From Archangium sp. (GTDB lineage: Bacteria > Myxococcota > Myxococcia > Myxococcales > Myxococcaceae): a stretch of 64,000 nucleotides of DNA. This document shows positions 1-64,000 of the stretch, piece by piece (the first letter of the stretch is position 1; the number at the start of each line of letters is the position of its first letter). The notes beneath the pieces were generated by a model. That model saw only the letters and a list, made by a program, of their open reading frames with translations. It had not been told where the DNA came from and searched no databases. The translations under genes were made by a program, and so were the position numbers. The stretch is taken from positions 1-64,000 of the forward strand of contig JALHMW010000001.1 in NCBI GenBank assembly GCA_022843845.1. Direction: 5' to 3'.

Positions 1-180
1 GGCTCCGCGACGGCGGGCGGCTCCGCGACGGCAGGTGGCTCCGCGACGGCTGGCGGCTCCGCGACGGCAGGTGGCTCCGCGACGGCAGGTGGCTCCGCGA
101 CGGCAGGCGGCTCCGCGACGGCTGGCGGCTCCGCGACGGCAGGTGGCTCCGCGACGGCAGGTGGCTCCGCAGGTGGCGGT
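1..180 (+). repeat. 18-bp tandem repeat coding for GSATAG
   Basis: Nine complete 18-bp units run from 1 to 162, with a tenth broken copy to about 180. Units differ only in third positions of the last Ala and Gly codons (gcg/gca/gct, ggc/ggt). The unit is a multiple of three, so copy-number change keeps the frame and only alters linker length. The array may continue upstream of the window. Confidence 0.9.
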
Positions 181-291
181 GCGACGGACCTGAACCCGAC
201 CGGCTGCGGATGCAACGGCAGCGCACTCCCGTGGCCGCTGCTCGTCCTCGCCGTATGGCCGCTGCGTCGTCGGCGCGCCGCGGGCTGTTGA
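1..291 (+). CDS. C-terminal end of a repeat-rich surface protein with MYXO-CTERM-type tail (5' partial)
   Basis: The reading frame is open from base 1 to the TGA at 289-291, so only the last 96 residues are in the window. The visible part begins with nine copies of a GSATAG hexapeptide, then a short Gly-rich link, a TGCGC cysteine turn, a hydrophobic stretch (about 14 residues rich in L, V, W and P) and an RRRR cluster before the stop. That order is the MYXO-CTERM sorting signal of myxobacterial exported proteins, which are processed and anchored at the cell surface. The repeat is a flexible, low-complexity linker. The catalytic or binding part lies upstream, outside the window, so no function can be given. 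Confidence 0.8.
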   Translation, partial: GSATAGGSATAGGSATAGGSATAGGSATAGGSATAGGSATAGGSATAGGSATAGGSAGGGATDLNPTGCGCNGSALPWPLLVLAVWPLRRRRAAGC

Positions 292-481
292 AAACGCTGC
301 CTTCGCGAGGCGACGCAAGTTGTGCGGCGAGCACCCGGGCGCGTGATTTCTGCGTCAGAGGGTTCCGCCTTCCAGTCCGCAAAACCTGAATTGCTCAATG
401 ATCTCAACGGCTGACGTCCCCCGGCACAGCACGTGAAATCTTCGGCGGCGAGCCATTCACGGCTCACCTCCGGAGTCGAAA

Positions 482-964
482 ATGGGGACCACGGCACCGA
501 CCGTGAAAGACAACCGCGTCAAACTGCTCGAGCGCGCGATGTCGAGGCAGGGGTACGCCTCACACGCGTTGATTGAAGTGCTGCACACCGCGCAGGAGCT
601 GTTCGGGTACTTGAGCGTCGACCTGCTCAAGGACGTGGCCTGGAAGCTCAAGCTGCCACCGTCGCGCGTGCTGGGCGTGGCGACCTTCTACAACTTCTTC
701 TCACTCAAACCGAAGGCCGAGCACACCGCGCTCGTGTGCACCGGCACGGCTTGTTACGTGGCCGGCGCGAAGGAACTGCTGGAGGCCTCGGCGCAGCGCT
801 GCAAGCGCGCCCTCGCGAAGGGTGAAACGCCGAAGCTGACGGTGCAGCAGGCCCGATGCATCGGGTCGTGTGGCCTGGCCCCGGCGGTGGTGCTCGACGG
901 CGGGATTCTCCCGCGAGTGACGAAGGCGGAGCTCGACAAGAAGCTCGACGACCTCGGCGTCTGA
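482..964 (+). CDS. hoxE: Bidirectional [NiFe]-hydrogenase, diaphorase subunit HoxE
   Basis: This 160-residue protein is the small [2Fe-2S] subunit of the diaphorase module, homologous to NuoE of complex I. The thioredoxin-like cluster ligands are Cys86, Cys91, Cys126 and Cys130, in CTGTAC and CIGSC contexts. It carries electrons between the HoxFU diaphorase and the hydrogenase. The ATG at 482 is preceded by CGGAG with about 6 bases spacing, a good ribosome binding site. It is the first gene of the operon: hoxF follows after 27 bases. The 190 bases upstream (292-481) hold no gene and must contain the operon promoter, but I see no clear -35/-10 or -24/-12 element. Presence of HoxE as well as HoxF points to the five-subunit HoxEFUYH enzyme. 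Confidence 0.9.
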   Translation: MGTTAPTVKDNRVKLLERAMSRQGYASHALIEVLHTAQELFGYLSVDLLKDVAWKLKLPPSRVLGVATFYNFFSLKPKAEHTALVCTGTACYVAGAKELLEASAQRCKRALAKGETPKLTVQQARCIGSCGLAPAVVLDGGILPRVTKAELDKKLDDLGV

Positions 965-991
965 AACGCACGCCCTTCAACGGAACGACCC

Positions 992-2617
992 ATGACGATG
1001 ACCTCAGATGAACTCGGCGAACGCGCCGAGCACGAGCTCGAACGACAGAAGACGTTCCGCGAACGGCTGCACTGCTGCACCGCCGCCGGTTGCCAGTCGT
1101 GTGGCGGCGACGCGGTGAGGGCGAGCCTCAAGCAGCAGGTGAAGGCCTCGGGCGTCGAGGCGCAGGTCGAGATCGTCGGCACCGGGTGCATGGGCCTGTG
1201 CAGCAAGGGCCCGCTGGTGAAACGCGAGAGCGACGAGGCGCTGTTCCTCGAGGTGAAGCCCGACGACGCGCAAGCCCTGATCGAGGCCAGCGCCAGCCCG
1301 TCGCTCGAGGCGCGCCGCGTGGACCCGAAGACGCACCCCTTCTTCGCGGGGCAGCTGCGCATCGTGTTGGCCAACGCGGGCACGGTCGACCCGGAGCGCG
1401 TGGAGTCGTACCTCGCGGCGGGCGGCTACTCCGCGCTGGCGCACGCGTTGACGACGATGAAGCCAGGCGAGGTGGTGGCCGAGGTGACGAAGGCGGGGCT
1501 GCGCGGGCGCGGTGGCGCGGGCTACCCCACGGGCGTGAAGTGGCAGCTGGTGGCCAAGCAGCTCAACGAGACGAAGTACGTCGTGTGCAACGCCGACGAG
1601 GGCGACCCCGGCGCCTTCATGGACCGCAGCGTGCTCGAGGGCGACCCGCACCGGGTTCTCGAGGGCATGGCCATCGCCGGCTACGCGGTGGGCGCGAACC
1701 ACGGCTACATCTACGTGCGCGGCGAGTACGCGCTGGCCATCTCGCGGCTGCAGCTCGCGATCAAGCAGGCCGAGAAAGAAGGCATTCTCGGGGCGCGGGT
1801 GCTCGACACCAGCTTCCGCTTCCAGGTGGAGCTCCGCATCGGCGCTGGCGCCTTCGTGTGCGGCGAAGAGACGGCGCTGCTCAACAGCATCGAGGGAAAA
1901 CGCGGCGAACCCAGGCCCCGGCCTCCCTACCCGCCCGAGAAGGGGCTCTGGGAGAAGCCGACGCTCATCAACAACGTCGAGACCTTCGCCAACATCGCGC
2001 CGATCATCACCCGCGGCAGTGAGTGGTTCTCGAACATCGGAACGGAAAAATCGAAGGGCACCAAGGTCTTCGCGGTGGCCGGCAAGACGATGCACTCGGG
2101 GCTGGTCGAAGTGCCGATGGGCACGCCGGTGCGGCAGATCGTCACCCAGATGGCCGGTGGCATCGCCGGCGGCGGCAAAGTGAAGGCGATTCAGACCGGC
2201 GGCCCCTCGGGCGGCTGCGTTCCGGAGCACCTGCTCGACGTGCCGGTGGACTACGAGTCGCTGGTGGCGGTGGGCTCGATGATGGGCTCGGGCGGCCTCA
2301 TCGTGATGGACGAGACCACCTCGATGGTCGAGATCGCGCGCTACTTCATGGAGTTCTGCATGGACGAGTCGTGCGGCAAGTGCGTGCCCTGCCGCGCCGG
2401 CACCGTGCAGATGCACACGCTGCTGCAGAAGTTTTGCGACGCCGAGGCCACCGAGGCCGACCTCGACCTGCTGAAGAAGCTCGCCGATCTCCTGCGCGCC
2501 ACCAGCCTGTGCGGTCTGGGCCAGAGCGCGCCCAACCCGGTGATGACCGCGCTGCGCTACTTCCCGCATGAGTTCGCGGCGTGCATGAAGCCGACCGCCA
2601 AAGGGGCATCGTCATGA
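992..2617 (+). CDS. hoxF: Bidirectional [NiFe]-hydrogenase, NAD(H)- and FMN-binding diaphorase subunit HoxF
   Basis: The 541-residue subunit oxidises or reduces NAD(P)(H). Domains in order: an N-terminal thioredoxin-like [2Fe-2S] domain (Cys-rich, with CCTAAGCQSC near residue 28 and GTGCMGLC near 63), the 51-kDa domain with the Gly-rich GRGGAGYPTG nucleotide loop near residue 172 and CGEET near 290, an SLBB region, and a C-terminal 4Fe-4S site with SCGKCVPCRAG plus a later LCGLG cysteine. This is the fused HoxF layout (longer than NuoF alone). The TGA overlaps the ATG of hoxU (ATGA at 2614-2617), so the two are translationally coupled. Confidence 0.93.
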   Translation: MTMTSDELGERAEHELERQKTFRERLHCCTAAGCQSCGGDAVRASLKQQVKASGVEAQVEIVGTGCMGLCSKGPLVKRESDEALFLEVKPDDAQALIEASASPSLEARRVDPKTHPFFAGQLRIVLANAGTVDPERVESYLAAGGYSALAHALTTMKPGEVVAEVTKAGLRGRGGAGYPTGVKWQLVAKQLNETKYVVCNADEGDPGAFMDRSVLEGDPHRVLEGMAIAGYAVGANHGYIYVRGEYALAISRLQLAIKQAEKEGILGARVLDTSFRFQVELRIGAGAFVCGEETALLNSIEGKRGEPRPRPPYPPEKGLWEKPTLINNVETFANIAPIITRGSEWFSNIGTEKSKGTKVFAVAGKTMHSGLVEVPMGTPVRQIVTQMAGGIAGGGKVKAIQTGGPSGGCVPEHLLDVPVDYESLVAVGSMMGSGGLIVMDETTSMVEIARYFMEFCMDESCGKCVPCRAGTVQMHTLLQKFCDAEATEADLDLLKKLADLLRATSLCGLGQSAPNPVMTALRYFPHEFAACMKPTAKGASS

Positions 2618-3336
2618 GCGTCAAGACCCTCACCATCGACGGCAAGATGATGACCGGCGTCGAGGGCGACACGGTGTTCACCGTCGCGTTCCACAACCAG
2701 GTCCAGATTCCCCGGCTGTGCCACCTGGGCGGCATCCCCGACGTGGGCGCCTGCCGCATGTGCCTGGTGGAGGTCGAGGGCCGCAGCAAGCTCAGCGCCT
2801 CGTGCATGACGACCATCGAGGAGGGCATGGTGGTGCGCACCGACACCGAAACACTGCGCGAGTACCGCAAGCTGCTGATGGAGCTCTTGCTCGCCGAAGG
2901 AAACCACGTGTGCTCGGTGTGCGTGTCGAACGGCAACTGCGAGCTGCAGGCGCTCGCCGCGTACCTCGGCGTCGACCACGTGCGCGTGCCCTACCGGCAC
3001 CCCAGACGCGAAGTCGATCTCTCGCACGAGCGCTTCGGCCTCGATCACAACCGCTGCATTGCCTGCACCCGCTGCGTGCGCACCTGTGACGAGGTCGAAG
3101 GCGCCCACGTGTGGGACATGGCGGGCCGCGGCGAGAAGCTGCACCTCGTCGCCGATCTCGGCGAGCCATGGGGCGACTCGGAGAACTGCACCAAGTGCGG
3201 CAAGTGCGTGCAGGTCTGCCCGACGGGCGCGTTGTTCACCAAGGGCAGCGCCGTAGGCGAGATGGAGAAGGACCGCAGCTTCCTCAAGTACATCGTCTAC
3301 GGACGAGAGAGACACCAGTGGGTGAAGAAGCCATGA
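2614..3336 (+). CDS. hoxU: Bidirectional [NiFe]-hydrogenase, Fe-S subunit HoxU
   Basis: The 240-residue protein resembles the N-terminal part of NuoG and conducts electrons through a chain of Fe-S clusters. It shows a plant-type [2Fe-2S] site (CHLGG, CRMC and a later CMT), the conserved His/Cys region GNHVCSVC...GNC, and two 4Fe-4S motifs near the C-terminus, CIACTRCVRTC and CTKCGKCVQVC. An in-frame ATG exists at 2581, but the start at 2614 gives the usual MSVKTLTIDG-type N-terminus and the ATGA overlap with hoxF. Its own stop overlaps the hoxY start in the same way, at 3333-3336. Confidence 0.92.
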   Translation: MSVKTLTIDGKMMTGVEGDTVFTVAFHNQVQIPRLCHLGGIPDVGACRMCLVEVEGRSKLSASCMTTIEEGMVVRTDTETLREYRKLLMELLLAEGNHVCSVCVSNGNCELQALAAYLGVDHVRVPYRHPRREVDLSHERFGLDHNRCIACTRCVRTCDEVEGAHVWDMAGRGEKLHLVADLGEPWGDSENCTKCGKCVQVCPTGALFTKGSAVGEMEKDRSFLKYIVYGRERHQWVKKP

Positions 3337-3869
3337 GCGCCAAAGTGAAGCTCGCCACCGTCTGGCTGGGAGGCTGCTCGGGGTGCCACATGTCGTTCCT
3401 CGATCTCGACGAGCGGCTCATCGAGCTCGCGGCGAAGGTCGAGCTCTGTCTCTCGCCGCTGGTCGACACCAAGTTCAAGGACTTCCCCGACGTCGACGTG
3501 ACGCTCGTCGAGGGCGCGGTGGCCAACGTGGAGCACGTCGAGATGCTCCACACCATTCGCGCGCGCTCGAAGCTGGTCATCGCCTTCGGAGACTGTGCGG
3601 TGTCGGGCAACATCACCGCGATGCGCAACACCTTCACCGTCGACGAGGTGATGAACCGCGCGTACCGCGAGACCGTCGCCGTGGTGAAGGGCGTACCGGT
3701 GGGCGACGACCTCGTGCCGAAGCTGCTGGCGAAGGTGAAGCCGCTGCACGAGCTGGTGACGATCGATCACTACCTGCAGGGCTGCCCGCCCAGCGCCGAT
3801 CGCATCTGGGAGCTCGTCACCGCGCTGCTGGACGGCCGCGCGCCGAAGCTCGAGCGAAGGTTCGGGTGA
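3333..3869 (+). CDS. hoxY: Bidirectional [NiFe]-hydrogenase, small subunit HoxY
   Basis: The 178-residue small subunit holds the proximal [4Fe-4S] cluster next to the NiFe site. The ligands are visible: Cys15 and Cys18 in GGCSGCHM, Cys87 in GDCAVSG and Cys150 in QGCPPSAD. It is short, as in soluble group 3 enzymes, with no Tat signal and no extra cluster domain, so the hydrogenase is cytoplasmic. The ATG at 3333 overlaps the hoxU stop codon; longer upstream starts in this frame would run inside hoxU and are rejected. Confidence 0.92.
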
Positions 3870-3874
3870 ACGTC

Positions 3875-5299
3875 ATGAACAAACGAATCCTGATCGATCC
3901 CGTCACGCGCATCGAAGGCCACGCCAGGATCTCCATCGAGGTCGACGCCGCCGGCACCGTGAGCGACGCGAAGTTCCACATCGTGGAGTTCCGCGGCTTC
4001 GAGAAGTTCTGCGAGGGGCGCCCGGTGTCCGAGATGCCCGGCTTCATGGCGCGGGTGTGCGGCATCTGCCCCGTGTCTCATGCGCTCGCCTCCTCGAAGG
4101 CCGGAGATCGCATTCTCGGGGTCGACGTGCCCACGGCCGCGGTGAAGCAGCGACGGCTCGCCTCGTACGCGCAGATTCTCCAGTCGCACGCGCTCTCGTT
4201 CTTCCACCTCTCGAGCCCCGACCTGCTGCTGGGTCTCGACGCCGACCCGAAGACGCGGAACCTCTTCGCGATGGCCGACACCCACCACGACTTCGTGCGC
4301 CGCGGCGTTCGGCTGCGCAAGTTCGGCCAGCGCGCGGTGGAGCTGGTCGGGGGCCGCAAAGTGCACCCCGGTTGGTCTGTTCCGGGCGGGGTCACCACGG
4401 TGTTCCCGAAAGCAGCGGCCGACGAGCTGAAGCCGTGGCTGCCCGAGCTGTACGAGTCGATGACCATGGCGCTGACCTGGCTCAAGAAGTCGTTCGTGCC
4501 GCTAAAGGCTGAGATCGACGCGATGGGTGACTTCCCCTCGCTCTTCATGGGCCTCGTCGACGAGAACGGAAACCTCGAGTTCTACGACGGCGCGGTGCGC
4601 GTGGTGGCCTCGGACGGCACGGTGGTCGCCGACGCGCTCGACCCCACGAAGTACACCGGCTGGGTCAGCGAGGTCGCCGAGCCCTACACCTACGTCAAGC
4701 CGACCTTCTACACGCCGCTGGGCGAGCAGCTGGGCATGTACCGCGTGGGTCCCCTGGCGCGGCTCAACGTGGTGAAGAACGCGGGCACGCCACGAGCTGA
4801 TGTCGAGCTGAAGGACTTCCGCGCGCTGGGCCAGGCGGGGATCGTCTCGAAGTCGTTCCACTACCACCTGGCGCGGCTCATCGAGATGCTCCACTGCGTC
4901 GAGCGCATCGAGGAGCTGCTCGACGACCCCGAGCTGTACGGCACGCGGGTGCGCAGCCATGCCCAGCCCAACCACGGCGAAGGCATCGGCTTCTGCGAGG
5001 CGCCCCGCGGCATCCTCTGGCACCACTACAAGGTCGACGGCGACGGCAAGGTGCTCAAGGCCAACCTGCTCATCGCCACGCAGCAGAACAACGACGCCAT
5101 GCAGGCCGCGGTGAAACAGACCGCGCAGCGCTTCGTGGACCCCACCAACCTCTCGGAGGGCATGCTCAACCGCGTCGAGGCGGCGATTCGGTGCTTCGAC
5201 CCGTGCCTGTCGTGCTCGACGCACGCGCTGGGCCAGATGGCGATGTCGGTCGACGTGCGCGGCCCGGGCGGCGAGCTCCTGGCGCATCGGGAGCGGTGA
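3875..5299 (+). CDS. hoxH: Bidirectional [NiFe]-hydrogenase, catalytic large subunit HoxH (unprocessed precursor)
   Basis: The 474-residue large subunit binds the NiFe(CN)2CO site through two CxxC motifs: VCGIC (Cys62, Cys65) and DPCLSC (Cys444, Cys447), followed by His450. The N-terminal DPVTRIEGH motif is intact. About 24 residues follow the STH motif, the tail that a specific endopeptidase (HoxW in this group) removes after nickel insertion, so the enzyme must be matured. No hoxW or hyp gene is in the window. ATG 3875 is chosen. A GTG at 3866 overlapping the hoxY stop is a possible alternative that adds three residues. H2 oxidation or production is thereby coupled to NAD(P)(H) through HoxEFU. 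Confidence 0.93.
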
Positions 5300-5334
5300 C
5301 GCTTCGAGCGGGTGCGGGGCTGGCCTTCTCGTAG

Positions 5335-7374
<2,040 letters not shown>

Positions 7375-7475
7375 GCGGCCCGCCGCGGCGCGACGCGAGC
7401 GCCCGGTGCTCCTCAGATTTTCACGGCGATCAGGGCCGTCGGCACCGTGGCCACGGCTTTGCAAAACACGCCGCC

Positions 7476-8735
7476 ATGAACCGAACCTCCCTCGCGCTGC
7501 TGTTTCCGCTGTTCGTTGCCTGCTCCGACCCACGCGAACTCGCGCCGCCGGGCGAAGAAGTTGCGTCGAAGGCCCAGCGCATCACCCAGGCTGCGCCAGA
7601 CGCCGACATCGACGATGCCGCCTCCAGCACCAACGCGCTCAGCCTGGCGCTCCTGGCCCGGCACCCCGACGGCAACTTCATCTTCTCGGCGTACAGCGTC
7701 ACCTCCGCCGCTTCGATGCTCGAGGCTGGCGCGCGCAACGACACGTTGTCGGGCATGAAGAAAGCGCTCCAGCAGACGCTCTCGGAGGACCGGCATCACC
7801 GGGCCATGAACACCCTCGAAGCGGCGCTCGAGACGCGGGGCGCCACCGCGAAGGGCAAGGACGGCAAGCCGTTTCGCCTCGTCGTGACGAACCAGCTGTT
7901 CGCGCAGAAGGGGCAGCACCTCGAGCCCGCCTACCTCGACACGCTCGCCCAGGAGTACGGCTCGGGCCTGCGCCTGCTCGACTTCTCGACCGACGCGGCG
8001 CGCGCGTCGATCAACTCGTGGGTGGGCCAGCGCACCGAAGGAAAGATCACCGACCTCTTCGCGCCCGGCTCCCTGCTCGGCGCGAAGCTCGCGGTCGTGA
8101 ACACGCTGTACTTCAACGCCGCGTGGAACCAGCCGTTCCCGAAGGCCAACACCGCGCCTGCGCCGTTCACCCTGCTCGACGGCACGACGCCCACCGTCTC
8201 CATGATGCGCAACTCGCAGCTCGGCGCGAAAGCCGCGGTCGTCGATGGTACCGACATCGTCGAGATCCTCTACGACGGGCAGGACGTCTCGCTCCTCATC
8301 GTGGCTCCGCCCACAGGGAAGTTCGGCGCGGTCGTGCAGGACCTCGATGCCGGGAAGCTGAAGAAGCTGACCGACGCGCTCAGGGCCGAGCCGCTCGATC
8401 TGAAGATGCCGAAGTTCAAGTTCGACACCCGGTTCGACCTGACCGAAGACCTGAAGGCCCTGGGTATGACGGACGCCTTCGAGGAGTCGAAGGCCGACTT
8501 CTCGGGCATGACGGGCGACCGTTCGCTCTTCGTCGGCGTCGCCGTGCACCAGGCGATCATCATCCTCGACGAGAGCGGCACCGAGGCCGCGGCGGCCACG
8601 GGCTTCGGCGTCTTCGCCACCTCAGCGCCTCCCCAGCCCCGGCCCGTCACCATCGACCGGCCGTTCCTGTTCTTCATTCGCGACGTGAAGACCGGAGTGC
8701 CGCTCTTCTCCGGCCGCGTCGTGAACCCCAACTGA
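7476..8735 (+). CDS. Lipoprotein serpin (protease inhibitor)
   Basis: The 419-residue protein has a lipoprotein signal (LFVAC lipobox, Cys16), a polar linker and a complete serpin fold. The hinge of the reactive-centre loop, GTEAAAATG, has the small residues needed for loop insertion, so it should be an inhibitory serpin. Counting from the hinge (Glu as P17), the P1-P1' bond falls at about Thr382-Ser383 in VFATSAPP. A small P1 residue suggests elastase- or subtilisin-like targets; this is inference. The C-terminal RPFLFFIRD and plus-strand FSGRVVNP segments are typical serpin strands. It stands alone, between ligA and a D-aminopeptidase gene on the same strand. It probably protects the cell surface from its own or foreign secreted proteases. 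Confidence 0.88.
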   Translation: MNRTSLALLFPLFVACSDPRELAPPGEEVASKAQRITQAAPDADIDDAASSTNALSLALLARHPDGNFIFSAYSVTSAASMLEAGARNDTLSGMKKALQQTLSEDRHHRAMNTLEAALETRGATAKGKDGKPFRLVVTNQLFAQKGQHLEPAYLDTLAQEYGSGLRLLDFSTDAARASINSWVGQRTEGKITDLFAPGSLLGAKLAVVNTLYFNAAWNQPFPKANTAPAPFTLLDGTTPTVSMMRNSQLGAKAAVVDGTDIVEILYDGQDVSLLIVAPPTGKFGAVVQDLDAGKLKKLTDALRAEPLDLKMPKFKFDTRFDLTEDLKALGMTDAFEESKADFSGMTGDRSLFVGVAVHQAIIILDESGTEAAAATGFGVFATSAPPQPRPVTIDRPFLFFIRDVKTGVPLFSGRVVNPN

Positions 8736-8759
8736 GGCGAGCGCGAGTACAGTCGCCGC

Positions 8760-9680
8760 ATGCGCGCGCTCCTCGTCACCGATCTCGAAGGCGTTCACGG
8801 CGCTGACGCCGTCGATTGTCTCATCGGTGGTGAGGCGGCGTGGCAGGGCGCGCGGCTGAGGGCGACGCACGAGGTGAACCTGGCGATCGTCGGGCTGTCG
8901 AAGCAGGGCTTCACCGAGTTCATCGTCTCGGACAGTCACCGCAACGGCACCGAGGAACCCAACCTGGTGCTCTCGGCCCTCGACCCGCGCGCGCGTCACG
9001 ACTTCAGGGACGACGCGTTCGATCGGAGGCTCTTCTCCGGCGTGTCGGCGGTCGCAGCGCTCGGCATGCACGCGGCGGGCGGTGTTCCCGGCTTCATCAG
9101 CCACGCCCTCGATGTCGGGCTGGCCTGGGAGCTCGATGGACGTTTCATCTCCGAGACCGACTTCCTGCTCGATCTCTGCGCCGCGGCGATGACACCGTTC
9201 CTGTTCGTGACCGGCGATGACGCGCTCGTGCGATCGCTCCCGCCCCGCACCGCGTCGGTGACGACCAAGCGGGTGCTCACCTCGACCACCGCGCAGTCGC
9301 TTCCGCTGCAAGAGGTCGAAGAAGCCCTGCTTCATGCGGCGTTGGCTCCGCCTCGCCCTGCTGCGCAGCTCCCCGAAGGCCCGCTGCGCCTGCACGTGAA
9401 GTCGAAGTCGTTCGAGGTGCCCGACCTTCCCTTCCTCGAGCGGGAGTCGGACTTCACGGTGCTCGTTCGTGGCGACTCGGCGCGGGAGCGGTACGAGCAC
9501 GCGCTGGTCGCTGTCTCGGCTGCGTCGTCGACGACTGCCGAGTTCGTTGACGGGAGCCCAGGCGATCCCACGTTCGTCGCGCAGGTCGAGCGGCTCCTCG
9601 CGGCGCCCTGGCCGTCGCTCCAGCGCCCTCGCAACGCTGCGACGGATGGGCTCGAGCCCGTGAAGCCTACTTCTTCTTGA
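8760..9680 (+). CDS. M55-family D-aminopeptidase (DppA-like)
   Basis: The 306-residue protein matches the zinc D-aminopeptidase family of Bacillus DppA. The metal ligands fall at the expected places: Asp8 and Glu10 (TDLEG), His60 (SDSHRNG), His104 (GMHAAG) and Glu132 (SETDF). The family cleaves D-amino acid peptides such as D-Ala-D-Ala, so the role is likely recycling of peptidoglycan peptides. There is no signal peptide, so it acts in the cytoplasm. It follows the serpin gene by 24 bases. Its last 14 bases overlap the end of the convergent pal-like gene, leaving no room for a terminator. Confidence 0.87.
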   Translation: MRALLVTDLEGVHGADAVDCLIGGEAAWQGARLRATHEVNLAIVGLSKQGFTEFIVSDSHRNGTEEPNLVLSALDPRARHDFRDDAFDRRLFSGVSAVAALGMHAAGGVPGFISHALDVGLAWELDGRFISETDFLLDLCAAAMTPFLFVTGDDALVRSLPPRTASVTTKRVLTSTTAQSLPLQEVEEALLHAALAPPRPAAQLPEGPLRLHVKSKSFEVPDLPFLERESDFTVLVRGDSARERYEHALVAVSAASSTTAEFVDGSPGDPTFVAQVERLLAAPWPSLQRPRNAATDGLEPVKPTSS

Positions 9681-10371
9681 ACTCGACGCGGCGGTTCGCC
9701 GCCCAGGCGTCTTCGCCAGAGCCCGACGCCACCGGCTTGTTCTCGCCGTAGCCGACCGTGTCGAGCGAGCCAGCGGGCACGCCGAGATCGATGAGGTACT
9801 TGCGGGTCGAGGCCGCGCGCTTCTGCGAGAGCACCATGTTGAACTCCTCGGTGCCGCGCTCGTCGGCGTGACCTTCGAGCGTGAAGCGGAGCGCGCCCTT
9901 CTTGATGCAGTCGGCGTACTGCGCCAGCGTCGACTGCGCCGAGCCAGTCAGGTTGAACTCGTTGAACTCGAACCGCACGGGCTCGAAGGTGCAGGCGGCG
10001 CCCTTCACTTCGACGGAGGCACAGCGGCCAGCCTTGCACTCCTGGCCCGAGGGGCAGTCTTCGTTCGCGGTGCAGGTGCCTTCAGCTTTGTAGTTCGGGT
10101 CGACGACGCACTTGCCCGAGGAGCACTTCTTGCCAGTGCCACACGGGCCGGTGCCGGGGCCGCACTCGGGCTTGGGAACGCACTTGTTGGTGTCACACAC
10201 GAAGCCCGGCTTGCAGTTCTCGTCGGCGGCGCACTCGCGGCACTGGCCCTGAACGCAGACCTCGCCCTTCTCGTTGCAGTTCTCGTCGCTCTTGCAGTTC
10301 GGGTACGTGGGAGGGCAGCCAGTCAGCGCGAGCGTTGCAGCGACGAACAGCAGAACGGTCAGATTGCGCAT
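9667..10371 (-). CDS. Pal/OmpA-family lipoprotein with Cys-rich N-terminal region
   Basis: The 234-residue lipoprotein (LTGC lipobox, Cys19) ends in an OmpA-like peptidoglycan-binding domain (about residues 125-234) with the TLEGHADERG motif and a final NRRVEF segment. In Pal proteins this domain ties the outer membrane to the cell wall. Between lipobox and OmpA domain lie about 100 residues with some 16 cysteines in CxxDENC/CxxGxC patterns, which should form disulphide-knotted modules. This is unlike enterobacterial Pal and resembles Cys-rich modules of myxobacterial lipoproteins. No tol genes are adjacent, so it need not be the Tol-associated Pal. GGGGAG lies just upstream of the ATG. The 201 bases to the divergent regulator gene hold both promoters. 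Confidence 0.87.
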   Translation of the reverse strand: MRNLTVLLFVAATLALTGCPPTYPNCKSDENCNEKGEVCVQGQCRECAADENCKPGFVCDTNKCVPKPECGPGTGPCGTGKKCSSGKCVVDPNYKAEGTCTANEDCPSGQECKAGRCASVEVKGAACTFEPVRFEFNEFNLTGSAQSTLAQYADCIKKGALRFTLEGHADERGTEEFNMVLSQKRAASTRKYLIDLGVPAGSLDTVGYGENKPVASGSGEDAWAANRRVEFKKK

Positions 10372-10572
10372 GACGTCATCTCCCCTGGGGTGGCTGTGGG
10401 CCCAACAGCGTCCGGTTCCTACAGTGACGGATCAAGGGGAGCAACGATCTTTAACCTTCGGTTCTTCCCGGAAAAAGTGAAGGAGTGGGCTTCGGCAGCC
10501 ACATTGCACAGGGAACCCCTGCCAGCGTTCAAAGCGCGGCAGAATGACCACACCCTGCTGTTCGGAGACCGC

Positions 10573-12075
10573 ATGCCCGCCACCGCCCTCATCGTCGACG
10601 ACGAAAAGAACATCCTCCTCACGCTGAACCAGGCGCTGCAGCTCGAGGGCTACAAGACGGAGCTCGCGGCCGGCGGCCAGCTGGCGCTCGACGTCATCGC
10701 GAACAAGCCGGTCGACGTGGTGCTGATGGACGTGAAGATGCCCGACCTCGACGGGCTGACGGCGCTCGAGCGGATCAAGGTGCTCCGCCCCGACCTGCCG
10801 GTGATCATGATGAGCGGTCACGGGACGATCGAGACGGCGGTGAAGGCGACGCACCTCGGCGCGCGCGACTTCCTCGAGAAGCCCATCTCTCGCGATCGGC
10901 TGTTGCTGGCGCTGCGCAACGCGCTCGAGCTGTCGCGGGTGGTCGAGGAGCTGAAGGAGCTCAAAGCCGACAGCGGCCGCTTCGACATGCTCGGGCAGAG
11001 CACGGCGATGCAGCGCATCTACGGGGTGATTCAGCGGGCGGCGCCGTCGGAAGGGCGGGTGCTCATCACGGGTGAGAACGGCTCGGGCAAGGAGCTGATC
11101 GCGCGCGCGATTCACCAGCAGTCGAAGCGTCGGAACAAGCCGTTCGTGAAGTTGAACTGCGCCGCGGTGCCGCACGAGCTGATCGAGTCGGAGCTGTTCG
11201 GCCACGAGAAGGGCGCGTTCACCGGAGCGCTGGCGGCGCGGCGCGGCAAGTTCGAGCTCGCGCACGAAGGCACGCTGTTCCTCGATGAGGTCGGTGACAT
11301 GCCGCAGGCGATGCAGGCGAAGCTGCTGCGGGTGCTGCAGGAGGGCGAGCTCGAGCGCGTTGGCGGCAGCGAGACGATCAAGGTCGACGTGCGTGTGATT
11401 GCCGCGACGAACAAGGATCTCGAGCGAGAGATCGGCAACGGGAAGTTCCGCGAAGATCTCTACTTCCGCCTGAACGTGGTGCAGCTGCACTCGCCTCCCC
11501 TTCGTGAGCGCAAAGACGATCTGCACGTGCTCATCGACGCGTTCCTCGAGGAGTCGTGCCGGAAGAACGGCCGCAAGGTGTTGCGCGTCGCGCCCGATGC
11601 GCTGCAGCGAATGCTCGAGCACGACTACCCGGGCAACGTGCGTGAGCTGCGCAACCTGGTCGAGCGGCTCGCGATTCTGTGTGAGGGCCCGCTGGTGACG
11701 ATGACCGACGTCGAGGCGATGTGGCCGCGGCGGAGGGTGGTGGTGGCGCAGGTCGAGTCCGCTCCGGTTCAGCCGTCGTCGACGCCGGTGGTGACGAGCG
11801 CGCCGATGAACATCGCGGTGCCGGTGACGCCGGTTCCGGTGGCGGCGCCGGTGATGCGCTTCCGGCCTGACAAGCCGTTCCGCGATCAGGTGGAAGAAGC
11901 GGAGCGCGAGATCATTCTCGGCGCGCTGTCGTTCACGAAGGACAACGCGACCGAAGCGGCGCGGCTGCTCGATCTCGAGCGCGGGCACTTCTACAAGAAG
12001 ATGAAGTCGCTGGGCCTGAGGCGGGCTGGTGGTGAGACGACGGCGGCTGACGCAGGTGACGCGCCGAGGACCTGA
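10573..12075 (+). CDS. Sigma-54-dependent NtrC-family response regulator
   Basis: The 500-residue protein has a receiver domain (1-120, phospho-acceptor Asp53 in LMDVKMPD, conserved Lys103 in EKP), a central AAA+ domain with Walker A GENGSGKE (167-174) and the sigma-54 contact loop GAFTGA (214-219), and a C-terminal Fis-type helix-turn-helix (about 468-490). It should activate sigma-54 promoters after phosphorylation. An A/V/P-rich linker (about 390-435) separates AAA+ and DNA-binding parts. The ATG at 10573 is preceded by GGAG. In-frame starts further up would run through pal and are rejected. No histidine kinase gene is adjacent, so its partner is unknown. Confidence 0.93.
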
Positions 12076-12143
12076 GCGAGGACCGCCGTCTTCACGACCT
12101 CCCTGCCCGAGCGGCGGCGTGGCGTACCGAACGAGCAAACAGG

Positions 12144-12998
12144 ATGGCGGCGTCGATTCTCCGCCAGCACCATGGCGCGATGGTGAAGCGGCGAGCGGTG
12201 TTGGGCATCGATGCAGCGTGGACCGCGGGCCAGCCCAGTGGGGTCGCGCTCGTCGCCGAGACGGACGGTGGGTGGGCGTGCGCTGCTGCGGCTCCCAGCT
12301 ACGCGTCCTTCATTGCGCTCGCACTGAAGGGCACGGCGGTCGATTGGAGCGGACCGCTCGACGCCGGCAGCCCCGACCCACAGTCCCTGAAGAAGGCTGC
12401 CGTCGCCCTTCTTCCTGCGCGCCATGACTTCAGCCTCACGATCACCGTCGACATGCCGGTGTCGAAGAAGGCGATCGTCACTCGGCGGGAAGCAGACAAT
12501 GCCGTCTCACGTCGCTTCGGTGCGGCCGGCTGCGGAACCCACTCTCCGTCTCCCGAGCGGCCGGGGCGAATCGGCGCTGCGCTGACGAAGGGCTTCGGCG
12601 AGCTCGGCCATCGCGTCGCTGCGGTTGGCGATTCCGTCGAAGGCGCGTTGCTCGAGGTGTACCCGCACCCTGCCCTGCTCGTGTTGCTCGGTCGCGACCG
12701 CCGCGTGCCGTACAAAGTATCTCGAAGCCGACAGTACTGGCCGGAAGCGAGCCCGACGGAGCGCGTCGACTTGCTGCTCCGCGAGTTCCGACTGATGCAC
12801 AACGCGCTCGCTGCACGAATCGAGAACGTCGACGTGCCACTGCCCCGCTGGGTGCCGACGCTCTCTTCGCTCAAGCGCTTCGAAGACACCCTCGACGCCC
12901 TCATCTCAGCGTGGGTCGGCATCGAGTGCCTCGAGGGACGCGGAGACGCCTTCGGTGACTCGACGGCCGCCATCTGGTGCCCGCGCGACGCTCGCTGA
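12144..12998 (+). CDS. DUF429 family protein
   Basis: The 284-residue protein shows the DUF429 hallmarks: an N-terminal GIDAAW...PSG motif, a central DMPVSKK motif followed by a basic RRxADN segment, and LLEVYPHPALL. DUF429 proteins are predicted nucleases with an RNase H-like fold; their substrate is not known. ATG 12144 has AGG directly upstream. ATG 12180 would place the GID motif closer to the N-terminus, as usual in the family, and may be the true start. The gene lies 68 bases after the response regulator. Its 3' end runs against a truncated macro-domain fragment on the other strand. Confidence 0.75.
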   Translation: MAASILRQHHGAMVKRRAVLGIDAAWTAGQPSGVALVAETDGGWACAAAAPSYASFIALALKGTAVDWSGPLDAGSPDPQSLKKAAVALLPARHDFSLTITVDMPVSKKAIVTRREADNAVSRRFGAAGCGTHSPSPERPGRIGAALTKGFGELGHRVAAVGDSVEGALLEVYPHPALLVLLGRDRRVPYKVSRSRQYWPEASPTERVDLLLREFRLMHNALAARIENVDVPLPRWVPTLSSLKRFEDTLDALISAWVGIECLEGRGDAFGDSTAAIWCPRDAR

Positions 12999-13007
12999 GT
13001 TCACAGC

Positions 13008-13109
13008 GCCAGCCAGGGTTGCGTTCGCGGCGTTGACGATCGCGTCGACCTCCAACTCGACGATCGAGCCATCGACCACCTCCACCGTCGTCGCTTTCCA
13101 CACGGGCAT
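13008..13109 (-). pseudogene. Macro-domain protein remnant (N-terminal 30 residues only)
   Basis: Reading leftward from an ATG at 13109, with AGGAGG eight bases upstream, the frame gives MPVWKATTVE then VEVDAIVNAANATLAG, the conserved start of ADP-ribose-binding macro domains. The next residues should be the Gly-rich GGGGVDGAIH loop. Instead the frame continues into antisense of the DUF429 gene and loses all similarity. A complete macro domain needs about 170 residues, so the gene has been cut by a deletion or rearrangement whose junction is near 13008, close to the DUF429 stop. The intact ribosome binding site suggests a recent event. Confidence 0.6.
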
Positions 13110-13130
13110 CTCGTCCTCCTGACGTGACAA

Positions 13131-13160
13131 GGCCCGCGCCCCAAAGAAGGAACGCGGGCC
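13131..13160 (-). terminator. Hairpin after the 13179-15017 gene
   Basis: GGCCCGCG (13131-13138) and CGCGGGCC (13153-13160) form a perfect 8-bp stem with a 14-base loop. It lies 18 bases past the stop codon of the minus-strand gene. There is no clear U tract, so it is only terminator-like. Confidence 0.45.
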
Positions 13161-13178
13161 AGAATCACTGCGAGACGC

Positions 13179-15017
13179 TTACTGCACTTCGCTCGCGTCG
13201 ACGGCCGTGGCCACCACCCGAATCTTCACGTGACGGTTCGAGTCGACGATGCCGTTGACCACCCGGTTGGTGACGGCAGGCGGCGAGTAGTACTCGGTCT
13301 TGCCCGGGTCCGAGACCATCGCGCCACGCGCGGCCGCGAGCTCGTCCTGAATGTTCCGCCGCATCCACCCGTTCGCGTAGTCGTTGCGCTTGCCCGCCTC
13401 CATCGTCGCCACCTTCGGCAACTGCGCGAGCGCGTTCGGCACCTTGCCCATCAGCTCCTTCGCGAGGCCCATCAGCGCCGGGTTCACCGTGCCGCCAGGC
13501 GCGAAGTCTTCAGGCTTGCCACCGAGGCCGACGTACAGCGCACCGGTCGTCTTCTGCGACCACTCCGGCAGCTTCGCCGGGTCCGTCGGAGCCCGCGCGA
13601 GCGCCTCGGCGGCCATCATTTCCTGCAGCAGCGGCTTCGCGAGCTTCATGAACTCGTCGTCGCTGATGCCCATGCGCTGCTGAACGACGGGCTTGAAGCT
13701 CAAGATCGCGGCCGAGCTGATCACGCCGCCGACTTCCTTGAACGGCGCGTAGGTCTCCATGAAGTTCTTCACGAGATCGGCGGTCGACTCGGGCTTCCAC
13801 GCCAGCGCGCGGCCCACCGGCAACGGCTCGTAGCCCTGGTACGCGCCCGACTTCAGCGTGCCATCGAAGCGGGCCGCCTGGTGCGCGTCGTACTCGGCCT
13901 TGCTCGGGGCACGAATCTGCTCCGGCTTGAGACCTTCCTTCTTCCACAACGGCTCGAAGTGGGTCTCCTCTGCCGCGGTGAACGGGCGGCCATTCGCGGC
14001 CTCGAACTTCTCCTTGAACTGGCCCCACAGCTTGCTGCCTTCGTCGGCGCCGAAGATCTCTTTGAACGCGTTCTCGTTGTGCGGAACGTTGAGGCCGACG
14101 TTGACGACGATCGTCTTGTGCTCGGCGCAGTACGTGTGCCACTTCGGATCGTCCTTCAGGTACGACTCACCCTTGATCCAGTCGCGGTAGAACATCAGCG
14201 TCGTGTTGAGATCGACCGTCTTGTACGGGTCGTTCTTGTAGTCGGGCGGGAACTTCACGCCGGCGTTCATGACGCTATCGGCCGCGAGCATGTTCTTGTT
14301 CAGCTCGCCCTGTGGCACGCCCGCGAGCGAGATGACCTGCACGTTGGCCGGGTACCCTTTCACCTCCCACGTCTTGCCGTGGTACGTCTCTGGCGAGTTG
14401 GTCGTCTTGCCGCCGCCCACGTACGCGCCGGTATGGGTGTTGCCCATCTCGGTCTTCAGCATGGTGTCGCCGAGCTCCTTGATCGAGCCGGCGTGCTTAT
14501 CGGGCTTGATGTAGGCAATGAGGCTGAAGATGGGCTCGTTGGCCCCGAGCTTCGACTCCTTGCGAATCAGATCGTCCATCGCCTTGTTGCCGGCGGGATC
14601 GTTGTCCTTCACGGGCACCAGGCGCATGCCGACCTTGCCGCCGCCGAGATCGTACTGCATGTCGCGAACGGTGAACTCCTTGCCGGGCCCGCCCATGCCG
14701 GGGAGCTTCACCCTTGTGCTGCCAAAGTCCTCGGCCTTGATGCCGCCGAACGAGTTCTGGAGCACCTCGGGCTTCAGCTTCGCGCCCTCGAACGTCGCCG
14801 TGCCCTTCCTGTGCATCGGCGCGCTCTGCGGAATCTGAATGCGGTTCGACATCGCGTCGCCGGTTCGCGGCGCGCGCCCGCCCGTCGTCGCAGCCGGTGC
14901 CCAGCCAGGCGTCGTCGGCGTGGTCGGCGCGACCGGAGTCGCCGGCCTCGGCGTCGTGGTGGTGGTGGACGTCGTCTGCGGCGTGGTGACGCGGTTGTTC
15001 GAGATCGGACCGGGCAT
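13179..15017 (-). CDS. Large protein of unknown function with possible permuted papain-type (YiiX-like) core
   Basis: The 612-residue protein begins with a Thr/Pro-rich, probably disordered region (residues 9-45) and has no signal peptide or membrane segment. Residues about 155-310 contain NTHTGAYVGGG (His195) followed 100 residues later by HTYCAEH (Cys297). A His in a strand followed by GAYVG and a downstream Cys next to a Glu is the layout of circularly permuted NlpC/P60 (YiiX/YaeF-like) papain-fold enzymes, which act on peptides or lipids. This is inference from motif order only. The rest (310-612) is soluble and unrecognised. The N-terminus resembles those of other myxobacterial proteins made without a Sec signal. 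It is divergent from the Tat-tldD gene; the 187 bases between (15018-15204) hold both promoters. Confidence 0.6.
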   Translation of the reverse strand: MPGPISNNRVTTPQTTSTTTTTPRPATPVAPTTPTTPGWAPAATTGGRAPRTGDAMSNRIQIPQSAPMHRKGTATFEGAKLKPEVLQNSFGGIKAEDFGSTRVKLPGMGGPGKEFTVRDMQYDLGGGKVGMRLVPVKDNDPAGNKAMDDLIRKESKLGANEPIFSLIAYIKPDKHAGSIKELGDTMLKTEMGNTHTGAYVGGGKTTNSPETYHGKTWEVKGYPANVQVISLAGVPQGELNKNMLAADSVMNAGVKFPPDYKNDPYKTVDLNTTLMFYRDWIKGESYLKDDPKWHTYCAEHKTIVVNVGLNVPHNENAFKEIFGADEGSKLWGQFKEKFEAANGRPFTAAEETHFEPLWKKEGLKPEQIRAPSKAEYDAHQAARFDGTLKSGAYQGYEPLPVGRALAWKPESTADLVKNFMETYAPFKEVGGVISSAAILSFKPVVQQRMGISDDEFMKLAKPLLQEMMAAEALARAPTDPAKLPEWSQKTTGALYVGLGGKPEDFAPGGTVNPALMGLAKELMGKVPNALAQLPKVATMEAGKRNDYANGWMRRNIQDELAAARGAMVSDPGKTEYYSPPAVTNRVVNGIVDSNRHVKIRVVATAVDASEVQ

Positions 15018-15204
15018 TTTTCGGGGAACCCCTCGACAGCGAGTGGAAGACTGACGGTTTTACACGCAAGGCCCCCCTGTTGCGCAAACGTGACTCACGC
15101 CCGGCCCGACGCGTCATCGGCGGCCCTGACAAACGTCCGTGACCTCGGGACAACACCCTGAAAAGGCTACCGACAGTCCCGCGCGGTCGTGGCACCTTGC
15201 GCGA

Positions 15205-16773
15205 ATGTCTCCCTGGAGCCGAAGGCAGTTTCTCACCTCGACCGGTCTCGTGGCCGCGTCGGTCATCGCGTCCCGAAGCGGCCTGGCAGAGGCCCGTGGC
15301 CTCGTCGTCGAGCCGCTGCTGCTCGCCGTCGTCGACGCCGCGCTCTCGACGGCGCGCAGAGGCGGCGCGACCTATGCCGACGTGCGCATTCACCGACGTC
15401 GCGAAGAGAACGTGTCGGTGCGCGACGATCACGCCGCCGGCGCAGCTGACTCAGAGCGGTACGGCGTCGGCGTTCGGGTGCTGAAGGACGGCGCCTGGGG
15501 CTTTGCCGCGACGGCGCGCGTCGACCCGGGTGAGGTGAAGCGCGTCGCCCAGACGGCGCTCGGCATCGCGACCGCGAACGCCAGCCTGCGCGCGAAGCCC
15601 ATCGAGCTCGCGCTCGAACCTGCGCACGTCGACGTCTGGCAGACACCGATGCAGAAGGACCCCTTCAAGATCCCCGTCGCCGACAAGCTCGAGCTGCTGC
15701 TCGGCATCTCGAACACGCTGCGAAAGCAGAAGGTGACGTCGTTCTCGTCGGTGAACCTGTCGACGAGGCTCGAGTGGAAGCTCTTCGCCAGCACCGACGG
15801 CGCGCTCATCGAGCAGGCGATCACCCGCATCGGCCCGTCGTACTCGGTCACGCTCGTCAAAGACGGCGACTTCGTCTCACGCGGGTGGGACGGGCAGGCG
15901 CGGCAGGCCGGCTGGGAGTACCTCGCCGAGTCTCGCTTCGTGGAAGACGCCGAGCAGGTCGCCGAGGACGCGCGCGAGAAGCTGGCGGCCGCGCCCGTCG
16001 AGCCGGGCAGGCGTGATCTCATCCTCTCGCCCGAGAACCTGTGGCTCACGATTCACGAGTCCGTCGGCCACCCCACCGAGCTCGATCGCGCGCTCGGAGA
16101 CGAGGCGAACTTCGCCGGCACCAGCTTCGCGACGCCCGACAAGTTGAAGACGCTCCAGTACGCCTCGCCGATCGTCACCCTCTATGCCGACAAGACGACG
16201 CCTGGAGGCCTCGCCACCTGCGGCTACGACGACGACGGCGTGCGCACGGGCAAGTGGAACCTCGTCGAGAAGGGCCGCTTCGTTGGCTACCAGACGACCC
16301 GCGACCAAGCCGCGTGGATTGGCGAGAAGGCGTCGCGTGGGTGTTCGTACGCGCAGGACCACGCGTCGGTGCCCTTCCAGCGCATGCCCAACGTCTCGCT
16401 CCAGCCCGGTGACAAGCCGCTCGGCGTGAAGGACCTGATCGCCGCGACCGACGACGGCGTCTACGTGCTCGGCAACGGGAGCTGGTCGATCGATCACCAG
16501 CGCTTCAACTTCCAGTTCACCGGGCAGATGTTCTACGAGGTGAAGAAGGGCAAGGTGTCGCGCGCCCTGCGCGACGTCGGCTACCAGTCGAACACGCTCG
16601 AGTTCTGGAACGCGTGCGACCTCATCGGCGGCGAGCAGGAGTTCCGCCTCGGCTCGGCCTTCGATGACGGCAAGGGCGAGCCCGCGCAGTCGAACCCGGT
16701 GAGCCACGGCTGCCCACCGACCCGGTTCAAGAAGATCTCGGTCATCAACACGCGCACGAAGAAGGGAGCCTGA
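15205..16773 (+). CDS. Tat-exported TldD-family metalloprotease
   Basis: The 522-residue protein is a TldD homologue, the catalytic partner of TldD/TldE proteases that degrade unfolded peptides and mature some peptide antibiotics. The zinc motif HESVGH followed by a Glu (HExxGHxxE, about residues 284-292) is intact. Unlike cytosolic E. coli TldD, it starts with a twin-arginine signal: SRRQFLTSTG (from residue 5) then a hydrophobic AASVIAS segment and an Ala-x-Ala-like site. The ATG at 15205 is chosen because it places the SRRQFL motif at the normal position; upstream in-frame starts add 22 residues of no known type. The TldE-like gene follows after 3 bases. Confidence 0.88.
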   Translation: MSPWSRRQFLTSTGLVAASVIASRSGLAEARGLVVEPLLLAVVDAALSTARRGGATYADVRIHRRREENVSVRDDHAAGAADSERYGVGVRVLKDGAWGFAATARVDPGEVKRVAQTALGIATANASLRAKPIELALEPAHVDVWQTPMQKDPFKIPVADKLELLLGISNTLRKQKVTSFSSVNLSTRLEWKLFASTDGALIEQAITRIGPSYSVTLVKDGDFVSRGWDGQARQAGWEYLAESRFVEDAEQVAEDAREKLAAAPVEPGRRDLILSPENLWLTIHESVGHPTELDRALGDEANFAGTSFATPDKLKTLQYASPIVTLYADKTTPGGLATCGYDDDGVRTGKWNLVEKGRFVGYQTTRDQAAWIGEKASRGCSYAQDHASVPFQRMPNVSLQPGDKPLGVKDLIAATDDGVYVLGNGSWSIDHQRFNFQFTGQMFYEVKKGKVSRALRDVGYQSNTLEFWNACDLIGGEQEFRLGSAFDDGKGEPAQSNPVSHGCPPTRFKKISVINTRTKKGA

Positions 16774-16776
16774 GCC

Positions 16777-18114
16777 ATGCCCCTCTCCGAGAAGCAGCTG
16801 GGCCTGGCGATGCAGAAGGTGCTGTCGGCCGCGAAGAAGCTGGAGCCGAAGGCCGAGGTCTTCGTCGGGCTCGAATCCTCGAAGCGCGCGCACGTCCGGT
16901 TTGCCCGCAACGAGGTGACGACGGCGGGAGAAGTCGACGAGGCCGCGCTGACGCTCTCGGTGCAGCTCGGGAACAAGGCAGCGACGAGCTCGAGCAACCA
17001 GACCGATGACGCGTCGATCGCGGCGATGGTCGAGCGCACGGTTCGCCTCGCGAAGCTGGCACCTGAGGATCCTGAGCTGATGCCGGTGCTCGGGCCGCAG
17101 AAGGTGGTCCGCAACGAGCTGGCGTTCGATCCGAAGGTCGACGCGCTCGACGCGAAGGGTCGCGCAGGGCTGGTGAAAGACGCGCTGGCGCCGGGGCGAG
17201 AGCTCGCGCTGTCGGCCGCCGGGTTTCTGTTTCAGTGGAGCGGGCTCGTCGGCAAGGCGTCGTCGGCCGGCCTCGTCCAGGTGCACCCGGCGACGGGGCT
17301 GCAGCTGACCGTCACCGCGAGAACGCCCTCGGGCACCGGCTCCGGTCGCGGCCAGTTCTATGGAAGACGGCTCGAGGGGCTCGACGCGCGCGCCGTCGCG
17401 AAGAACGCGTGCGACACGGCGAAGCGCTCCGAGAACCCACGCAAGCTGGAGCCCGGCCGATACACCGTCGTGCTGGAGCCCGCCGCGACCGCCAACTTTG
17501 CCGAGTCGCTGTTGAGTTCGATGGATCAGCGCGTGGCCGACGAGGGGCGCTCGTTCTTCTCGAAGGCTCCGGGCTCGAGCCGAGTCGGAGAACAGCTCTT
17601 CTCACCGCTGGTGACGTTGCGGAGCGATCCGCGCAACACCCGAACGCCCATGCTCCCGTTCGATGGTGAAGGCAGGGCCCTGCAGGCGCAGCCGTGGATC
17701 ACCGCGGGCCGAATCGACGCGCTGGGGGCCTCGCGCTTCTGGGCTGCGAAGACGAAGCGTGAGCCGATCGGCGGGCATGGAGGCTTCGAACTCGCAGCAG
17801 GCACCACGCCTCGCGCGAAGCTCCTCGAAGGCATCACGCGCGGCGTCTTGATCAGCCGCGTCTGGTACACGAACTGGGTCGACGGGCAGACGTTGCTGCT
17901 CACCGGCCTCACCCGCGACGGCACGTTCCTCATCGAGAACGGCCAGATCGTCGCGCCGGTGAACAACTTCCGGTTCAACCAGTCGGTGGCCGACGCGTTC
18001 ACGAAGTGCGACGCGCTGTCGGTCGAGCGCGACGCCGCGAACGACGCCGAGACGGTGACGCCCGCGATGCGGACGCATGAGTTCCTGCTGGCCTCGGTGT
18101 CCGAAGCCATCTGA
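16777..18114 (+). CDS. TldE/PmbA-family protein, partner of the exported TldD
   Basis: The 445-residue protein belongs to the same family as TldD but lacks the HExxGH zinc motif, as expected for the TldE/PmbA half of the heterodimer. It follows tldD by 3 bases and is surely cotranscribed. It has no signal peptide (MPLSEKQLGL start), although its partner has a Tat signal. If the two form a complex they may be exported together on one signal, since Tat carries folded proteins. A second reading is that this copy stays in the cytoplasm. Confidence 0.87.
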   Translation: MPLSEKQLGLAMQKVLSAAKKLEPKAEVFVGLESSKRAHVRFARNEVTTAGEVDEAALTLSVQLGNKAATSSSNQTDDASIAAMVERTVRLAKLAPEDPELMPVLGPQKVVRNELAFDPKVDALDAKGRAGLVKDALAPGRELALSAAGFLFQWSGLVGKASSAGLVQVHPATGLQLTVTARTPSGTGSGRGQFYGRRLEGLDARAVAKNACDTAKRSENPRKLEPGRYTVVLEPAATANFAESLLSSMDQRVADEGRSFFSKAPGSSRVGEQLFSPLVTLRSDPRNTRTPMLPFDGEGRALQAQPWITAGRIDALGASRFWAAKTKREPIGGHGGFELAAGTTPRAKLLEGITRGVLISRVWYTNWVDGQTLLLTGLTRDGTFLIENGQIVAPVNNFRFNQSVADAFTKCDALSVERDAANDAETVTPAMRTHEFLLASVSEAI

Positions 18115-18130
18115 CGAGCCAACGAGAGTC

Positions 18131-18157
18131 ACGTCTGGGGCGGAAGCCGCCCCACGT
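18131..18157. terminator. Strong hairpin between convergent tldE-like and NlpC/P60 genes
   Basis: TGGGGCGG (18136-18143) and CCGCCCCA (18147-18154) pair perfectly around an AAG loop, flanked by ACG/CGT. It lies 17 bases after the tldE-like stop and between two convergent genes, a natural place for a two-way terminator. No U tract follows on either strand. Confidence 0.6.
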
Positions 18158-18256
18158 GTGAGCAATTGTCACGAGCGGGTTTGTCTCTCGGCTGACGAAG
18201 GCCTCGTCGACACATCGGCACTGTCGGCGTCGGTGTTCGGCCAGACGTTCAGCGGC

Positions 18257-18931
18257 TCAGGACAGGCCGGGGATCGTGCCCGCGCGCGTCCACCCACGGC
18301 TCGCGGCGTCGTCGAAGATGTCGGTGCCGAAGCGGCGGCCACGCGCTTCCATCGTGCGGCCGTCGCCCAGGCTGATGGCGATGTGGTTCGGGGTCGCCGG
18401 GGGGTTCCCCGCGCGGAAGAGCAACGCCCCCGGGGTGCGCAGCGCCTCTTCGACCGACATCGGCGTCGTGGCGGCAATCTGAGCGGCGCTCCCGTCGGGG
18501 AAGTTCACGCCCGCGCGACGGGCGGCCCACTCGATCAACTCGGAGCAATCGAACGCGGCCGGGTTGTCGTTGTTCGGGCTGGCCTCGGCGCCGAAGATGT
18601 ACGGCTTGCCGCGCTGGCCCATCGCGTTCCACAGGAACTCCTGCGTGGTGCCGGTGCCGCGACCGTTGGGCGGCTGAACGCCCGAGGTGTCGGTGGTGCC
18701 GTCGACGCGAGGCGGCCGCGCGTCGAAGCCAGAGATGCCGAGCGCGCCAGCCGTCGCCGGCCCCGCGATGCCGTCGACCTGAAGGCCCTGCGACTCCTGG
18801 TACGAGCGCAGCGCGCGCTCCGTGCGTGGCCCGAAAGCGCCATCGAGCGGGCCAGGGCTGAAACCGGCCTCGTTCAACTTCTGTTGGAGGGTGAGAACGT
18901 TCTGTCCAGAGTGACCAATGCGGAGGTTCAT
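18257..18931 (-). CDS. Peptidoglycan-binding (PGB1) plus NlpC/P60 hydrolase
   Basis: The 224-residue protein begins with a PG_binding_1 three-helix domain (residues 3-64, with LQQKLNEAGF and PGPLDGAFGP) and ends in an NlpC/P60 domain (about 95-215). The catalytic Cys129 is in FDCSELIEW and the His183 in PNHIAISLGD. Such enzymes cut the stem peptides of peptidoglycan. There is no Sec signal, as in several myxobacterial hydrolases, so its route out of the cell, if any, is unknown. It stands alone: 189 bases upstream (18932-19120) contain no gene that I can support. Confidence 0.85.
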   Translation of the reverse strand: MNLRIGHSGQNVLTLQQKLNEAGFSPGPLDGAFGPRTERALRSYQESQGLQVDGIAGPATAGALGISGFDARPPRVDGTTDTSGVQPPNGRGTGTTQEFLWNAMGQRGKPYIFGAEASPNNDNPAAFDCSELIEWAARRAGVNFPDGSAAQIAATTPMSVEEALRTPGALLFRAGNPPATPNHIAISLGDGRTMEARGRRFGTDIFDDAASRGWTRAGTIPGLS

Positions 18932-19120
18932 GCTCTCATCTTCGCGCGACTCGATTGAGCGACGTGGGAGGACTTCGCGAACAGGATTTACGCCGTGCGG
19001 TGTTCTCGGCAGAGCTCATGACACGAACCCACATCGACGCCATGAGGAGCTTCAATGAGTTGAGTCGCGCGAAGCTGACAGATCGCCCACGACGTGGCGG
19101 GTCCTTCCCCGGGAGACGCG

Positions 19121-19999
19121 TCACTCCGCCTGATTGGCGAGCACGCGCTTGTAGACGAGCCGGCCGCGGCGAAGCTCCGCGAGCGCCAGCACCTCACCCG
19201 TCGGCGCCGTCACCCGAACCATCGCCTCATCGGGCCTGGCGACCTCGACGACCCCGCCGTGTTTCACGCGCTCGGCCTCGGCCTCGGTCGTCTTCACCTC
19301 GGGCAGAAACGCGAGCGACTCGTCGAGCGTGGCAAGCTTGCCCGCTGCGGCCGCGACGCCCTGCTCGACGAGCTCGGCCAACGGCACGGCCCTGGCGATC
19401 GAGAACGGCCCGCTCTGCGTACGCCGTAAGGCCGTCAGGTGCGCGCCACAGCCCAGCGCCTCACCGATGTCGGCGGCGAGCGTGCGCACGAAGAACCCCT
19501 TGCTGCAGCGCACCGACAGCTTGAGCTCGTCTGACGAGAAGTCGTTCAGCGTCAGCGCGTGCACCGTCACCGGGCGCGCCTCACGCTCGACCTCTTCACC
19601 GGCGCGCGCCAGCTCGTACAGGCGCTTCCCGTCCTTGCGAATGGCCGAGTACATCGGCGGCGTCTGGAGCTGCGGCCCGCGGAACTTCGCGAACACCGCC
19701 TCGAGCCCGTCGCGCGTCAACGCCGGCACCGCGCGGGTGAGCAGCGTTTTGCCCTCGGCGTCGAGCGTGTCGGTGGTGACGCCCAGCTTGACGGTCGCGT
19801 CGTAGCCCTTGTCACCGTCGGTCAGCACCTGGACGATGCGCGTCGCGTCGCCGAGGCAGATCGCCAGCACGCCAGTGGCCATCGGGTCGAGCGTGCCGGT
19901 GTGGCCCGCCTTCTTCACCTTCAGGGCCCGGCGCACCGTCTGGACCACGTCGAACGACGTCGGGCCCTTCGGCTTGTCTACGACGAGCACGCCATTCAC
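19121..19999 (-). CDS. truB: tRNA pseudouridine(55) synthase TruB
   Basis: The 292-residue enzyme makes pseudouridine 55 in the T loop of tRNAs. It has the N-terminal VVDKPKGPTS motif, the catalytic Asp38 in HTGTLDPMATG and the C-terminal PUA-like region. It is the last gene of the rimP-truB operon; rbfA ends 7 bases before its start. Length is normal. Confidence 0.96.
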   Translation of the reverse strand: MNGVLVVDKPKGPTSFDVVQTVRRALKVKKAGHTGTLDPMATGVLAICLGDATRIVQVLTDGDKGYDATVKLGVTTDTLDAEGKTLLTRAVPALTRDGLEAVFAKFRGPQLQTPPMYSAIRKDGKRLYELARAGEEVEREARPVTVHALTLNDFSSDELKLSVRCSKGFFVRTLAADIGEALGCGAHLTALRRTQSGPFSIARAVPLAELVEQGVAAAAGKLATLDESLAFLPEVKTTEAEAERVKHGGVVEVARPDEAMVRVTAPTGEVLALAELRRGRLVYKRVLANQAE

Positions 20000-20006
20000 G
20001 CGCGGG

Positions 20007-20366
20007 CTACCAGCCCTCTTTCGACTTCACCTCTTTGATGAGGCGTTCGATCTTGTCGCCCTCTTCGAGCGAGCCGTCGAAGGTGAAGAAGACCTCGGGT
20101 GAGACGCGCAGCTGCACACGGGACGTCACCTCGCGGCGCACGTAGCCTTTGGCCGCCTCGAGCCCCTGCTTGGTCTTCAGCTTCTCTTCGTCGGTGCCGA
20201 TCATCGAGTAGTACACCTGCGCGACGCGCAGATCGGGCGACACCTTCACGCCGGTGATGGTGATGAAGCCGATGCGCGGGTCGTGCAGATCGCCGCGAAT
20301 CAGCATGTCGGCGACCGCCGCCTGAATCTCCTGCCCCACACGCTCCGGCCTGACCTTCGATGCCAT
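20007..20366 (-). CDS. rbfA: 30S ribosome-binding factor RbfA
   Basis: The 119-residue protein is a KH-fold factor needed for late 30S maturation. It shows [17 protein letters not shown] at the N-terminus and the [18 protein letters not shown] core typical of RbfA, and the later [19 protein letters not shown] stretch. It sits between the DUF503 gene (3-base gap) and truB, the standard position. Confidence 0.95.
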
Positions 20367-20369
20367 GTC

Positions 20370-20945
20370 CTACTCCTCGTCGCCGTCGTGCGAACGTTCC
20401 CACTCTCGCCGGTTCCGAAGGCTCCGCGCCAGCGCGCGGGCGTCTTCGAGCGAGAGGTTGGTGGGCGCTGACGGCCTCGGCGCCGTCGCCCTTGGGCCCT
20501 TGCGTGGAGCGGACGCCGAGGGCACCGGCGGCTGACCTGCGTGACGATCTTCCCAGTCGCCGAGGCCCTCGGCTTCGGCGAGCGAGCGCTCCCCTCGCGG
20601 AATGGTGAGGTTGGCGAGCTCGTAGTCGTCGTTGCCGCCGCGCGCGAAGAGCTGATCACCGAACGCGAGAATCTCCATCTCCCGGTGCGCGACCGGCGCG
20701 ACGTACATGTCCTCGATGTACTGGAGGATCTTGTCCATCATCTCGTTCACGTGGCGGCGATCGTTGCCCACCACCGCGAGCGCGATGACCCCGCGCGTGT
20801 ACACGTCGTTGTCGTCGACCTCGGCGACCGCGACGTTGAACTTGGCCTTCACCCGGTCGGTGACGCGGCGGAGCACCTGGCGCTTGCCCTTGAGCGAGCC
20901 CGCCGCGGGGATGTCGATGGTCACTCGGGCGACGCAGACGAACAT
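20370..20945 (-). CDS. DUF503 (YlxP-like) protein with long C-terminal extension
   Basis: Residues 1-95 match DUF503/YlxP: MFVCVARVTIDIP, SLKGKRQVL and a NVAVAEVDDND core. This small protein is commonly found between infB and rbfA and is linked to ribosome or RNA work, but its function is not established. Here the protein is 191 residues, about twice the usual length. The extra half contains a FARGG/NLTIPRGE stretch, a Pro/Ala-rich linker and a charged helix (LSLEDARALARSLRNRREWE). The gene is followed by rbfA after 3 bases, so the extension is part of one continuous frame. Confidence 0.85.
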   Translation of the reverse strand: MFVCVARVTIDIPAAGSLKGKRQVLRRVTDRVKAKFNVAVAEVDDNDVYTRGVIALAVVGNDRRHVNEMMDKILQYIEDMYVAPVAHREMEILAFGDQLFARGGNDDYELANLTIPRGERSLAEAEGLGDWEDRHAGQPPVPSASAPRKGPRATAPRPSAPTNLSLEDARALARSLRNRREWERSHDGDEE

Positions 20946-21035
20946 GACGCACTCCAGAGAACAGCGACCTCGATGAGCCTGACGACGTGAGAGACAGGCG
21001 CCTCGACAGAAGGCGCCTACCCCAGAACACCAACG

Positions 21036-23879
21036 TCAGCTGAGGCTGGGCCGCGTCTCTTCGATCTCGAAGGCCTCGATCACGTCACCGGGCTGCAGCT
21101 CGTTGAAGCCGTCGATGCCGATACCGCACTCGAAGCCGACCGCGACCTCTTTCACGTCGTCCTTGAAGCGGCGCAGGCTGGCGATCTTGCCCTGGTAGAT
21201 CTGCTTGTTCGCGCGGAACAGCCGCAGGTACGAGTTGCGCCTGATGATGCCGTCGAGCACCGCCGAGCCGGCGATGGTGCCCAGCTTGGGCACGTTGAAG
21301 AGGTTGCGGACCTCGGCCTTGCCCAGCTTCTTCTCGGTGCGAATGGGCTCGAGCAGGTCTTCCATGTGCTTGATGACCACCTCGAGCAGCTCATAGATGA
21401 TGCCGTAGGTGTCCCACTTCACGCCGAGGTGCTTGGCGGCCGCCTCGGCGCCCGACTCGGGGCGGGAGTTGAAGCCGAACACCATCGCGCCGAACGCAGA
21501 CGCGTTGTTGATGTCGGTCTCGGTCATCATGCCGACGCCCTTCTGCACGATGGTGACCTTCACCTTCTTGGTCGAGAGCTTGTTGATGGCATCGGCCACG
21601 GCCTCGAGCGAACCCGAGACGTCGGCCTTGAGCACGATCTTGAGCTCCTTCTGCTCGGCGACCTTCTGCTTGGCGAGCAGGTCCTCGAGCGTCTCGCGCG
21701 ACGTCTTGCCGGCTTCGGCCTGGCGCGCCTTCAAGATGCGGTGATCGGCGATCTGCTTGGCGGCCTTCTCGTCGGCGACGATGTTGAAGAGATCGCCTGC
21801 CGTGGGGACGCCCGACATGCCGATGACCTCGGCGGAGTAGCCGGGCTTCACCTCGTCGATGGTCTGACCGCGGTCGTTGATCATCATGCGAATTCGACCG
21901 AAGTGCGCACCGCTGACGAGGGCGTCACCCTTGCGCAAGGTGCCTTCCTGCACGAGCACGGTCGCGATGGGCCCACGGCCCTTCTCGAGGCGGGCCTCCA
22001 GCACGACGCCCATGGCGGGCCGGCCGGCGTTGGCCTTGAGCTCGAGCACCTCGGACTGCAGCGCGAGGTTCTCGAGCAGCAGATCGAGGCCCAGGCGCGT
22101 CTTGGCCGACACGGGCACCATGATGACCTCGCCGCCCCAGTCTTCGGCGAGCAGGCCAGCGTCTGCGAGGTCCTTCTTCACGCGGTCGACGTTGGCGCCC
22201 GGCAGGTCCATCTTGTTGATGGCCACCACGATGGGCACTTCGGCCTTCTGCGCGTGCTGAATGGCTTCCTTCGTCTGCGGCATGACGCCGTCGTCGCCTG
22301 CGACGACCAGCACCACGACGTCGGTGACGTTCGCGCCGCGGGCACGCATGGCCGAGAAGGCCTCGTGGCCAGGCGTGTCGAGGAAGGTGATCTCACCGGC
22401 CGACGACTTCACCGTGTAGGCGCCGACGTGCTGGGTGATGCCACCGGCTTCGCCGCCAGCCACGTTCGCCTGGCGAATCGCGTCGAGCAGCGACGTCTTG
22501 CCGTGGTCGACGTGGCCCATGACGGTCACGACGGGCGGGCGCGAGGTGTAGTCCTCGGGCTTCTCTTCGACCTTCGGGAGGAAGTCTTCGACCTCGAAGC
22601 CGACCTTCTTCACGGTCCACCCGTAGTCGGCGGCGAGAATGCCAGCCGTCTCGGGGTCGACCATCTGGTTCGCGGTGGCCATCTTCCCGCCGGCCATCAT
22701 CTTCTTGATGATGTCCGAGGTCTTGATGCCCATGCGCTGCGACAGATCGCTCACGGCGATGCCGTCCTGCACCTTGATGACCTTCTTGTCCTCGGCCATC
22801 TGGGTGATGAGGGTCTTCTGACCCTTCTTGGTCGGCTTCTTCTTCTTGCCGCGCACGGGAATGGCGGTGCGGCCGAAGATGATCTCGCGAATGTCGGTGG
22901 TGCTGGTGGTCTCCTTGTCCTTCTCGCGCTTGCCCGTCCCGCGGCCGCGCTCCTTCTCGCGCGCGGTGGCCTCTTTCGAGCCCGGAGCGAACTGGTTGGG
23001 GACGACGCGGAAGACCTTCTCGTCACCCGCCGTCGCCTTGCGGCCCGGAGCCATCGGGTAGCGGCTCGCGGAGGGCGTCGTCGGCGTCACGCGCTTGACG
23101 GCGATGAGCGGGCGGCTGACGAGCACGGCCTGTGTCGCCGTCGGCACCAGCGACCGGGGCGGCATGATGGGCGTGGTCGGCCCGGTGGCGGTCGCGCCAG
23201 CCGGAATGGCGGGGCGAATGGTGACGCCCGGACGGGGCGCCGAGCTGCGCGGGGTGATGGCAACGCCAGAGCGCGGCTGGCCCGGCGTGAAGACGGTTCG
23301 AGCCACCGGCACGAAGACAGGCGGCGCCGCAGCGACGGGCGGCGCGACGCGAGGGGCCGACGCCGGAGCCGCAGCGATCGGCGCAGCGACGGGCAGGCGA
23401 GGCGCCGAGGCAGGAGGAGGAGGCAGCACAGTGGCGACGGGGCTCTGGGTGTCAGGGGGCACGTTCACGAGCGCGGGCGCAGCCACGGCCTCGACGGGCG
23501 CAGCGACGGGAGCCACAAGGGGCTCGACGGGCGCGGCGGCGACAGGCTCGGACGGCGGAGGAACGTGCGGCGCCGGCGGGCGGGCCGCGATCTCGGCAGG
23601 CGTGCTCGCATGCATCGTCGTGGTCTGCAGCGACTCACCGATGCGACGGCGCACGACGACGCCCTTGGGCGCCACCGCTGGCGGCGCGGCCCTGGGCTTG
23701 AGCTTGTCGACGACCTTCTTGACGGCCTCGCGGGCCTCGTCGTCATCGAGCGACGACGAGTGCGACTTCACGTCGTACCCCAGCCCGGCCAGCGTGGAGA
23801 CCATGGCCTTGTTGTCCAGCTCGATGCCGTGGTTGTCCTTCAACTCTTTTGCGATTTCATGAACGCGCTTCTTCGACAT
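21036..23879 (-). CDS. infB: Translation initiation factor IF-2
   Basis: The 947-residue GTPase places initiator tRNA on the 30S subunit. It has an IF2_N domain (residues 1-52), a long Ala/Pro/Val-rich linker (about 60-330), a second IF2_N-like region (about 360-410) and the GTPase core with G1 GHVDHGKTS near residue 454, DTPGHEAF and NKMD, followed by domains II-IV. The linker is unusually long and low-complexity, which is common in myxobacterial IF-2. It lies between ylxR (200-base gap, 23880-24079, nothing seen) and the DUF503 gene (90-base gap). Confidence 0.97.
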
Positions 23880-24079
23880 TGGCGCCCCCGTACTTCAGAA
23901 GTGTGTAGGAAGAAAGGGCTCAAACCCTCTCTCACCGAACGTGTGAGTGTGACCTGAACGACACCCGCGGAACTGCGCGTGCCGAGTCGCTGCGAGACCT
24001 GTCGACTCGAGGGGGAGCAACGCGCTCCACGCCGTCGAGCCGTGATGGACGATGGGATTGGACTTCAGACTTCGTCGCT

Positions 24080-24348
24080 TCAGGGTTCTCGCAGGACTTC
24101 CTCCAGGGTGGGCACATCCAGCTCGACGGACTGCTTGAAGGCCCGCTGGAAGGCCTTCCTCTTCACGGCTGCCTTCAGGCAGCCCGGACCACAGAGATAT
24201 GCCCCCCTGCCAGGGGCGGTCTGTGCCGTGTCACTCACTGGCTGGTGCTTCGCGTTCAGCACCAGTCGATGGAGCAGCCCTTTGGGCTGCTTCTTCCCGC
24301 ACCCGAGGCACGTACGGACCGGCCCCGGCCTTTCGTCGGTTGGAACCG

Positions 24349-24352
<4 letters not shown>
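24080..24352 (-). CDS. ylxR: YlxR/DUF448 RNA-binding protein
   Basis: The 90-residue protein has the YlxR motif VRTCLGCGKKQPKGLLHRLV and the second motif GRGAYLCGPGCLKAAV with its two Cys. The family binds RNA; in Firmicutes the homologue RnpM modulates RNase P. It starts 4 bases inside the end of nusA (ATGA-type overlap at 24349-24352), so it is translationally coupled. The usual downstream L7Ae-like gene is absent here. Confidence 0.9.
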
Positions 24353-26019
<1,667 letters not shown>

Positions 26020-26079
26020 GTGAGACCTTTCGTTTCCACGGCCATCGGGTGATGGCCTGTATGTGCACTGCAGACCGAC

Positions 26080-26562
26080 TTACGAAAACTCGAACTCGAG
26101 GTTGGCCTTCGCGATGTCCTTGAGGGGAATCGTGAAGAGCCCGGCGCCATCGACGTCGACGGCCACTGCGTCGCCTGACACCTCTTTGAGAGCCCCCAGG
26201 AAGTTCTTCCGGGGCGGCTCGCCGAAGGGCCCGAACGTCTTGATGCGCACCTTCTGGCCGATGGCCTTCCGGTAGTGCTCGAGCTTCTTCAGTGGGCGAT
26301 TGACGCCGGGGCTCGAGACCTCGAGGGAGTACGCCTGGGGAATGAAGTCTTCCACGTCGAGCGCCGTGTCGACCGCGTGGCTGGCCGTCGAGCATTCTTC
26401 GACGCCGACCCCGCCCTTCGGGTTGTCGATGAAGAGGCGCAGAACCCACTCGCCGTGCTCACGCACGAACTCCACGTCGAGCAGCTCGAGGCCCTCGGCG
26501 GCGATGAGCGGCTCGCACACCTTCTGTGCTCGCGCTTCGATGGTCTGGTTCTTCTCGGCCAC
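26080..26562 (-). CDS. rimP: Ribosome maturation factor RimP
   Basis: This is the first gene of the operon. From a GTG at 26562 it codes for 160 residues with LELLDVEFVREHGEWVLRLF, then CSTASHAVDTALD and YSLEVSSPGVNRPL, the signature of RimP, which helps assemble the 30S head. The GTG start is preceded by GGAG at 9 bases. A longer frame opens at an ATG at 26631, but its extra 23 residues cover a strong hairpin and have no family match, so the GTG is preferred. Confidence 0.92.
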   Translation of the reverse strand: MAEKNQTIEARAQKVCEPLIAAEGLELLDVEFVREHGEWVLRLFIDNPKGGVGVEECSTASHAVDTALDVEDFIPQAYSLEVSSPGVNRPLKKLEHYRKAIGQKVRIKTFGPFGEPPRKNFLGALKEVSGDAVAVDVDGAGLFTIPLKDIAKANLEFEFS

Positions 26563-26594
26563 GGTGTTCGACTCCGGTTCGACTCCAGAAACGC

Positions 26595-26618
26595 AAAGTG
26601 GGCCAACCGGCCCACTTT
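26595..26618 (-). promoter_or_regulatory. Perfect hairpin in the leader of the rimP operon
   Basis: AAAGTGGGCC (26595-26604) and GGCCCACTTT (26609-26618) form a perfect 10-bp stem with a 4-base loop. It lies 33 bases upstream of the rimP GTG on the minus strand. It ends in three U after the stem (minus strand ...CCCACTTTGCGTTTC). It could be a leader attenuator or protein-binding hairpin of the nusA operon, or a terminator for transcripts entering from upstream. Confidence 0.45.
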
Positions 26619-26741
26619 CGAGACTGCGCAAAAGTGACGGCGCCTCCTACGACAGGAGGTGGGGGCATGTAAACCCGCACGCTCGAAGGCCCGACGCCAT
26701 CGACGGCGGGCCGGGCCGGAAAACACTGATAAAACGAGCCT

Positions 26742-27554
26742 ATGAGCCTCCCTCCCCAGGTGATCGCCGCCGTTCAGATGACCAGCGGGGCCGACAAGGC
26801 CGAGAACGTGGCGAAGGCGACGGCCCTCATCCGGCGCGCGGCCAGCCGGGGCGCGTCGTTCGTCGGGGTGCCAGAGAACTTCGCGTGGATGGGCCCCGAG
26901 GCGGAGCGCGATCAGAACGCCGAGACGCTCGAGGGCCCGGCGCTCGCGACGATGCAGGCGCTGGCCAGGGAGCTCGGCATCACGCTCCTGGCCGGCTCGG
27001 TGCTCGAGGCGGGGGCGCCGGGAGGCCGCCTCTTCAACACCTCGGTGCTGTTCGGGCCTGACGGCGCGCGGCTGGGAGTGTACCGCAAGATGCACCTCTT
27101 CGACGTCGAGGTGGGTGACGGCCAGACGTACCGGGAGTCGTCAGCCGTCGCGCCGGGTACCGAGGTCGTGGTGGCGAACGCGCCGCTGGGCAAGGTCGGG
27201 CTGTCGGTCTGCTACGACCTTCGCTTCCCGGAGCTCTACCGGAAGCACTCCGAAGCCGGCGCCGTGCTGCTCACCGTGCCCGCCGCGTTCACGCTGGCGA
27301 CGGGGAAGGATCACTGGGAGGTGCTGCTCCGCGCGCGCGCCATCGAGAACCAGGCGTACGTCATCGCGCCGGCGCAGCAGGGCCGGCACCCGAAAGATCG
27401 AATGACGTGGGGCCACGCGATGATCGTCGACCCGTGGGGCCTGGTGACGGCGCGTGCGAGTGAAGGTGAAGGGCTGGCGATGGCCGAGTTCGATCACGCC
27501 CTGCTTGCCCGGCTCAGAAAGTCGCTGCCCGCCCTCAATCACCGTCGGCTCTGA
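26742..27554 (+). CDS. Carbon-nitrogen hydrolase (nitrilase superfamily, Nit-like amidase)
   Basis: The 270-residue protein has the nitrilase catalytic triad: Glu45 (VPENF), Lys116 (YRKMHLFD) and Cys157 (SVCYDLRFPE). The YRKxHLFD and VCYDxRFPELYR motifs place it near the Nit1/Nit2 branch, whose members remove amide groups from deaminated glutathione or omega-amides, a metabolite-repair role. Cytoplasmic, no signal. It is divergent from rimP with 179 bases between the two starts. Confidence 0.9.
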   Translation: MSLPPQVIAAVQMTSGADKAENVAKATALIRRAASRGASFVGVPENFAWMGPEAERDQNAETLEGPALATMQALARELGITLLAGSVLEAGAPGGRLFNTSVLFGPDGARLGVYRKMHLFDVEVGDGQTYRESSAVAPGTEVVVANAPLGKVGLSVCYDLRFPELYRKHSEAGAVLLTVPAAFTLATGKDHWEVLLRARAIENQAYVIAPAQQGRHPKDRMTWGHAMIVDPWGLVTARASEGEGLAMAEFDHALLARLRKSLPALNHRRL

Positions 27555-27740
27555 TTCTTCGGCATCTGACGACACGCGAAAACCACTTTCAAGAAAGGCC
27601 AGGGCGCACCACCGGAGCCCGGTTCCAAGCGTAAGGCCGACCACCACGCCCGCCTGCACCCGGGCGAAGTGCGTAGTGGTGACTGGGGTGTACAGGAACG
27701 CGCGCGCTCGGGACGCCCGTGGAGGTCTCCAGGCCTTTCA

Positions 27741-27845
27741 CACGTCGAGGGCGCGAATGCTCCAACACAGACGATTTCCTACGTTCGTGACGCCAACGGT
27801 GTCCTCGTCGAATTGTGCAGTCCCGTGAGCGCGAAGGCGCTGTGA
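27741..27845 (+). pseudogene. Possible 3' remnant of a VOC/glyoxalase-fold protein
   Basis: The 323 bases between the nitrilase stop and the PilZ gene hold no intact gene. One frame ending in TGA at 27843-27845 reads TISYVRDANGVLVELCSPVS at its end. The pattern aromatic-x-RDxxGxLxELC is that of the last strands of the vicinal oxygen chelate fold, with the metal-binding Glu in VEL. The upstream part of the frame (back to a TGA at 27567) shows no clear VOC similarity and has no start. This is most likely the tail of a decayed gene; only about 25 residues support it. Confidence 0.33.
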
Positions 27846-27877
27846 GTGGGTACGTTCGAGCGCGGTGACACCCTGAG

Positions 27878-28762
27878 TCAGCGCTCCGGTGCGGGCCGAG
27901 TCATCGCCAACCGGACAGCTTCGACGACGGCTGCAGCCGACGCGGGTCTTTTGACGAAGCCGACGACCTCTCGGCTCGCCAACCAGCCCATCAAGGCCTC
28001 AGGCCCACTGGCGTTGATGCAAACGACAGGAATCGCTGGCAGCCCCGAAAGCGCCTTTTGCGCCAGCCCTGCTTCCACCGCGGCGATCGCGGGCGCCGAG
28101 GTGCCAGGGGCCCGCTCTGTCATGCCGCGCAACCCCATGTGGTCGAGCAACTCCAGAATGAGCGGCACCATCGCGGTGTCGTTGAGCTGAACCAGGACAC
28201 CAGGGCGTGAGTCGACGGGAGGGCGCTGCGGCGCCTGTGGTGCGGGCAACGGCGTCGCCATGGCAGGTGAGGGCTCGCGCCTGGGGCCGAGCGCCGAACG
28301 CACTCGACTGAGCAGCGATTCGTCGGTCAGCAAGTGGTCTTTCAGACGGCTCGATTCAGACGCACCCAGCTGCCCGAATGAGACGCCTGCGGTGTTTCCG
28401 CGCACCCAGATGACCATTCCTGCCACCCGGAGCGGTTGTGCTCCGTCTGGCAGGTGGACCTCGAGCTGAAGCGCTTCGCCCACGGTCAGCGGTTGGTGGG
28501 TGGTGATGGCGACTCCGCCGCTCGCGATGTCCTTGCTGTAGGACTGCGTGACGGCTTCTTTGCTGGTGAACGTCACCTGAAGCGTTTGGACGACGCGTGC
28601 AGGACGCACGGGGTGCTTGTCGCCCTCGCGGGGAAGCGAGCCGAGCTCGAGCAGCACGTCGCGAACCAGCGCGAGGCGTTGCGTCTCGTCTGCAGTGAGA
28701 GGGCGGCTCCGAGCGGCGTGCTGGAGCGACTGGTACTCGGTGAGTGGAGAGCGCTGAGCCAA
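27878..28762 (-). CDS. PilZ domain protein with degenerate receiver domain
   Basis: From a TTG at 28762 the protein has 294 residues. Residues about 50-165 form a PilZ-like domain with SKDIASGGVAI (the D/NxSxxG c-di-GMP motif) and GVSFG. The first RxxxR motif is not clear, so c-di-GMP binding is uncertain. After a Pro-rich linker (about 175-195), the last 105 residues look like a CheY-type receiver (ending GFVKRPASAAAVVEAVRLAM, with the conserved Lys) but the phospho-acceptor Asp is missing. A longer frame begins at 28894 but would overlap the previous gene by 95 bases. It is last in a three-gene minus-strand group. Confidence 0.65.
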   Translation of the reverse strand: MAQRSPLTEYQSLQHAARSRPLTADETQRLALVRDVLLELGSLPREGDKHPVRPARVVQTLQVTFTSKEAVTQSYSKDIASGGVAITTHQPLTVGEALQLEVHLPDGAQPLRVAGMVIWVRGNTAGVSFGQLGASESSRLKDHLLTDESLLSRVRSALGPRREPSPAMATPLPAPQAPQRPPVDSRPGVLVQLNDTAMVPLILELLDHMGLRGMTERAPGTSAPAIAAVEAGLAQKALSGLPAIPVVCINASGPEALMGWLASREVVGFVKRPASAAAVVEAVRLAMTRPAPER

Positions 28763-28799
28763 GGTGGGTACTCTCTCAAATTCAGGGCGCTCGTGGAGT

Positions 28800-29531
28800 T
28801 CAGAACACCAGCCAGCCGAAACGAGGCTTGCTGAACGGAGAGAACGGCGACTCGATTCGGCCCAGGGCCGACGCCTTCGACCCGAGCGACTCAAGGTGCT
28901 GCCGCTGGAGCCCGGCCTCGGCCTCTCCCTGGTTCACGATCAAGAGAACGCCGCCAGGAACGAGGCGCTGCGTCACGTGGCGGAGCATCTCGAGCGGCGC
29001 GAGGAATCGGCTGGGCAACCCCCACGCCTCGAGCGGCGCGGGCGTGAGAAACGGAAGCCACCAGGTCACCACGGCGTACATCCCTTCGAGGGTCCGCACG
29101 TCGCCTGCGATGAAGCGGCAGTCTGGGAACGCGCGCGCCATGCGTTCGCCGTAGACCCGGCGGGTGCTGCCCCAGAGGTAGCGCCGGTGCGCGTCGAGCT
29201 CGACGGCATCACACCCGCGACGCGTCGCCGTCGCCAGCCCAGGCAGCATCGCGCCGTTCTTCGCGCCGACGTCGAGGGCTCGCCCCGCAGGCAACGACTT
29301 CGGGAGCAGCCGATCGAGCACGTCGAGAACGTAGAGGCTCTCGCGCCAGTCCTGGCGGTTGCAGAACCGGCTCCAGGCCGACAGATCGTAGCGTGTGCTG
29401 AGATCGTCGAGCCGCGCGACGGCAGAACACGACGCACGCACCTGCTCGAACGAGACCACCCGCTTGAAGGGGGGCAGCGACCACTGCACCGCGGCGCGCG
29501 CGCGAAAGGCGAACTCAGAGAACAACCCCAC
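28800..29531 (-). CDS. SAM-dependent methyltransferase-like protein
   Basis: The 243-residue protein has a Rossmann-type core: ALDVGAKNGAMLPGLATA (residues about 83-100, motif I), CDAVELDAHR (motif II acidic end), and FIAGDVRTLEG. These suit a class I SAM-binding fold, though the DVGAKNG loop is unusual. Substrate unknown. It begins 7 bases after the upstream gene's stop and is probably cotranscribed with it and with the PilZ gene. Confidence 0.6.
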   Translation of the reverse strand: MGLFSEFAFRARAAVQWSLPPFKRVVSFEQVRASCSAVARLDDLSTRYDLSAWSRFCNRQDWRESLYVLDVLDRLLPKSLPAGRALDVGAKNGAMLPGLATATRRGCDAVELDAHRRYLWGSTRRVYGERMARAFPDCRFIAGDVRTLEGMYAVVTWWLPFLTPAPLEAWGLPSRFLAPLEMLRHVTQRLVPGGVLLIVNQGEAEAGLQRQHLESLGSKASALGRIESPFSPFSKPRFGWLVF

Positions 29532-29538
29532 GCCGCGT

Positions 29539-30126
29539 TCAGCCTTGCGCGGGGCGCAGCGACGACGGTGACGACGAGAACGGTTGGTTCAAGCGCGACT
29601 CGAGCGGCGCGGCTTCACTGCAGGCTGCCGTCCACAACGCCGCCAGGCCGTCGGGCGAAGGGCACACGTCAGGCGAGCGCTTGAGCTTCTTCGACTGGTC
29701 GGCGAGCAGCACGCGACGCACGGCCACGCCAGAGGGCTGAACATCGAAGGGCGCGGTCGTCGTCAATCGGCACACGCGCACGCAGTAGGCGAGCAGGCGC
29801 AGCGCGTCCTTCAGGATCGCGTCTCGGAGCTCGGGCGGCATGGTGCCGTCGTAGCTGACGCCCAGGTGGTGCTCGATGCCGTTGGGCAGCGTCGTCACGT
29901 GGTAGGTGATGAGCCACGTCATGAAGAGCTCGTGACGCAGCTGGGTGTTCTGCTTCTGGCCGACGCCGACGGTGCTGAGCGCTTCGATCGTGCGCCCCTG
30001 AACGTCGAGGCACACCTTCGCCAACTGCGTCAGCTGCTCCGGTGTCAGAGAAAGCTCGGCCCGCTTCTTCGATGAGAAGGGTATCTTCGATCGCCAGTCC
30101 ATGAATCTCAGGCCCCCCAGAGGCAT
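29539..30126 (-). CDS. Conserved-looking hypothetical protein
   Basis: I do not recognise the family. From the ATG at 30126 (AAGG nine bases upstream) it has 195 residues, mostly predicted helix, soluble, with Cys pairs in LLAYCVRVCRL and a Ser/Pro-rich, likely disordered C-terminus. It has no signal peptide. It is the first gene of a minus-strand set with the methyltransferase-like and PilZ genes and is divergent from the lipoprotein at 30267. Confidence 0.55.
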   Translation of the reverse strand: MPLGGLRFMDWRSKIPFSSKKRAELSLTPEQLTQLAKVCLDVQGRTIEALSTVGVGQKQNTQLRHELFMTWLITYHVTTLPNGIEHHLGVSYDGTMPPELRDAILKDALRLLAYCVRVCRLTTTAPFDVQPSGVAVRRVLLADQSKKLKRSPDVCPSPDGLAALWTAACSEAAPLESRLNQPFSSSPSSLRPAQG

Positions 30127-30266
30127 GAAGCGTACCTTGCGCCAGTGAGCACGCGACTGACAAGAGGCTGGAACATTCCGCTCTCGATACACACGCCGAA
30201 ATGCCAGACAAGTCTCTCTGCAGGCCGGCCACCACTGCGGCGGAATCGGGCATATACGGAGCCCTG

Positions 30267-31031
30267 ATGAAGCTGGTCTGGACCCTCGTCTGCGCCATTC
30301 ACTGCCTGGGGTGCGCCACTGCTCACCTCATCGGGGAGCGCGCGCCGCGAGATCCTGTCGAGGCCGGCCCGCCCCGGGTCGTGGTGATCGAGCCGCTCTT
30401 CGATCGCGCCGAGTGGAAGACGTCGACGCGCACCGACCTCGTCGACACGAGCGGCCTGGGCTCCGCGTTGGGGCAGGCGCCAGTCGTCGTCACCCGCACA
30501 GTGACTGAGAAGCCGCTGTTTGCGCGGCCGCCGATCATGGTCGCGATTCACGAGCGTCTGCTGCCGGCCATCGCAGCCCTGCGCCCCCACTGGACGGTGC
30601 TGGCTCCTGGCGCCGCGCCGACCGTCACGAGGAGCGCCGTCGTCGTTCGCACCGTCATCGACAAGAACGAGATCGTTCAGAGCGATCGCACGCTGAAGAA
30701 CACGGCCTTCGCCTTCGGACTGGTGCTGTTGCCGCTCCAAATCCTGGCCGCCTTTCCGGTCGAGGAGACCGAGCGCGTGTCGGGGCTCCTCGAGAAGGTG
30801 TCGGTGGACCCGAAGGCGTTACAGCAGCGGCTGGTGAAGTACGCGACCCAGCCGGACTTCGCGGTGAACTTCACCGGGCTTTCGCCGAAGCGGCAGCCGT
30901 TCGCGCTCGACGTCGAATACGAAGAGGGCCTGTTCGCCGACGAGACGCCCAGGCCGGGAGTCCTCGTCGAAGGGTTCGTCGAGAAGCTCGCCTTTGCCAT
31001 CGTCAGTTTCATCGAAGAGGAGTCGCCGTGA
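30267..31031 (+). CDS. Putative lipoprotein of unknown function
   Basis: The 254-residue protein starts MKLVWTLVCAIHCLGC, a signal peptide with a weak lipobox (CLGC, Cys16). An ATG further up at 30201 is in frame but would bury the signal. Residues about 35-135 form an alpha/beta-looking region (RVVVIEPLFD, VVVTRTVTEKP). A hydrophobic segment AFAFGLVLLPLQILAAF follows, then a hydrophilic tail. No family recognised. Its TGA overlaps the GTG of the DUF971 gene, so the two are coupled. Confidence 0.6.
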   Translation: MKLVWTLVCAIHCLGCATAHLIGERAPRDPVEAGPPRVVVIEPLFDRAEWKTSTRTDLVDTSGLGSALGQAPVVVTRTVTEKPLFARPPIMVAIHERLLPAIAALRPHWTVLAPGAAPTVTRSAVVVRTVIDKNEIVQSDRTLKNTAFAFGLVLLPLQILAAFPVEETERVSGLLEKVSVDPKALQQRLVKYATQPDFAVNFTGLSPKRQPFALDVEYEEGLFADETPRPGVLVEGFVEKLAFAIVSFIEEESP

Positions 31032-31381
31032 GTTTCTGGGACAGCATCAAGCCCGCGAAGAAGAACCCGCAGGCAACCGGGGTCGAGCTCTCGGCCGATC
31101 AGCGCGAGCTGTCGTTGACGTGGAGCGACGGCGCCCGGCACCGCGTCACCTCGCGCGTGCTGCGCCAATACTGCCCATGCGCCGAGTGCGTCGAAGAGTG
31201 GAGCGGCAAGCGCACCTACGACGTCGAGGTGATCGCGCAGGACATGAAGATCATCGAGATCGTCCCCACGGGAAACTACGCGCTCTCGTTCACCTTCGGC
31301 GATCTGCACCGCACCGGCATCTTCAACTGGGAGTACCTGCGCGAGCTGTGCGAACGACACGCCCTGCCCGACGCCGCCTGA
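31028..31381 (+). CDS. DUF971 (GBBH-like N-terminal) protein
   Basis: The 117-residue protein matches DUF971, the domain also found at the N-terminus of gamma-butyrobetaine hydroxylases: LSLTWSDGARHRV, YCPCAECVEEW and GNYALSFTFGDLHRTGIFNWEYLREL. The Cys cluster CPCAEC may bind metal; stand-alone DUF971 proteins are associated with Fe-S metabolism in several bacteria, but the role is not fixed. The start is a GTG overlapping the previous stop (GTGA). Confidence 0.85.
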   Translation: MSFWDSIKPAKKNPQATGVELSADQRELSLTWSDGARHRVTSRVLRQYCPCAECVEEWSGKRTYDVEVIAQDMKIIEIVPTGNYALSFTFGDLHRTGIFNWEYLRELCERHALPDAA

Positions 31382-31421
31382 GCGCTTCGCCTCGGGCAGC
31401 CGGTGAGGCACACTGCCCGGC

Positions 31422-32018
31422 GTGAACGACGGTCATCCCGACTCGGACGGCTGCGAGCCCGAGCTCCTCGGGGGCCCGTCACTGCGAGCCGATGGCACGG
31501 TCGAGGGTCGCTTCGCCCCTGCACCCGCGCCCGCACCGGCGCCACCCGCCAAAGCCGTCGCCCCGGAGCCGCCACTCGAGCTGGCGAGAAAGCCGCAGCC
31601 ACGAGGCGACGCGGCGCCGACCGCCTATCGCCCCGACCTGACCCCGTCGCGGCGGTGGGTGCCCGTCGCCTTGATCGCCCTCGTGCTGTCAGGCGTCGGC
31701 ATCGCCGTCACCGCGATGATGATCAAGCCCGCCAGCGCGCCGCGCATCCCCACCATCGAGCTGCCGGACCAACTCCGTGACGCGCTCCCGGCGCTGTCCG
31801 GCCCGCCGATCGTGATCACCAGTGAGCCACCGGGCGCGACCATTCGGGCTGGCGCGCTCGAGCTCGGGAAGACGCCGTGGGCGGGCAACAACCCGTTCCT
31901 GCTCGACACCGAAGTGACGCTGTCGTTGAGCGGCTATCAAACCCGCAAGACGATGCTCCGCGGGGCGAGCGAGGCACACCTGAACGTCACGCTGGTGCCG
32001 AAGAAGGGAGCCCGATGA
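31422..32018 (+). CDS. Single-pass membrane protein with PEGA domain
   Basis: The 198-residue protein starts at a GTG. It has a Pro/Ala-rich N-terminal half, one membrane segment (about 85-103, WVPVALIALVLSGVGIAV) and a C-terminal PEGA domain (about 128-190) with ITSEPPGATI and GKTPWAGNNP. PEGA domains bind surface polymers in S-layer-type or stalk proteins. The stop overlaps the ATG of the kinase gene (ATGA). The PEGA domain is clearly related to the one at the end of that kinase, so the pair probably acts together. Confidence 0.75.
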   Translation: MNDGHPDSDGCEPELLGGPSLRADGTVEGRFAPAPAPAPAPPAKAVAPEPPLELARKPQPRGDAAPTAYRPDLTPSRRWVPVALIALVLSGVGIAVTAMMIKPASAPRIPTIELPDQLRDALPALSGPPIVITSEPPGATIRAGALELGKTPWAGNNPFLLDTEVTLSLSGYQTRKTMLRGASEAHLNVTLVPKKGAR

Positions 32019-33634
32019 CGACGGTCCTCAAGCGCTACGAGCTCCAGGGGCGTCTCGGGGCCGGAGGCATGGCCGAGGTGTGGCTCGCGCGCGCGTCGGG
32101 GCCGAGCGGGTTCGAGAAGCAGGTGGTCGTCAAACGAATCCTCCCGCAGCTCGCCGGCGATTCGACGGTCGAGGCGCTGTTCAAGGCCGAGGCCCGCATC
32201 GCGGCGCGGCTCGATCACCCGAACCTGCTCCAGGTGTTCGACTTCGGTCAGGAGCCCGACGGCTCGCTGGTGCTGGTGATGGAGCTGGTCGACGGCGCCA
32301 GCCTGCGCTCGGTGGTGCGAGCGATCGTCGGGGGCAAGAAGCTCGACCCACGGCTGGTGGCGAAGTTGATGGCACAGGTCTGCGAGGGCCTCCACGCTGC
32401 GCACGAGCTCAAAGACGAGAAGGGCGCGTCGCTCAACCTGGTGCACCGCGACATCAGCCCCGAGAACATTCTGCTCTCGAAATCGGGCGCGGTGAAGGTG
32501 GCCGACTTCGGCATCGCGCGCATCGAGCGCGAGGTGCAGCTCACGGCCGCTGACACGTTTCGAGGGAAGATCGGCTACGCGGCGCCGGAGCAGATCATGG
32601 GGGAGCCCGTCACCCGACAGGCCGACCTGTGGGCCGTCGGCGTCACGATGTTCGAGCTGTTGACCGGCCAGAAGCCGTTCGCCACCGAGACCGAAGCCGA
32701 GCTGGCGTCAGCCACGGTGCATCGCAAGCCGAGACGCGTCGACGAGCTGCGGCCCGACTGCCCGATCGCCCTCGCGGAGATCGTCGCCAAATGCCTCAGC
32801 AAGGATCTCTCCGCGCGCTGGGCTGACGGCCACGAGCTCGGCCGACAGCTCGAAGACTTCATCTCGTGGAGCGGCGCGCCGCTGCGCTCGACCGACCTCG
32901 GCGGAATCCTGAACGACCTCGGCATCAAGGCGCACACCGTGACGGCTGCTGGCACGCCGTCGCTCTCTGCGGTTCCGAGTCTCGCGCCGTACGTCGAGCC
33001 CAGCACCTTCGAGCCGATCGCCGAGCTGGCCGAAGATGGGTCGCTTCACGCGCTCGATGTTCCCGAGCGCCCGCGCATCGTCGACGCCGCGAACACGCAG
33101 CTCGAGTCGGGGCTCGAAGACACGTTGGTTTCGAGGCTCGCGCTCGTCCGCGAACCGAAGCCTCGCTCGTCGCTGCGATCTGGAGAGGAGCAGTCGAGCC
33201 CGGCCGTGGAGTCACCGCCAGCCCGCATGCAGGAGCGCTTCGACCGCATCGAGGTCGACCCACTGGCCGTCGCGATCGAACTCCCCGCGCCAGCCGTCCC
33301 CCCCGCCGCGGCAAGCAGCAGCTCCATCGGAATGAGGCTGCTGCTCGGCATCGGCGCCCTGGCACTCGCCGGCCTCGTCGTCTTTGGCGTCTCGAGACTG
33401 CCCGCACCAGCGCAGGCCGTCGCCCACGGGACCCTCTTCATCGAGTCGACGCCCAGCGGAGCGGCCATCGAAGTCAACGGAGAGCCGGTCGGCCAGACGC
33501 CCTGGGCCGGTGACAACCCTGCAGGCACCATCACCATCATCACGCTGTCTCGAAGTGGTTTCGAGACGTTGACGGTTCGCCTCGACGGGGGCACCGACTG
33601 GACAGGCAGCGTGAAGCTCTCGCGCCAGAAGTAG
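32015..33634 (+). CDS. Membrane Ser/Thr protein kinase with C-terminal PEGA domain
   Basis: The 539-residue protein has a Hanks-type kinase domain (about 8-285): glycine loop GRLGAGGMAEVW (12-23), catalytic Lys40, HRDISPEN (144-151) with catalytic Asp146, and DFGIAR (164-169). All needed residues are present, so it should be active. A disordered linker follows, then one membrane segment (about 437-456) and an external PEGA domain with GQTPWAGDNP. The HRDISPEN variant is common in myxobacterial kinases. The kinase faces the cytoplasm and the PEGA domain the periplasm, so it may sense an envelope polymer. Coupled to the PEGA gene before it. Confidence 0.92.
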   Translation: MTTVLKRYELQGRLGAGGMAEVWLARASGPSGFEKQVVVKRILPQLAGDSTVEALFKAEARIAARLDHPNLLQVFDFGQEPDGSLVLVMELVDGASLRSVVRAIVGGKKLDPRLVAKLMAQVCEGLHAAHELKDEKGASLNLVHRDISPENILLSKSGAVKVADFGIARIEREVQLTAADTFRGKIGYAAPEQIMGEPVTRQADLWAVGVTMFELLTGQKPFATETEAELASATVHRKPRRVDELRPDCPIALAEIVAKCLSKDLSARWADGHELGRQLEDFISWSGAPLRSTDLGGILNDLGIKAHTVTAAGTPSLSAVPSLAPYVEPSTFEPIAELAEDGSLHALDVPERPRIVDAANTQLESGLEDTLVSRLALVREPKPRSSLRSGEEQSSPAVESPPARMQERFDRIEVDPLAVAIELPAPAVPPAAASSSSIGMRLLLGIGALALAGLVVFGVSRLPAPAQAVAHGTLFIESTPSGAAIEVNGEPVGQTPWAGDNPAGTITIITLSRSGFETLTVRLDGGTDWTGSVKLSRQK

Positions 33635-33738
33635 ACGCACGGTTTGCGCTGGCCTCGGGAGGCCTCGCTGGGTTTGCACGCGCAGCCCACGGCACGGCAG
33701 GCGGGCAGGCGGCACGAGCCATGCTCACCTCATCGGCC

Positions 33739-34179
33739 ATGGTCCAACATCTCCTCATCGCGATCGATGGTTCTGCTTCGTCTCACCACGCCGCGAACCA
33801 GGGCTTTGGGCTCGCCCGGCAGACGAACTCGAAGGTGACGCTGGCCTTCGTGCTCGAGTCGCCGCCCGTGATTCCCGTCGGCCCGCTCTCTGGCTATGTG
33901 ATGACGTCACCGCCGCGCACCGAAGCCGATCTGGAGCGCGCCCGTGCAGAGCTGAAGACCCTCGCGCATGACGCCGGAGTGCCCGTCGACACGCGTGTGG
34001 AGCTCGGCGCGCCGGCCGACGTGATCTGCGAGCTGGCGGACCGGCTGAACGTCGATGTGATCGTCATCGGCGCTCGCGGCCTGAGCGCAGGCACACGCTG
34101 GTTGCTCGGCTCGGTCAGCGATCGCGTCGTGCACCACGCGCCCTGCCCCGTCCTCGTGGTCCGCGACCGGAAGCGCTGA
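33739..34179 (+). CDS. Universal stress protein (UspA family)
   Basis: The 146-residue protein starts VQHLLIAIDGSASS and ends with the ATP-binding motif GARGLSAGTRWLLGSVSDRV then HHAPCPVLVVR, typical of ATP-binding UspA proteins. An in-frame ATG at 33721 adds six residues; 33739 puts the first strand at the usual place. Single-gene unit; it converges on the SDR gene with 8 bases between the stops. Confidence 0.9.
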   Translation: MVQHLLIAIDGSASSHHAANQGFGLARQTNSKVTLAFVLESPPVIPVGPLSGYVMTSPPRTEADLERARAELKTLAHDAGVPVDTRVELGAPADVICELADRLNVDVIVIGARGLSAGTRWLLGSVSDRVVHHAPCPVLVVRDRKR

Positions 34180-34187
34180 GTCGTCTT

Positions 34188-34931
34188 TTAGAACTTCACG
34201 CGGCGCATCACGAAGCGAGGCATCGCTTTGATGGCCGTCATCACCGCGCGCCAGATCGCCGGCGCGTACACCACGGGTGAGCCGTCATCGATGCCCTGGA
34301 GCACCAGCTCTGCGACCGCTTCAGGCTCGCCAGCGAACGGCGGCGCCTTGAGGCCCTCGGTCATTCCGGTGCGCACGAAGCCGGGCTTCACGCAGACGGT
34401 GACGAGGCCTTCCTTGCGGTATTTGTGATCGAGGCCCTCGAGGTAGGCCGAGAGCCCTGCCTTGGCCGCGCCGTACATGATGACGGGTGAGCGGCCGCGA
34501 TCGCCCGCGACCGACGAGAAGACGCAGAGCGTGCCGCCGCCTCGCATCAACAGCTTCTTGCGGGCCTCTTCGCAGAACAGCACGGTGTTCGAGAAGTCGA
34601 GGGTGAGCACCTTCGCGGCGAGCGCCGGGTCCCGCTCCAATTGCTCCTGGGTGGCGAAGGCGCCGGCGGTGACGACGATGGTGTCGAGGCCGTCGAGGGC
34701 CTGCTCGGCGCGCTCGAGGGCGGGCTTGAACGAGTCGGTGTGCTCGAGATCGCAGGCGACGCCGACGACGCGCGTGCCGGGAACGCCGCGTGCCTCGAGA
34801 TCCGCGACGCTCCGCTTCACCTCGTCATCGCCCCGCCCCAGCACCGCGACGAAGTCACCGCGCTCGACGAACTTGCGGGCGAGGGAGCGGCCCATGCCGC
34901 GGGTGGCTCCGAGAATGGCGACGCGCCTCAT
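34188..34931 (-). CDS. Short-chain dehydrogenase, DprE2-like
   Basis: The 247-residue protein has the NAD(P) loop GATRGMG (residues 8-14), the catalytic Ser in VFSSVAG, and YGAAK (Tyr/Lys pair), so it is a full classical SDR. It overlaps the upstream FAD oxidase by ATGA. An oxidase-SDR pair of this kind matches DprE1/DprE2, which epimerise decaprenylphosphoryl-ribose to -arabinose in two steps. The match in a non-actinobacterial setting is inferred from the pair and motifs, not from a search. Confidence 0.78.
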   Translation of the reverse strand: MRRVAILGATRGMGRSLARKFVERGDFVAVLGRGDDEVKRSVADLEARGVPGTRVVGVACDLEHTDSFKPALERAEQALDGLDTIVVTAGAFATQEQLERDPALAAKVLTLDFSNTVLFCEEARKKLLMRGGGTLCVFSSVAGDRGRSPVIMYGAAKAGLSAYLEGLDHKYRKEGLVTVCVKPGFVRTGMTEGLKAPPFAGEPEAVAELVLQGIDDGSPVVYAPAIWRAVMTAIKAMPRFVMRRVKF

Positions 34932-36247
34932 GCCGGGTCTCCGAAGAGCCGAACCGACTGCGCGCTGCGGAAGCGGCGCTCCGGGTCCCACTTCTCGCGG
35001 ACCTCGAGGAACTTCGGCAGCCGCTTCTCCATCGCGCGAAAGTGCTCGGGCCGGGTGAAGGTGTCCTTCGCGAGGTAGATGCGCCCGCCCTCGTTGAGCA
35101 CGTGCTCGTTGAGCTCGTCGACGAGCGCCTGGGTGTCGTTGCGAATGGCGATGTCGAGCGCGACCGAGATGCCGGGCTTCGGGAACGAGAGGAACGCAGG
35201 GCTCTCGGCGCCGCAGTCCTTGATGACGCACAAGAAACTCGCGCCGCCACGCTTGGTGAGCACCTCGAGGAACCGCCGCGCCGCGCCGGGGCCCGCCTCA
35301 TTCGGGAGCACGCACTGGTACTGGGTGAAGCCGCGCCGCCCGTACATGCGGTTCCAGTCCTTCACGAAGTCGAGCGGCCAGAAGAAGGTGAACGGGTCGA
35401 CGAGGCCCTCGCGCTTCTTCGGCAGGTGCTTCCAGTAGAAGCCGAAGTTGAAGGCCTTGATCGAGAGCGGGTTGAGCAGCCACTCCGGCGCCTCGAAGGG
35501 GAAGCTGACGTTGAGCGGCTCGGTGGGAAAGCGGTTCGGCGCTTCGTGTGAGTGGGCCCAGCGGCCCTTCATCAGAATGCCGCGGCCCATGTTGGCGCCG
35601 GCAGACAGGCAGTCGATCCACCCGACCGTCATCGGCCACTTCCCGGCGGCCTCTTTCAGCTTCGAGATGTACTCGTCGATGTCGCCGACGCGCTCCGACT
35701 CCTGCCAGATCCACGGCGTGGGGATGCGCTCCATCGGGAACTCGACCTCGAGGATCTGCCCGGTGAGGCCCATGCCGCCGACGGTGGCGAGGAAGAGCTC
35801 GCGCTCGAGGTCCGGCCCGCACTCGACGATGCGGCCATCAGCGACGCGCATCTTGAGGCGTTTGACGTGCGAGCCGAAGCAGCCGTCGACGTGGTGATTC
35901 TTGCCATGCACGTCGGCGGCGACGGCGCCTCCCAGCGTGACGAACTGGGTGCCCGGCGTGACGGGAACGAACCAGCCTCGGGGAAGGAGCGTGCGGTGAA
36001 GATCGAGCAACGACAGTCCCGCTTCGGCGCGGAGCACGCCGGTCGCGTTCTCGAACGCCAGCATGCGGTTGGCGCGGGTGGTGTTGACGACGACGGGGCT
36101 GCCGCCCGACGGGAGCGACGAGTCACCGTAGCTGCGGCCGAGTCCCCGGAAGAGCACGGGAGGCGTGGTCTCGAGGTTGTCGGGAGACAGCTCCTGCGCC
36201 ACCACGTGCGTACGGCCCCAACCCTCGATGCGGGAATCAGTCATCAC
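34928..36247 (-). CDS. FAD-linked oxidase, DprE1-like
   Basis: The 439-residue protein has a VAO-type FAD domain with FRGLGRSYGDSS near residue 32 and LGGAVAADVHGKNHHVDGCF near 105-125, where DprE1 holds its flavin, and a C-terminal substrate domain. The HGKNHH-x-x-GCFG stretch is strongly DprE1-like. Together with the overlapping SDR it should oxidise a polyprenyl-phosphate sugar at C2. No arabinosyl- or ribosyl-transferase gene is visible next to it. A sugar-lactone oxidase of the same fold is a second possibility. Confidence 0.78.
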   Translation of the reverse strand: MMTDSRIEGWGRTHVVAQELSPDNLETTPPVLFRGLGRSYGDSSLPSGGSPVVVNTTRANRMLAFENATGVLRAEAGLSLLDLHRTLLPRGWFVPVTPGTQFVTLGGAVAADVHGKNHHVDGCFGSHVKRLKMRVADGRIVECGPDLERELFLATVGGMGLTGQILEVEFPMERIPTPWIWQESERVGDIDEYISKLKEAAGKWPMTVGWIDCLSAGANMGRGILMKGRWAHSHEAPNRFPTEPLNVSFPFEAPEWLLNPLSIKAFNFGFYWKHLPKKREGLVDPFTFFWPLDFVKDWNRMYGRRGFTQYQCVLPNEAGPGAARRFLEVLTKRGGASFLCVIKDCGAESPAFLSFPKPGISVALDIAIRNDTQALVDELNEHVLNEGGRIYLAKDTFTRPEHFRAMEKRLPKFLEVREKWDPERRFRSAQSVRLFGDPA

Positions 36248-36297
36248 GCAAGGCAGGTAGCCGGATGAGGGGTGCCGCGCAAGCTGCCGTCACCGCC

Positions 36298-37740
36298 CTA
36301 CGGTCGCTCCAGCTCATCGGCGCGACGAAGCAGGCCATTGGGCGCGAGCGCCAACGGAGGGCAGTACGGCCCTGTCTCGGTCCGCTGCCACCAGACGCCC
36401 TGCTGACGCAGCGGCGCGAAGCGGTACTCCCAGGTCGTCGAGCGCAGGTACTTCGGCGGCGTCGTGACGAATGGGTTCACCCGCATCAACGAGAGCACGT
36501 CCGAGGTCCCCTGCAGCAGGTGGAGCTGGAACGAGAGGAACCACGGGTTCTGTGAGCACGTGCCGAGCGACGCGAACCACATCTGCCAGTCGAGCCGCGG
36601 CTGCCACGGCGCGACGAAGTCAGGACGTCGATCGAGCTGGCCCGGCTTCCACGGGAACTCGTACGCCTTCCACGTCACGCCGTCGTCGCTGCCTTCCACG
36701 ATGATCTCGGGCCGCGACTTCGTCATCACCGCGAACGCTCCGTACGCGTTGACGACGTGCAGTGGGCTGAGGCGCTCCAGCACCGCGCGGAGCGGAGGAT
36801 TCGCGGTGAAGCGACGTGAGAACGCCGTCACGCTGAGGGCCGCGAACGACACGGCGAGGCCCCACTTCCACCACGCCGATCGTGGCTGCGTGACGGGCAC
36901 CTTCGATGCCAGCGCGGCGTCATCGAGCAACGGCAGCGCGAGCACGAAGGTGAGCACGTTGTAGTAGCTGTAGTTGCCCGCGACGATCAGCCCGGCCTGC
37001 ATCGCCATGAGTCCGACCGCCGCGATCAACCGGGCGCGCCGCGGACCGAGCGCCAGAATCGGAATCGGCAGCTCGAGCACGAACATCGCCAGGCACAGCG
37101 CCTTCTGAACGCCCAGCGGCCACTCGTTCGCCAGCACGCTCGTCCACGTCGGCAGCGGCTGCGACCACCAGTGGAAGGTGAGCGCCGTCAGATCTCTCCA
37201 GCTCTCGTCGCCGCTCGCGAGCTTCACGAGGCCTGAGCCGAGCGTCACCTTGCACGCCAGCACCGCCGCGGCGAAGCGCACCGCCCTGCCCGGCTCGCGG
37301 AACTCGTTCGAGAGGAATGGACGGACTCCACCTGGCGCGAGGAACGCGAAGACGATCGCCGTCTCGAGCAGCAGAATGTCCCACTGGAAGTTGAGGAACG
37401 GCGCGCCGACCTGAACGAACGACAGCCAGCTGACGTAGAGCACCAACAGCGCCAAGCGAGGAGCAAACCCGGCCGTCACGCAGACCGACGCGAGCACGCT
37501 CACGCCCAGCAGCAGGTGGAGCGCCACGTCCGACCAGCCGAGCCACAGCAGCGTGGGCACGTCGAAGAACGAGGCGTTGGCGCGGGTGACGCCGGTCATC
37601 GTCTCGGCGATGGGCACGATGCCGTGGCTCCCGTACAGGCCGGGGAGCTGCGCCCAGAGGCTCGCCGTCGCGAACACCGACACCAGGCCGAACGCCGCGA
37701 GGGTCAGCCGAACGGTCAGGCGCATCGACGGCACGGGCAT
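36298..37740 (-). CDS. Lipase maturation factor (LMF) family membrane protein
   Basis: The 480-residue protein has about eight or nine membrane segments in its first 300 residues and a soluble C-terminal domain. Conserved LMF traits are visible: PFLNFQWDILLLET, the SGLVKL and HWWSQPLPTW segments, and RPEIIVEGSDDGVTWKAYEF with APWQPRLDWQMWFASL in the C-terminal half. LMF1 in animals helps fold secreted lipases in the ER; the bacterial role is not established. It lies upstream of the DprE1-like gene with a 50-base gap on the same strand. Confidence 0.85.
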   Translation of the reverse strand: MPVPSMRLTVRLTLAAFGLVSVFATASLWAQLPGLYGSHGIVPIAETMTGVTRANASFFDVPTLLWLGWSDVALHLLLGVSVLASVCVTAGFAPRLALLVLYVSWLSFVQVGAPFLNFQWDILLLETAIVFAFLAPGGVRPFLSNEFREPGRAVRFAAAVLACKVTLGSGLVKLASGDESWRDLTALTFHWWSQPLPTWTSVLANEWPLGVQKALCLAMFVLELPIPILALGPRRARLIAAVGLMAMQAGLIVAGNYSYYNVLTFVLALPLLDDAALASKVPVTQPRSAWWKWGLAVSFAALSVTAFSRRFTANPPLRAVLERLSPLHVVNAYGAFAVMTKSRPEIIVEGSDDGVTWKAYEFPWKPGQLDRRPDFVAPWQPRLDWQMWFASLGTCSQNPWFLSFQLHLLQGTSDVLSLMRVNPFVTTPPKYLRSTTWEYRFAPLRQQGVWWQRTETGPYCPPLALAPNGLLRRADELERP

Positions 37741-37782
37741 GCGCCAGCGACCGTACCTGCTGCGGAGTAGACTTCACGCACG

Positions 37783-38463
37783 ATGTGCGGCCGCTACACC
37801 CTCAAGTCGAAGGGCGTCGATCTGCAGCGCGAGCTGCACCTCGATCACGAGCCGGTGCTCGAGGCCCGCTTCAACATCGCGCCGACGCAGGCAGCTCCGG
37901 TGGTGCTCGACTCGAACCAGCGGGAGCTCGTGATGGCGCGCTGGGGCTTCACGCCGCAGTGGTCGAAGGACGTGAACGAAGGCGCGAAGCACATCAACGC
38001 CCGCGCGGAGTCGTTGACCGAGAAGCGCATGTTCTCAGACGCGCTGAAGCACGCCCGGTGTCTGGTGCCGTGTGACGGCTTCTATGAATGGAAGCACCAC
38101 GGACGACAGGCAACGCCGCTCTTCATTCACGCGCCGGAGCACCCGATTCAGACGATGGCCGGCGTGTGGACGACGTGGCGATCTCCCGACGGTGTCGAGG
38201 TCGCGACGTTCTCGATCATCACCAGGCCTGCCGACGCGATGATGTCGAGCATCCACTCGCGCATGCCGCTCTTCATCGCGCCCGATGCCCGCGAGGCGTG
38301 GCTGTCGGCGACGACGACAGCGGCCGATCTGCAGCACCTGCTCCACCGCGGCGCCGATGCATCGTTCACGGCGTATGAGGTCGGAGCGCACGTGAACCAC
38401 GTCGCTGTCGACGACGCTCGCTGCCTCGAGCCCGCAAAGGCCGTTCAGCTCGATCTGCTCTGA
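37783..38463 (+). CDS. SRAP-family protein (YedK/HMCES-like)
   Basis: The 226-residue protein keeps all SRAP catalytic residues: Cys2 (exposed after Met removal), the INARAE motif (Asn72, Arg74 region), Glu102 in FYEWK and His158 in IHSRMP. SRAP proteins form a covalent link with abasic sites in single-stranded DNA and protect them. It is divergent from the LMF gene (42 bases between starts) and its 3' end overlaps the end of the convergent kinase-like gene by 19 bases. Confidence 0.95.
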   Translation: MCGRYTLKSKGVDLQRELHLDHEPVLEARFNIAPTQAAPVVLDSNQRELVMARWGFTPQWSKDVNEGAKHINARAESLTEKRMFSDALKHARCLVPCDGFYEWKHHGRQATPLFIHAPEHPIQTMAGVWTTWRSPDGVEVATFSIITRPADAMMSSIHSRMPLFIAPDAREAWLSATTTAADLQHLLHRGADASFTAYEVGAHVNHVAVDDARCLEPAKAVQLDLL

Positions 38464-39494
38464 CGCGCCCGGAGTGCAGCCCAGTCGAGGACGTCGACCT
38501 TCTCGGCCGCCACCCTGAAGTCCATCTGCTCGCGCAGGCCGATCACGTCGCCGCCGATCTGAAACGGCATCGGCCGTGAGAGCGTGACGCGAATCGAGCT
38601 CACGAAGAAGTCGTGCATGCCGGCGACGCGCCTGCCGCGCCAGAGGTTCACCATGTTCGCGACGCCCTCGAAGACCGGCCGATCGTACACGCGGAAGTTG
38701 AGGCGGCCGGGGACCCGCCGCGCGTGAGGGAAGGCCTTGAACTTCGCGCCCCAGTACGGCTCGGTGGCCGCCGCTCCCACTGACACCGGCCCGTCGAAGA
38801 GCACCGTGCCCGTGTCGACCCTCACCACCTGGTTCTTCTTCAGCGTCAGCGCGTCGCCACCGAGATCTTCGACCTTCATGGTGGTGCGGCCCTTGAACAC
38901 CAGCTTGCTGATCTCTGCCGGCACCGTGCGGGTGAAGAGCGAGAACAGATAGCCGCCGACACCTTCGTTGAGCTTGCCCGCGATCGGCCCGGCCAGCGGG
39001 GTCTTGCGCGCCTGATCGAGGTTCGAGTGGTAGTCGTGCACGAGCGTCGCGTCCCACCCCACGCCTGCGAACACGCTCAGCTGGTTCTCGGTCTCGATGA
39101 GATCGAAGCGCTGGGTCGGCAACGTCTTCGGGAGCCCCTCGAGCACCTCGAGCGTCTGCGCATAGGCGAAGGCGCCGACCGCGTTGGGCCACCCATTCCC
39201 GGTGCCGAGCTTGAGGAGCGCGATGGTGGGAAACGACGTGCAGCCCGCGTCGCGGAGCAGGTTCAGCAGTACCACGACGGTCCCGTCTCCGCCGCCGCAG
39301 AAGACGAGCCGGGGCCGGGACTCGACCAGGACCTTCGCGTCGGCGCGCGCCTGCTCCAGTGAAGTGGCGGCGTAGACTGTCGCGTTCGGCATCACCTGCC
39401 GGAAGGCGTCGATGCGTGCAGGCGTCACCTTGCGGGCCTTCGCGTTGAACCACGCGGCGACGTCAGCCCCCTTCCGGCGCGCGGCCCGGCCCAT
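38445..39494 (-). CDS. Diacylglycerol/lipid kinase-like protein
   Basis: From the ATG at 39494 (GAGGG upstream) the protein has 349 residues. It carries the DAGK catalytic signature CGGGDGTVVVLLN and LKLGTGNGWPNAV, and a C-terminal beta-rich domain. The family phosphorylates diacylglycerol, sphingosine or related lipids; the substrate here is unknown. A longer frame opens at 39599 but would overlap the start of the divergent gene and lacks family similarity in the extra part. Confidence 0.82.
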   Translation of the reverse strand: MGRAARRKGADVAAWFNAKARKVTPARIDAFRQVMPNATVYAATSLEQARADAKVLVESRPRLVFCGGGDGTVVVLLNLLRDAGCTSFPTIALLKLGTGNGWPNAVGAFAYAQTLEVLEGLPKTLPTQRFDLIETENQLSVFAGVGWDATLVHDYHSNLDQARKTPLAGPIAGKLNEGVGGYLFSLFTRTVPAEISKLVFKGRTTMKVEDLGGDALTLKKNQVVRVDTGTVLFDGPVSVGAAATEPYWGAKFKAFPHARRVPGRLNFRVYDRPVFEGVANMVNLWRGRRVAGMHDFFVSSIRVTLSRPMPFQIGGDVIGLREQMDFRVAAEKVDVLDWAALRARQSRSS

Positions 39495-39582
39495 CAGCGA
39501 CGCCCTCTGCCGGCTGCCCCGAAGATCAAGACGAGGCAGTCTGGAACGGCAGTCGAAAGGCTCAAAGGGCTCCGTATCGGGT

Positions 39583-39957
39583 ATGGTGCGCACGCACATG
39601 GCCTCGCCGTGGGAGGAAGTCAGACGGGAGTCGATGGAGATGCCGGCGGTCGGCTACCGCCATGGCCAGTCTCCGCTTCCGTGGCTGTTGCTGGCGGTGT
39701 CCATCACCCTCACCATCACGGTGCTCGTCGTCGGTCGCAACCGGCTGGCCGAGGCGCAGGAGCGCACCTGGACCTCGCTCAAGGCGAACGACGACCTGAA
39801 CCAGAAGCTCAAGGCCGCTGAGAAGGAAGTCGAGAAGGCCAAAGAGGCCTGCAGTGTCGGGGACGAAGATCAGGGTGACATCGCGCGGAAGATCGTCCAG
39901 CTCGAGCTGCAGAACCGACGGCTGCAAGACGAGCTCTCGAAGGTGAAGAAGAAGTGA
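39583..39957 (+). CDS. Small membrane protein with coiled coil
   Basis: The protein has one N-terminal membrane segment (LPWLLLAVSITLTITVLVV) followed by a charged coiled coil to the C-terminal KVKKK, in which leucines recur in heptads and one Cys lies mid-helix. I know no named family. Several starts are possible (ATG 39583, 39598, 39634); the last has GGGAG just upstream and would leave 107 residues. It ends one base before the SLC13 gene, so they are cotranscribed. It could be a scaffold or assembly factor, which is a guess. Confidence 0.6.
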   Translation: MVRTHMASPWEEVRRESMEMPAVGYRHGQSPLPWLLLAVSITLTITVLVVGRNRLAEAQERTWTSLKANDDLNQKLKAAEKEVEKAKEACSVGDEDQGDIARKIVQLELQNRRLQDELSKVKKK

Positions 39958-39958
39958 C

Positions 39959-41407
39959 GTGTCGTCGCCTGAACGAATGAGCCGAACCCGCCTGGTGGGT
40001 CTGGTGCTCGGCCCGCTCGTGTTCCTGGCCCTCGCGTTCCTCGATACGCCGCTGGTGCACGTGGCCGGGTTCGATCGTCGCCCTGCCCTCGCGGCCGGTG
40101 TGTCTCTCTTGATGGCGGTGTGGTGGTTCACCGAGGCCGTGCCGATTCAGTGGACGGCGATGATTCCACTCGTCGCGTTCCCGCTGCTCGGCGTCTTCGG
40201 CGGCGGCGTGGTGAGTGACACGGCGAAGGCCGGGAGCGAGTACCTCAACGCGTACATCTTCCTCTTCCTCGGAGGCATGGCCGTCGGCGCGGCGCTCGAG
40301 CACTGGAACCTGCACCGGCGCATCGCGCTCCATCTGATGATCCGCATCGGCGCGTCACCGCCAAGGCTCTTGCTGGGCCTGCTGGTGGCGACCGCGACCA
40401 TCTCGATGTGGATCTCGAACACCGCGACGGCGGTGATGATGTTGCCGATTGCGCTCGCAGTGCTGGGAGAGCTCGAGGCGCAGTCGAAGCGCACGCTCAC
40501 CAGGTACGGCATGGCCCTGATGCTGGCGGTGGCGTACGCGGCGAACGTCGGCGGCATCGGGACGAAGATCGGCACGGCGACGAACTCGATCTTCGTGGGC
40601 TGGCTCGCGAAGACGCATCAGCTCGAGCTCAGCTTCCTTCGGTACGTGTTGATCGGCCTGCCGTTCGTGGTGCTCTTCATTCCGGTGTTGTGGGGCGCGC
40701 TGTGGCGCTTCGGGCGGGTCGATGCCCCGGCCTCGGACGCGGGAGAAGACGTGTTGCGAGGGCAGCTCGCCGCGCTGGGGCCGATGTCGCCGAAGGAGCG
40801 CGTCGTCGGCCGCATCTTCCTCGTCGCCGCGACGTTGTGGGTGTTCGGCGATCCGCTCCGTGACGTGCTGGCGCCCCTGCTGCCGTTTCAGATCGCGAAC
40901 CGGCACTACGAGGCGACAGTGGCGATGATTGCGGCGTTGGTGCTGGTGGCGCTGCGGTGTCTGCCTCTCGTCGCCCTGCGGCGAATTCCACTCAGCGCGC
41001 TGATGTTGCTGGGCGGCAGCTTCGCGATGGCCGCCGGCATCGAGGGGAGCGGGCTGTCGGCCTGGCTCGGCCTGCAGTTGGAGCCCCTGAAGCACCAACC
41101 TGCGCTGGTGCAGCTGGCCCTCGCGTCGTTCTCGACCGTTGCGCTGTCAGCCGTCGCGTCGAACACCGCGACCGTCAACCTGATGCTGAACCTGATGCCG
41201 ATGAACCTGCCGTTGTTGTCGACGGTGACGATCGCGTCGTCGTGTGACTTCGCGTTGCCGGCTGGGACTCCGCCGAACGCGATCGTGTTCGGCTCGGGCC
41301 GCGTACATCTTCCGTCGATGATGAAGGTGGGCTTCCTGCTCGACCTCACCGCCGCGGCGCTGCTGGTGGTGTACGGGTGGCTGTACCTGCCGCTCGTCAT
41401 GCCGTGA
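39959..41407 (+). CDS. SLC13/DASS-family anion or dicarboxylate transporter
   Basis: The 482-residue protein has about 11 membrane segments and the two SNT signature motifs of the DASS family: SNTATAVMM near residue 150 and SNTATVNLM near 400, each on a hairpin that binds Na+ and the carboxylate. The C-terminal LPAGTPPNA motif is also typical. It should import a di- or tricarboxylate, sulfate or similar anion with sodium. The start is a GTG one base after the previous stop; an ATG at 39977 is an alternative. Confidence 0.9.
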   Translation: MSSPERMSRTRLVGLVLGPLVFLALAFLDTPLVHVAGFDRRPALAAGVSLLMAVWWFTEAVPIQWTAMIPLVAFPLLGVFGGGVVSDTAKAGSEYLNAYIFLFLGGMAVGAALEHWNLHRRIALHLMIRIGASPPRLLLGLLVATATISMWISNTATAVMMLPIALAVLGELEAQSKRTLTRYGMALMLAVAYAANVGGIGTKIGTATNSIFVGWLAKTHQLELSFLRYVLIGLPFVVLFIPVLWGALWRFGRVDAPASDAGEDVLRGQLAALGPMSPKERVVGRIFLVAATLWVFGDPLRDVLAPLLPFQIANRHYEATVAMIAALVLVALRCLPLVALRRIPLSALMLLGGSFAMAAGIEGSGLSAWLGLQLEPLKHQPALVQLALASFSTVALSAVASNTATVNLMLNLMPMNLPLLSTVTIASSCDFALPAGTPPNAIVFGSGRVHLPSMMKVGFLLDLTAAALLVVYGWLYLPLVMP

Positions 41408-41781
41408 CATCAGGGCTTGAGGCGTCGCAGTCGCCAATGGCGATGACCCGGGATGTCGACCACGTGACGACGGCCAGACTCCTGTTCCACGAAGGCTGCT
41501 GCGTTCATCCGATCCGTTGGTCGCGCCGGAGAGATCTGGATCACCATCCGGTATGGCGTCCACCGAAGCGCTTGAGCAGGACGAGGAACTCCACTGGCGA
41601 CCGTCCTTCCTGCCTGGCGTCTTCGTGCGTCGTCACGAGCCCGAGGCCGCTCCCTGGGGTCAACAGCGGCCACTCCGCCTCCAGCGCACCAACGGGCCGA
41701 GCAACGATCACCGACTGATCGAGCTCTTCCGGAGCCTCGCTGGTGGTGACCGCTCGGATGCGCTCGAGGCCAGAATCTGGA
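41408..41781 (-). pseudogene. Frameshifted, 5'-truncated fragment of an unknown protein
   Basis: Reading leftward from about 41781, one frame gives a protein-like stretch with ALEAEWPLLTPGSGLGLV and VEFLVLLKRFGGRHTGW, stopping at TGA 41541-41543. The frame shifted by one base continues at once as VIQISPARPTDRMNAAAFVE and ends in LRRLKP at 41410. Adding one G in the TGG at the junction joins them into one frame, so this looks like a gene with a single-base deletion. Its 5' end runs into the inverted repeat at 41787-41946 and no start is left. Family not recognised. A sequencing error at the junction is possible. Confidence 0.4.
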
Positions 41782-41786
41782 GCAGG

Positions 41787-41946
41787 GGTGCGGGTCGCTT
41801 TTCGGGCCTGTCGCGCCAACTTGCTGAAAGTAACAACTCGCGACCTGATGCTCCGGAGCGCAGGGTATGGACGAAAGCGCACCGTTTCGGGGCACGTTGT
41901 TATTTTCAGCAAGTTGGCGCGGGAGGGCTGCGAAGCGACCCCGCCC
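41787..41946. repeat. 160-bp imperfect palindrome (MITE-like inverted repeat)
   Basis: Arms of 51 bases at 41787-41837 and 41896-41946 match in inverted orientation at about 41 of 51 positions by my count; the inner 26 bases (41812-41837 against 41896-41921) differ at one position only. The arms share GGGTCGCTT at the outside and CGCGCCAACTTGCTGAAA inside. The 58-base centre is unrelated between the halves. There is no ORF of its own. It separates a small gene from a truncated one. Such structures are typical of non-autonomous mobile elements or REP-type repeats; whether it recurs elsewhere cannot be seen here. Confidence 0.65.
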
Positions 41947-42273
41947 TCAACGCTTCTGTCGGTCGCGCTCTCGCAGCCGCGAAATCCGCCCCGATCGGGT
42001 CAGATCGAACGAGCCGTCAGTCGCCGCTGCGTGAGTCACGAGCATTCCTCTCGACACTCTCGCAGAACGTCGGGTCGCCGCAGGCTCAGGCGCCGCAAGC
42101 GTTCGAGGGTCGACGCCATAGAAGTTCGTTCCTGCCTCGCGGAGCGCCTGCACCAACTGGAGCGCCGCATCGTGCCGGGCCACACGCTCGGCGGGGGTCA
42201 TCGCGTGGAGCTCCATCAACAGGTCGATGTCGAGATCGGCCTCTGATGGGTCTGGTGGCGTCTGCTCCGACAT
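41947..42273 (-). CDS. Small acidic protein, possible antitoxin-like, C-terminus doubtful
   Basis: From the ATG at 42273 (another ATG at 42282) the frame codes for 108 residues. The first 60 (EADLDIDLLMELHAMTPAER then ARHDAALQLVQALREAG) resemble small helical proteins with an LxxMTPxER motif that often precede toxin or nucleotidyltransferase-like genes. This is inference from memory of the pattern. The last 45 residues are Arg/Ser-rich and look unlike a natural C-terminus. The stop codon lies exactly at the edge of the inverted repeat, so the gene may have lost its end and partner there. Confidence 0.45.
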   Translation of the reverse strand: MSEQTPPDPSEADLDIDLLMELHAMTPAERVARHDAALQLVQALREAGTNFYGVDPRTLAAPEPAATRRSARVSRGMLVTHAAATDGSFDLTRSGRISRLRERDRQKR

Positions 42274-42318
42274 ACAGGCCATTGCGCCCGCTCCGCTGGC
42301 TGGCGTCAACTGCCACTC

Positions 42319-42756
42319 ATGCTCTCGACGCTGCTCGCGCTGACCCTGACCGCCGGCTCGTTTCCCCTGCCCTCCATCGACGGAAAGCCGCTCGCCGCGA
42401 CGGCGGAGCAGAAGTCGTTCCGACTCCCGATGCGCTTCGAGAAGGTGCGCGGGTTCTACGACGCCCAGTTCATCGGTGACGACGCGAAGGGCATCACTGC
42501 GAAGGTCTCGGGCACCACCGGCAAGCGCGTGCTGACGCTCATCTCTTCTCGCGCTGGCGACACCTGGAAGAAGGCCATCGTCCGTGAAGGTGAGGTGGAG
42601 ACCGTCATCGACGTCACGCCGGTGCTGCGAATGGCCGAGGAGCAGATCGAAGGAAACGGAAGGCCGCTGGTGCAGTTCATCATCGGGCGCTCGGGCGACG
42701 TCGATCGCGCCGTCGACGCGATCGGCAGGAAGCACGTCGAGCAGATCCGCCAGTAG
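42319..42756 (+). CDS. Small secreted protein of unknown function
   Basis: The 145-residue protein begins MLSTLLALTLTAGSFPLPS, a signal peptide without lipobox. The mature part is alternating strand and helix, with a FYDAQFIGDD segment and a VETVIDVTPVLRMAEEQ helix, no Cys. I do not recognise the family. It ends directly next to the end of the convergent NUDIX gene. Codon use is like its neighbours. Confidence 0.65.
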   Translation: MLSTLLALTLTAGSFPLPSIDGKPLAATAEQKSFRLPMRFEKVRGFYDAQFIGDDAKGITAKVSGTTGKRVLTLISSRAGDTWKKAIVREGEVETVIDVTPVLRMAEEQIEGNGRPLVQFIIGRSGDVDRAVDAIGRKHVEQIRQ

Positions 42757-43209
42757 CTACAGCGGCGCCTGCTCCGCGGTGAGCACCGAGAGCGGATACA
42801 CCGGGTCGCCGCGCGCGAAGTACCGGGCGAGGTCGAGCGGCTCGGAGCCACGCAGGTCGAGCGCCTCGAGTTCCTTCAACGTGCACCACCGCGCCTCGAG
42901 CGAGTGACGATCCGCGACGCGCTTGGGCTCAGCGTCATCCGCGACCGTTCCCGTGAAGATGACCCGCAGGCGCGCGCCGTCGGTGACGACCGAGCGCTCC
43001 ACGCGAACGACCCCGTCGAGCGTGACGTGCACTCCAGCCTCTTCGAGCGTCTCGCGAACGGCCGCCTCTTCAAGCGTCTCGCCCTCGTCGACCGCGCCGG
43101 CCGGCAGCCACCACTTTTGCCCGTGCTTCGCTTCGTGAACGACGAGCAGGCGGTCACCTTTTCGGACCGCCACCAACACGAAGCACCACGTGGTGATGCC
43201 CTGGCCCAC
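42757..43209 (-). CDS. NUDIX hydrolase
   Basis: The 150-residue protein has a complete NUDIX box, GAVDEGETLEEAAVRETLEE followed by AGV (G-x5-E-x7-REUxEExGU), which binds the metal and hydrolyses nucleoside diphosphates linked to another group. The substrate cannot be told. It follows purA by 3 bases and is probably cotranscribed, which hints at nucleotide clean-up. Confidence 0.92.
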   Translation of the reverse strand: MGQGITTWCFVLVAVRKGDRLLVVHEAKHGQKWWLPAGAVDEGETLEEAAVRETLEEAGVHVTLDGVVRVERSVVTDGARLRVIFTGTVADDAEPKRVADRHSLEARWCTLKELEALDLRGSEPLDLARYFARGDPVYPLSVLTAEQAPL

Positions 43210-43212
43210 GCC

Positions 43213-44583
<1,371 letters not shown>

Positions 44584-44594
44584 TCACGATCGCG

Positions 44595-47500
44595 TCAGGA
44601 AGCTGACGAGCCGTGACAGCGGAACCGGTAGCCGCAGCCGAGCGCCTCGCAGCGTTCGAGTGGCCGGAGTTCCCACCGACGAGACGCCTGAGACTGCACG
44701 AGCGCGCGGGCCTGCGCGACGAGCTGGCGTTCGAGATCGACGTCGCTCGGTAAGCCGTCGAGGAATCGCGGCGTCGCATCGTCGTGGCGCAGGTACGAAA
44801 TGCCAGCGCGCACCTCGACCCCGGGTACCTCGACGAAGCGGCGCGCGGCGAGCGCGTAGCACCCGAGCTGAAACGCGTACGGCTCGAGCCCGGCCGCTGA
44901 CGGCGTGGTCGTCTTGTAGTCGATGACGTCGACCTGCTGATCGATGACCAACAGATCGATCTGCCCTCGAAGGTGCAGTGAGAAGTCGTCGTCACCCAGG
45001 CGCAGCACGAAGGGCAACTCGCGAAGCACTTTGCGCGCGCGCGGCAGCCGCTGCCCATACGGCGAGGTCCAGAACCGCTCGACCCACCGCAGCACGTCCT
45101 CGTCGTGGTCGGTGCCGAGCCCGCTGGTGCGCTGCAGCGACGCAAGACGGTCCTTCAATCCGGGCGCGTTCACCCAGTCGAGCGGGGTCAGCTCGAGCAG
45201 CTTGTGCGCGGCGGTGCCCATCAGACGTGGGTCTCCAGGCATCGGCTCGTCGTCGACCTGCTCGGCCCACTCGAACGCGATGGGGCGCTCCGCGAGGCCG
45301 ACCTGGTGCGCGAGGTGGAAGCGCCGTGGGCAGGTGACGAAGTCTTGCAGCTGGGTGACCGGCAAGACGGCGTCACGAACGGGGACGGGCTGCGTGGCTC
45401 TTACCCGCGTCACGAGGGCGGCGACCTCGGCGCGGGTGGCGTCATCGAGCTGCGCGGCAGCGGGCACCGGCCGGCCCTGCGGGAGCGCGTCGACCAGCAC
45501 ATCCATCGCGGCGTGGCGATCGCTGAACTGCTGCCACCAGAAGTCGTCGAACTTCAGCCACGAGGCCCAGGTGTTCCGTTGCGCTTTCGGCGGCTGCAAC
45601 CCGAGCACGACGCGATCTCTCGCGCGGGTCAACGCGACGTAGAGCAGCCGACGTCGCTGCGCGTCTTCCCGTTTCGACTTGAGCGCCTTGCACTGCAGGT
45701 ACCGCGCGCTCCCGGTGGGCTCATTCGCCAGCGACGTCACGGCAAGCCCAACGTCGCGATCGAACCGGATGCGCTCGCCGCCCGGTGGCGTCGTCGTGAA
45801 CAGCTCGGGGATGACGACGACGGGCCACTCGAGCCCCTTGGCCTGGTGCACCGTCATCAACGTCACGGCCTCGGCGTCACCTTCATCGAGCACGTCACCT
45901 TGCGCTTCTCGAGGCTCCGTATCGGCGAGCTCCAGCAGCTCACCGGCGAACTGCGCGACTGGCACCCCCTGCGCCTGACGGAGCGTCGCGAGATCGACCA
46001 GCTTGTCGAGGTTGGCGAGCGCCTGTTCTCCAAACGGCCCGGCGGCGACGGCGACGCGGTACTCGAGCGACTCCAGTGCCACGCGGAGCAGATGCCGGAG
46101 GCCGAGGCGATCGCGCTCGCGGTACAGCACCAGCCACGCCTCGTGAAACCGGCGGAACCGGAACCGCTCGGCGTCGTCGAAGGCCGTGAAGTCACCACCG
46201 TCACCGAGGAGCACGTGCTTCGGATCGAGTCCGTTCACCTGCGCGCCATCGAGCGCGAGCGAGACGAGCGCCGTGTCCGACAGCCCGACGAGCGGACTGC
46301 GCAACACGGCCGCGAAGGCGATGAGGTTGGACGGATCGGCGATGAGCTGGAGCAACGAGGCGAGATCGATCACCTCCTGCGCTGCGTAGAAGCCGCGCCC
46401 ACGCACGATGCGGTGCCGAACGCCGTGTCGCACGAGCGCCTGCCGATACACCTCGAGCTGCGTGAAGCGCTGGAAGAGCACCGCCACGTCACCACCGACC
46501 ACCATGCGCGGCGCTGCGTGCTTCGGCGCACGGGGAACGATCTGCACGCTCGGGTCGGCCAGCATCATCGCGAGGTATCGCGCGAGCGCCTCGGCCTCCG
46601 CGGCGCGCACGGCCTCGACCGACGGCGTCTGCTCACTCTCCGCGAGCGCCTCGGGCATCATCAGCCGCACGAGCGCAGGCCCCGGCGGAGCGTTCTGCCG
46701 AACTGCCGTCAACGCGTCGGTCTCGGGGTCGAACTCCACCTCGAAGGGGAGCCCGCCAGCCGTCTGGTCTCCACGAACGAGGAACCGCTGGCTCTGGTTG
46801 TTACAGAGGTCGACGATCTCCACCGTCGAGCGCCGTGACTGCTGAAGGAACTGGCGCTGCCCACCGCTGGCCTCGATGCACTTCGCCATGCGCTCGAAGA
46901 CGGCGACGTCGGCGCCACGGAAGTCGTAGATGGCCTGTTTGCGATCGCCGACCACGGCGAGGGCAGCGGGCTCCAATGGAACGTCGAGCGTCTCGTTCGA
47001 CGGGCCTTCTCCCAACTCTCGCGACAGAGGCCGCGGCGCGCCGTCACGCTTTTCCGCGAGGAGCAGCACGAGCTCGAGCTGCACGCGGTTGGTGTCCTGG
47101 AACTCGTCGACCAGCACCACGCCGAACCGTCGGTGCGCGTCACGCCGCGCCTCGGGAGAGTTCCGGAGCAGATCGCGCGTTCGCACCAGCAGGGCCGTGA
47201 AGTCGAGGGCCCCACGCGCATCGAGCGCCGCCTCGTACGAGGCGATGCCCTGCTTCACGAGCTCACGAACGACCGCGTCGAACGGCGCCATTCGCCACGA
47301 CGTCCACAAGGCGCCGGGAGCGCTGGCTCCGTCACCCTTCCCTCTGAACGCCTCACGCAGCGGCACGACGTCGGCGCGCTTCCAGTTCTTGAAGGCCTCA
47401 TCGAGCAGGTCGCGGTGCTCGGGCCAGTTCTCGACGGTGACCTGCGCGAGGCGCCGGCAGATCTCGTCGACGCGCGCGCGATACGCGTCCCGCACCTCGA

Positions 47501-48332
47501 GCGTTCGCTGCAGCGTCGTGGCGATCAGCCGAAGCCCGCGCACCGTGGCCAGGAACGCCTCGCGCGCCTCGTCTTGATCCTGCACGGGGATCAGCTCGAC
47601 CTGCGTCCCCTCCTCTCGAATCGCGGCCGACACGCGCACCAGCGAGCTCACGAGGCCCCACGGACTGCTCGCGCCGAACCCGAAGTCGCGCACGAGCTCA
47701 CGCACCAGCGCGTCACCCGCTTCCAGCCGCTCCAGCACCACACGCTCGACGCACTCGGCGAACAGGTGCCGGCCCTCACGCTCCTCGATCAGCTCGAACG
47801 CCGGGTTGACCCCACTGCCTGCCGGCGCGCGACGCAGCACCTGCGACATGACGGAGTGAAACGTGCCAATACTGGCGGCGCCGAGATCGTCACGAACGGA
47901 ACGCCAGAAGGCCTTCGGCGGCATCGATCGACCCAGCGACGCAAACGACGTCTCGAGCTCGAGCTCCCGCGATTCCCCCTTCGCGTCACCCGTCGCGAGC
48001 CGATCGAGGCGCTCGCGGAGCCGTTGGCGCATCTCGGCGGCGGCCTTGTCCGTGAACGTCAGCAGGCAGAGGCTGGCAGGCGCGACGGGCTCGTGCCCTG
48101 CGCGTGCTCCGCCCAAAACGTGGAGGCACAAGGTGATGAGGCTGTACGTCTTGCCCGCGCCGGCACCAGCGAAGAGCGCGAGGTTGGACTCGAGACGGAG
48201 CGCGCGCTCCAACGGCGTGGCGTCGTCGGGCAACGGCGCGGGCGGTGGCGGCGGCGTGTTGCGCGGCACCGGCAAGACGCCGAACTCAAAGCCGAGCTGC
48301 GAGGTGTCGGGAACTCTGCGGCGCGCAGCCAT
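44595..48332 (-). CDS. addA: Helicase-nuclease AddA-like (UvrD helicase with RecB-type nuclease)
   Basis: The 1245-residue protein joins an UvrD/AddA helicase to a C-terminal PD-(D/E)XK nuclease. Walker A is FAGAGAGKT (54-62), Walker B LVDEFQDT (407-414), and a helicase motif near the middle reads TVHQAKGLEWPVVV. The nuclease core shows GQIDLL (Asp1126) and VIDYKTT (Asp1138, Lys1140). Four cysteines (1001 in TCPRRF, then 1228, 1233 and 1239) flank this domain as in Fe-S AddB-type nucleases, which is unusual for AddA. With AddB it should process double-strand breaks for RecA. It follows a partial addB copy by no more than a few bases. Confidence 0.9.
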   Translation of the reverse strand: MAARRRVPDTSQLGFEFGVLPVPRNTPPPPPAPLPDDATPLERALRLESNLALFAGAGAGKTYSLITLCLHVLGGARAGHEPVAPASLCLLTFTDKAAAEMRQRLRERLDRLATGDAKGESRELELETSFASLGRSMPPKAFWRSVRDDLGAASIGTFHSVMSQVLRRAPAGSGVNPAFELIEEREGRHLFAECVERVVLERLEAGDALVRELVRDFGFGASSPWGLVSSLVRVSAAIREEGTQVELIPVQDQDEAREAFLATVRGLRLIATTLQRTLEVRDAYRARVDEICRRLAQVTVENWPEHRDLLDEAFKNWKRADVVPLREAFRGKGDGASAPGALWTSWRMAPFDAVVRELVKQGIASYEAALDARGALDFTALLVRTRDLLRNSPEARRDAHRRFGVVLVDEFQDTNRVQLELVLLLAEKRDGAPRPLSRELGEGPSNETLDVPLEPAALAVVGDRKQAIYDFRGADVAVFERMAKCIEASGGQRQFLQQSRRSTVEIVDLCNNQSQRFLVRGDQTAGGLPFEVEFDPETDALTAVRQNAPPGPALVRLMMPEALAESEQTPSVEAVRAAEAEALARYLAMMLADPSVQIVPRAPKHAAPRMVVGGDVAVLFQRFTQLEVYRQALVRHGVRHRIVRGRGFYAAQEVIDLASLLQLIADPSNLIAFAAVLRSPLVGLSDTALVSLALDGAQVNGLDPKHVLLGDGGDFTAFDDAERFRFRRFHEAWLVLYRERDRLGLRHLLRVALESLEYRVAVAAGPFGEQALANLDKLVDLATLRQAQGVPVAQFAGELLELADTEPREAQGDVLDEGDAEAVTLMTVHQAKGLEWPVVVIPELFTTTPPGGERIRFDRDVGLAVTSLANEPTGSARYLQCKALKSKREDAQRRRLLYVALTRARDRVVLGLQPPKAQRNTWASWLKFDDFWWQQFSDRHAAMDVLVDALPQGRPVPAAAQLDDATRAEVAALVTRVRATQPVPVRDAVLPVTQLQDFVTCPRRFHLAHQVGLAERPIAFEWAEQVDDEPMPGDPRLMGTAAHKLLELTPLDWVNAPGLKDRLASLQRTSGLGTDHDEDVLRWVERFWTSPYGQRLPRARKVLRELPFVLRLGDDDFSLHLRGQIDLLVIDQQVDVIDYKTTTPSAAGLEPYAFQLGCYALAARRFVEVPGVEVRAGISYLRHDDATPRFLDGLPSDVDLERQLVAQARALVQSQASRRWELRPLERCEALGCGYRFRCHGSSAS

Positions 48333-48799
48333 CAGTCGACCTCCGCCATCTCGCTCAACCGGCGCGCAGAGATGCGGCAGACGCTGCGAAGGTGGCAGTA
48401 CTCGCAGTCGAGCGGCCGGGCCCCGAAGTCGCCTTTGCGCAGTGAGGCCTGAAGCCCGTGCACGGCGTTGGCGAGGTTGGGGCGCTCCTCCATCGCGGCC
48501 AGACGGAGGTTCTCCAGATCGACCGCGAGGACGTCCTCAAGCGTGTAGTCGGCGTCCTTGAGCACGCGCGAGAGCACCAGCGAGTCGCTCTTCCGCGATG
48601 CCGCAACCACTGCTGACTTCGCGCTCCAGGCCTCCGAACGCCGGCGTTGCGATTCGCGGCGCCGCGTCGGCCGGAGCGAGGCCTGCGAAGGCCGGCCCGC
48701 CACAGACGTCGACGAGCTGAGCGAAAGTGCGATCTGCTCCCGGGTCGACGAAGCCACTGGCCTCGAGTAACGCGACCCGGCCCGAGTCAGGGCTAACGA
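48330..48799 (-). pseudogene. Internally deleted copy of addB (3' end fused to 5' end)
   Basis: Bases 48330-48597 are a near-identical copy of the last about 87 codons of addB (49395-49663), including the CEYCHLRSVC motif and the stop. Bases about 48655-48799 copy the first about 60 codons of addB (52485-52620). Between them, about 48600-48640, lies a short piece of addB 5' sequence (the ATTADFALQ codons) in opposite orientation. About 900 codons of the middle are missing, and the 5' part is frame-damaged. The copy has the same orientation as addB. It sits between addA and a lipoprotein gene, so the lipoprotein is flanked by two copies of the addB 3' end. Confidence 0.85.
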
Positions 48800-48836
48800 T
48801 GGGAACTCGCTCACGCTGCGGTCCAGCGCTCCCGTG

Positions 48837-49373
48837 TCACAAAGAGAAGCATAGCGTCGGCTCTTCGTCGACGAAGACGACGACCGAGGGGTCTGGAATG
48901 AGCACACCGTTCTGAGGCAAACCAGCAAAGTCGCGTCCTCTCGGGAGCTCGGAGACTGGGCTCTCACTACCGATTCCAAAGCGCGTGAAGAAGGGCCTGC
49001 CCTCGGTGTGAGAAGGGACGTCCAATCGCAGGAAGGCGAGTTCGTCACTGGGCTGCATGGTCCATGCGACGGGCACGTCTAAGTTCAAGCTGCGCGACGA
49101 CAAAATCGCAACACCACCCTCGCTCGACTGGCTCAGTACGAACCACCCACCACGCCTCTGCACCGACCCAACCAGCGCAAACTGACCAGGACTCAGCTCT
49201 CGGGTCTCAATGCTGAACCGAACCTGGATGGGCTTCCGCGCCCAGACCCTCTTCTCCCTCAGCGCCGCCTCACAAGAAAAGGCCTGGTCGAGGTCCCTAC
49301 GGCAGCCCGACGTGAACAACGCAAGAAAAGCGATAATGATCGCCTCAATGAGTAGGCGGCCTCCGCTAGTCAT
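48837..49373 (-). CDS. Lipoprotein of unknown function, inserted between two addB ends
   Basis: The 178-residue protein has a lipoprotein signal (IIIAFLALFTSGC, Cys24) and a beta-rich mature part. No family recognised. Its sequence looks lower in GC than the flanking genes (many AAA/AAC/TCT codons), a hint of foreign origin. It lies between the full addB (24 bases upstream of its start lies addB's stop at 49398) and the addB relic. It therefore appears to have entered the addB-addA operon together with a partial copy of addB. Confidence 0.7.
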   Translation of the reverse strand: MTSGGRLLIEAIIIAFLALFTSGCRRDLDQAFSCEAALREKRVWARKPIQVRFSIETRELSPGQFALVGSVQRRGGWFVLSQSSEGGVAILSSRSLNLDVPVAWTMQPSDELAFLRLDVPSHTEGRPFFTRFGIGSESPVSELPRGRDFAGLPQNGVLIPDPSVVVFVDEEPTLCFSL

Positions 49374-49397
49374 CTGAGGCCTCTACCTCGGAATCCA

Positions 49398-52300
49398 TCA
49401 GTCGACCTCCGCCATCTCGCTCAAGCGACGCGCGGAGATGCGGCAGACGCTCCGAAGGTGGCAGTACTCGCAGTCGAGCGGCCGGGCCCCGAAGTCACCC
49501 TTGCGGAGTGATGCCTGCAGCCCGTGCACGGCGTTGGCGAGGTTGGGACGCTCCTCCATCGCGGCGAGACGGCGGGTCTCGAGATCGACCGCGAGGACGT
49601 CCTCCAGCGTGTAGTCGGCGTCCTTCAGCACGCGAGAGAGCACCAGCGAGTCGCTCTTGCGCAGCGCGACCCACGCCGCGTCGACGGACTTCTCGGGGTA
49701 CAGCGCGCGCGCCACGAAGAGATAGAGCGGGAGCTGAAAGTCCTTCAGCAGGAGCGCGTCGAGGCGGGCCTTCGGCGTGCCTGAGCGCGAGAGCTTGTAG
49801 TCGATGACCGCGACCTGACTGGGCGCGACGTCGAGCCGATCGATCGCGCCGACGAGGAAGACGGGCCGCTCGTGCGGCAGCGCAGGCGGAATCGAGATCT
49901 GCTGCACCGCTTCCGCGGAGTCCTTGCGGCCGAAGGTGCTCTCGAACGCCTTCGGCACGGCGCCAGCGATCGGCTCGATGGCCGGGTCGAACACCAACCG
50001 GAGCAGCTCGCGTCGTGCCCGCTCCACGCTGATGTCGAACAGCAGATGGTGTCCAACCGGCAACGAGCGCGACACCTCGTCAGCGGCGAAGACGAGCGCC
50101 TCGTCGAGTTCCTTGGTGACGGCCTCGAGCTGCAACTTCGACGGAGGCCAACGCCCCTTCGCCTGCAACGCGGGGATCAGCCGCTTCAGCGCCGCGTGGA
50201 GCAGCTCGCCCAGCGCGCGGTGGTCCATCTCTTCGCCAGCCTCGTCTTCCTCCTGCACCTTCAGGATGCGCTTGCCGAGCCCGAGGAAGTGACAGTTCGC
50301 CCAGCTCTCGAGCTGGCTCGCGCTGATGGGGTGGGTGGCGTTCCAGTCGAGCGCGGGGTGCAGCCGCTCGAGGACGGAGGGATCGAGCACGGCACCCGAG
50401 AAGCGCCCCGGCACCGCGTCGGCCCGCGAGAAGTACGTGAGCCGCTCGATCTCGATGGCAGCCATGACGTTGGCGTTGATGGCCCACGGCTCGGCGCGGA
50501 CGAGCGCCGAGAGCGCGGGCGCGCGGCGATCTCGTGGAGACTGACGCGTCTCGAGCGGGCTCCAGATCTCCAGCGCGGCGCGGGTACAGAGCTCAGCGGC
50601 AGACTCGACGTCGTCGAGCAGGGGCACCGGCCGATGCGCGCGCACCGTCGTCGGCAGCTCAGGCAAGACCCGTTTGAGCGCGTCGAGGAACGGCGAACGG
50701 AGCGCCTCACGACCTCGCGAGTCGGAGCGTGGATACGACAGCGTCACCGACGGCGCAGCGATCAACGCGTGATGAAGAAGCAGCCGATCTTCAGCCAATC
50801 GAGACGGCAGCGCGACGCCGTCATCGCTCACCGAAAGACGGAAGAGCGTCATCGAGGCGGCGGCGTTGATCTCCGCACGTTCGTCGTCGGACAGGAGCGC
50901 GGCAGGCGGCGACCGACCGGGGAAGCGCCCGTCGAGCAGGCCACCGACGAACACCGCGTCGAACGACGTTCCCGGCAGCTCGCGCACGTCGACGAGCCAG
51001 ACGGCTCCAGCGCGCGGGCCTCGCGCCTGAAGGTTCACCTCGCCCATCGCGAGCGACAACCAACGCGCGAAGGTGCGGCGATCCAACGAAGCAGCGCCAA
51101 GACCCGAGCGCTCCAGCGACAGACGCAACGAGCGGACGAGCGACGAGAGCGCTTCGAACGACGCCTGATCTCGAGCGACCGCGCGATCGACCTCGGCCTC
51201 GACGACATGGCCACGCAGCGACGGCTCGGGCTCTGAGAGCGCCTCGGCGATACCCAGCGCTCCGACGGCCTTCCACCACGCCTCGAGCAACGACGACGCC
51301 GGACCACGCGACGGAATCGAACGGGCGAGCGACTGCACCCGCTTCACTCCGTCGATCAGCGCAGAGAGGTCGTTCACGTCGGCCGTCAACGCGCGACGTC
51401 GCGCCGCTTCACGCGTGCGACGATCGAGGAGCGCTCCGAGCCGCACCATCCACGCGCCCTGCCCTCCCCGCTCCCCAATCACGTCGTTGCGAACGCCGGC
51501 TTCCGCGAACGCGCCTCGCCCTGGCGGCATGCCCTTCGACAACGCGCGGGCGTAGCGGCTCTCGAGCAACGCGGCGACGTCGTCGACGGGGAAGTCGTCA
51601 TCGGCGAGTGAGAGGAGCGAGGCGGCGAGGCGACCGATGGGGCTGCGCGCGAGCGGGAGCCCAAGTCGCGCACGAGACGGAATGTTCAGCGCGTCCAGCT
51701 GCTCGACCAGCAGCTCGGTGTCGTCGGCGAGATCTCGAAAGGCGATGGCGATGCGCTCAGGCGGCGTGCCGTCGGCGAGGCGGTGCTTCACCAGCGCTGC
51801 GATGGCGCGGGCTTCATCGCGTGGCGTGGCACAGGAGACGAGCGCGAGGCCTGGCAGCGTGACCGGCGTCACCTCGGCGGCAAAGAGCTGACGGAGCTGC
51901 ACCGCGAGGGGTTGCTCCGAGGCTTCAGGCACCAGCTCGGCGCCCTGCAGCGACTCCCAGCGCTTCTCGAAGAACCGCGCGACGCCGCCGACGAAGGCAT
52001 CGGTGTGCGGACTGCCGGCCCAGGGCACGACGAGCCGGAAGGAGCGGTTCGAGGTGACACAGGCGCGGGCGAGCGCATCGAGGAAGACGAGGCGGGCCGG
52101 CGCGAGATCGTGCAGGTCGCGCACCTCGATGGCCTCGAAGCGAAGGAGCGCGTCAGGCAGGCCCTGCTCCTTGAGGCGTCTCGTCGCGAGGTGAATGACG
52201 GCGCGGCGGTCGGTGAGGTGCTGGTCGCCGAGCTTCGCGTCGACGGCTTCGTACATCGCGCACAACACGCGCAGCTTCTCGCCGGTGCGGCCGGGAGACC

Positions 52301-52643
52301 GGCTCGCGAGCTCGCTTAAGAACGACGGCGTGACGTCTTGCGACCAGAGCTCCCCACGGAGCACGTCGGACTGGAGCGCGAAGTCGGCGGTGGTTGCGAC
52401 CTCTCCGAACACCGGTGTGGCAAGCCGTGGAGCCTCCACCGCGATGAGCGCGCGCACGAGCCATGGGTCGGCCGGCGCCAGTCCTGCGAAGGCGGGCCCG
52501 CCACACGCGTCGACGAGCTGAGAGAAGGTGCGATGCGCTCCGGCGTCGACGAAGCCGTCACGTCGGCTGGCCTCGAGCAACGCGAGCTCGACCCGGCCCG
52601 AGTCAGGGCGAACGAACAGGGTCGAGGCATCACGGGGAGACAC
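49398..52643 (-). CDS. addB: Helicase-nuclease AddB-like (inactive helicase plus Fe-S nuclease)
   Basis: The 1081-residue protein has AddB layout: an N-terminal helicase-like part without a clear Walker A motif, and a C-terminal PD-(D/E)XK nuclease with GAIDRL (Asp935) and VIDYKLS (Asp948, Lys950). The Fe-S ligands match B. subtilis AddB spacing: Cys784 (ANCHFLG), then Cys1058-x2-Cys1061-x5-Cys1067 in CEYCHLRSVC. It partners AddA in break resection. The start ATG is 121 bases from the FGE-like gene upstream. Partial copies of its two ends lie on both sides (see relics at 48330 and 53870). Confidence 0.88.
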   Translation of the reverse strand: MSPRDASTLFVRPDSGRVELALLEASRRDGFVDAGAHRTFSQLVDACGGPAFAGLAPADPWLVRALIAVEAPRLATPVFGEVATTADFALQSDVLRGELWSQDVTPSFLSELASRSPGRTGEKLRVLCAMYEAVDAKLGDQHLTDRRAVIHLATRRLKEQGLPDALLRFEAIEVRDLHDLAPARLVFLDALARACVTSNRSFRLVVPWAGSPHTDAFVGGVARFFEKRWESLQGAELVPEASEQPLAVQLRQLFAAEVTPVTLPGLALVSCATPRDEARAIAALVKHRLADGTPPERIAIAFRDLADDTELLVEQLDALNIPSRARLGLPLARSPIGRLAASLLSLADDDFPVDDVAALLESRYARALSKGMPPGRGAFAEAGVRNDVIGERGGQGAWMVRLGALLDRRTREAARRRALTADVNDLSALIDGVKRVQSLARSIPSRGPASSLLEAWWKAVGALGIAEALSEPEPSLRGHVVEAEVDRAVARDQASFEALSSLVRSLRLSLERSGLGAASLDRRTFARWLSLAMGEVNLQARGPRAGAVWLVDVRELPGTSFDAVFVGGLLDGRFPGRSPPAALLSDDERAEINAAASMTLFRLSVSDDGVALPSRLAEDRLLLHHALIAAPSVTLSYPRSDSRGREALRSPFLDALKRVLPELPTTVRAHRPVPLLDDVESAAELCTRAALEIWSPLETRQSPRDRRAPALSALVRAEPWAINANVMAAIEIERLTYFSRADAVPGRFSGAVLDPSVLERLHPALDWNATHPISASQLESWANCHFLGLGKRILKVQEEDEAGEEMDHRALGELLHAALKRLIPALQAKGRWPPSKLQLEAVTKELDEALVFAADEVSRSLPVGHHLLFDISVERARRELLRLVFDPAIEPIAGAVPKAFESTFGRKDSAEAVQQISIPPALPHERPVFLVGAIDRLDVAPSQVAVIDYKLSRSGTPKARLDALLLKDFQLPLYLFVARALYPEKSVDAAWVALRKSDSLVLSRVLKDADYTLEDVLAVDLETRRLAAMEERPNLANAVHGLQASLRKGDFGARPLDCEYCHLRSVCRISARRLSEMAEVD

Positions 52644-52764
52644 GGCGGCACTGTATCGGCTGGGGCTGACACCGTTGCCAGCGCGATGCGCGTCAGGCGG
52701 AGCTCCCGCGCGAGGTTCAGCCCGTCGTCCAACTCGCGGCGCTCCGAAGAGGACCGCGCGCCGG

Positions 52765-53811
52765 CTACTTCACCGTGCGGACCGGGCGGAATCCGATGGC
52801 CGCAGCGTCGTACTCGGGGTTGTAGTTGTTGCGCCACGCCGCCCGTGAGAACTCGGCGCGCTCCCGGTACGAGCCTCCACGAATCGCGCGATCCTTATGG
52901 TCGGCCTGCTCGAGGCCGCCGTTGACCGGGTCCGTCAGCTCGCCCTTGAAGCCCTCCCAGACCCACTCGTCCCAGGTCCACTCGGCGACGTTGCCCAGCA
53001 GGTCGTGCAGCCCCCAGGCGTTCGGAGCCCGGGTACCGACGCGCTTGATCTCGTCGCCCGTGTTGCCGGTGTACCAGGCGATGGCGTCGAGCTCGCCGTA
53101 GCGGGCCTCGACCACGCCTGCGCGCGCGGCGTACTCCCACTCCGCCTCGGTCGGGAGCCGGTAGCCCGTGCAGTCGAGCCCCGACTTCCACACGGCGAGC
53201 GGCCCCTTGAGCTCGTAGCAGGGCTCGAGCTTCTCCAGCTTCGAGAGGGCGTTGAGGTACTCGAGCGCGCCGCGCCAGGTGATCTTGCCGGCCGGGCAGT
53301 CCACGCCGCACGCGTCGATCCACGAGAGCGTCGGCTCACCCATCACGAAGTGCCACTCGCCCTGAGTGACCTCGGTGGTCTTCATCATGAAGGAGCGCGT
53401 GAGGGTCACGGTGGCCTGGAACTCGTTGCGCTCGCGGCCCTCCTCCGTCTCCGGTGAGCCGATGGTGAAGGTGCCCGGCTTCAGGGTGACGAAGGTCTTG
53501 CCCCACTTCGAGAGGGCCTTCGGCTTCTGGAGCTTCGGCGTCACCGGCAGCGCCTCGGACTTGTGCCACTCCACCGCCCCACCACCAGTGCCACCGCTCT
53601 TCGCGGCGCAGCTCCACCCTCCTCGCGCGGCCTGCTTGAAGCGGCCTCCCGACTTGATGCAGTCGTTACACGAGGCCCGCAGGCCCTTGTCAGCGCGGAG
53701 CTCCTGGTTGCACCCCGCCGCCGTCGTGAGCAGGTCGCGCGCGTGCGCTTCCTGAGAGCTGAGGCCGACGAGGAGCGCTGCAGCGATGGTGACGGCACGC
53801 AATGCGTTCAT
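52765..53811 (-). CDS. Secreted formylglycine-generating-enzyme (SUMF1) family protein
   Basis: From the ATG at 53811 the protein has 348 residues with a signal peptide (MNALRAVTIAAALLVGLSSQEAHA). After a short Cys-containing region (CNDCIKSGGRF) comes the FGE-sulfatase domain (about 95-348): TFTIGSPETEEGRERNE, TEVTQGEWHFVMG, RLPTEAEWEYAARAG, LLGNVAEWTWDEW, RGGSYRER and the terminal IGFRPVR. In myxobacteria such proteins are numerous and often act as surface or regulatory proteins, not as true sulfatase activators. A longer frame starts at 53850. It lies upstream of addB on the same strand, and a copy of the addB 5' end lies just before it. Confidence 0.88.
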   Translation of the reverse strand: MNALRAVTIAAALLVGLSSQEAHARDLLTTAAGCNQELRADKGLRASCNDCIKSGGRFKQAARGGWSCAAKSGGTGGGAVEWHKSEALPVTPKLQKPKALSKWGKTFVTLKPGTFTIGSPETEEGRERNEFQATVTLTRSFMMKTTEVTQGEWHFVMGEPTLSWIDACGVDCPAGKITWRGALEYLNALSKLEKLEPCYELKGPLAVWKSGLDCTGYRLPTEAEWEYAARAGVVEARYGELDAIAWYTGNTGDEIKRVGTRAPNAWGLHDLLGNVAEWTWDEWVWEGFKGELTDPVNGGLEQADHKDRAIRGGSYRERAEFSRAAWRNNYNPEYDAAAIGFRPVRTVK

Positions 53812-53869
53812 GCGACTGGATGGTAGCCACAGCCGGCGCGAGCGGAGCATTGAAGAATCCGAAGGCCGG

Positions 53870-53975
53870 CCCCACAGGTGTCGACAGAGCCGTCACGTCG
53901 GGTGGCTCGAGCAGCGCGAGCTCGACGCGGCCCGAGTCATGGCGAACGGAGAGGGTCGAAGCACCGACCCGGGGC
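53870..53975 (-). pseudogene. Second 5' fragment of addB
   Basis: This stretch matches the start of addB (52545-52630) with few differences; both share CCGTCACGTCGG, then GGCTCGAGCA/CCTCGAGCAA, GCGAGCTCGAC and CGGCCCGAGTCA in the same order. The orientation is the same as addB. An indel near 53880 and the loss of all downstream sequence make it non-functional. The FGE-like gene therefore lies between a 5' addB fragment and the complete addB. Confidence 0.75.
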
Positions 53976-53995
53976 GATGGCGAATGGGCTGAAGC

Positions 53996-54196
53996 TCAGT
54001 TCGCCGACCAGGTCCCGGTGAGCGTCGTGCACGAGGCCTGAGCCGCGGCCACGTCACCGCCGGTGTAGACGACGAAGTTGCTGCTGCAGGTGGCGCCGCT
54101 CGGGCAGGCCGCACCGCCGAAGAGGCTGCCCAGCGTGCAGCGCCCGATGATGTCGGTCGTGGCGCAGCTCTCGATGGACACGCCGCTCGTGCACGT
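53996..54196 (-). pseudogene. C-terminal fragment of a Cys-rich secreted protein
   Basis: A frame with six Cys (ESCATTD, RCTLGS, ACPSGATC, ASCTTLTGTW) ends at 53996. The last GTG start would be 54181, giving 61 residues, and a stop codon lies at 54197-54199. Repeated C-x(n)-GxC modules ending in a GTW motif are the usual C-terminus of myxobacterial exported Cys-rich proteins. No signal peptide is left, so this is more likely a 5'-truncated remnant than a gene. Confidence 0.5.
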
Positions 54197-54208
54197 TCAC
54201 GGCCGGGC

Positions 54209-54579
54209 ATGAAGAAGCCTGCCGTCTTCACGCCGCCGAAGTTCGTGGACTCGCTCGCGTTCGTCTCGGAGCACGAGGTGGTGCTGGGCTGCGGTGACGA
54301 GGTGCTCCGGCGCTACGACGTTCGTTCCCCAGACAAGGTGCTGTCGGAGACGCCGGCGCCCGAGTACCGGCGGCTCGTGCAGAGCGCGGAAGGTCGACGA
54401 ATCGCCCTCAGCGCCCCGACGCGTACGTCGATGCGAACGGTGCACGGGTGTTCGACGTGGAGTCGTTGCGGCAGCACCTCGCGTTCGAGGGCGCGTGCAA
54501 GGTGCTCGAGTTCTCGGGCGATGGCATGAAGCTGCTCGTCTCTGACGGGACGAAGCTGCAGGTGCACGCGGTGCCGTGA
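54209..54579 (+). pseudogene. Frameshifted WD40-like beta-propeller fragment
   Basis: From the ATG at 54209, the frame gives VDSLAFVSEHEVVLGCGDEV, then VRSPDKVLSETPAPEYRRLV and RRIALSAP, a WD40/YVTN-like blade. After a CCCC run near 54415 that frame becomes nonsense, but the next frame continues as DAYVDANGARVFDVESLRQH, then VLEFSGDGMKLLVSDG, to a TGA at 54577-54579. One extra C in the run would join the two. It is short for a propeller (about 123 residues in all), so it may also be the remains of a longer gene. Confidence 0.6.
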
Positions 54580-54611
54580 AGCGGCAAGAACTCCGCGCCG
54601 TGTTGCAAACC

Positions 54612-55733
54612 CTATGGCGGCGCACACAGCTCGAGACGGGTGATCGCCGCGCAGCCAGCGCCATGGCCGATTGCCTGTGAGTGCTGCACTGCGAAGCGGC
54701 CCGGCGTCGCGGGGTCGACCTCGATTGCGAGAAAGCCCGCTCGTGAGCACTTGCTGAGCCGAGGAAGAGACACGGGCTCGCGCGCCACGGAGAGATCATC
54801 GAGATGAAAGAGGAGCACGGTGGGCGTGGGATCGTCGTCAGCCCACGACGCGAGCGCCACCCGGCCTGCGCCGTCGACCACTGCAGCGATCGAGAACAGG
54901 GCTCCAGTCTTCACCTCGAGCGTCGCGTCCGGGATCGGCGCGACGCTGTAGCGCGCGAGCATCACTGATGACGCGCAGTGACGAGCGACGAGCCAGCCGC
55001 CCGGAAACGGCGCCACGACTGGCGCAACGGGAAGCGAAGACGCGCGACAGGCCGGGAGTTGGAGGTCGAGGTCGCCCACCAACACGCGCGGGCCGCTCGA
55101 ATCGACCATCGAGACGATGTTCGGAACCGTCACCGAGAGGGCGCTCACGCCTCCGTCGAATGACAGCCTCTGCACGCTCGGATTGGAGAAGACGACTTCG
55201 CTCGGCTGATCCCGGAGTGAGGCCAGGTTGCGGTCTGAAACGACGGCGAGCCAGGCGCCGTCGTGCGCGATGTCGGCGGCGTGCACCAATCGCGACTCGA
55301 ACAGGGGGTCGAACGACAGCCCCGACCCGTCGAGGTCGAGCCGAAGGAGTCCAGTCGGCTCGCCTGCCTGATTCCCAGCGAGGGCGACGAAGCCAACCCG
55401 CGCCCCCCGGAGTCTCAGCGACCGACCCGCAGCCTGCGGCCAACCGAGAAAATCGACGACGCGCTGCGGGGCACCGACGCGCGGATCGCTCGGGAAGGTC
55501 GTCAGCGCGCGGCCGCCGGGCTGCAGCCTCGCAAAGAGCCCAGGCCGCGAAGCCAGCAGCCCGCCGCCGCTGGAGAAGGGAACCTCAGTGGTCGAAACGA
55601 GCGCTGTTGGCTGGCATCGCCTGACGCTCAGAGAGGTCTGCGGCGTCACCTGCCACGGGTTCGAGATGGGGTCGCACGCAGACATGGCGAGGAAGAGAAC
55701 AAGAGCGCTTCGCCGGCCGGACCAGGGAGCCAC
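54612..55733 (-). CDS. Lipoprotein with beta-propeller-like body
   Basis: The 373-residue protein has a lipoprotein signal (LFLAMSAC, Cys20). The rest is rich in short strands of the kind ...GAWLAVVSD..., GGWLVARH and GRVALASW, spaced by about 45 residues, as in seven-bladed beta-propellers. A few Cys pairs may form disulphides. It follows the larger propeller-like lipoprotein at 55776-57491 by 42 bases on the same strand, so the two may form an operon. Function unknown. Confidence 0.65.
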   Translation of the reverse strand: MAPWSGRRSALVLFLAMSACDPISNPWQVTPQTSLSVRRCQPTALVSTTEVPFSSGGGLLASRPGLFARLQPGGRALTTFPSDPRVGAPQRVVDFLGWPQAAGRSLRLRGARVGFVALAGNQAGEPTGLLRLDLDGSGLSFDPLFESRLVHAADIAHDGAWLAVVSDRNLASLRDQPSEVVFSNPSVQRLSFDGGVSALSVTVPNIVSMVDSSGPRVLVGDLDLQLPACRASSLPVAPVVAPFPGGWLVARHCASSVMLARYSVAPIPDATLEVKTGALFSIAAVVDGAGRVALASWADDDPTPTVLLFHLDDLSVAREPVSLPRLSKCSRAGFLAIEVDPATPGRFAVQHSQAIGHGAGCAAITRLELCAPP

Positions 55734-55775
55734 GAGAGAAACCTATCACCGCCCCAACGCGGCTCGTCTTCGCGG

Positions 55776-57491
55776 CTACCAGCCCGCGGGCACGGGGCGC
55801 TTGAAGGCCGTGATGAAGCCGGTGAACCAGAGGCTCGACTCATCAGTCCAGAGCACTGGGCCGATCGCGTCTCGAATCCACGGCACCGCGATGCCTGGTT
55901 CGCCATCCTTCGCCGAGACCCACTCCTCGCTGCCCACGAGGAGCTTCTCTCGCAGAAAGAGAAGGCTGGTCGACCAGGCCTGACTGCCTCGATTCAGCTC
56001 GACCCACGAACCGCCTTCGAACTGCAGCACGCGACGACGGTCGCTCCGGCCAAGTTCCCGCTCACCGATGACGATCGTGTCACCTCGAGACGTGAGCGCA
56101 TTGATCCCCCAGGCCCGCTCAGGCGTGCGCAGCGTCTTGAAGGCGCCGTCGAACGTGAGGAGTGGTCCCCTGTCGAGTGCCACCACCACCTTTCCCGGTG
56201 CGAGAACCCGGAGCTCGGTGCCAGGGGCATCCAGGGAAGCGACCTTTCGAAACGCCCCACCCTCTCGGCGAAAGAGCGCCGAGCCGCTGCCGAGCCAAAC
56301 CTCGTCTTTGTTCAGGCCGTCGATTCCCCAGGGCGTTCCCTCGACGTTCACCGGTGTCCAGGTTTGGCCATCGAAGTGCTCGAGCGTCGAAATCCGACGT
56401 TCGTAGCGCAGCCGATAGACGTCTGTCGGCCCGCTTCCCCAGGCGAAGAGCACGTTGGCTCCCGCCCATACTCGAGTTGGCATCGTTCCCCAGGCCTCGG
56501 GGGGTTGGGTCTCGTCGAGCGGGTGATGAGTGGTGAGATGCCACGCCCCCGAACGCCAGACGTAGAGGTGGTCCGGCCCGCCGCACCATGCGCGGTCGTC
56601 GCTGAGCCGCAGCAACTGATTGCAGCCTCTCGGATCATCGCCGCTCACCGTGGGAGCGCCGGGCGGCCGCGGTTGCGGCCCTGGCGAAGACGGAATCGCT
56701 TGCCAACCACTGCCGGTCCAATCGCCGAGCCGTTGATGCCTGACTCGACCAGCGACCAGCGACAGGGAATCGGGCCAGCTGCCTTCGGAGCGCGCCAATT
56801 CCTCCCAACTCTCACCGCGCGAGCGAAGGACGACGTTGACCGCGCTGCTGGGGGTCGGGCACACCATGCCGCTTGCCCAGACCTCATCGCGGCTGAGTGG
56901 AAGGACGGTTCCCAGGTAGCAGAAGGGCAATGGCGCGAACGGCTCGCGCCACGCTTCTGCCTCGCGCCGCACCACGTGGTCTCCAAACGAGAGGTCGAGC
57001 CCGTTCCCCGGTGCGGCCGCTTCGGAGGATGAAAGGGCCCACAACGTGCCATCGGGGCTCTGCATGAGATTCCCAAGCTGGCGAGTCGTCGGGTCCCGCG
57101 TCCAGGTGGCGCCATCAAATCGAAAGGCCGCACCCTGATCGTCGGTAGTCCATACTTCGTGCGGTTCGACGAGAGACGCCGATGCCAGCGCCGACGACGT
57201 CGGAACGCGGTACGTCGCCCAGGCCTCGTCCTCCCAGACCAACAGCACTCCGGGACCACCAACGGCGTACACGAATGATGGAGTTGAGGCTTTGACGGTC
57301 CACTGCCGACCCCGAATGAGGCACCAGTCGTCGCCCGAACAGGGCTCGGTGGGGAGCAGCGTCGGCTGCCCTCGTTGACCGGGCACCTTCGGCGAAACCG
57401 CAGCGGCCTGCGTCTCGGGCTCCGCGGGGAGTCGCTCGGCGCAGGCGGTCGCCATCGACAGACACCACACCGCCCATGCGCCTCGAAGCAT
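55776..57491 (-). CDS. Large lipoprotein with Trp-rich propeller repeats
   Basis: From the ATG at 57491 the protein has 571 residues and a lipoprotein signal (WCLSMATAC, Cys18). The body contains many blade-like units with W/DEVW motifs: EPHEVWTTDD, DGTLWALSSS, RDEVWASGM, DVYRLRYERR, KDEVWLGSGS, SSLWFTGF. Such DxVWxxG repeats mark a family of surface beta-propellers common in myxobacteria, with unknown ligand. A longer frame reaching 57755 is rejected because it would run through the relic region and lacks a signal. Confidence 0.7.
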   Translation of the reverse strand: MLRGAWAVWCLSMATACAERLPAEPETQAAAVSPKVPGQRGQPTLLPTEPCSGDDWCLIRGRQWTVKASTPSFVYAVGGPGVLLVWEDEAWATYRVPTSSALASASLVEPHEVWTTDDQGAAFRFDGATWTRDPTTRQLGNLMQSPDGTLWALSSSEAAAPGNGLDLSFGDHVVRREAEAWREPFAPLPFCYLGTVLPLSRDEVWASGMVCPTPSSAVNVVLRSRGESWEELARSEGSWPDSLSLVAGRVRHQRLGDWTGSGWQAIPSSPGPQPRPPGAPTVSGDDPRGCNQLLRLSDDRAWCGGPDHLYVWRSGAWHLTTHHPLDETQPPEAWGTMPTRVWAGANVLFAWGSGPTDVYRLRYERRISTLEHFDGQTWTPVNVEGTPWGIDGLNKDEVWLGSGSALFRREGGAFRKVASLDAPGTELRVLAPGKVVVALDRGPLLTFDGAFKTLRTPERAWGINALTSRGDTIVIGERELGRSDRRRVLQFEGGSWVELNRGSQAWSTSLLFLREKLLVGSEEWVSAKDGEPGIAVPWIRDAIGPVLWTDESSLWFTGFITAFKRPVPAGW

Positions 57492-57603
57492 GCTGGAAGT
57501 CGTAGCCGGTCGAACTCCGTCAAGACAAGACGGAGGGGTGAGCGCGACTGGTCGCGAGCCTTCCATCTGTTTTCTGAAGTAGTCGACGCGAGGAGTCCCG
57601 GGG

Positions 57604-57745
57604 CCTTGTCTGTTCAGCCGTCGATGGCCCAGAGTCCGTCCTTCATGGTTTGCGTCGCGGTAGCGATCCTCCTCACCTCCGGCTGGTCCTGCGCGGAAGA
57701 AGATCGCTGCATCACCAACCACCTGCGCGGAGCACTCGCGCAGGG
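57604..57745 (+). pseudogene. Truncated 5' copy of the surface-protein gene at 58493
   Basis: About 140 bases (57604-57745) match 58451-58595 closely: about 40 bases of leader (CCTTGTCTGT...CGTCGATGGCCCAGAGTCC), a start ATG at 57645, and 33 codons reading MVCVAVAILLTSGWSC then EEDRCITNHLRGALAQ against MLSVAVALLLTSGWSC and EEDRRITNHLRGALAQ in the intact gene. Similarity stops after ALAQ. The frame runs on without meaning into the SUKH gene region. This and flanking sequence fill the 349-base gap before the SUKH gene. Confidence 0.85.
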
Positions 57746-57840
57746 GCCGGAACACTCAGGGCCACGTTCGCCAACGCGCGCTCGCTGCTTCGTTGAACGA
57801 AGAAGTCAGGGTGGTCGCAGTTCCGGCTACCCTCACCACG

Positions 57841-58407
57841 ATGGAAGCCGCTCGTCTTCGGGTCGCGCTCGAGCGCACACCCGGTCTCGTCCCCCGCGCG
57901 CCGGCGCGGGCCGATCGCATCGCGGCGCTCGAGCGGCGACTGTCGATCTCGCTGCCTCCCGCGTACCGGCGCTTCGTGCACGAGGTGGCTGATGGTCTCG
58001 CCTTCGAGGGAGCGTCGTGGCTGTTCTCGCTCGAGGAGATCGCGCGCGACCTCGCGACTCACGGTTCCCCGTCGCGGCCCTTTCCGTACGGGGTGAAGCA
58101 GGCAGCGGCGATTCGCACCGCGCTCGCGGCCGCGTCCACGGCAGGGAACGTCTTCTCGCCCGAGGTGCTGGCGCTCCAGTCCGTCGGCGAACTCGATGGC
58201 TGCCTGACCCTCGCGAGCAACGGCGGAAACGACTTCTCGGTCCTCGTCGTGACCGGCGAGCAGGCAGGCTTCGTGTGGCGAACCGGTGAGCTCGACTTCC
58301 CCGAATCACCACGGCTGTACGATCCCAGGCGCTCCGACGACTCGCCGCTCGACTTCGACGCCTGGCTCGTCCGATGGGGCGAGTGCTTTCTCGGCCTCGT
58401 CGTCTGA
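57841..58407 (+). CDS. SMI1/KNR4 (SUKH) family protein
   Basis: From the ATG at 57841 (a TTG at 57793 is in frame) the protein has 188 residues. It shows the SUKH core: an N-terminal helix with IAALERRLSISLPPAYRRFV, then a GASWLFSLEEIARDL strand-helix unit, and a C-terminal helix ending LVRWGECFLG. Many SUKH proteins are immunity proteins against polymorphic toxins, while others are regulatory. No toxin gene is adjacent, so it may be an orphan immunity gene. It lies between the truncated copy (57604) and the full copy (58493) of the same surface-protein gene. Confidence 0.8.
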   Translation: MEAARLRVALERTPGLVPRAPARADRIAALERRLSISLPPAYRRFVHEVADGLAFEGASWLFSLEEIARDLATHGSPSRPFPYGVKQAAAIRTALAAASTAGNVFSPEVLALQSVGELDGCLTLASNGGNDFSVLVVTGEQAGFVWRTGELDFPESPRLYDPRRSDDSPLDFDAWLVRWGECFLGLVV

Positions 58408-58492
58408 AGTCGAGGCGGGTCCTGGCTCCGTGAGTTGTGAATCGCGGGGCCTTGTCTGTCCAGCGGTCGATGGCCCAGAGTCCGGCTTCTTC

Positions 58493-59683
58493 ATGCTCTC
58501 CGTCGCGGTCGCGCTCCTCCTCACCTCCGGCTGGTCTTGCGAAGAAGAAGATCGCCGCATCACCAACCACCTGCGCGGAGCCCTCGCGCAACTCGAGTCG
58601 AGCCCGCCTGCTGACTTGAACGACGCGCAGCGGGCCGCGCGGCACGACGCGCTGATGGTGCTCGGCCGGTACATCGACGCTGGTCGATTCCCGAGGTGGT
58701 CTGGGGCCGGCTTCGTTCCGGTGTTCGTCGACGCGGCAGGCACCCGGTGCGCGATGGGCGAGGTGCTGTTCCACGCGGCCGGCGAAGGGCTTGTGGAGCG
58801 GGTTCACGAGACGGCGAACGAAGCGACGATCGATCAACTCTCTGGTGATGGGGAGCTGAACGCACGGCTCGAGGCGATTGGCTTCACGCTCGAAGAGGCC
58901 GCGCTCGTTCAACCGATGTATCGATGGTGCGAGCCGTACCGCGCATTACAGGTGTGCAGCTACGGCGTTTCGTCGCCGGAGCTCCCGGCTCCTCTGAACG
59001 TCTCCATCTACGTGATGGATGGAGGGCAGCTCGAAACGAGCGAGGTTCTCAGCGGTCAAGCGGGCCCCTTTCATCCCGACGTGCTCGAACTCAGCCGGCG
59101 GGCAACTCCGTCCTGGGCCGCGCTCCCTGACGGAACCAGGATGTTGATTGCAATCGATCGCCAGTTTCCAGATCGGGTTCTCTTCGCTCGAGGTGAGAGA
59201 TGGATCGCCGACACGGATGCGCTGTGCGCGGCGCCGCTCTCGCTCTCCGACGCTGAAGCTCGAAGGCTCGTCCAGCTCCCACCGCAGGCGTGTCTGCAGT
59301 CGCTGGCAGCGATGGACGGGCGGTGGCTGCTCCTCGCCTGCGAGTCGTACCCTTCACACTGGAGACCGGGCGACCTGCGCCTGAACTTTGCCCAGGGCGC
59401 GCAGCACGAGTCGTTCTGTCGAGAAGACGGTTCGTTCCGTCAGGAGATCGTTCAACCGCGCGAGGCCTTCAACCACTGGCTGCGATTCCGACTCCGCGAT
59501 GCCGGCCTCCCCGAGGATGTGTACGACGTGAACCTCGCGCCCGTGGAGCTGCCCGCGGCGCGCGTCGAGATGTTCCGCGCGGGCTGCCACACCGGAGCCG
59601 CGTCTCCCGCAATCGCTGCGGCTGCCCTGCTCGTGACGCTCCGCCTCCATCGTCGGCTCAGGCGCCGTCACGACGATCGCTAA
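58493..59683 (+). CDS. Exported protein with a conserved Cys-containing domain and MYXO-CTERM-like tail
   Basis: The 396-residue protein has a signal peptide (MLSVAVALLLTSGWSC). Residues about 25-135 form a domain with FVDAAGTRCAMGEVLFHAAG, LVERVHETANEATI and GFTLEEAALVQPMYRW, a pattern I associate with myxobacterial and Bacteroidetes exported proteins of unknown role. The C-terminus reads RAGCHTG, a hydrophobic AAAALLVTL stretch and RLHRRLRRRHDD: the Cys, membrane, Arg order of a MYXO-CTERM-like anchor. Further in-frame starts upstream are inside the SUKH gene. A truncated copy of its 5' end lies at 57604-57745. Confidence 0.7.
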   Translation: MLSVAVALLLTSGWSCEEEDRRITNHLRGALAQLESSPPADLNDAQRAARHDALMVLGRYIDAGRFPRWSGAGFVPVFVDAAGTRCAMGEVLFHAAGEGLVERVHETANEATIDQLSGDGELNARLEAIGFTLEEAALVQPMYRWCEPYRALQVCSYGVSSPELPAPLNVSIYVMDGGQLETSEVLSGQAGPFHPDVLELSRRATPSWAALPDGTRMLIAIDRQFPDRVLFARGERWIADTDALCAAPLSLSDAEARRLVQLPPQACLQSLAAMDGRWLLLACESYPSHWRPGDLRLNFAQGAQHESFCREDGSFRQEIVQPREAFNHWLRFRLRDAGLPEDVYDVNLAPVELPAARVEMFRAGCHTGAASPAIAAAALLVTLRLHRRLRRRHDDR

Positions 59684-59743
59684 AGACGCATTCCGCGGCC
59701 CCCTCTGGTCTGCGCCGGCCTTCGCGAATATGGCGGCGAATTC

Positions 59744-60823
59744 GTGATTCGGAACCCGCTCCTCCTCGGCCTCCTGCTGCTCGCGACTGCCGCGAACGGA
59801 GAATCGCGTGCTGACGGTGACGCCGGGCTCGAGAGCGCGACCGACGAGCTGATGGAGCCGTCCACGACCGACGAAGCGTCGCTCGCCGACGAGTCCCTGC
59901 AGCACGTGCTCCTCGACGCAGGCTACCGCTTCACGCTCGATCTCTCCGACGACGAGCTCGCGCGGCGCTGGCAAGAAGACCCCGCGTCACTCGGCAGCAT
60001 CGCGGTGGGCCGCCCGGACGAGGGCCGGTTGATCAACGCGATGCCCTTCCCTGATCCCGGTGACGGCGGCGCGTGGACCGTCATCGTGCCCGACTCGTGT
60101 TGGACCACGCAGGAGACGGCCGACGCGATCATCGGCGCTGCGAATCAGCTCAGGGCCTGGTTCCCCGACGGCGCGCCGGTTCGTGTCGGCCAGGTGAGCG
60201 GCCCCGAAGGAGGCTTCCTGCCTCCACACGTCACGCACCAGACCGGCCGCGACGTCGACATCGGGCTGTTCTACCCGGGCCCCGAGCCGTACCGCGTGAA
60301 GGAGCGCGAGAAGGTGATGGACGTCGCCATGAACTGGGCGTTCGTGAAGGCGGTGGTGATGCACGGAGACGTGCAGGGCATCCTGCTCGACTGGCGGGTG
60401 CAGAACGTCCTCTACGCGTACGCGCTCAAGCAGGGAGAAGACCGCGACTGGCTCGACTCGCTGTTCAAGGCCCCCCGCGCGCTGTTCCATCACGCACGAA
60501 GACACCGGGACCACTTCCACATCCGGTACTTGAACCCGCGCGCGCAGGAGCTCGCTTTTCGCCTCGCGCCGCTGATGCCGCAGAGACCCGAAGAGAACAT
60601 CGCGCTCCATCGCGTCGTGCGTGGCGACACCTTGAGCGACATCGCGGTGCGGTACGGCAGCTCGGTGTCACGGCTGAAGGCTGCAAACCACTTGAGCAAT
60701 CACCTGTTGCGCGTGAGGCAGGTGCTGCGCGTGCCGTTGAGAGGCCCGTGCACGACGTGTCCCGTCGCGCCGATTCCGACCGTTCCCCCGAGGCGACTGC
60801 CACCCGAGAAGCCGCGCGGCTGA
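59744..60823 (+). CDS. Penicillin-insensitive murein endopeptidase (MepA-like) with LysM domain
   Basis: The 359-residue protein starts at a GTG and has a signal peptide (LLLGLLLLATAANG). The MepA (M74) zinc motif is present: HQTGRDVDIG (His165, Asp172) and the distal RRHRDHFHIR. A LysM domain follows (about 289-335, VVRGDTLSDIAVRYG), then a Pro-rich tail with a CTTC pair. It should cut D-alanyl-meso-DAP cross-links in murein, and LysM holds it to the glycan. MepA with LysM is larger than the enterobacterial enzyme. It lies 60 bases after the MYXO-CTERM-like gene. Confidence 0.9.
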   Translation: MIRNPLLLGLLLLATAANGESRADGDAGLESATDELMEPSTTDEASLADESLQHVLLDAGYRFTLDLSDDELARRWQEDPASLGSIAVGRPDEGRLINAMPFPDPGDGGAWTVIVPDSCWTTQETADAIIGAANQLRAWFPDGAPVRVGQVSGPEGGFLPPHVTHQTGRDVDIGLFYPGPEPYRVKEREKVMDVAMNWAFVKAVVMHGDVQGILLDWRVQNVLYAYALKQGEDRDWLDSLFKAPRALFHHARRHRDHFHIRYLNPRAQELAFRLAPLMPQRPEENIALHRVVRGDTLSDIAVRYGSSVSRLKAANHLSNHLLRVRQVLRVPLRGPCTTCPVAPIPTVPPRRLPPEKPRG

Positions 60824-60953
60824 GGCGCGGTGGCGCAGTCCCCGAAACGATCGCGATTGATGGCGAGGCCCCTCACCTGTCGGTTCGATCCGACAACGCG
60901 GTTCCGTCATGTGGGGCTGGTGATTGGACCGATTCTTGAGAAGGTGCGTCGCT

Positions 60954-63611
60954 ATGCCCTCGATGTCACGCTGGTGGTTGTGGTCGGTGTTGCTGGTCGT
61001 CGCCTGTCCCGGACCGGAGGTGCCTGCTGATGGCGGGGTGCCCGGTGTCGATGCAGGCGTCATCGTCGATGCAGGCGTCATCGTCGATGCAGGCGTCATC
61101 GTCGATGCAGGCGTCATCGTCGATGCAGGCGTCACCGTCGATGCAGGCGTCGTCGTCGATGCCGGCGTCACCGTCGATGCAGGCGTCGTCGTCGATGCAG
61201 GCGTCTTCGTCGATGCAGGCGTCATCGTCGATGCAGGCGTCGTCGTCGACGCGGGCGTCACCGTCGATGCAGGCGTCACCGTCGATGCGGGCGTCTTCGT
61301 CGATGCAGGCGTCATCGTCGATGCAGGCGTCATCATCGATGCAGGCGTCACCGTCGACGTCGATGCAGGCGTCATCATCGACGCAGGCATGACCGTGGAC
61401 GCTGGCCCGATCATCGGCCTCGGCCAGGTCGACGGCATCATCACCGAGTCCCTCACCCACCTGCCCATCGCTGGAGCCATCGTCGAAGCCGCGGGGCACT
61501 CCACGACGACTTCAGCGACTGGCGAGTTCTCACTCACACAGCTCCCCGACGGCGTCCCACTCCGAATCCGCGCGCGTGGGCCGACGACCGGAGCCGTCTA
61601 CTCGACGACACAGCAAGAGGTCGTCACGGCCGCTGGCCGCAGTCTCTGGCTCCCACTCGAGCTGCTCACGGGCTGCACCGAGACCGTTCAGCTCGGCGCC
61701 GATGCCGGTGTGGTCTCGGCCCGCCGCTGTGGACCGACCGACTCGCGCATCGGCCTCACCCTCCCGCAGGGCGGCGTCGTCGATGCACTGGGACAAGTTG
61801 TCTCCACCGTGCGCGTCGACATGGCCGTCCTGCCGGTCGCCATCGCAGGCCGGGTCGCGAGCGATGCCCTCGCCGCCTTCCCTGGCGACATGCAGGCCCT
61901 CACCGCCACCGGAGCCTCGGTCTTCCTCGAGAGCCGTGGAGCGGTCGAAGTGCGGCTGACGCACCCGGTGACGGGCGCTCCGCTCCAGCTCGGCCTCGGC
62001 CAGCGAGCCGTCGTCACCTTCTCGGCCTCACGCGCCTCGTTCGATGACGTCACCGTGCCGGCGTGGTTCTTCGACGAGACGCAGAACCAGTGGGTCGAAG
62101 AGGGCGCGACGACGCTGGTCGCCGACCCCGAGACCGGCGCGATGCTGCACCACCTCGAGGTCAGTCACTTCACCTTCTGGAACGCAGACCAGCCGGCGAC
62201 GCGCACGTGCATCACCGGGCGAATCGTCGGCACCGATGGTGGCGTCGTCGGAGGCACCGCCGTCTCTGCGCTGGGCGTCGACTACATTGGCGCTGCGAGC
62301 AGCCACGCCGCCATCGACGGGCGCTTCTCGGTCTTCGCGCGCCGAACCTCGGAGGTCGAGCTGGTGAGCGCGGTCCGGTTGGGCAGCAACGTGGCCCAGC
62401 GCACTCTGCGGGTTCGCACCAACCCCGATGCCACCTGCGTGGACGTCGGCGACCTCGCCCTCGACACGTCGTCGCTGATGTCGTGCGCCACGGGCCGCGT
62501 GGTGGACGTGGGCGGCCAACCGCTCGCTGGCATCGACGTCACCGGCGCGTCGTCGGTGACGGTCACCCGCGCCGTCTCTGGAGCCAACGGCACCTTCTGT
62601 CTGCCCGTGGTGCGAAACGAGCGCTTCGAGGTGACCGCGACCGGGCTCGTCGGAGCGCTCCCCGTCATCGGCCGATTGCCGCTTCAGCCTGCGCCCGTGC
62701 CCGCCGGAGCCTGCGGCGGCGCGTCGTGCCTCTCGCTGGCAGACGTCTCGGTACGAGGCTTCACCTGCATCACCGGCCAGGTGCTCGACGGCGCCGGGCC
62801 CGTGGGTGGCGCTCGCGTCGGAGCGCTGGGGACACAAGTCACCTACGCGAGGAGCTCCGCGACGGGGCAGTACTGCCTTCCCGTCGAGTCGAACTCGGCG
62901 GTGACCCTCATCGCCTCGTCCGCGACGCTGAGCGGCCACGTCCCGCGGCGGAACTCCCAGAGCCAGGCCGCGACCTGCGGCGGCACGGCGTGTGAGGTGA
63001 TCAACGTGGTGCTCGGGAACCCGGGCTGCGTCAGCGGCGTGGTGCGGGACCAGAACGCGACCCCCGTCGAAGGTGTGCGGGTGACGGCGACGCCGCTCAA
63101 CGGAGGCCGGGTGCGCTCGGTCTTCACGGGTCCGGGCGGAACGTTCTGCGCTCCGACCGAGTCTGGAACCAGCGTCGACCTCGACTTCTCGATGACCCGG
63201 CCGGGCACGCGGTTCTTCGCCAGCGCGCGCGTGACGACACCGGCCACGGTGGGCTCATGCGGAGGCTCAGGCTGCACGAGCGCCGGCACGGTGACGCTCA
63301 CCGCGCAGAGCTTCGTCGGCTGCGTCAAAGGCCGGCTGTCGGACTCGAACCAGCCGCTCGACACCCGCGTCGACGTGCTGAATGGGAACCGCGTGGCGAT
63401 TCTGCGCACCCGTGAGAACGGGACCTTCTGTGTCGAGACGCCGGTGGCCACGTCGCTCCAGCTCACCGACCCGTTCCAACGCGAGAACTGCACGGGCCTG
63501 CGGACGACGACGCTGATGACGGCGGCGTTGATGCCAGGGAGCTGCGCAGACGAGCGCTCGTGCCTCGACGTCGGAGAGGTCGACTTCTCGAACTTCTGCG
63601 CGACCTCCTGA
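60954..63611 (+). CDS. Lipoprotein with VDAGVx repeats and carboxypeptidase-regulatory-like domains
   Basis: From the ATG at 60954 (AGAAGG upstream) the protein has 885 residues. A lipoprotein signal (WLWSVLLVVAC) precedes about 20 units of the hexapeptide VDAGVx (about residues 30-150). After this come several carboxypeptidase-regulatory-like beta-sandwich domains, each with a GxVxDxxGxPLxGxxVxA-type start: near DGIITESLTHLPIAGA, CITGRIVGTDGGVVGG, CATGRVVDVGGQPLAG, CITGQVLDGAGPVGGA and CVSGVVRDQNATPVEG. Paired Cys start each domain. It is an extracellular, probably structural or adhesive surface protein. It ends one base before a glycosyltransferase-like gene. Confidence 0.8.
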   Translation: MPSMSRWWLWSVLLVVACPGPEVPADGGVPGVDAGVIVDAGVIVDAGVIVDAGVIVDAGVTVDAGVVVDAGVTVDAGVVVDAGVFVDAGVIVDAGVVVDAGVTVDAGVTVDAGVFVDAGVIVDAGVIIDAGVTVDVDAGVIIDAGMTVDAGPIIGLGQVDGIITESLTHLPIAGAIVEAAGHSTTTSATGEFSLTQLPDGVPLRIRARGPTTGAVYSTTQQEVVTAAGRSLWLPLELLTGCTETVQLGADAGVVSARRCGPTDSRIGLTLPQGGVVDALGQVVSTVRVDMAVLPVAIAGRVASDALAAFPGDMQALTATGASVFLESRGAVEVRLTHPVTGAPLQLGLGQRAVVTFSASRASFDDVTVPAWFFDETQNQWVEEGATTLVADPETGAMLHHLEVSHFTFWNADQPATRTCITGRIVGTDGGVVGGTAVSALGVDYIGAASSHAAIDGRFSVFARRTSEVELVSAVRLGSNVAQRTLRVRTNPDATCVDVGDLALDTSSLMSCATGRVVDVGGQPLAGIDVTGASSVTVTRAVSGANGTFCLPVVRNERFEVTATGLVGALPVIGRLPLQPAPVPAGACGGASCLSLADVSVRGFTCITGQVLDGAGPVGGARVGALGTQVTYARSSATGQYCLPVESNSAVTLIASSATLSGHVPRRNSQSQAATCGGTACEVINVVLGNPGCVSGVVRDQNATPVEGVRVTATPLNGGRVRSVFTGPGGTFCAPTESGTSVDLDFSMTRPGTRFFASARVTTPATVGSCGGSGCTSAGTVTLTAQSFVGCVKGRLSDSNQPLDTRVDVLNGNRVAILRTRENGTFCVETPVATSLQLTDPFQRENCTGLRTTTLMTAALMPGSCADERSCLDVGEVDFSNFCATS
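61039..61399 (+). repeat. 18-bp tandem repeat coding for VDAGVx
   Basis: About 20 units of GTCGATGCAGGCGTCxxC-type 18-mers encode VDAG followed by V and one of I, T, V or F. One unit carries a 6-base insertion (GACGTC duplicated, giving VDVDAG near 61353). The unit length keeps the frame. In the opposite frame the array reads DDDACI, which is a shadow. It is a second, independent 18-bp protein repeat besides the one at 1-180. Confidence 0.9.
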
Positions 63612-63612
63612 G

Positions 63613-64000
63613 GTGCGGGTCGCCTACTTCACCGCGGGCTCGCATGGCGCAGGGCACCTCGTGCGAGGGCTCGCGCTCTGGCGCGCGTTTCAGCGTCGCG
63701 GCGCGAACGTCGAGTTCAAGCTCTTCGCGCCCGTGTCTACGTTCGACCACGTCGCCCAGCCCGTGCACGAGCCCGTCGTGGTCGATGCCGCCGAGCTTCG
63801 CGATCCGGTGCGCGCGCGTGACTCCCAGCTGGCACGCCAGCTCGCCGCCTTCGCGCCCGACCTGCTGATCGTCGATCTCTTCTGGGTGCCGCTCGCGTTC
63901 GTTCCCCTGCCCTGCCCTGCGTGGCTGCTCCTGCGCTCCGTGCCGGCGTTCTGGTTGGTGGGGCCGAAAGAAGCGCGCTTCGACGCGGGTCGCTTCGAGC
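63613..64000 (+). CDS. Glycosyltransferase-like protein, N-terminal part (3' partial)
   Basis: A frame opens at the GTG at 63613, one base after the previous stop, and is open to the end of the window (129 residues). It begins RVAYFTAGSHGAGHLVRGLA, then WRAFQRRGANVEFKLF, and later has DLLIVDLFWVP. The GSxGxGH loop followed by a helix is the N-terminal nucleotide-sugar/acceptor motif of GT-B glycosyltransferases such as MurG. The donor-binding half lies outside the window. It is probably translated with the repeat lipoprotein. Confidence 0.65.
   Translation, partial: MRVAYFTAGSHGAGHLVRGLALWRAFQRRGANVEFKLFAPVSTFDHVAQPVHEPVVVDAAELRDPVRARDSQLARQLAAFAPDLLIVDLFWVPLAFVPLPCPAWLLLRSVPAFWLVGPKEARFDAGRFE

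Follow-up and report, generated by a model that had tools for sequence, protein, structure and literature searches.

The window, the 64-kb stretch of DNA analyzed here, belongs to the genome (G000) of an uncultured relative of Myxococcus. Three of its genes, designated cargo, are each enclosed by a complete target gene X and a partial copy of X, designated stub; this arrangement is called a bracket. The following features were assigned:

44595..48332, minus strand: addA-like helicase-nuclease gene with UvrD-helicase, UvrD_C and PDDEXK_1 domains (Pfam); native neighbour downstream of addB
48332..48596, minus strand: stub A, 3' piece; final 88 codons (including the stop codon) of an addB copy, 93% identical to the complete copy
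48602..48629, plus strand: inverted addB 5' bit of about 28 nt, near the joint within stub A
48666..48799, minus strand: stub A, 5' piece; beginning of an addB copy, 80% identical to 52467-52615
48837..49373, minus strand: cargo 1, predicted lipoprotein of 178 aa, GC 0.596, without Pfam family
49398..52643, minus strand: complete target gene X1, addB-like PD-(D/E)XK protein of 1081 aa
52765..53811, minus strand: cargo 2, FGE-sulfatase-domain protein of 348 aa (PF03781, 7.6e-37, Pfam)
53877..53963, minus strand: stub B, located upstream of the FGE gene; decayed 5' end of addB, 87.5% identical over 88 nt
57593..57742, plus strand: stub C, approximately the initial 33 codons of X2 plus the region upstream of them
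57841..58407, plus strand: cargo 3, SUKH-like protein of 188 aa (204 aa if the start is 57793)
58493..59683, plus strand: complete target gene X2, 396 aa, without Pfam or NCBIfam family

The order on the minus strand is addB 5' stub, FGE gene, complete addB, lipoprotein gene, internally deleted addB remnant, and addA; the third locus consists of 5' stub, SUKH gene, and complete X2. In the lipoprotein bracket (complete addB, cargo, stub, addA) it is the stub that holds the native addA junction, and its 3' piece retains the TGATGG overlap with the addA start. In this addA-adjacent copy the two ends of addB are joined, some 2.7 kb from the middle of the gene is lost, and close to the joint lie about 28 nt in inverted orientation (blastn: stub 202-229 against addB 330-303, 93%). 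A weaker and longer inverted repeat, I1, lies at the same joint (48586-48643, 76%), and the 5' piece carries deletions of 9 and 6 nt. In the FGE and SUKH brackets the stub is the 5' end of X; beyond stub B, more addB sequence is visible past an internal deletion. The first-pass annotation had described three separate loci, each with one complete and one truncated X. There are two targets, as the lipoprotein and FGE brackets have addB in common, and simple truncation does not describe the copy beside addA. Scores of both the X1 protein against the AddB model and the addA-like protein against AddA models (NCBIfam) remained below the model cut-offs.

The cargo proteins have few relatives. The lipoprotein had no homologue in 23 other genomes and no match in the plasmid collection. 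The FGE protein has an apparent signal peptide (judged by eye); its only relatives at E ≤ 1e-10 were a paralogue at 49% within G000 and a protein at 48% in one of six congeners, and a donor search returned nothing closer. The SUKH-like protein matched SMI1_KNR4 (Pfam) at 6.5e-5 with 24.0 bits, under the cut-off of 25.4, and showed only remote matches, in 4 of 23 other genomes. It had been noticed before that no transposase or integrase is visible, which was confirmed: such families were found neither among 10 window proteins searched with Pfam, nor among 6 searched with NCBIfam, nor in the 14 cargo genes called across all brackets described below (Pfam). Furthermore, no tRNA was found in the window.

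Direct repeats flank all three cargo genes, in agreement with the orientation reported earlier. They were located at 48329-48596/49395-49662 around the lipoprotein gene (93% over 268 nt), at 52542-52629/53877-53963 around the FGE gene (87.5% over 88 nt), and at 57593-57742/58439-58590 around the SUKH gene (89% over 152 nt). A local scan of 1.41 Mb of the same genome (identity ≥80%, E ≤ 1e-4) revealed 13 direct and no inverted repeats; bracketing repeats therefore exceed chance. Genes were called with a home-made caller, and 1.409 of 4.95 Mb was searched for stub-plus-complete brackets. Six brackets were found, all direct and none inverted, three of them outside the window (C2, C3, and C5), so that the pattern does recur beyond the window. 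Their repeats are 83-268 nt long and 83-93% identical, with a maximum of 93.3%. Three of the six lie inside 10.3 kb (Monte Carlo P 0.003), though two have X in common. Cargo over the six brackets comprises the lipoprotein, FGE, and SUKH proteins, a HYDIN-like lipoprotein, a kinase, CarboxypepD_reg, and proteins of unknown family.

The same rule gave no brackets in 1.32 Mb of other genomes (440 kb of G006, 400 kb of G012, 132 kb of G001/G003/G005, and 350 kb of E. coli MG1655), so that the suggestion of a general mode of gene gain gains no support. The rule drops repeats within one gene and left C1 (144729/151817, both copies in complete genes) uncounted, as well as repeat pairs that enclose genes but lie outside called genes (G012, two direct and four inverted; E. 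coli, two direct and two inverted). In 40 further loci of relatives (145,561 bases, identity ≥75%) one local repeat was detected, 50 nt at 80% in L134; it lies partly within and partly beside a gene of the repetitive lipoprotein family and is outside the bracket count.

A scan of named genomes with addB yielded three congeneric drafts and one unrelated match; the congener genomes are fragmented drafts. addA directly follows addB in 17 of 19 loci of relatives, and the other two (G002, G004) end before addA. The gap in the 17 readable loci ranges from -132 to +324 nt, too small for the 537-nt lipoprotein gene, and at the DNA level both window copies of addB align to one copy in G003, G001, G005, and G006. 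The site of C2 is cargo-free in all six congeners and that of C5 in five of six, the G002 contig ending there. At C3, X adjoins its neighbour in G004 and, via a partial match to X, in G005. Hence, four of the six brackets (addB/addA, C2, C5, and C3) have single-copy empty sites in relatives. The surroundings of the FGE and SUKH genes showed no synteny with the relatives inspected; of the three window brackets, the lipoprotein one alone has an empty site that can be read in relatives. Cargo beside X was not seen in any congener readable at these sites.

Stubs and complete copies were compared at the codon level. Of the changes that separate the addB 3' stub from the complete copy, 16 are silent and 2 are replacements (P 1.5e-5 under free decay of the stub and an assumed 5% replacement rate in the complete copy). 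Silent divergence between the two was 0.25, and between G000 and G003 it was 0.29; 7 states are unique to the complete copy and 3 to the stub. Because the changes are nearly all silent, the two alleles appear to have diverged when each was still functional, as expected of a donor and a recipient allele. The other five comparisons, when pooled, gave 29 replacement changes among 57 (P 0.07 against duplication and decay); tested singly against wholly neutral change they gave P values of 0.008, 0.13, 0.026, 0.63, and 0.041. Conclusions were drawn from the stricter null, in which the stub decays and the complete copy is constrained. The few branching sites grouped stub with complete copy in three cases, stub with G003 in two, and complete copy with G003 in two; for addB 3' alone the counts were 2, 0, and 0, which leans to a grouping of stub and complete copy. 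No mosaic break was obvious along the complete addB in its divergence from G003. Judged from these sequences, a foreign-allele origin is clearly favored by the addB 3' stub alone; the other stubs fit donor alleles or older duplications.

The insertions were most plausibly made by a one-sided homologous event of incoming DNA in which cargo was joined to part of the X gene of a related strain. The incoming piece would pair with the resident X, and integration would follow through a single crossover or through an event that is anchored by homology at one end and illegitimate at the other. Only outcomes in which X and its neighbour are functional would be retained by selection, which we propose as the reason for the intact native junction and the one complete copy. 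The spare piece would then decay by point changes, deletions, and small inversions. Bracket identities that never exceed 93.3% would be expected if the two copies of X had been different alleles from the start; on the other hand, the lack of young brackets with identical copies may only reflect the breaking of fragmented drafts at exact repeats. The single crossover into X put forward earlier is favored by the almost exclusively silent differences of the addB 3' stub, but the other stubs do not separate the alternatives. Moreover, cargo does not adjoin X in readable congeners; the natural donor fragment is thus unseen, and one junction or more must have formed illegitimately. DNA combining X and cargo may have come from unsampled donors. 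M. xanthus is naturally competent, and introduced plasmids integrate by homologous recombination (PMC8538405). It is conceivable, if doubtful, that this myxobacterial lineage took up DNA from related cells and repeatedly fixed unrelated cargo by single crossovers into housekeeping genes. If true, genes would be gained here without a transposase, and the repeats, by preserving the allele of the donor, would document its identity.

It is possible, though less probable than import of a donor allele, that the target was duplicated inside the genome: foreign or ectopic DNA would have been joined, through end joining or template switching, at a break or stalled fork, part of X being copied in the process without any donor X. 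The copies would have been identical initially and the stub would have decayed. Changes confined to the stub dominate in stub B (8 against 1 confined to the complete copy), the stub A 5' piece (6 against 0), and C2 (5 against 1), the short inverted stretch within stub A is compatible with template switching, and the absence of cargo beside X in the readable congeners agrees as well. The ratio of silent to replacement changes in the addB 3' stub argues against it, as do its 3 stub-only and 3 complete-only sites. Furthermore, with no identity above 93.3% all brackets would have to be old, yet for addB-lipoprotein, C2, and C5 the closest genome, G003, has a site without cargo. An ancestral segment already holding the cargo could instead have been duplicated in tandem, followed by unequal deletion; this would explain why stub A has both addB ends and was once a near-complete copy, and why addB 5' sequence occurs three times in 5.3 kb (48666-53963). 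Such a history is unlikely: it is strained by relatives in which X adjoins its neighbour without cargo, and the lipoprotein has no homologue in the 23 other genomes.

We consider it slightly more unlikely still that the brackets are artefacts of a strain-mixing draft assembly. The three named congeners are MAGs, G000 is probably one too, and the divergence of stub and complete copy is about that seen between two species. However, both flanks of C2 continue in the native order of the relatives, so that two wrong joins would be needed there; 618 kb contained no N, one architecture recurs at six sites, and deletions and an inversion in a decaying stub are not a usual assembly product. The recurrence and clustering of the architecture could also point to an unrecognised mobile element with its own target specificity; this is very improbable, as the cargo families differ, none of the 14 cargo genes matches a transposase or integrase in Pfam, and repeat lengths range from 83 to 268 nt.

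The brackets are the known pattern of insertion with long target duplication, here with other cargo; that pattern has reportedly been described without a recognisable transposase or integrase of its own. It was reported by Nobusato, Uchiyama, Ohashi and Kobayashi (2000, Gene 259:99-108), as cited in PMC1643837 and PMC3031569, according to which it often accompanies restriction-modification genes of H. pylori. As in the accounts given there, the insert is present in one of two related genomes and the target single in the other, and the duplications are long and variable. The repeats described here lie one on each side of the cargo in direct orientation, and Pfam showed no transposase or integrase among the 14 cargo genes. 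Unlike in H. pylori, the cargo in these Myxococcaceae consists of lipoprotein, FGE, SUKH, and other genes, and Pfam assignments of the 14 cargo genes included no restriction-modification genes. The repeats here are 83-93% identical.

Homology-facilitated illegitimate recombination leaves short shared sequence at the non-homologous junction; the junctions were inspected, and the stub edges were too decayed for placement at the base level. Contrary to expectation for this process, the anchor donor, X beside cargo, was not seen in readable congeners. The process has been invoked for Vibrio T6SS immunity arrays, where homology likewise anchors foreign DNA on one side with an illegitimate join on the other and remnants of displaced genes stay; there, the effector is displaced and immunity genes accumulate, whereas here X is complete and the cargo are not effector-immunity pairs (PMC5361080). 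For transposed Arabidopsis genes, insertion of circles by homologous recombination was proposed, leaving direct repeats of mostly genic target-site sequence (PMC2869330). The same circle idea had been raised in the first-pass annotation; Arabidopsis is a eukaryote and its circles come from the same genome, whereas our cargo looks foreign or divergent. According to these accounts of Arabidopsis and H. pylori, the mechanism is not new in print. Small variable segments in bacterial species are flanked by direct repeats in 10-18% of cases, similar to the variable DNA described here, but 66-94% of those repeats are under 30 bp (PMC2884548) and ours comprise 83-268 nt taken from one end of a gene. 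Transformation-induced merodiploids in pneumococcus show that DNA uptake makes repeat-bordered duplications, though of about 100-900 kb (PMC3784515). In the open-licence literature we found no description of stub-plus-complete brackets in myxobacteria.

Gene gain and loss are rapid in myxobacterial genomes, yet signs of transfer at the sequence level were reported missing (PMC8538405). The bracket is a simple scar that can be searched for; it is left by a mode of gene gain that is known but has been little studied and involves no obvious transposase. Where the stub is a foreign allele it could point to the donor lineage, and codon-level comparison, as for the addB 3' stub, can help separate imported alleles from home-made duplications.

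Two relatives carried other DNA of note: the C2 cargo occurs in G003 on a different contig (80% identity in DNA, plus about 110 bp of 3' flank), and G006 holds about 1.1 kb of other DNA at the C5 site. The proposed enrichment of the cargo in FGE and immunity families gained no support, with one gene of each, both inside the window. Enrichment in lipoproteins was weak: they account for 4 of the 14 cargo genes as compared to 93 of 1152 genes (P 0.02, uncorrected).

Two of the three loci in the window, each consisting of a complete target gene (X), a cargo gene and a partial copy of X (stub), were found to share an addB-like gene as target; the bracket pattern described in the first-pass annotation holds, but not with three independent target genes. 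Read along the minus strand, the order is stub B, FGE gene, complete addB, lipoprotein gene, stub A, addA. The gene names were derived from domains and synteny; matches to the AddA and AddB models of NCBIfam scored under their cut-offs.

Features of the window loci
44595-48332, addA-like helicase-nuclease gene, adjoining addB (domains and synteny)
48332-48596, stub A, 3' piece, joining addA via the native TGATGG overlap
48602-48629, inverted segment of about 28 nt near the stub A joint
48666-48799, stub A, 5' piece
49398-52643, minus strand, complete addB-like PD-(D/E)XK gene (domains and synteny)
53963-53877, minus strand, stub B, addB 5' end
57593-57742, stub C, followed by a SUKH-like gene and the complete 396-aa gene
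58493-59683, complete 396-aa gene, target of the third locus

The 396-aa gene matched no family in Pfam or NCBIfam. Stub A is a partial copy as had been proposed, but not a plain truncation: both addB ends are present, about 2.7 kb between them are absent, and the short inverted segment lies near the joint. Close to stub B, a 3' gene remnant of about 395 bp (54188-54580) matches with 92% identity a complete 806-aa gene of the congener G003 (contig C349, 32152-34572); the rest of this gene is absent here, indicating deletions as well as insertions in that stretch.

Relatives were examined for the corresponding empty sites. The two copies of the addB 3' end in the window aligned to a single copy beside addA in four congeners (G001, G003, G005 and G006). 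By protein comparison, addA comes next after addB at 17 of the 19 loci compared in relatives (L002-L020), the distance between the two being estimated at -132 to +324 nt; the remaining two loci, from G002 and G004, stop short of addA. The window thus holds two extras, the lipoprotein gene and the duplicate. The surroundings of the FGE and SUKH genes vary between genomes, so that no clean empty site is available; upstream of addB, G003 carries about 8 kb of other genes.

A wider search for brackets, suggested in the first-pass annotation, gave further cases in the scanned part of the same genome and none in the parts of other genomes covered. Local repeats were scanned in 1.409 Mb (all of contigs C1, C3 and C4, 300 kb of C2 and 200 kb of C5) of this assembly of 4.95 Mb in 54 contigs (86% complete; C1, 318 kb, begins with the window at its bases 1-64000). 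Repeats had to be ≥80% identical, ≥50 nt long and 300 nt to 8 kb apart, with at least one called gene between them and only one copy inside a complete gene. Six brackets were obtained, all direct and none inverted, in agreement with the common orientation noted earlier. Three lie outside the window, in the order complete X, cargo, stub, neighbor.

Additional brackets
C2, 6120-6269/7576-7725, 3' stub
C3, 69890-69985/74538-74632, 3' stub
C5, 50216-50297/54431-54506, 3' stub

The C2 site is empty and single-copy in all six congeners. At the C5 site, X is followed by the next gene without cargo in five of six, with roughly 1.1 kb of different DNA at this place in G006; the G002 contig ends at this point. 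The C3 site is more variable: without cargo, X lies directly beside the neighbor in G004 and a partial X match does so in G005, the flanking genes directly adjoin each other and X is absent in G001, G002 and G006, and G003 has a different gene. Insertion with partial duplication of the target, in direct orientation and with one copy complete, is shown.

When the same rule was applied to G006 (440 kb), G012 (400 kb), G001, G003 and G005 (132 kb together) and E. coli MG1655 (350 kb), no bracket was obtained, as compared to 5.6 expected at the rate found here (P = 0.004), or 2.9 when the window cases are left out (P = 0.05). From these small numbers, an excess in this genome is possible. G001, G003 and G006 are public draft metagenome-assembled genomes. 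Fragmented drafts may show too few exact repeats. In G012 (C1, ~1246945-1260798), MITE-like intergenic repeats of 60-250 bp occur in both orientations, one pair being 99% identical. The six congeners measure 7.4-9.8 Mb as compared to 4.95 Mb here, reflecting either reduction or incomplete binning.

Of 264 coding sites, 18 differ between the addB 3' stub and the complete copy; 16 of these changes are silent and two are replacements. Uncorrected silent divergence is 0.25, as compared to 0.29 between this genome and G003, the nearest genome compared (addA identity, 93%). Decay of a free stub beside a constrained complete copy, with an assumed replacement rate of 5%, predicts about 61% replacements (P = 1.5e-5); hence, divergence took place mostly while both pieces were functional. 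The simplest reading is that each of the two diverged in a genome of its own; a duplicate that kept working for a long time is possible. For the other five stubs (stub A 5' piece, stub B, C2, C5 and the SUKH target), silent divergence is 0.13-0.25 and 29 of 57 pooled changes are replacements, so that duplication followed by decay is not rejected (P = 0.07). Branching sites, few in number, group stub with complete copy, stub with G003 and complete copy with G003 at 3, 2 and 2 sites in four comparisons, and at 2, 0 and 0 sites for the addB 3' piece. The codon signature of this stub and the possible excess of brackets merit pursuit.

We infer that incoming DNA, in which part of a related strain's X was linked to cargo, would have integrated by a one-sided homologous event, the spare piece of X decaying later. 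Such a route is feasible, since Myxococcus xanthus is described as naturally competent, with introduced plasmids persisting by integration, homologous recombination being among the ways (PMC8538405). In the main rival explanation, end joining or template switching would have produced the duplication as the insertion took place; the short inverted segment of stub A is consistent with this, but may also stem from later decay. The addB stop and addA start overlap, as do the corresponding codons at C2, and in such tight operons only insertions duplicating the junction leave both genes working. One complete copy beside an intact neighbor start is therefore accounted for without special machinery.

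None of 14 cargo genes matched transposase or integrase Pfam families, confirming the earlier impression. Cargo runs in the direction of X in all four single-cargo brackets and is mixed in the two larger ones. Of the cargo classes suspected to be enriched, lipoproteins were weakly so: a crude lipobox pattern occurred in 4/14 cargo genes versus 93/1152 overall (P = 0.02, uncorrected, with the gene that had prompted the idea counted in), whereas FGE and immunity (SUKH) genes appeared once each. The window lipoprotein gene has a GC content of 0.596 as compared to 0.695 for addB, and no homologue was found among 23 other genomes or in the plasmid collection. For the FGE protein, a paralogue (49%) was found in the same genome and a relative (48%) in one of six congeners; SUKH has remote matches in 4 of 23 other genomes. 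The C2 cargo shares 80% DNA identity with a gene on another G003 contig, including about 110 bp of 3' flank. A HYDIN/Cep192-like lipoprotein family is present in several copies per genome (here C2 6374-7528, C28 11494-12645 and C38 13100-13471; G003 C48 62081-63259). The C38 copy matches the flank of the G003 copy at 82%, whereas its gene part reaches only 60% against the C2 cargo at the protein level, a pattern resembling segment exchange between copies.

The brackets match the pattern in H. pylori that Nobusato and colleagues called insertion with long target duplication in 2000, as outlined in PMC1643837 and PMC3031569, and we rate them a further case of it; no report of it in myxobacteria was found in the open-licence literature. 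Related proposals include circle insertion leaving genic target repeats in Arabidopsis (PMC2869330) and homology-facilitated illegitimate recombination in Vibrio immunity arrays (PMC5361080); among small variable segments, 10-18% are given as flanked by direct repeats, mostly <30 bp (PMC2884548).

At 60924-63611, the window encodes an 895-aa protein with CarboxypepD_reg domains and a long VDAGV tandem stretch (~61040-61410); a similar repeat is present in G005 (contig C288, 31391-31637).
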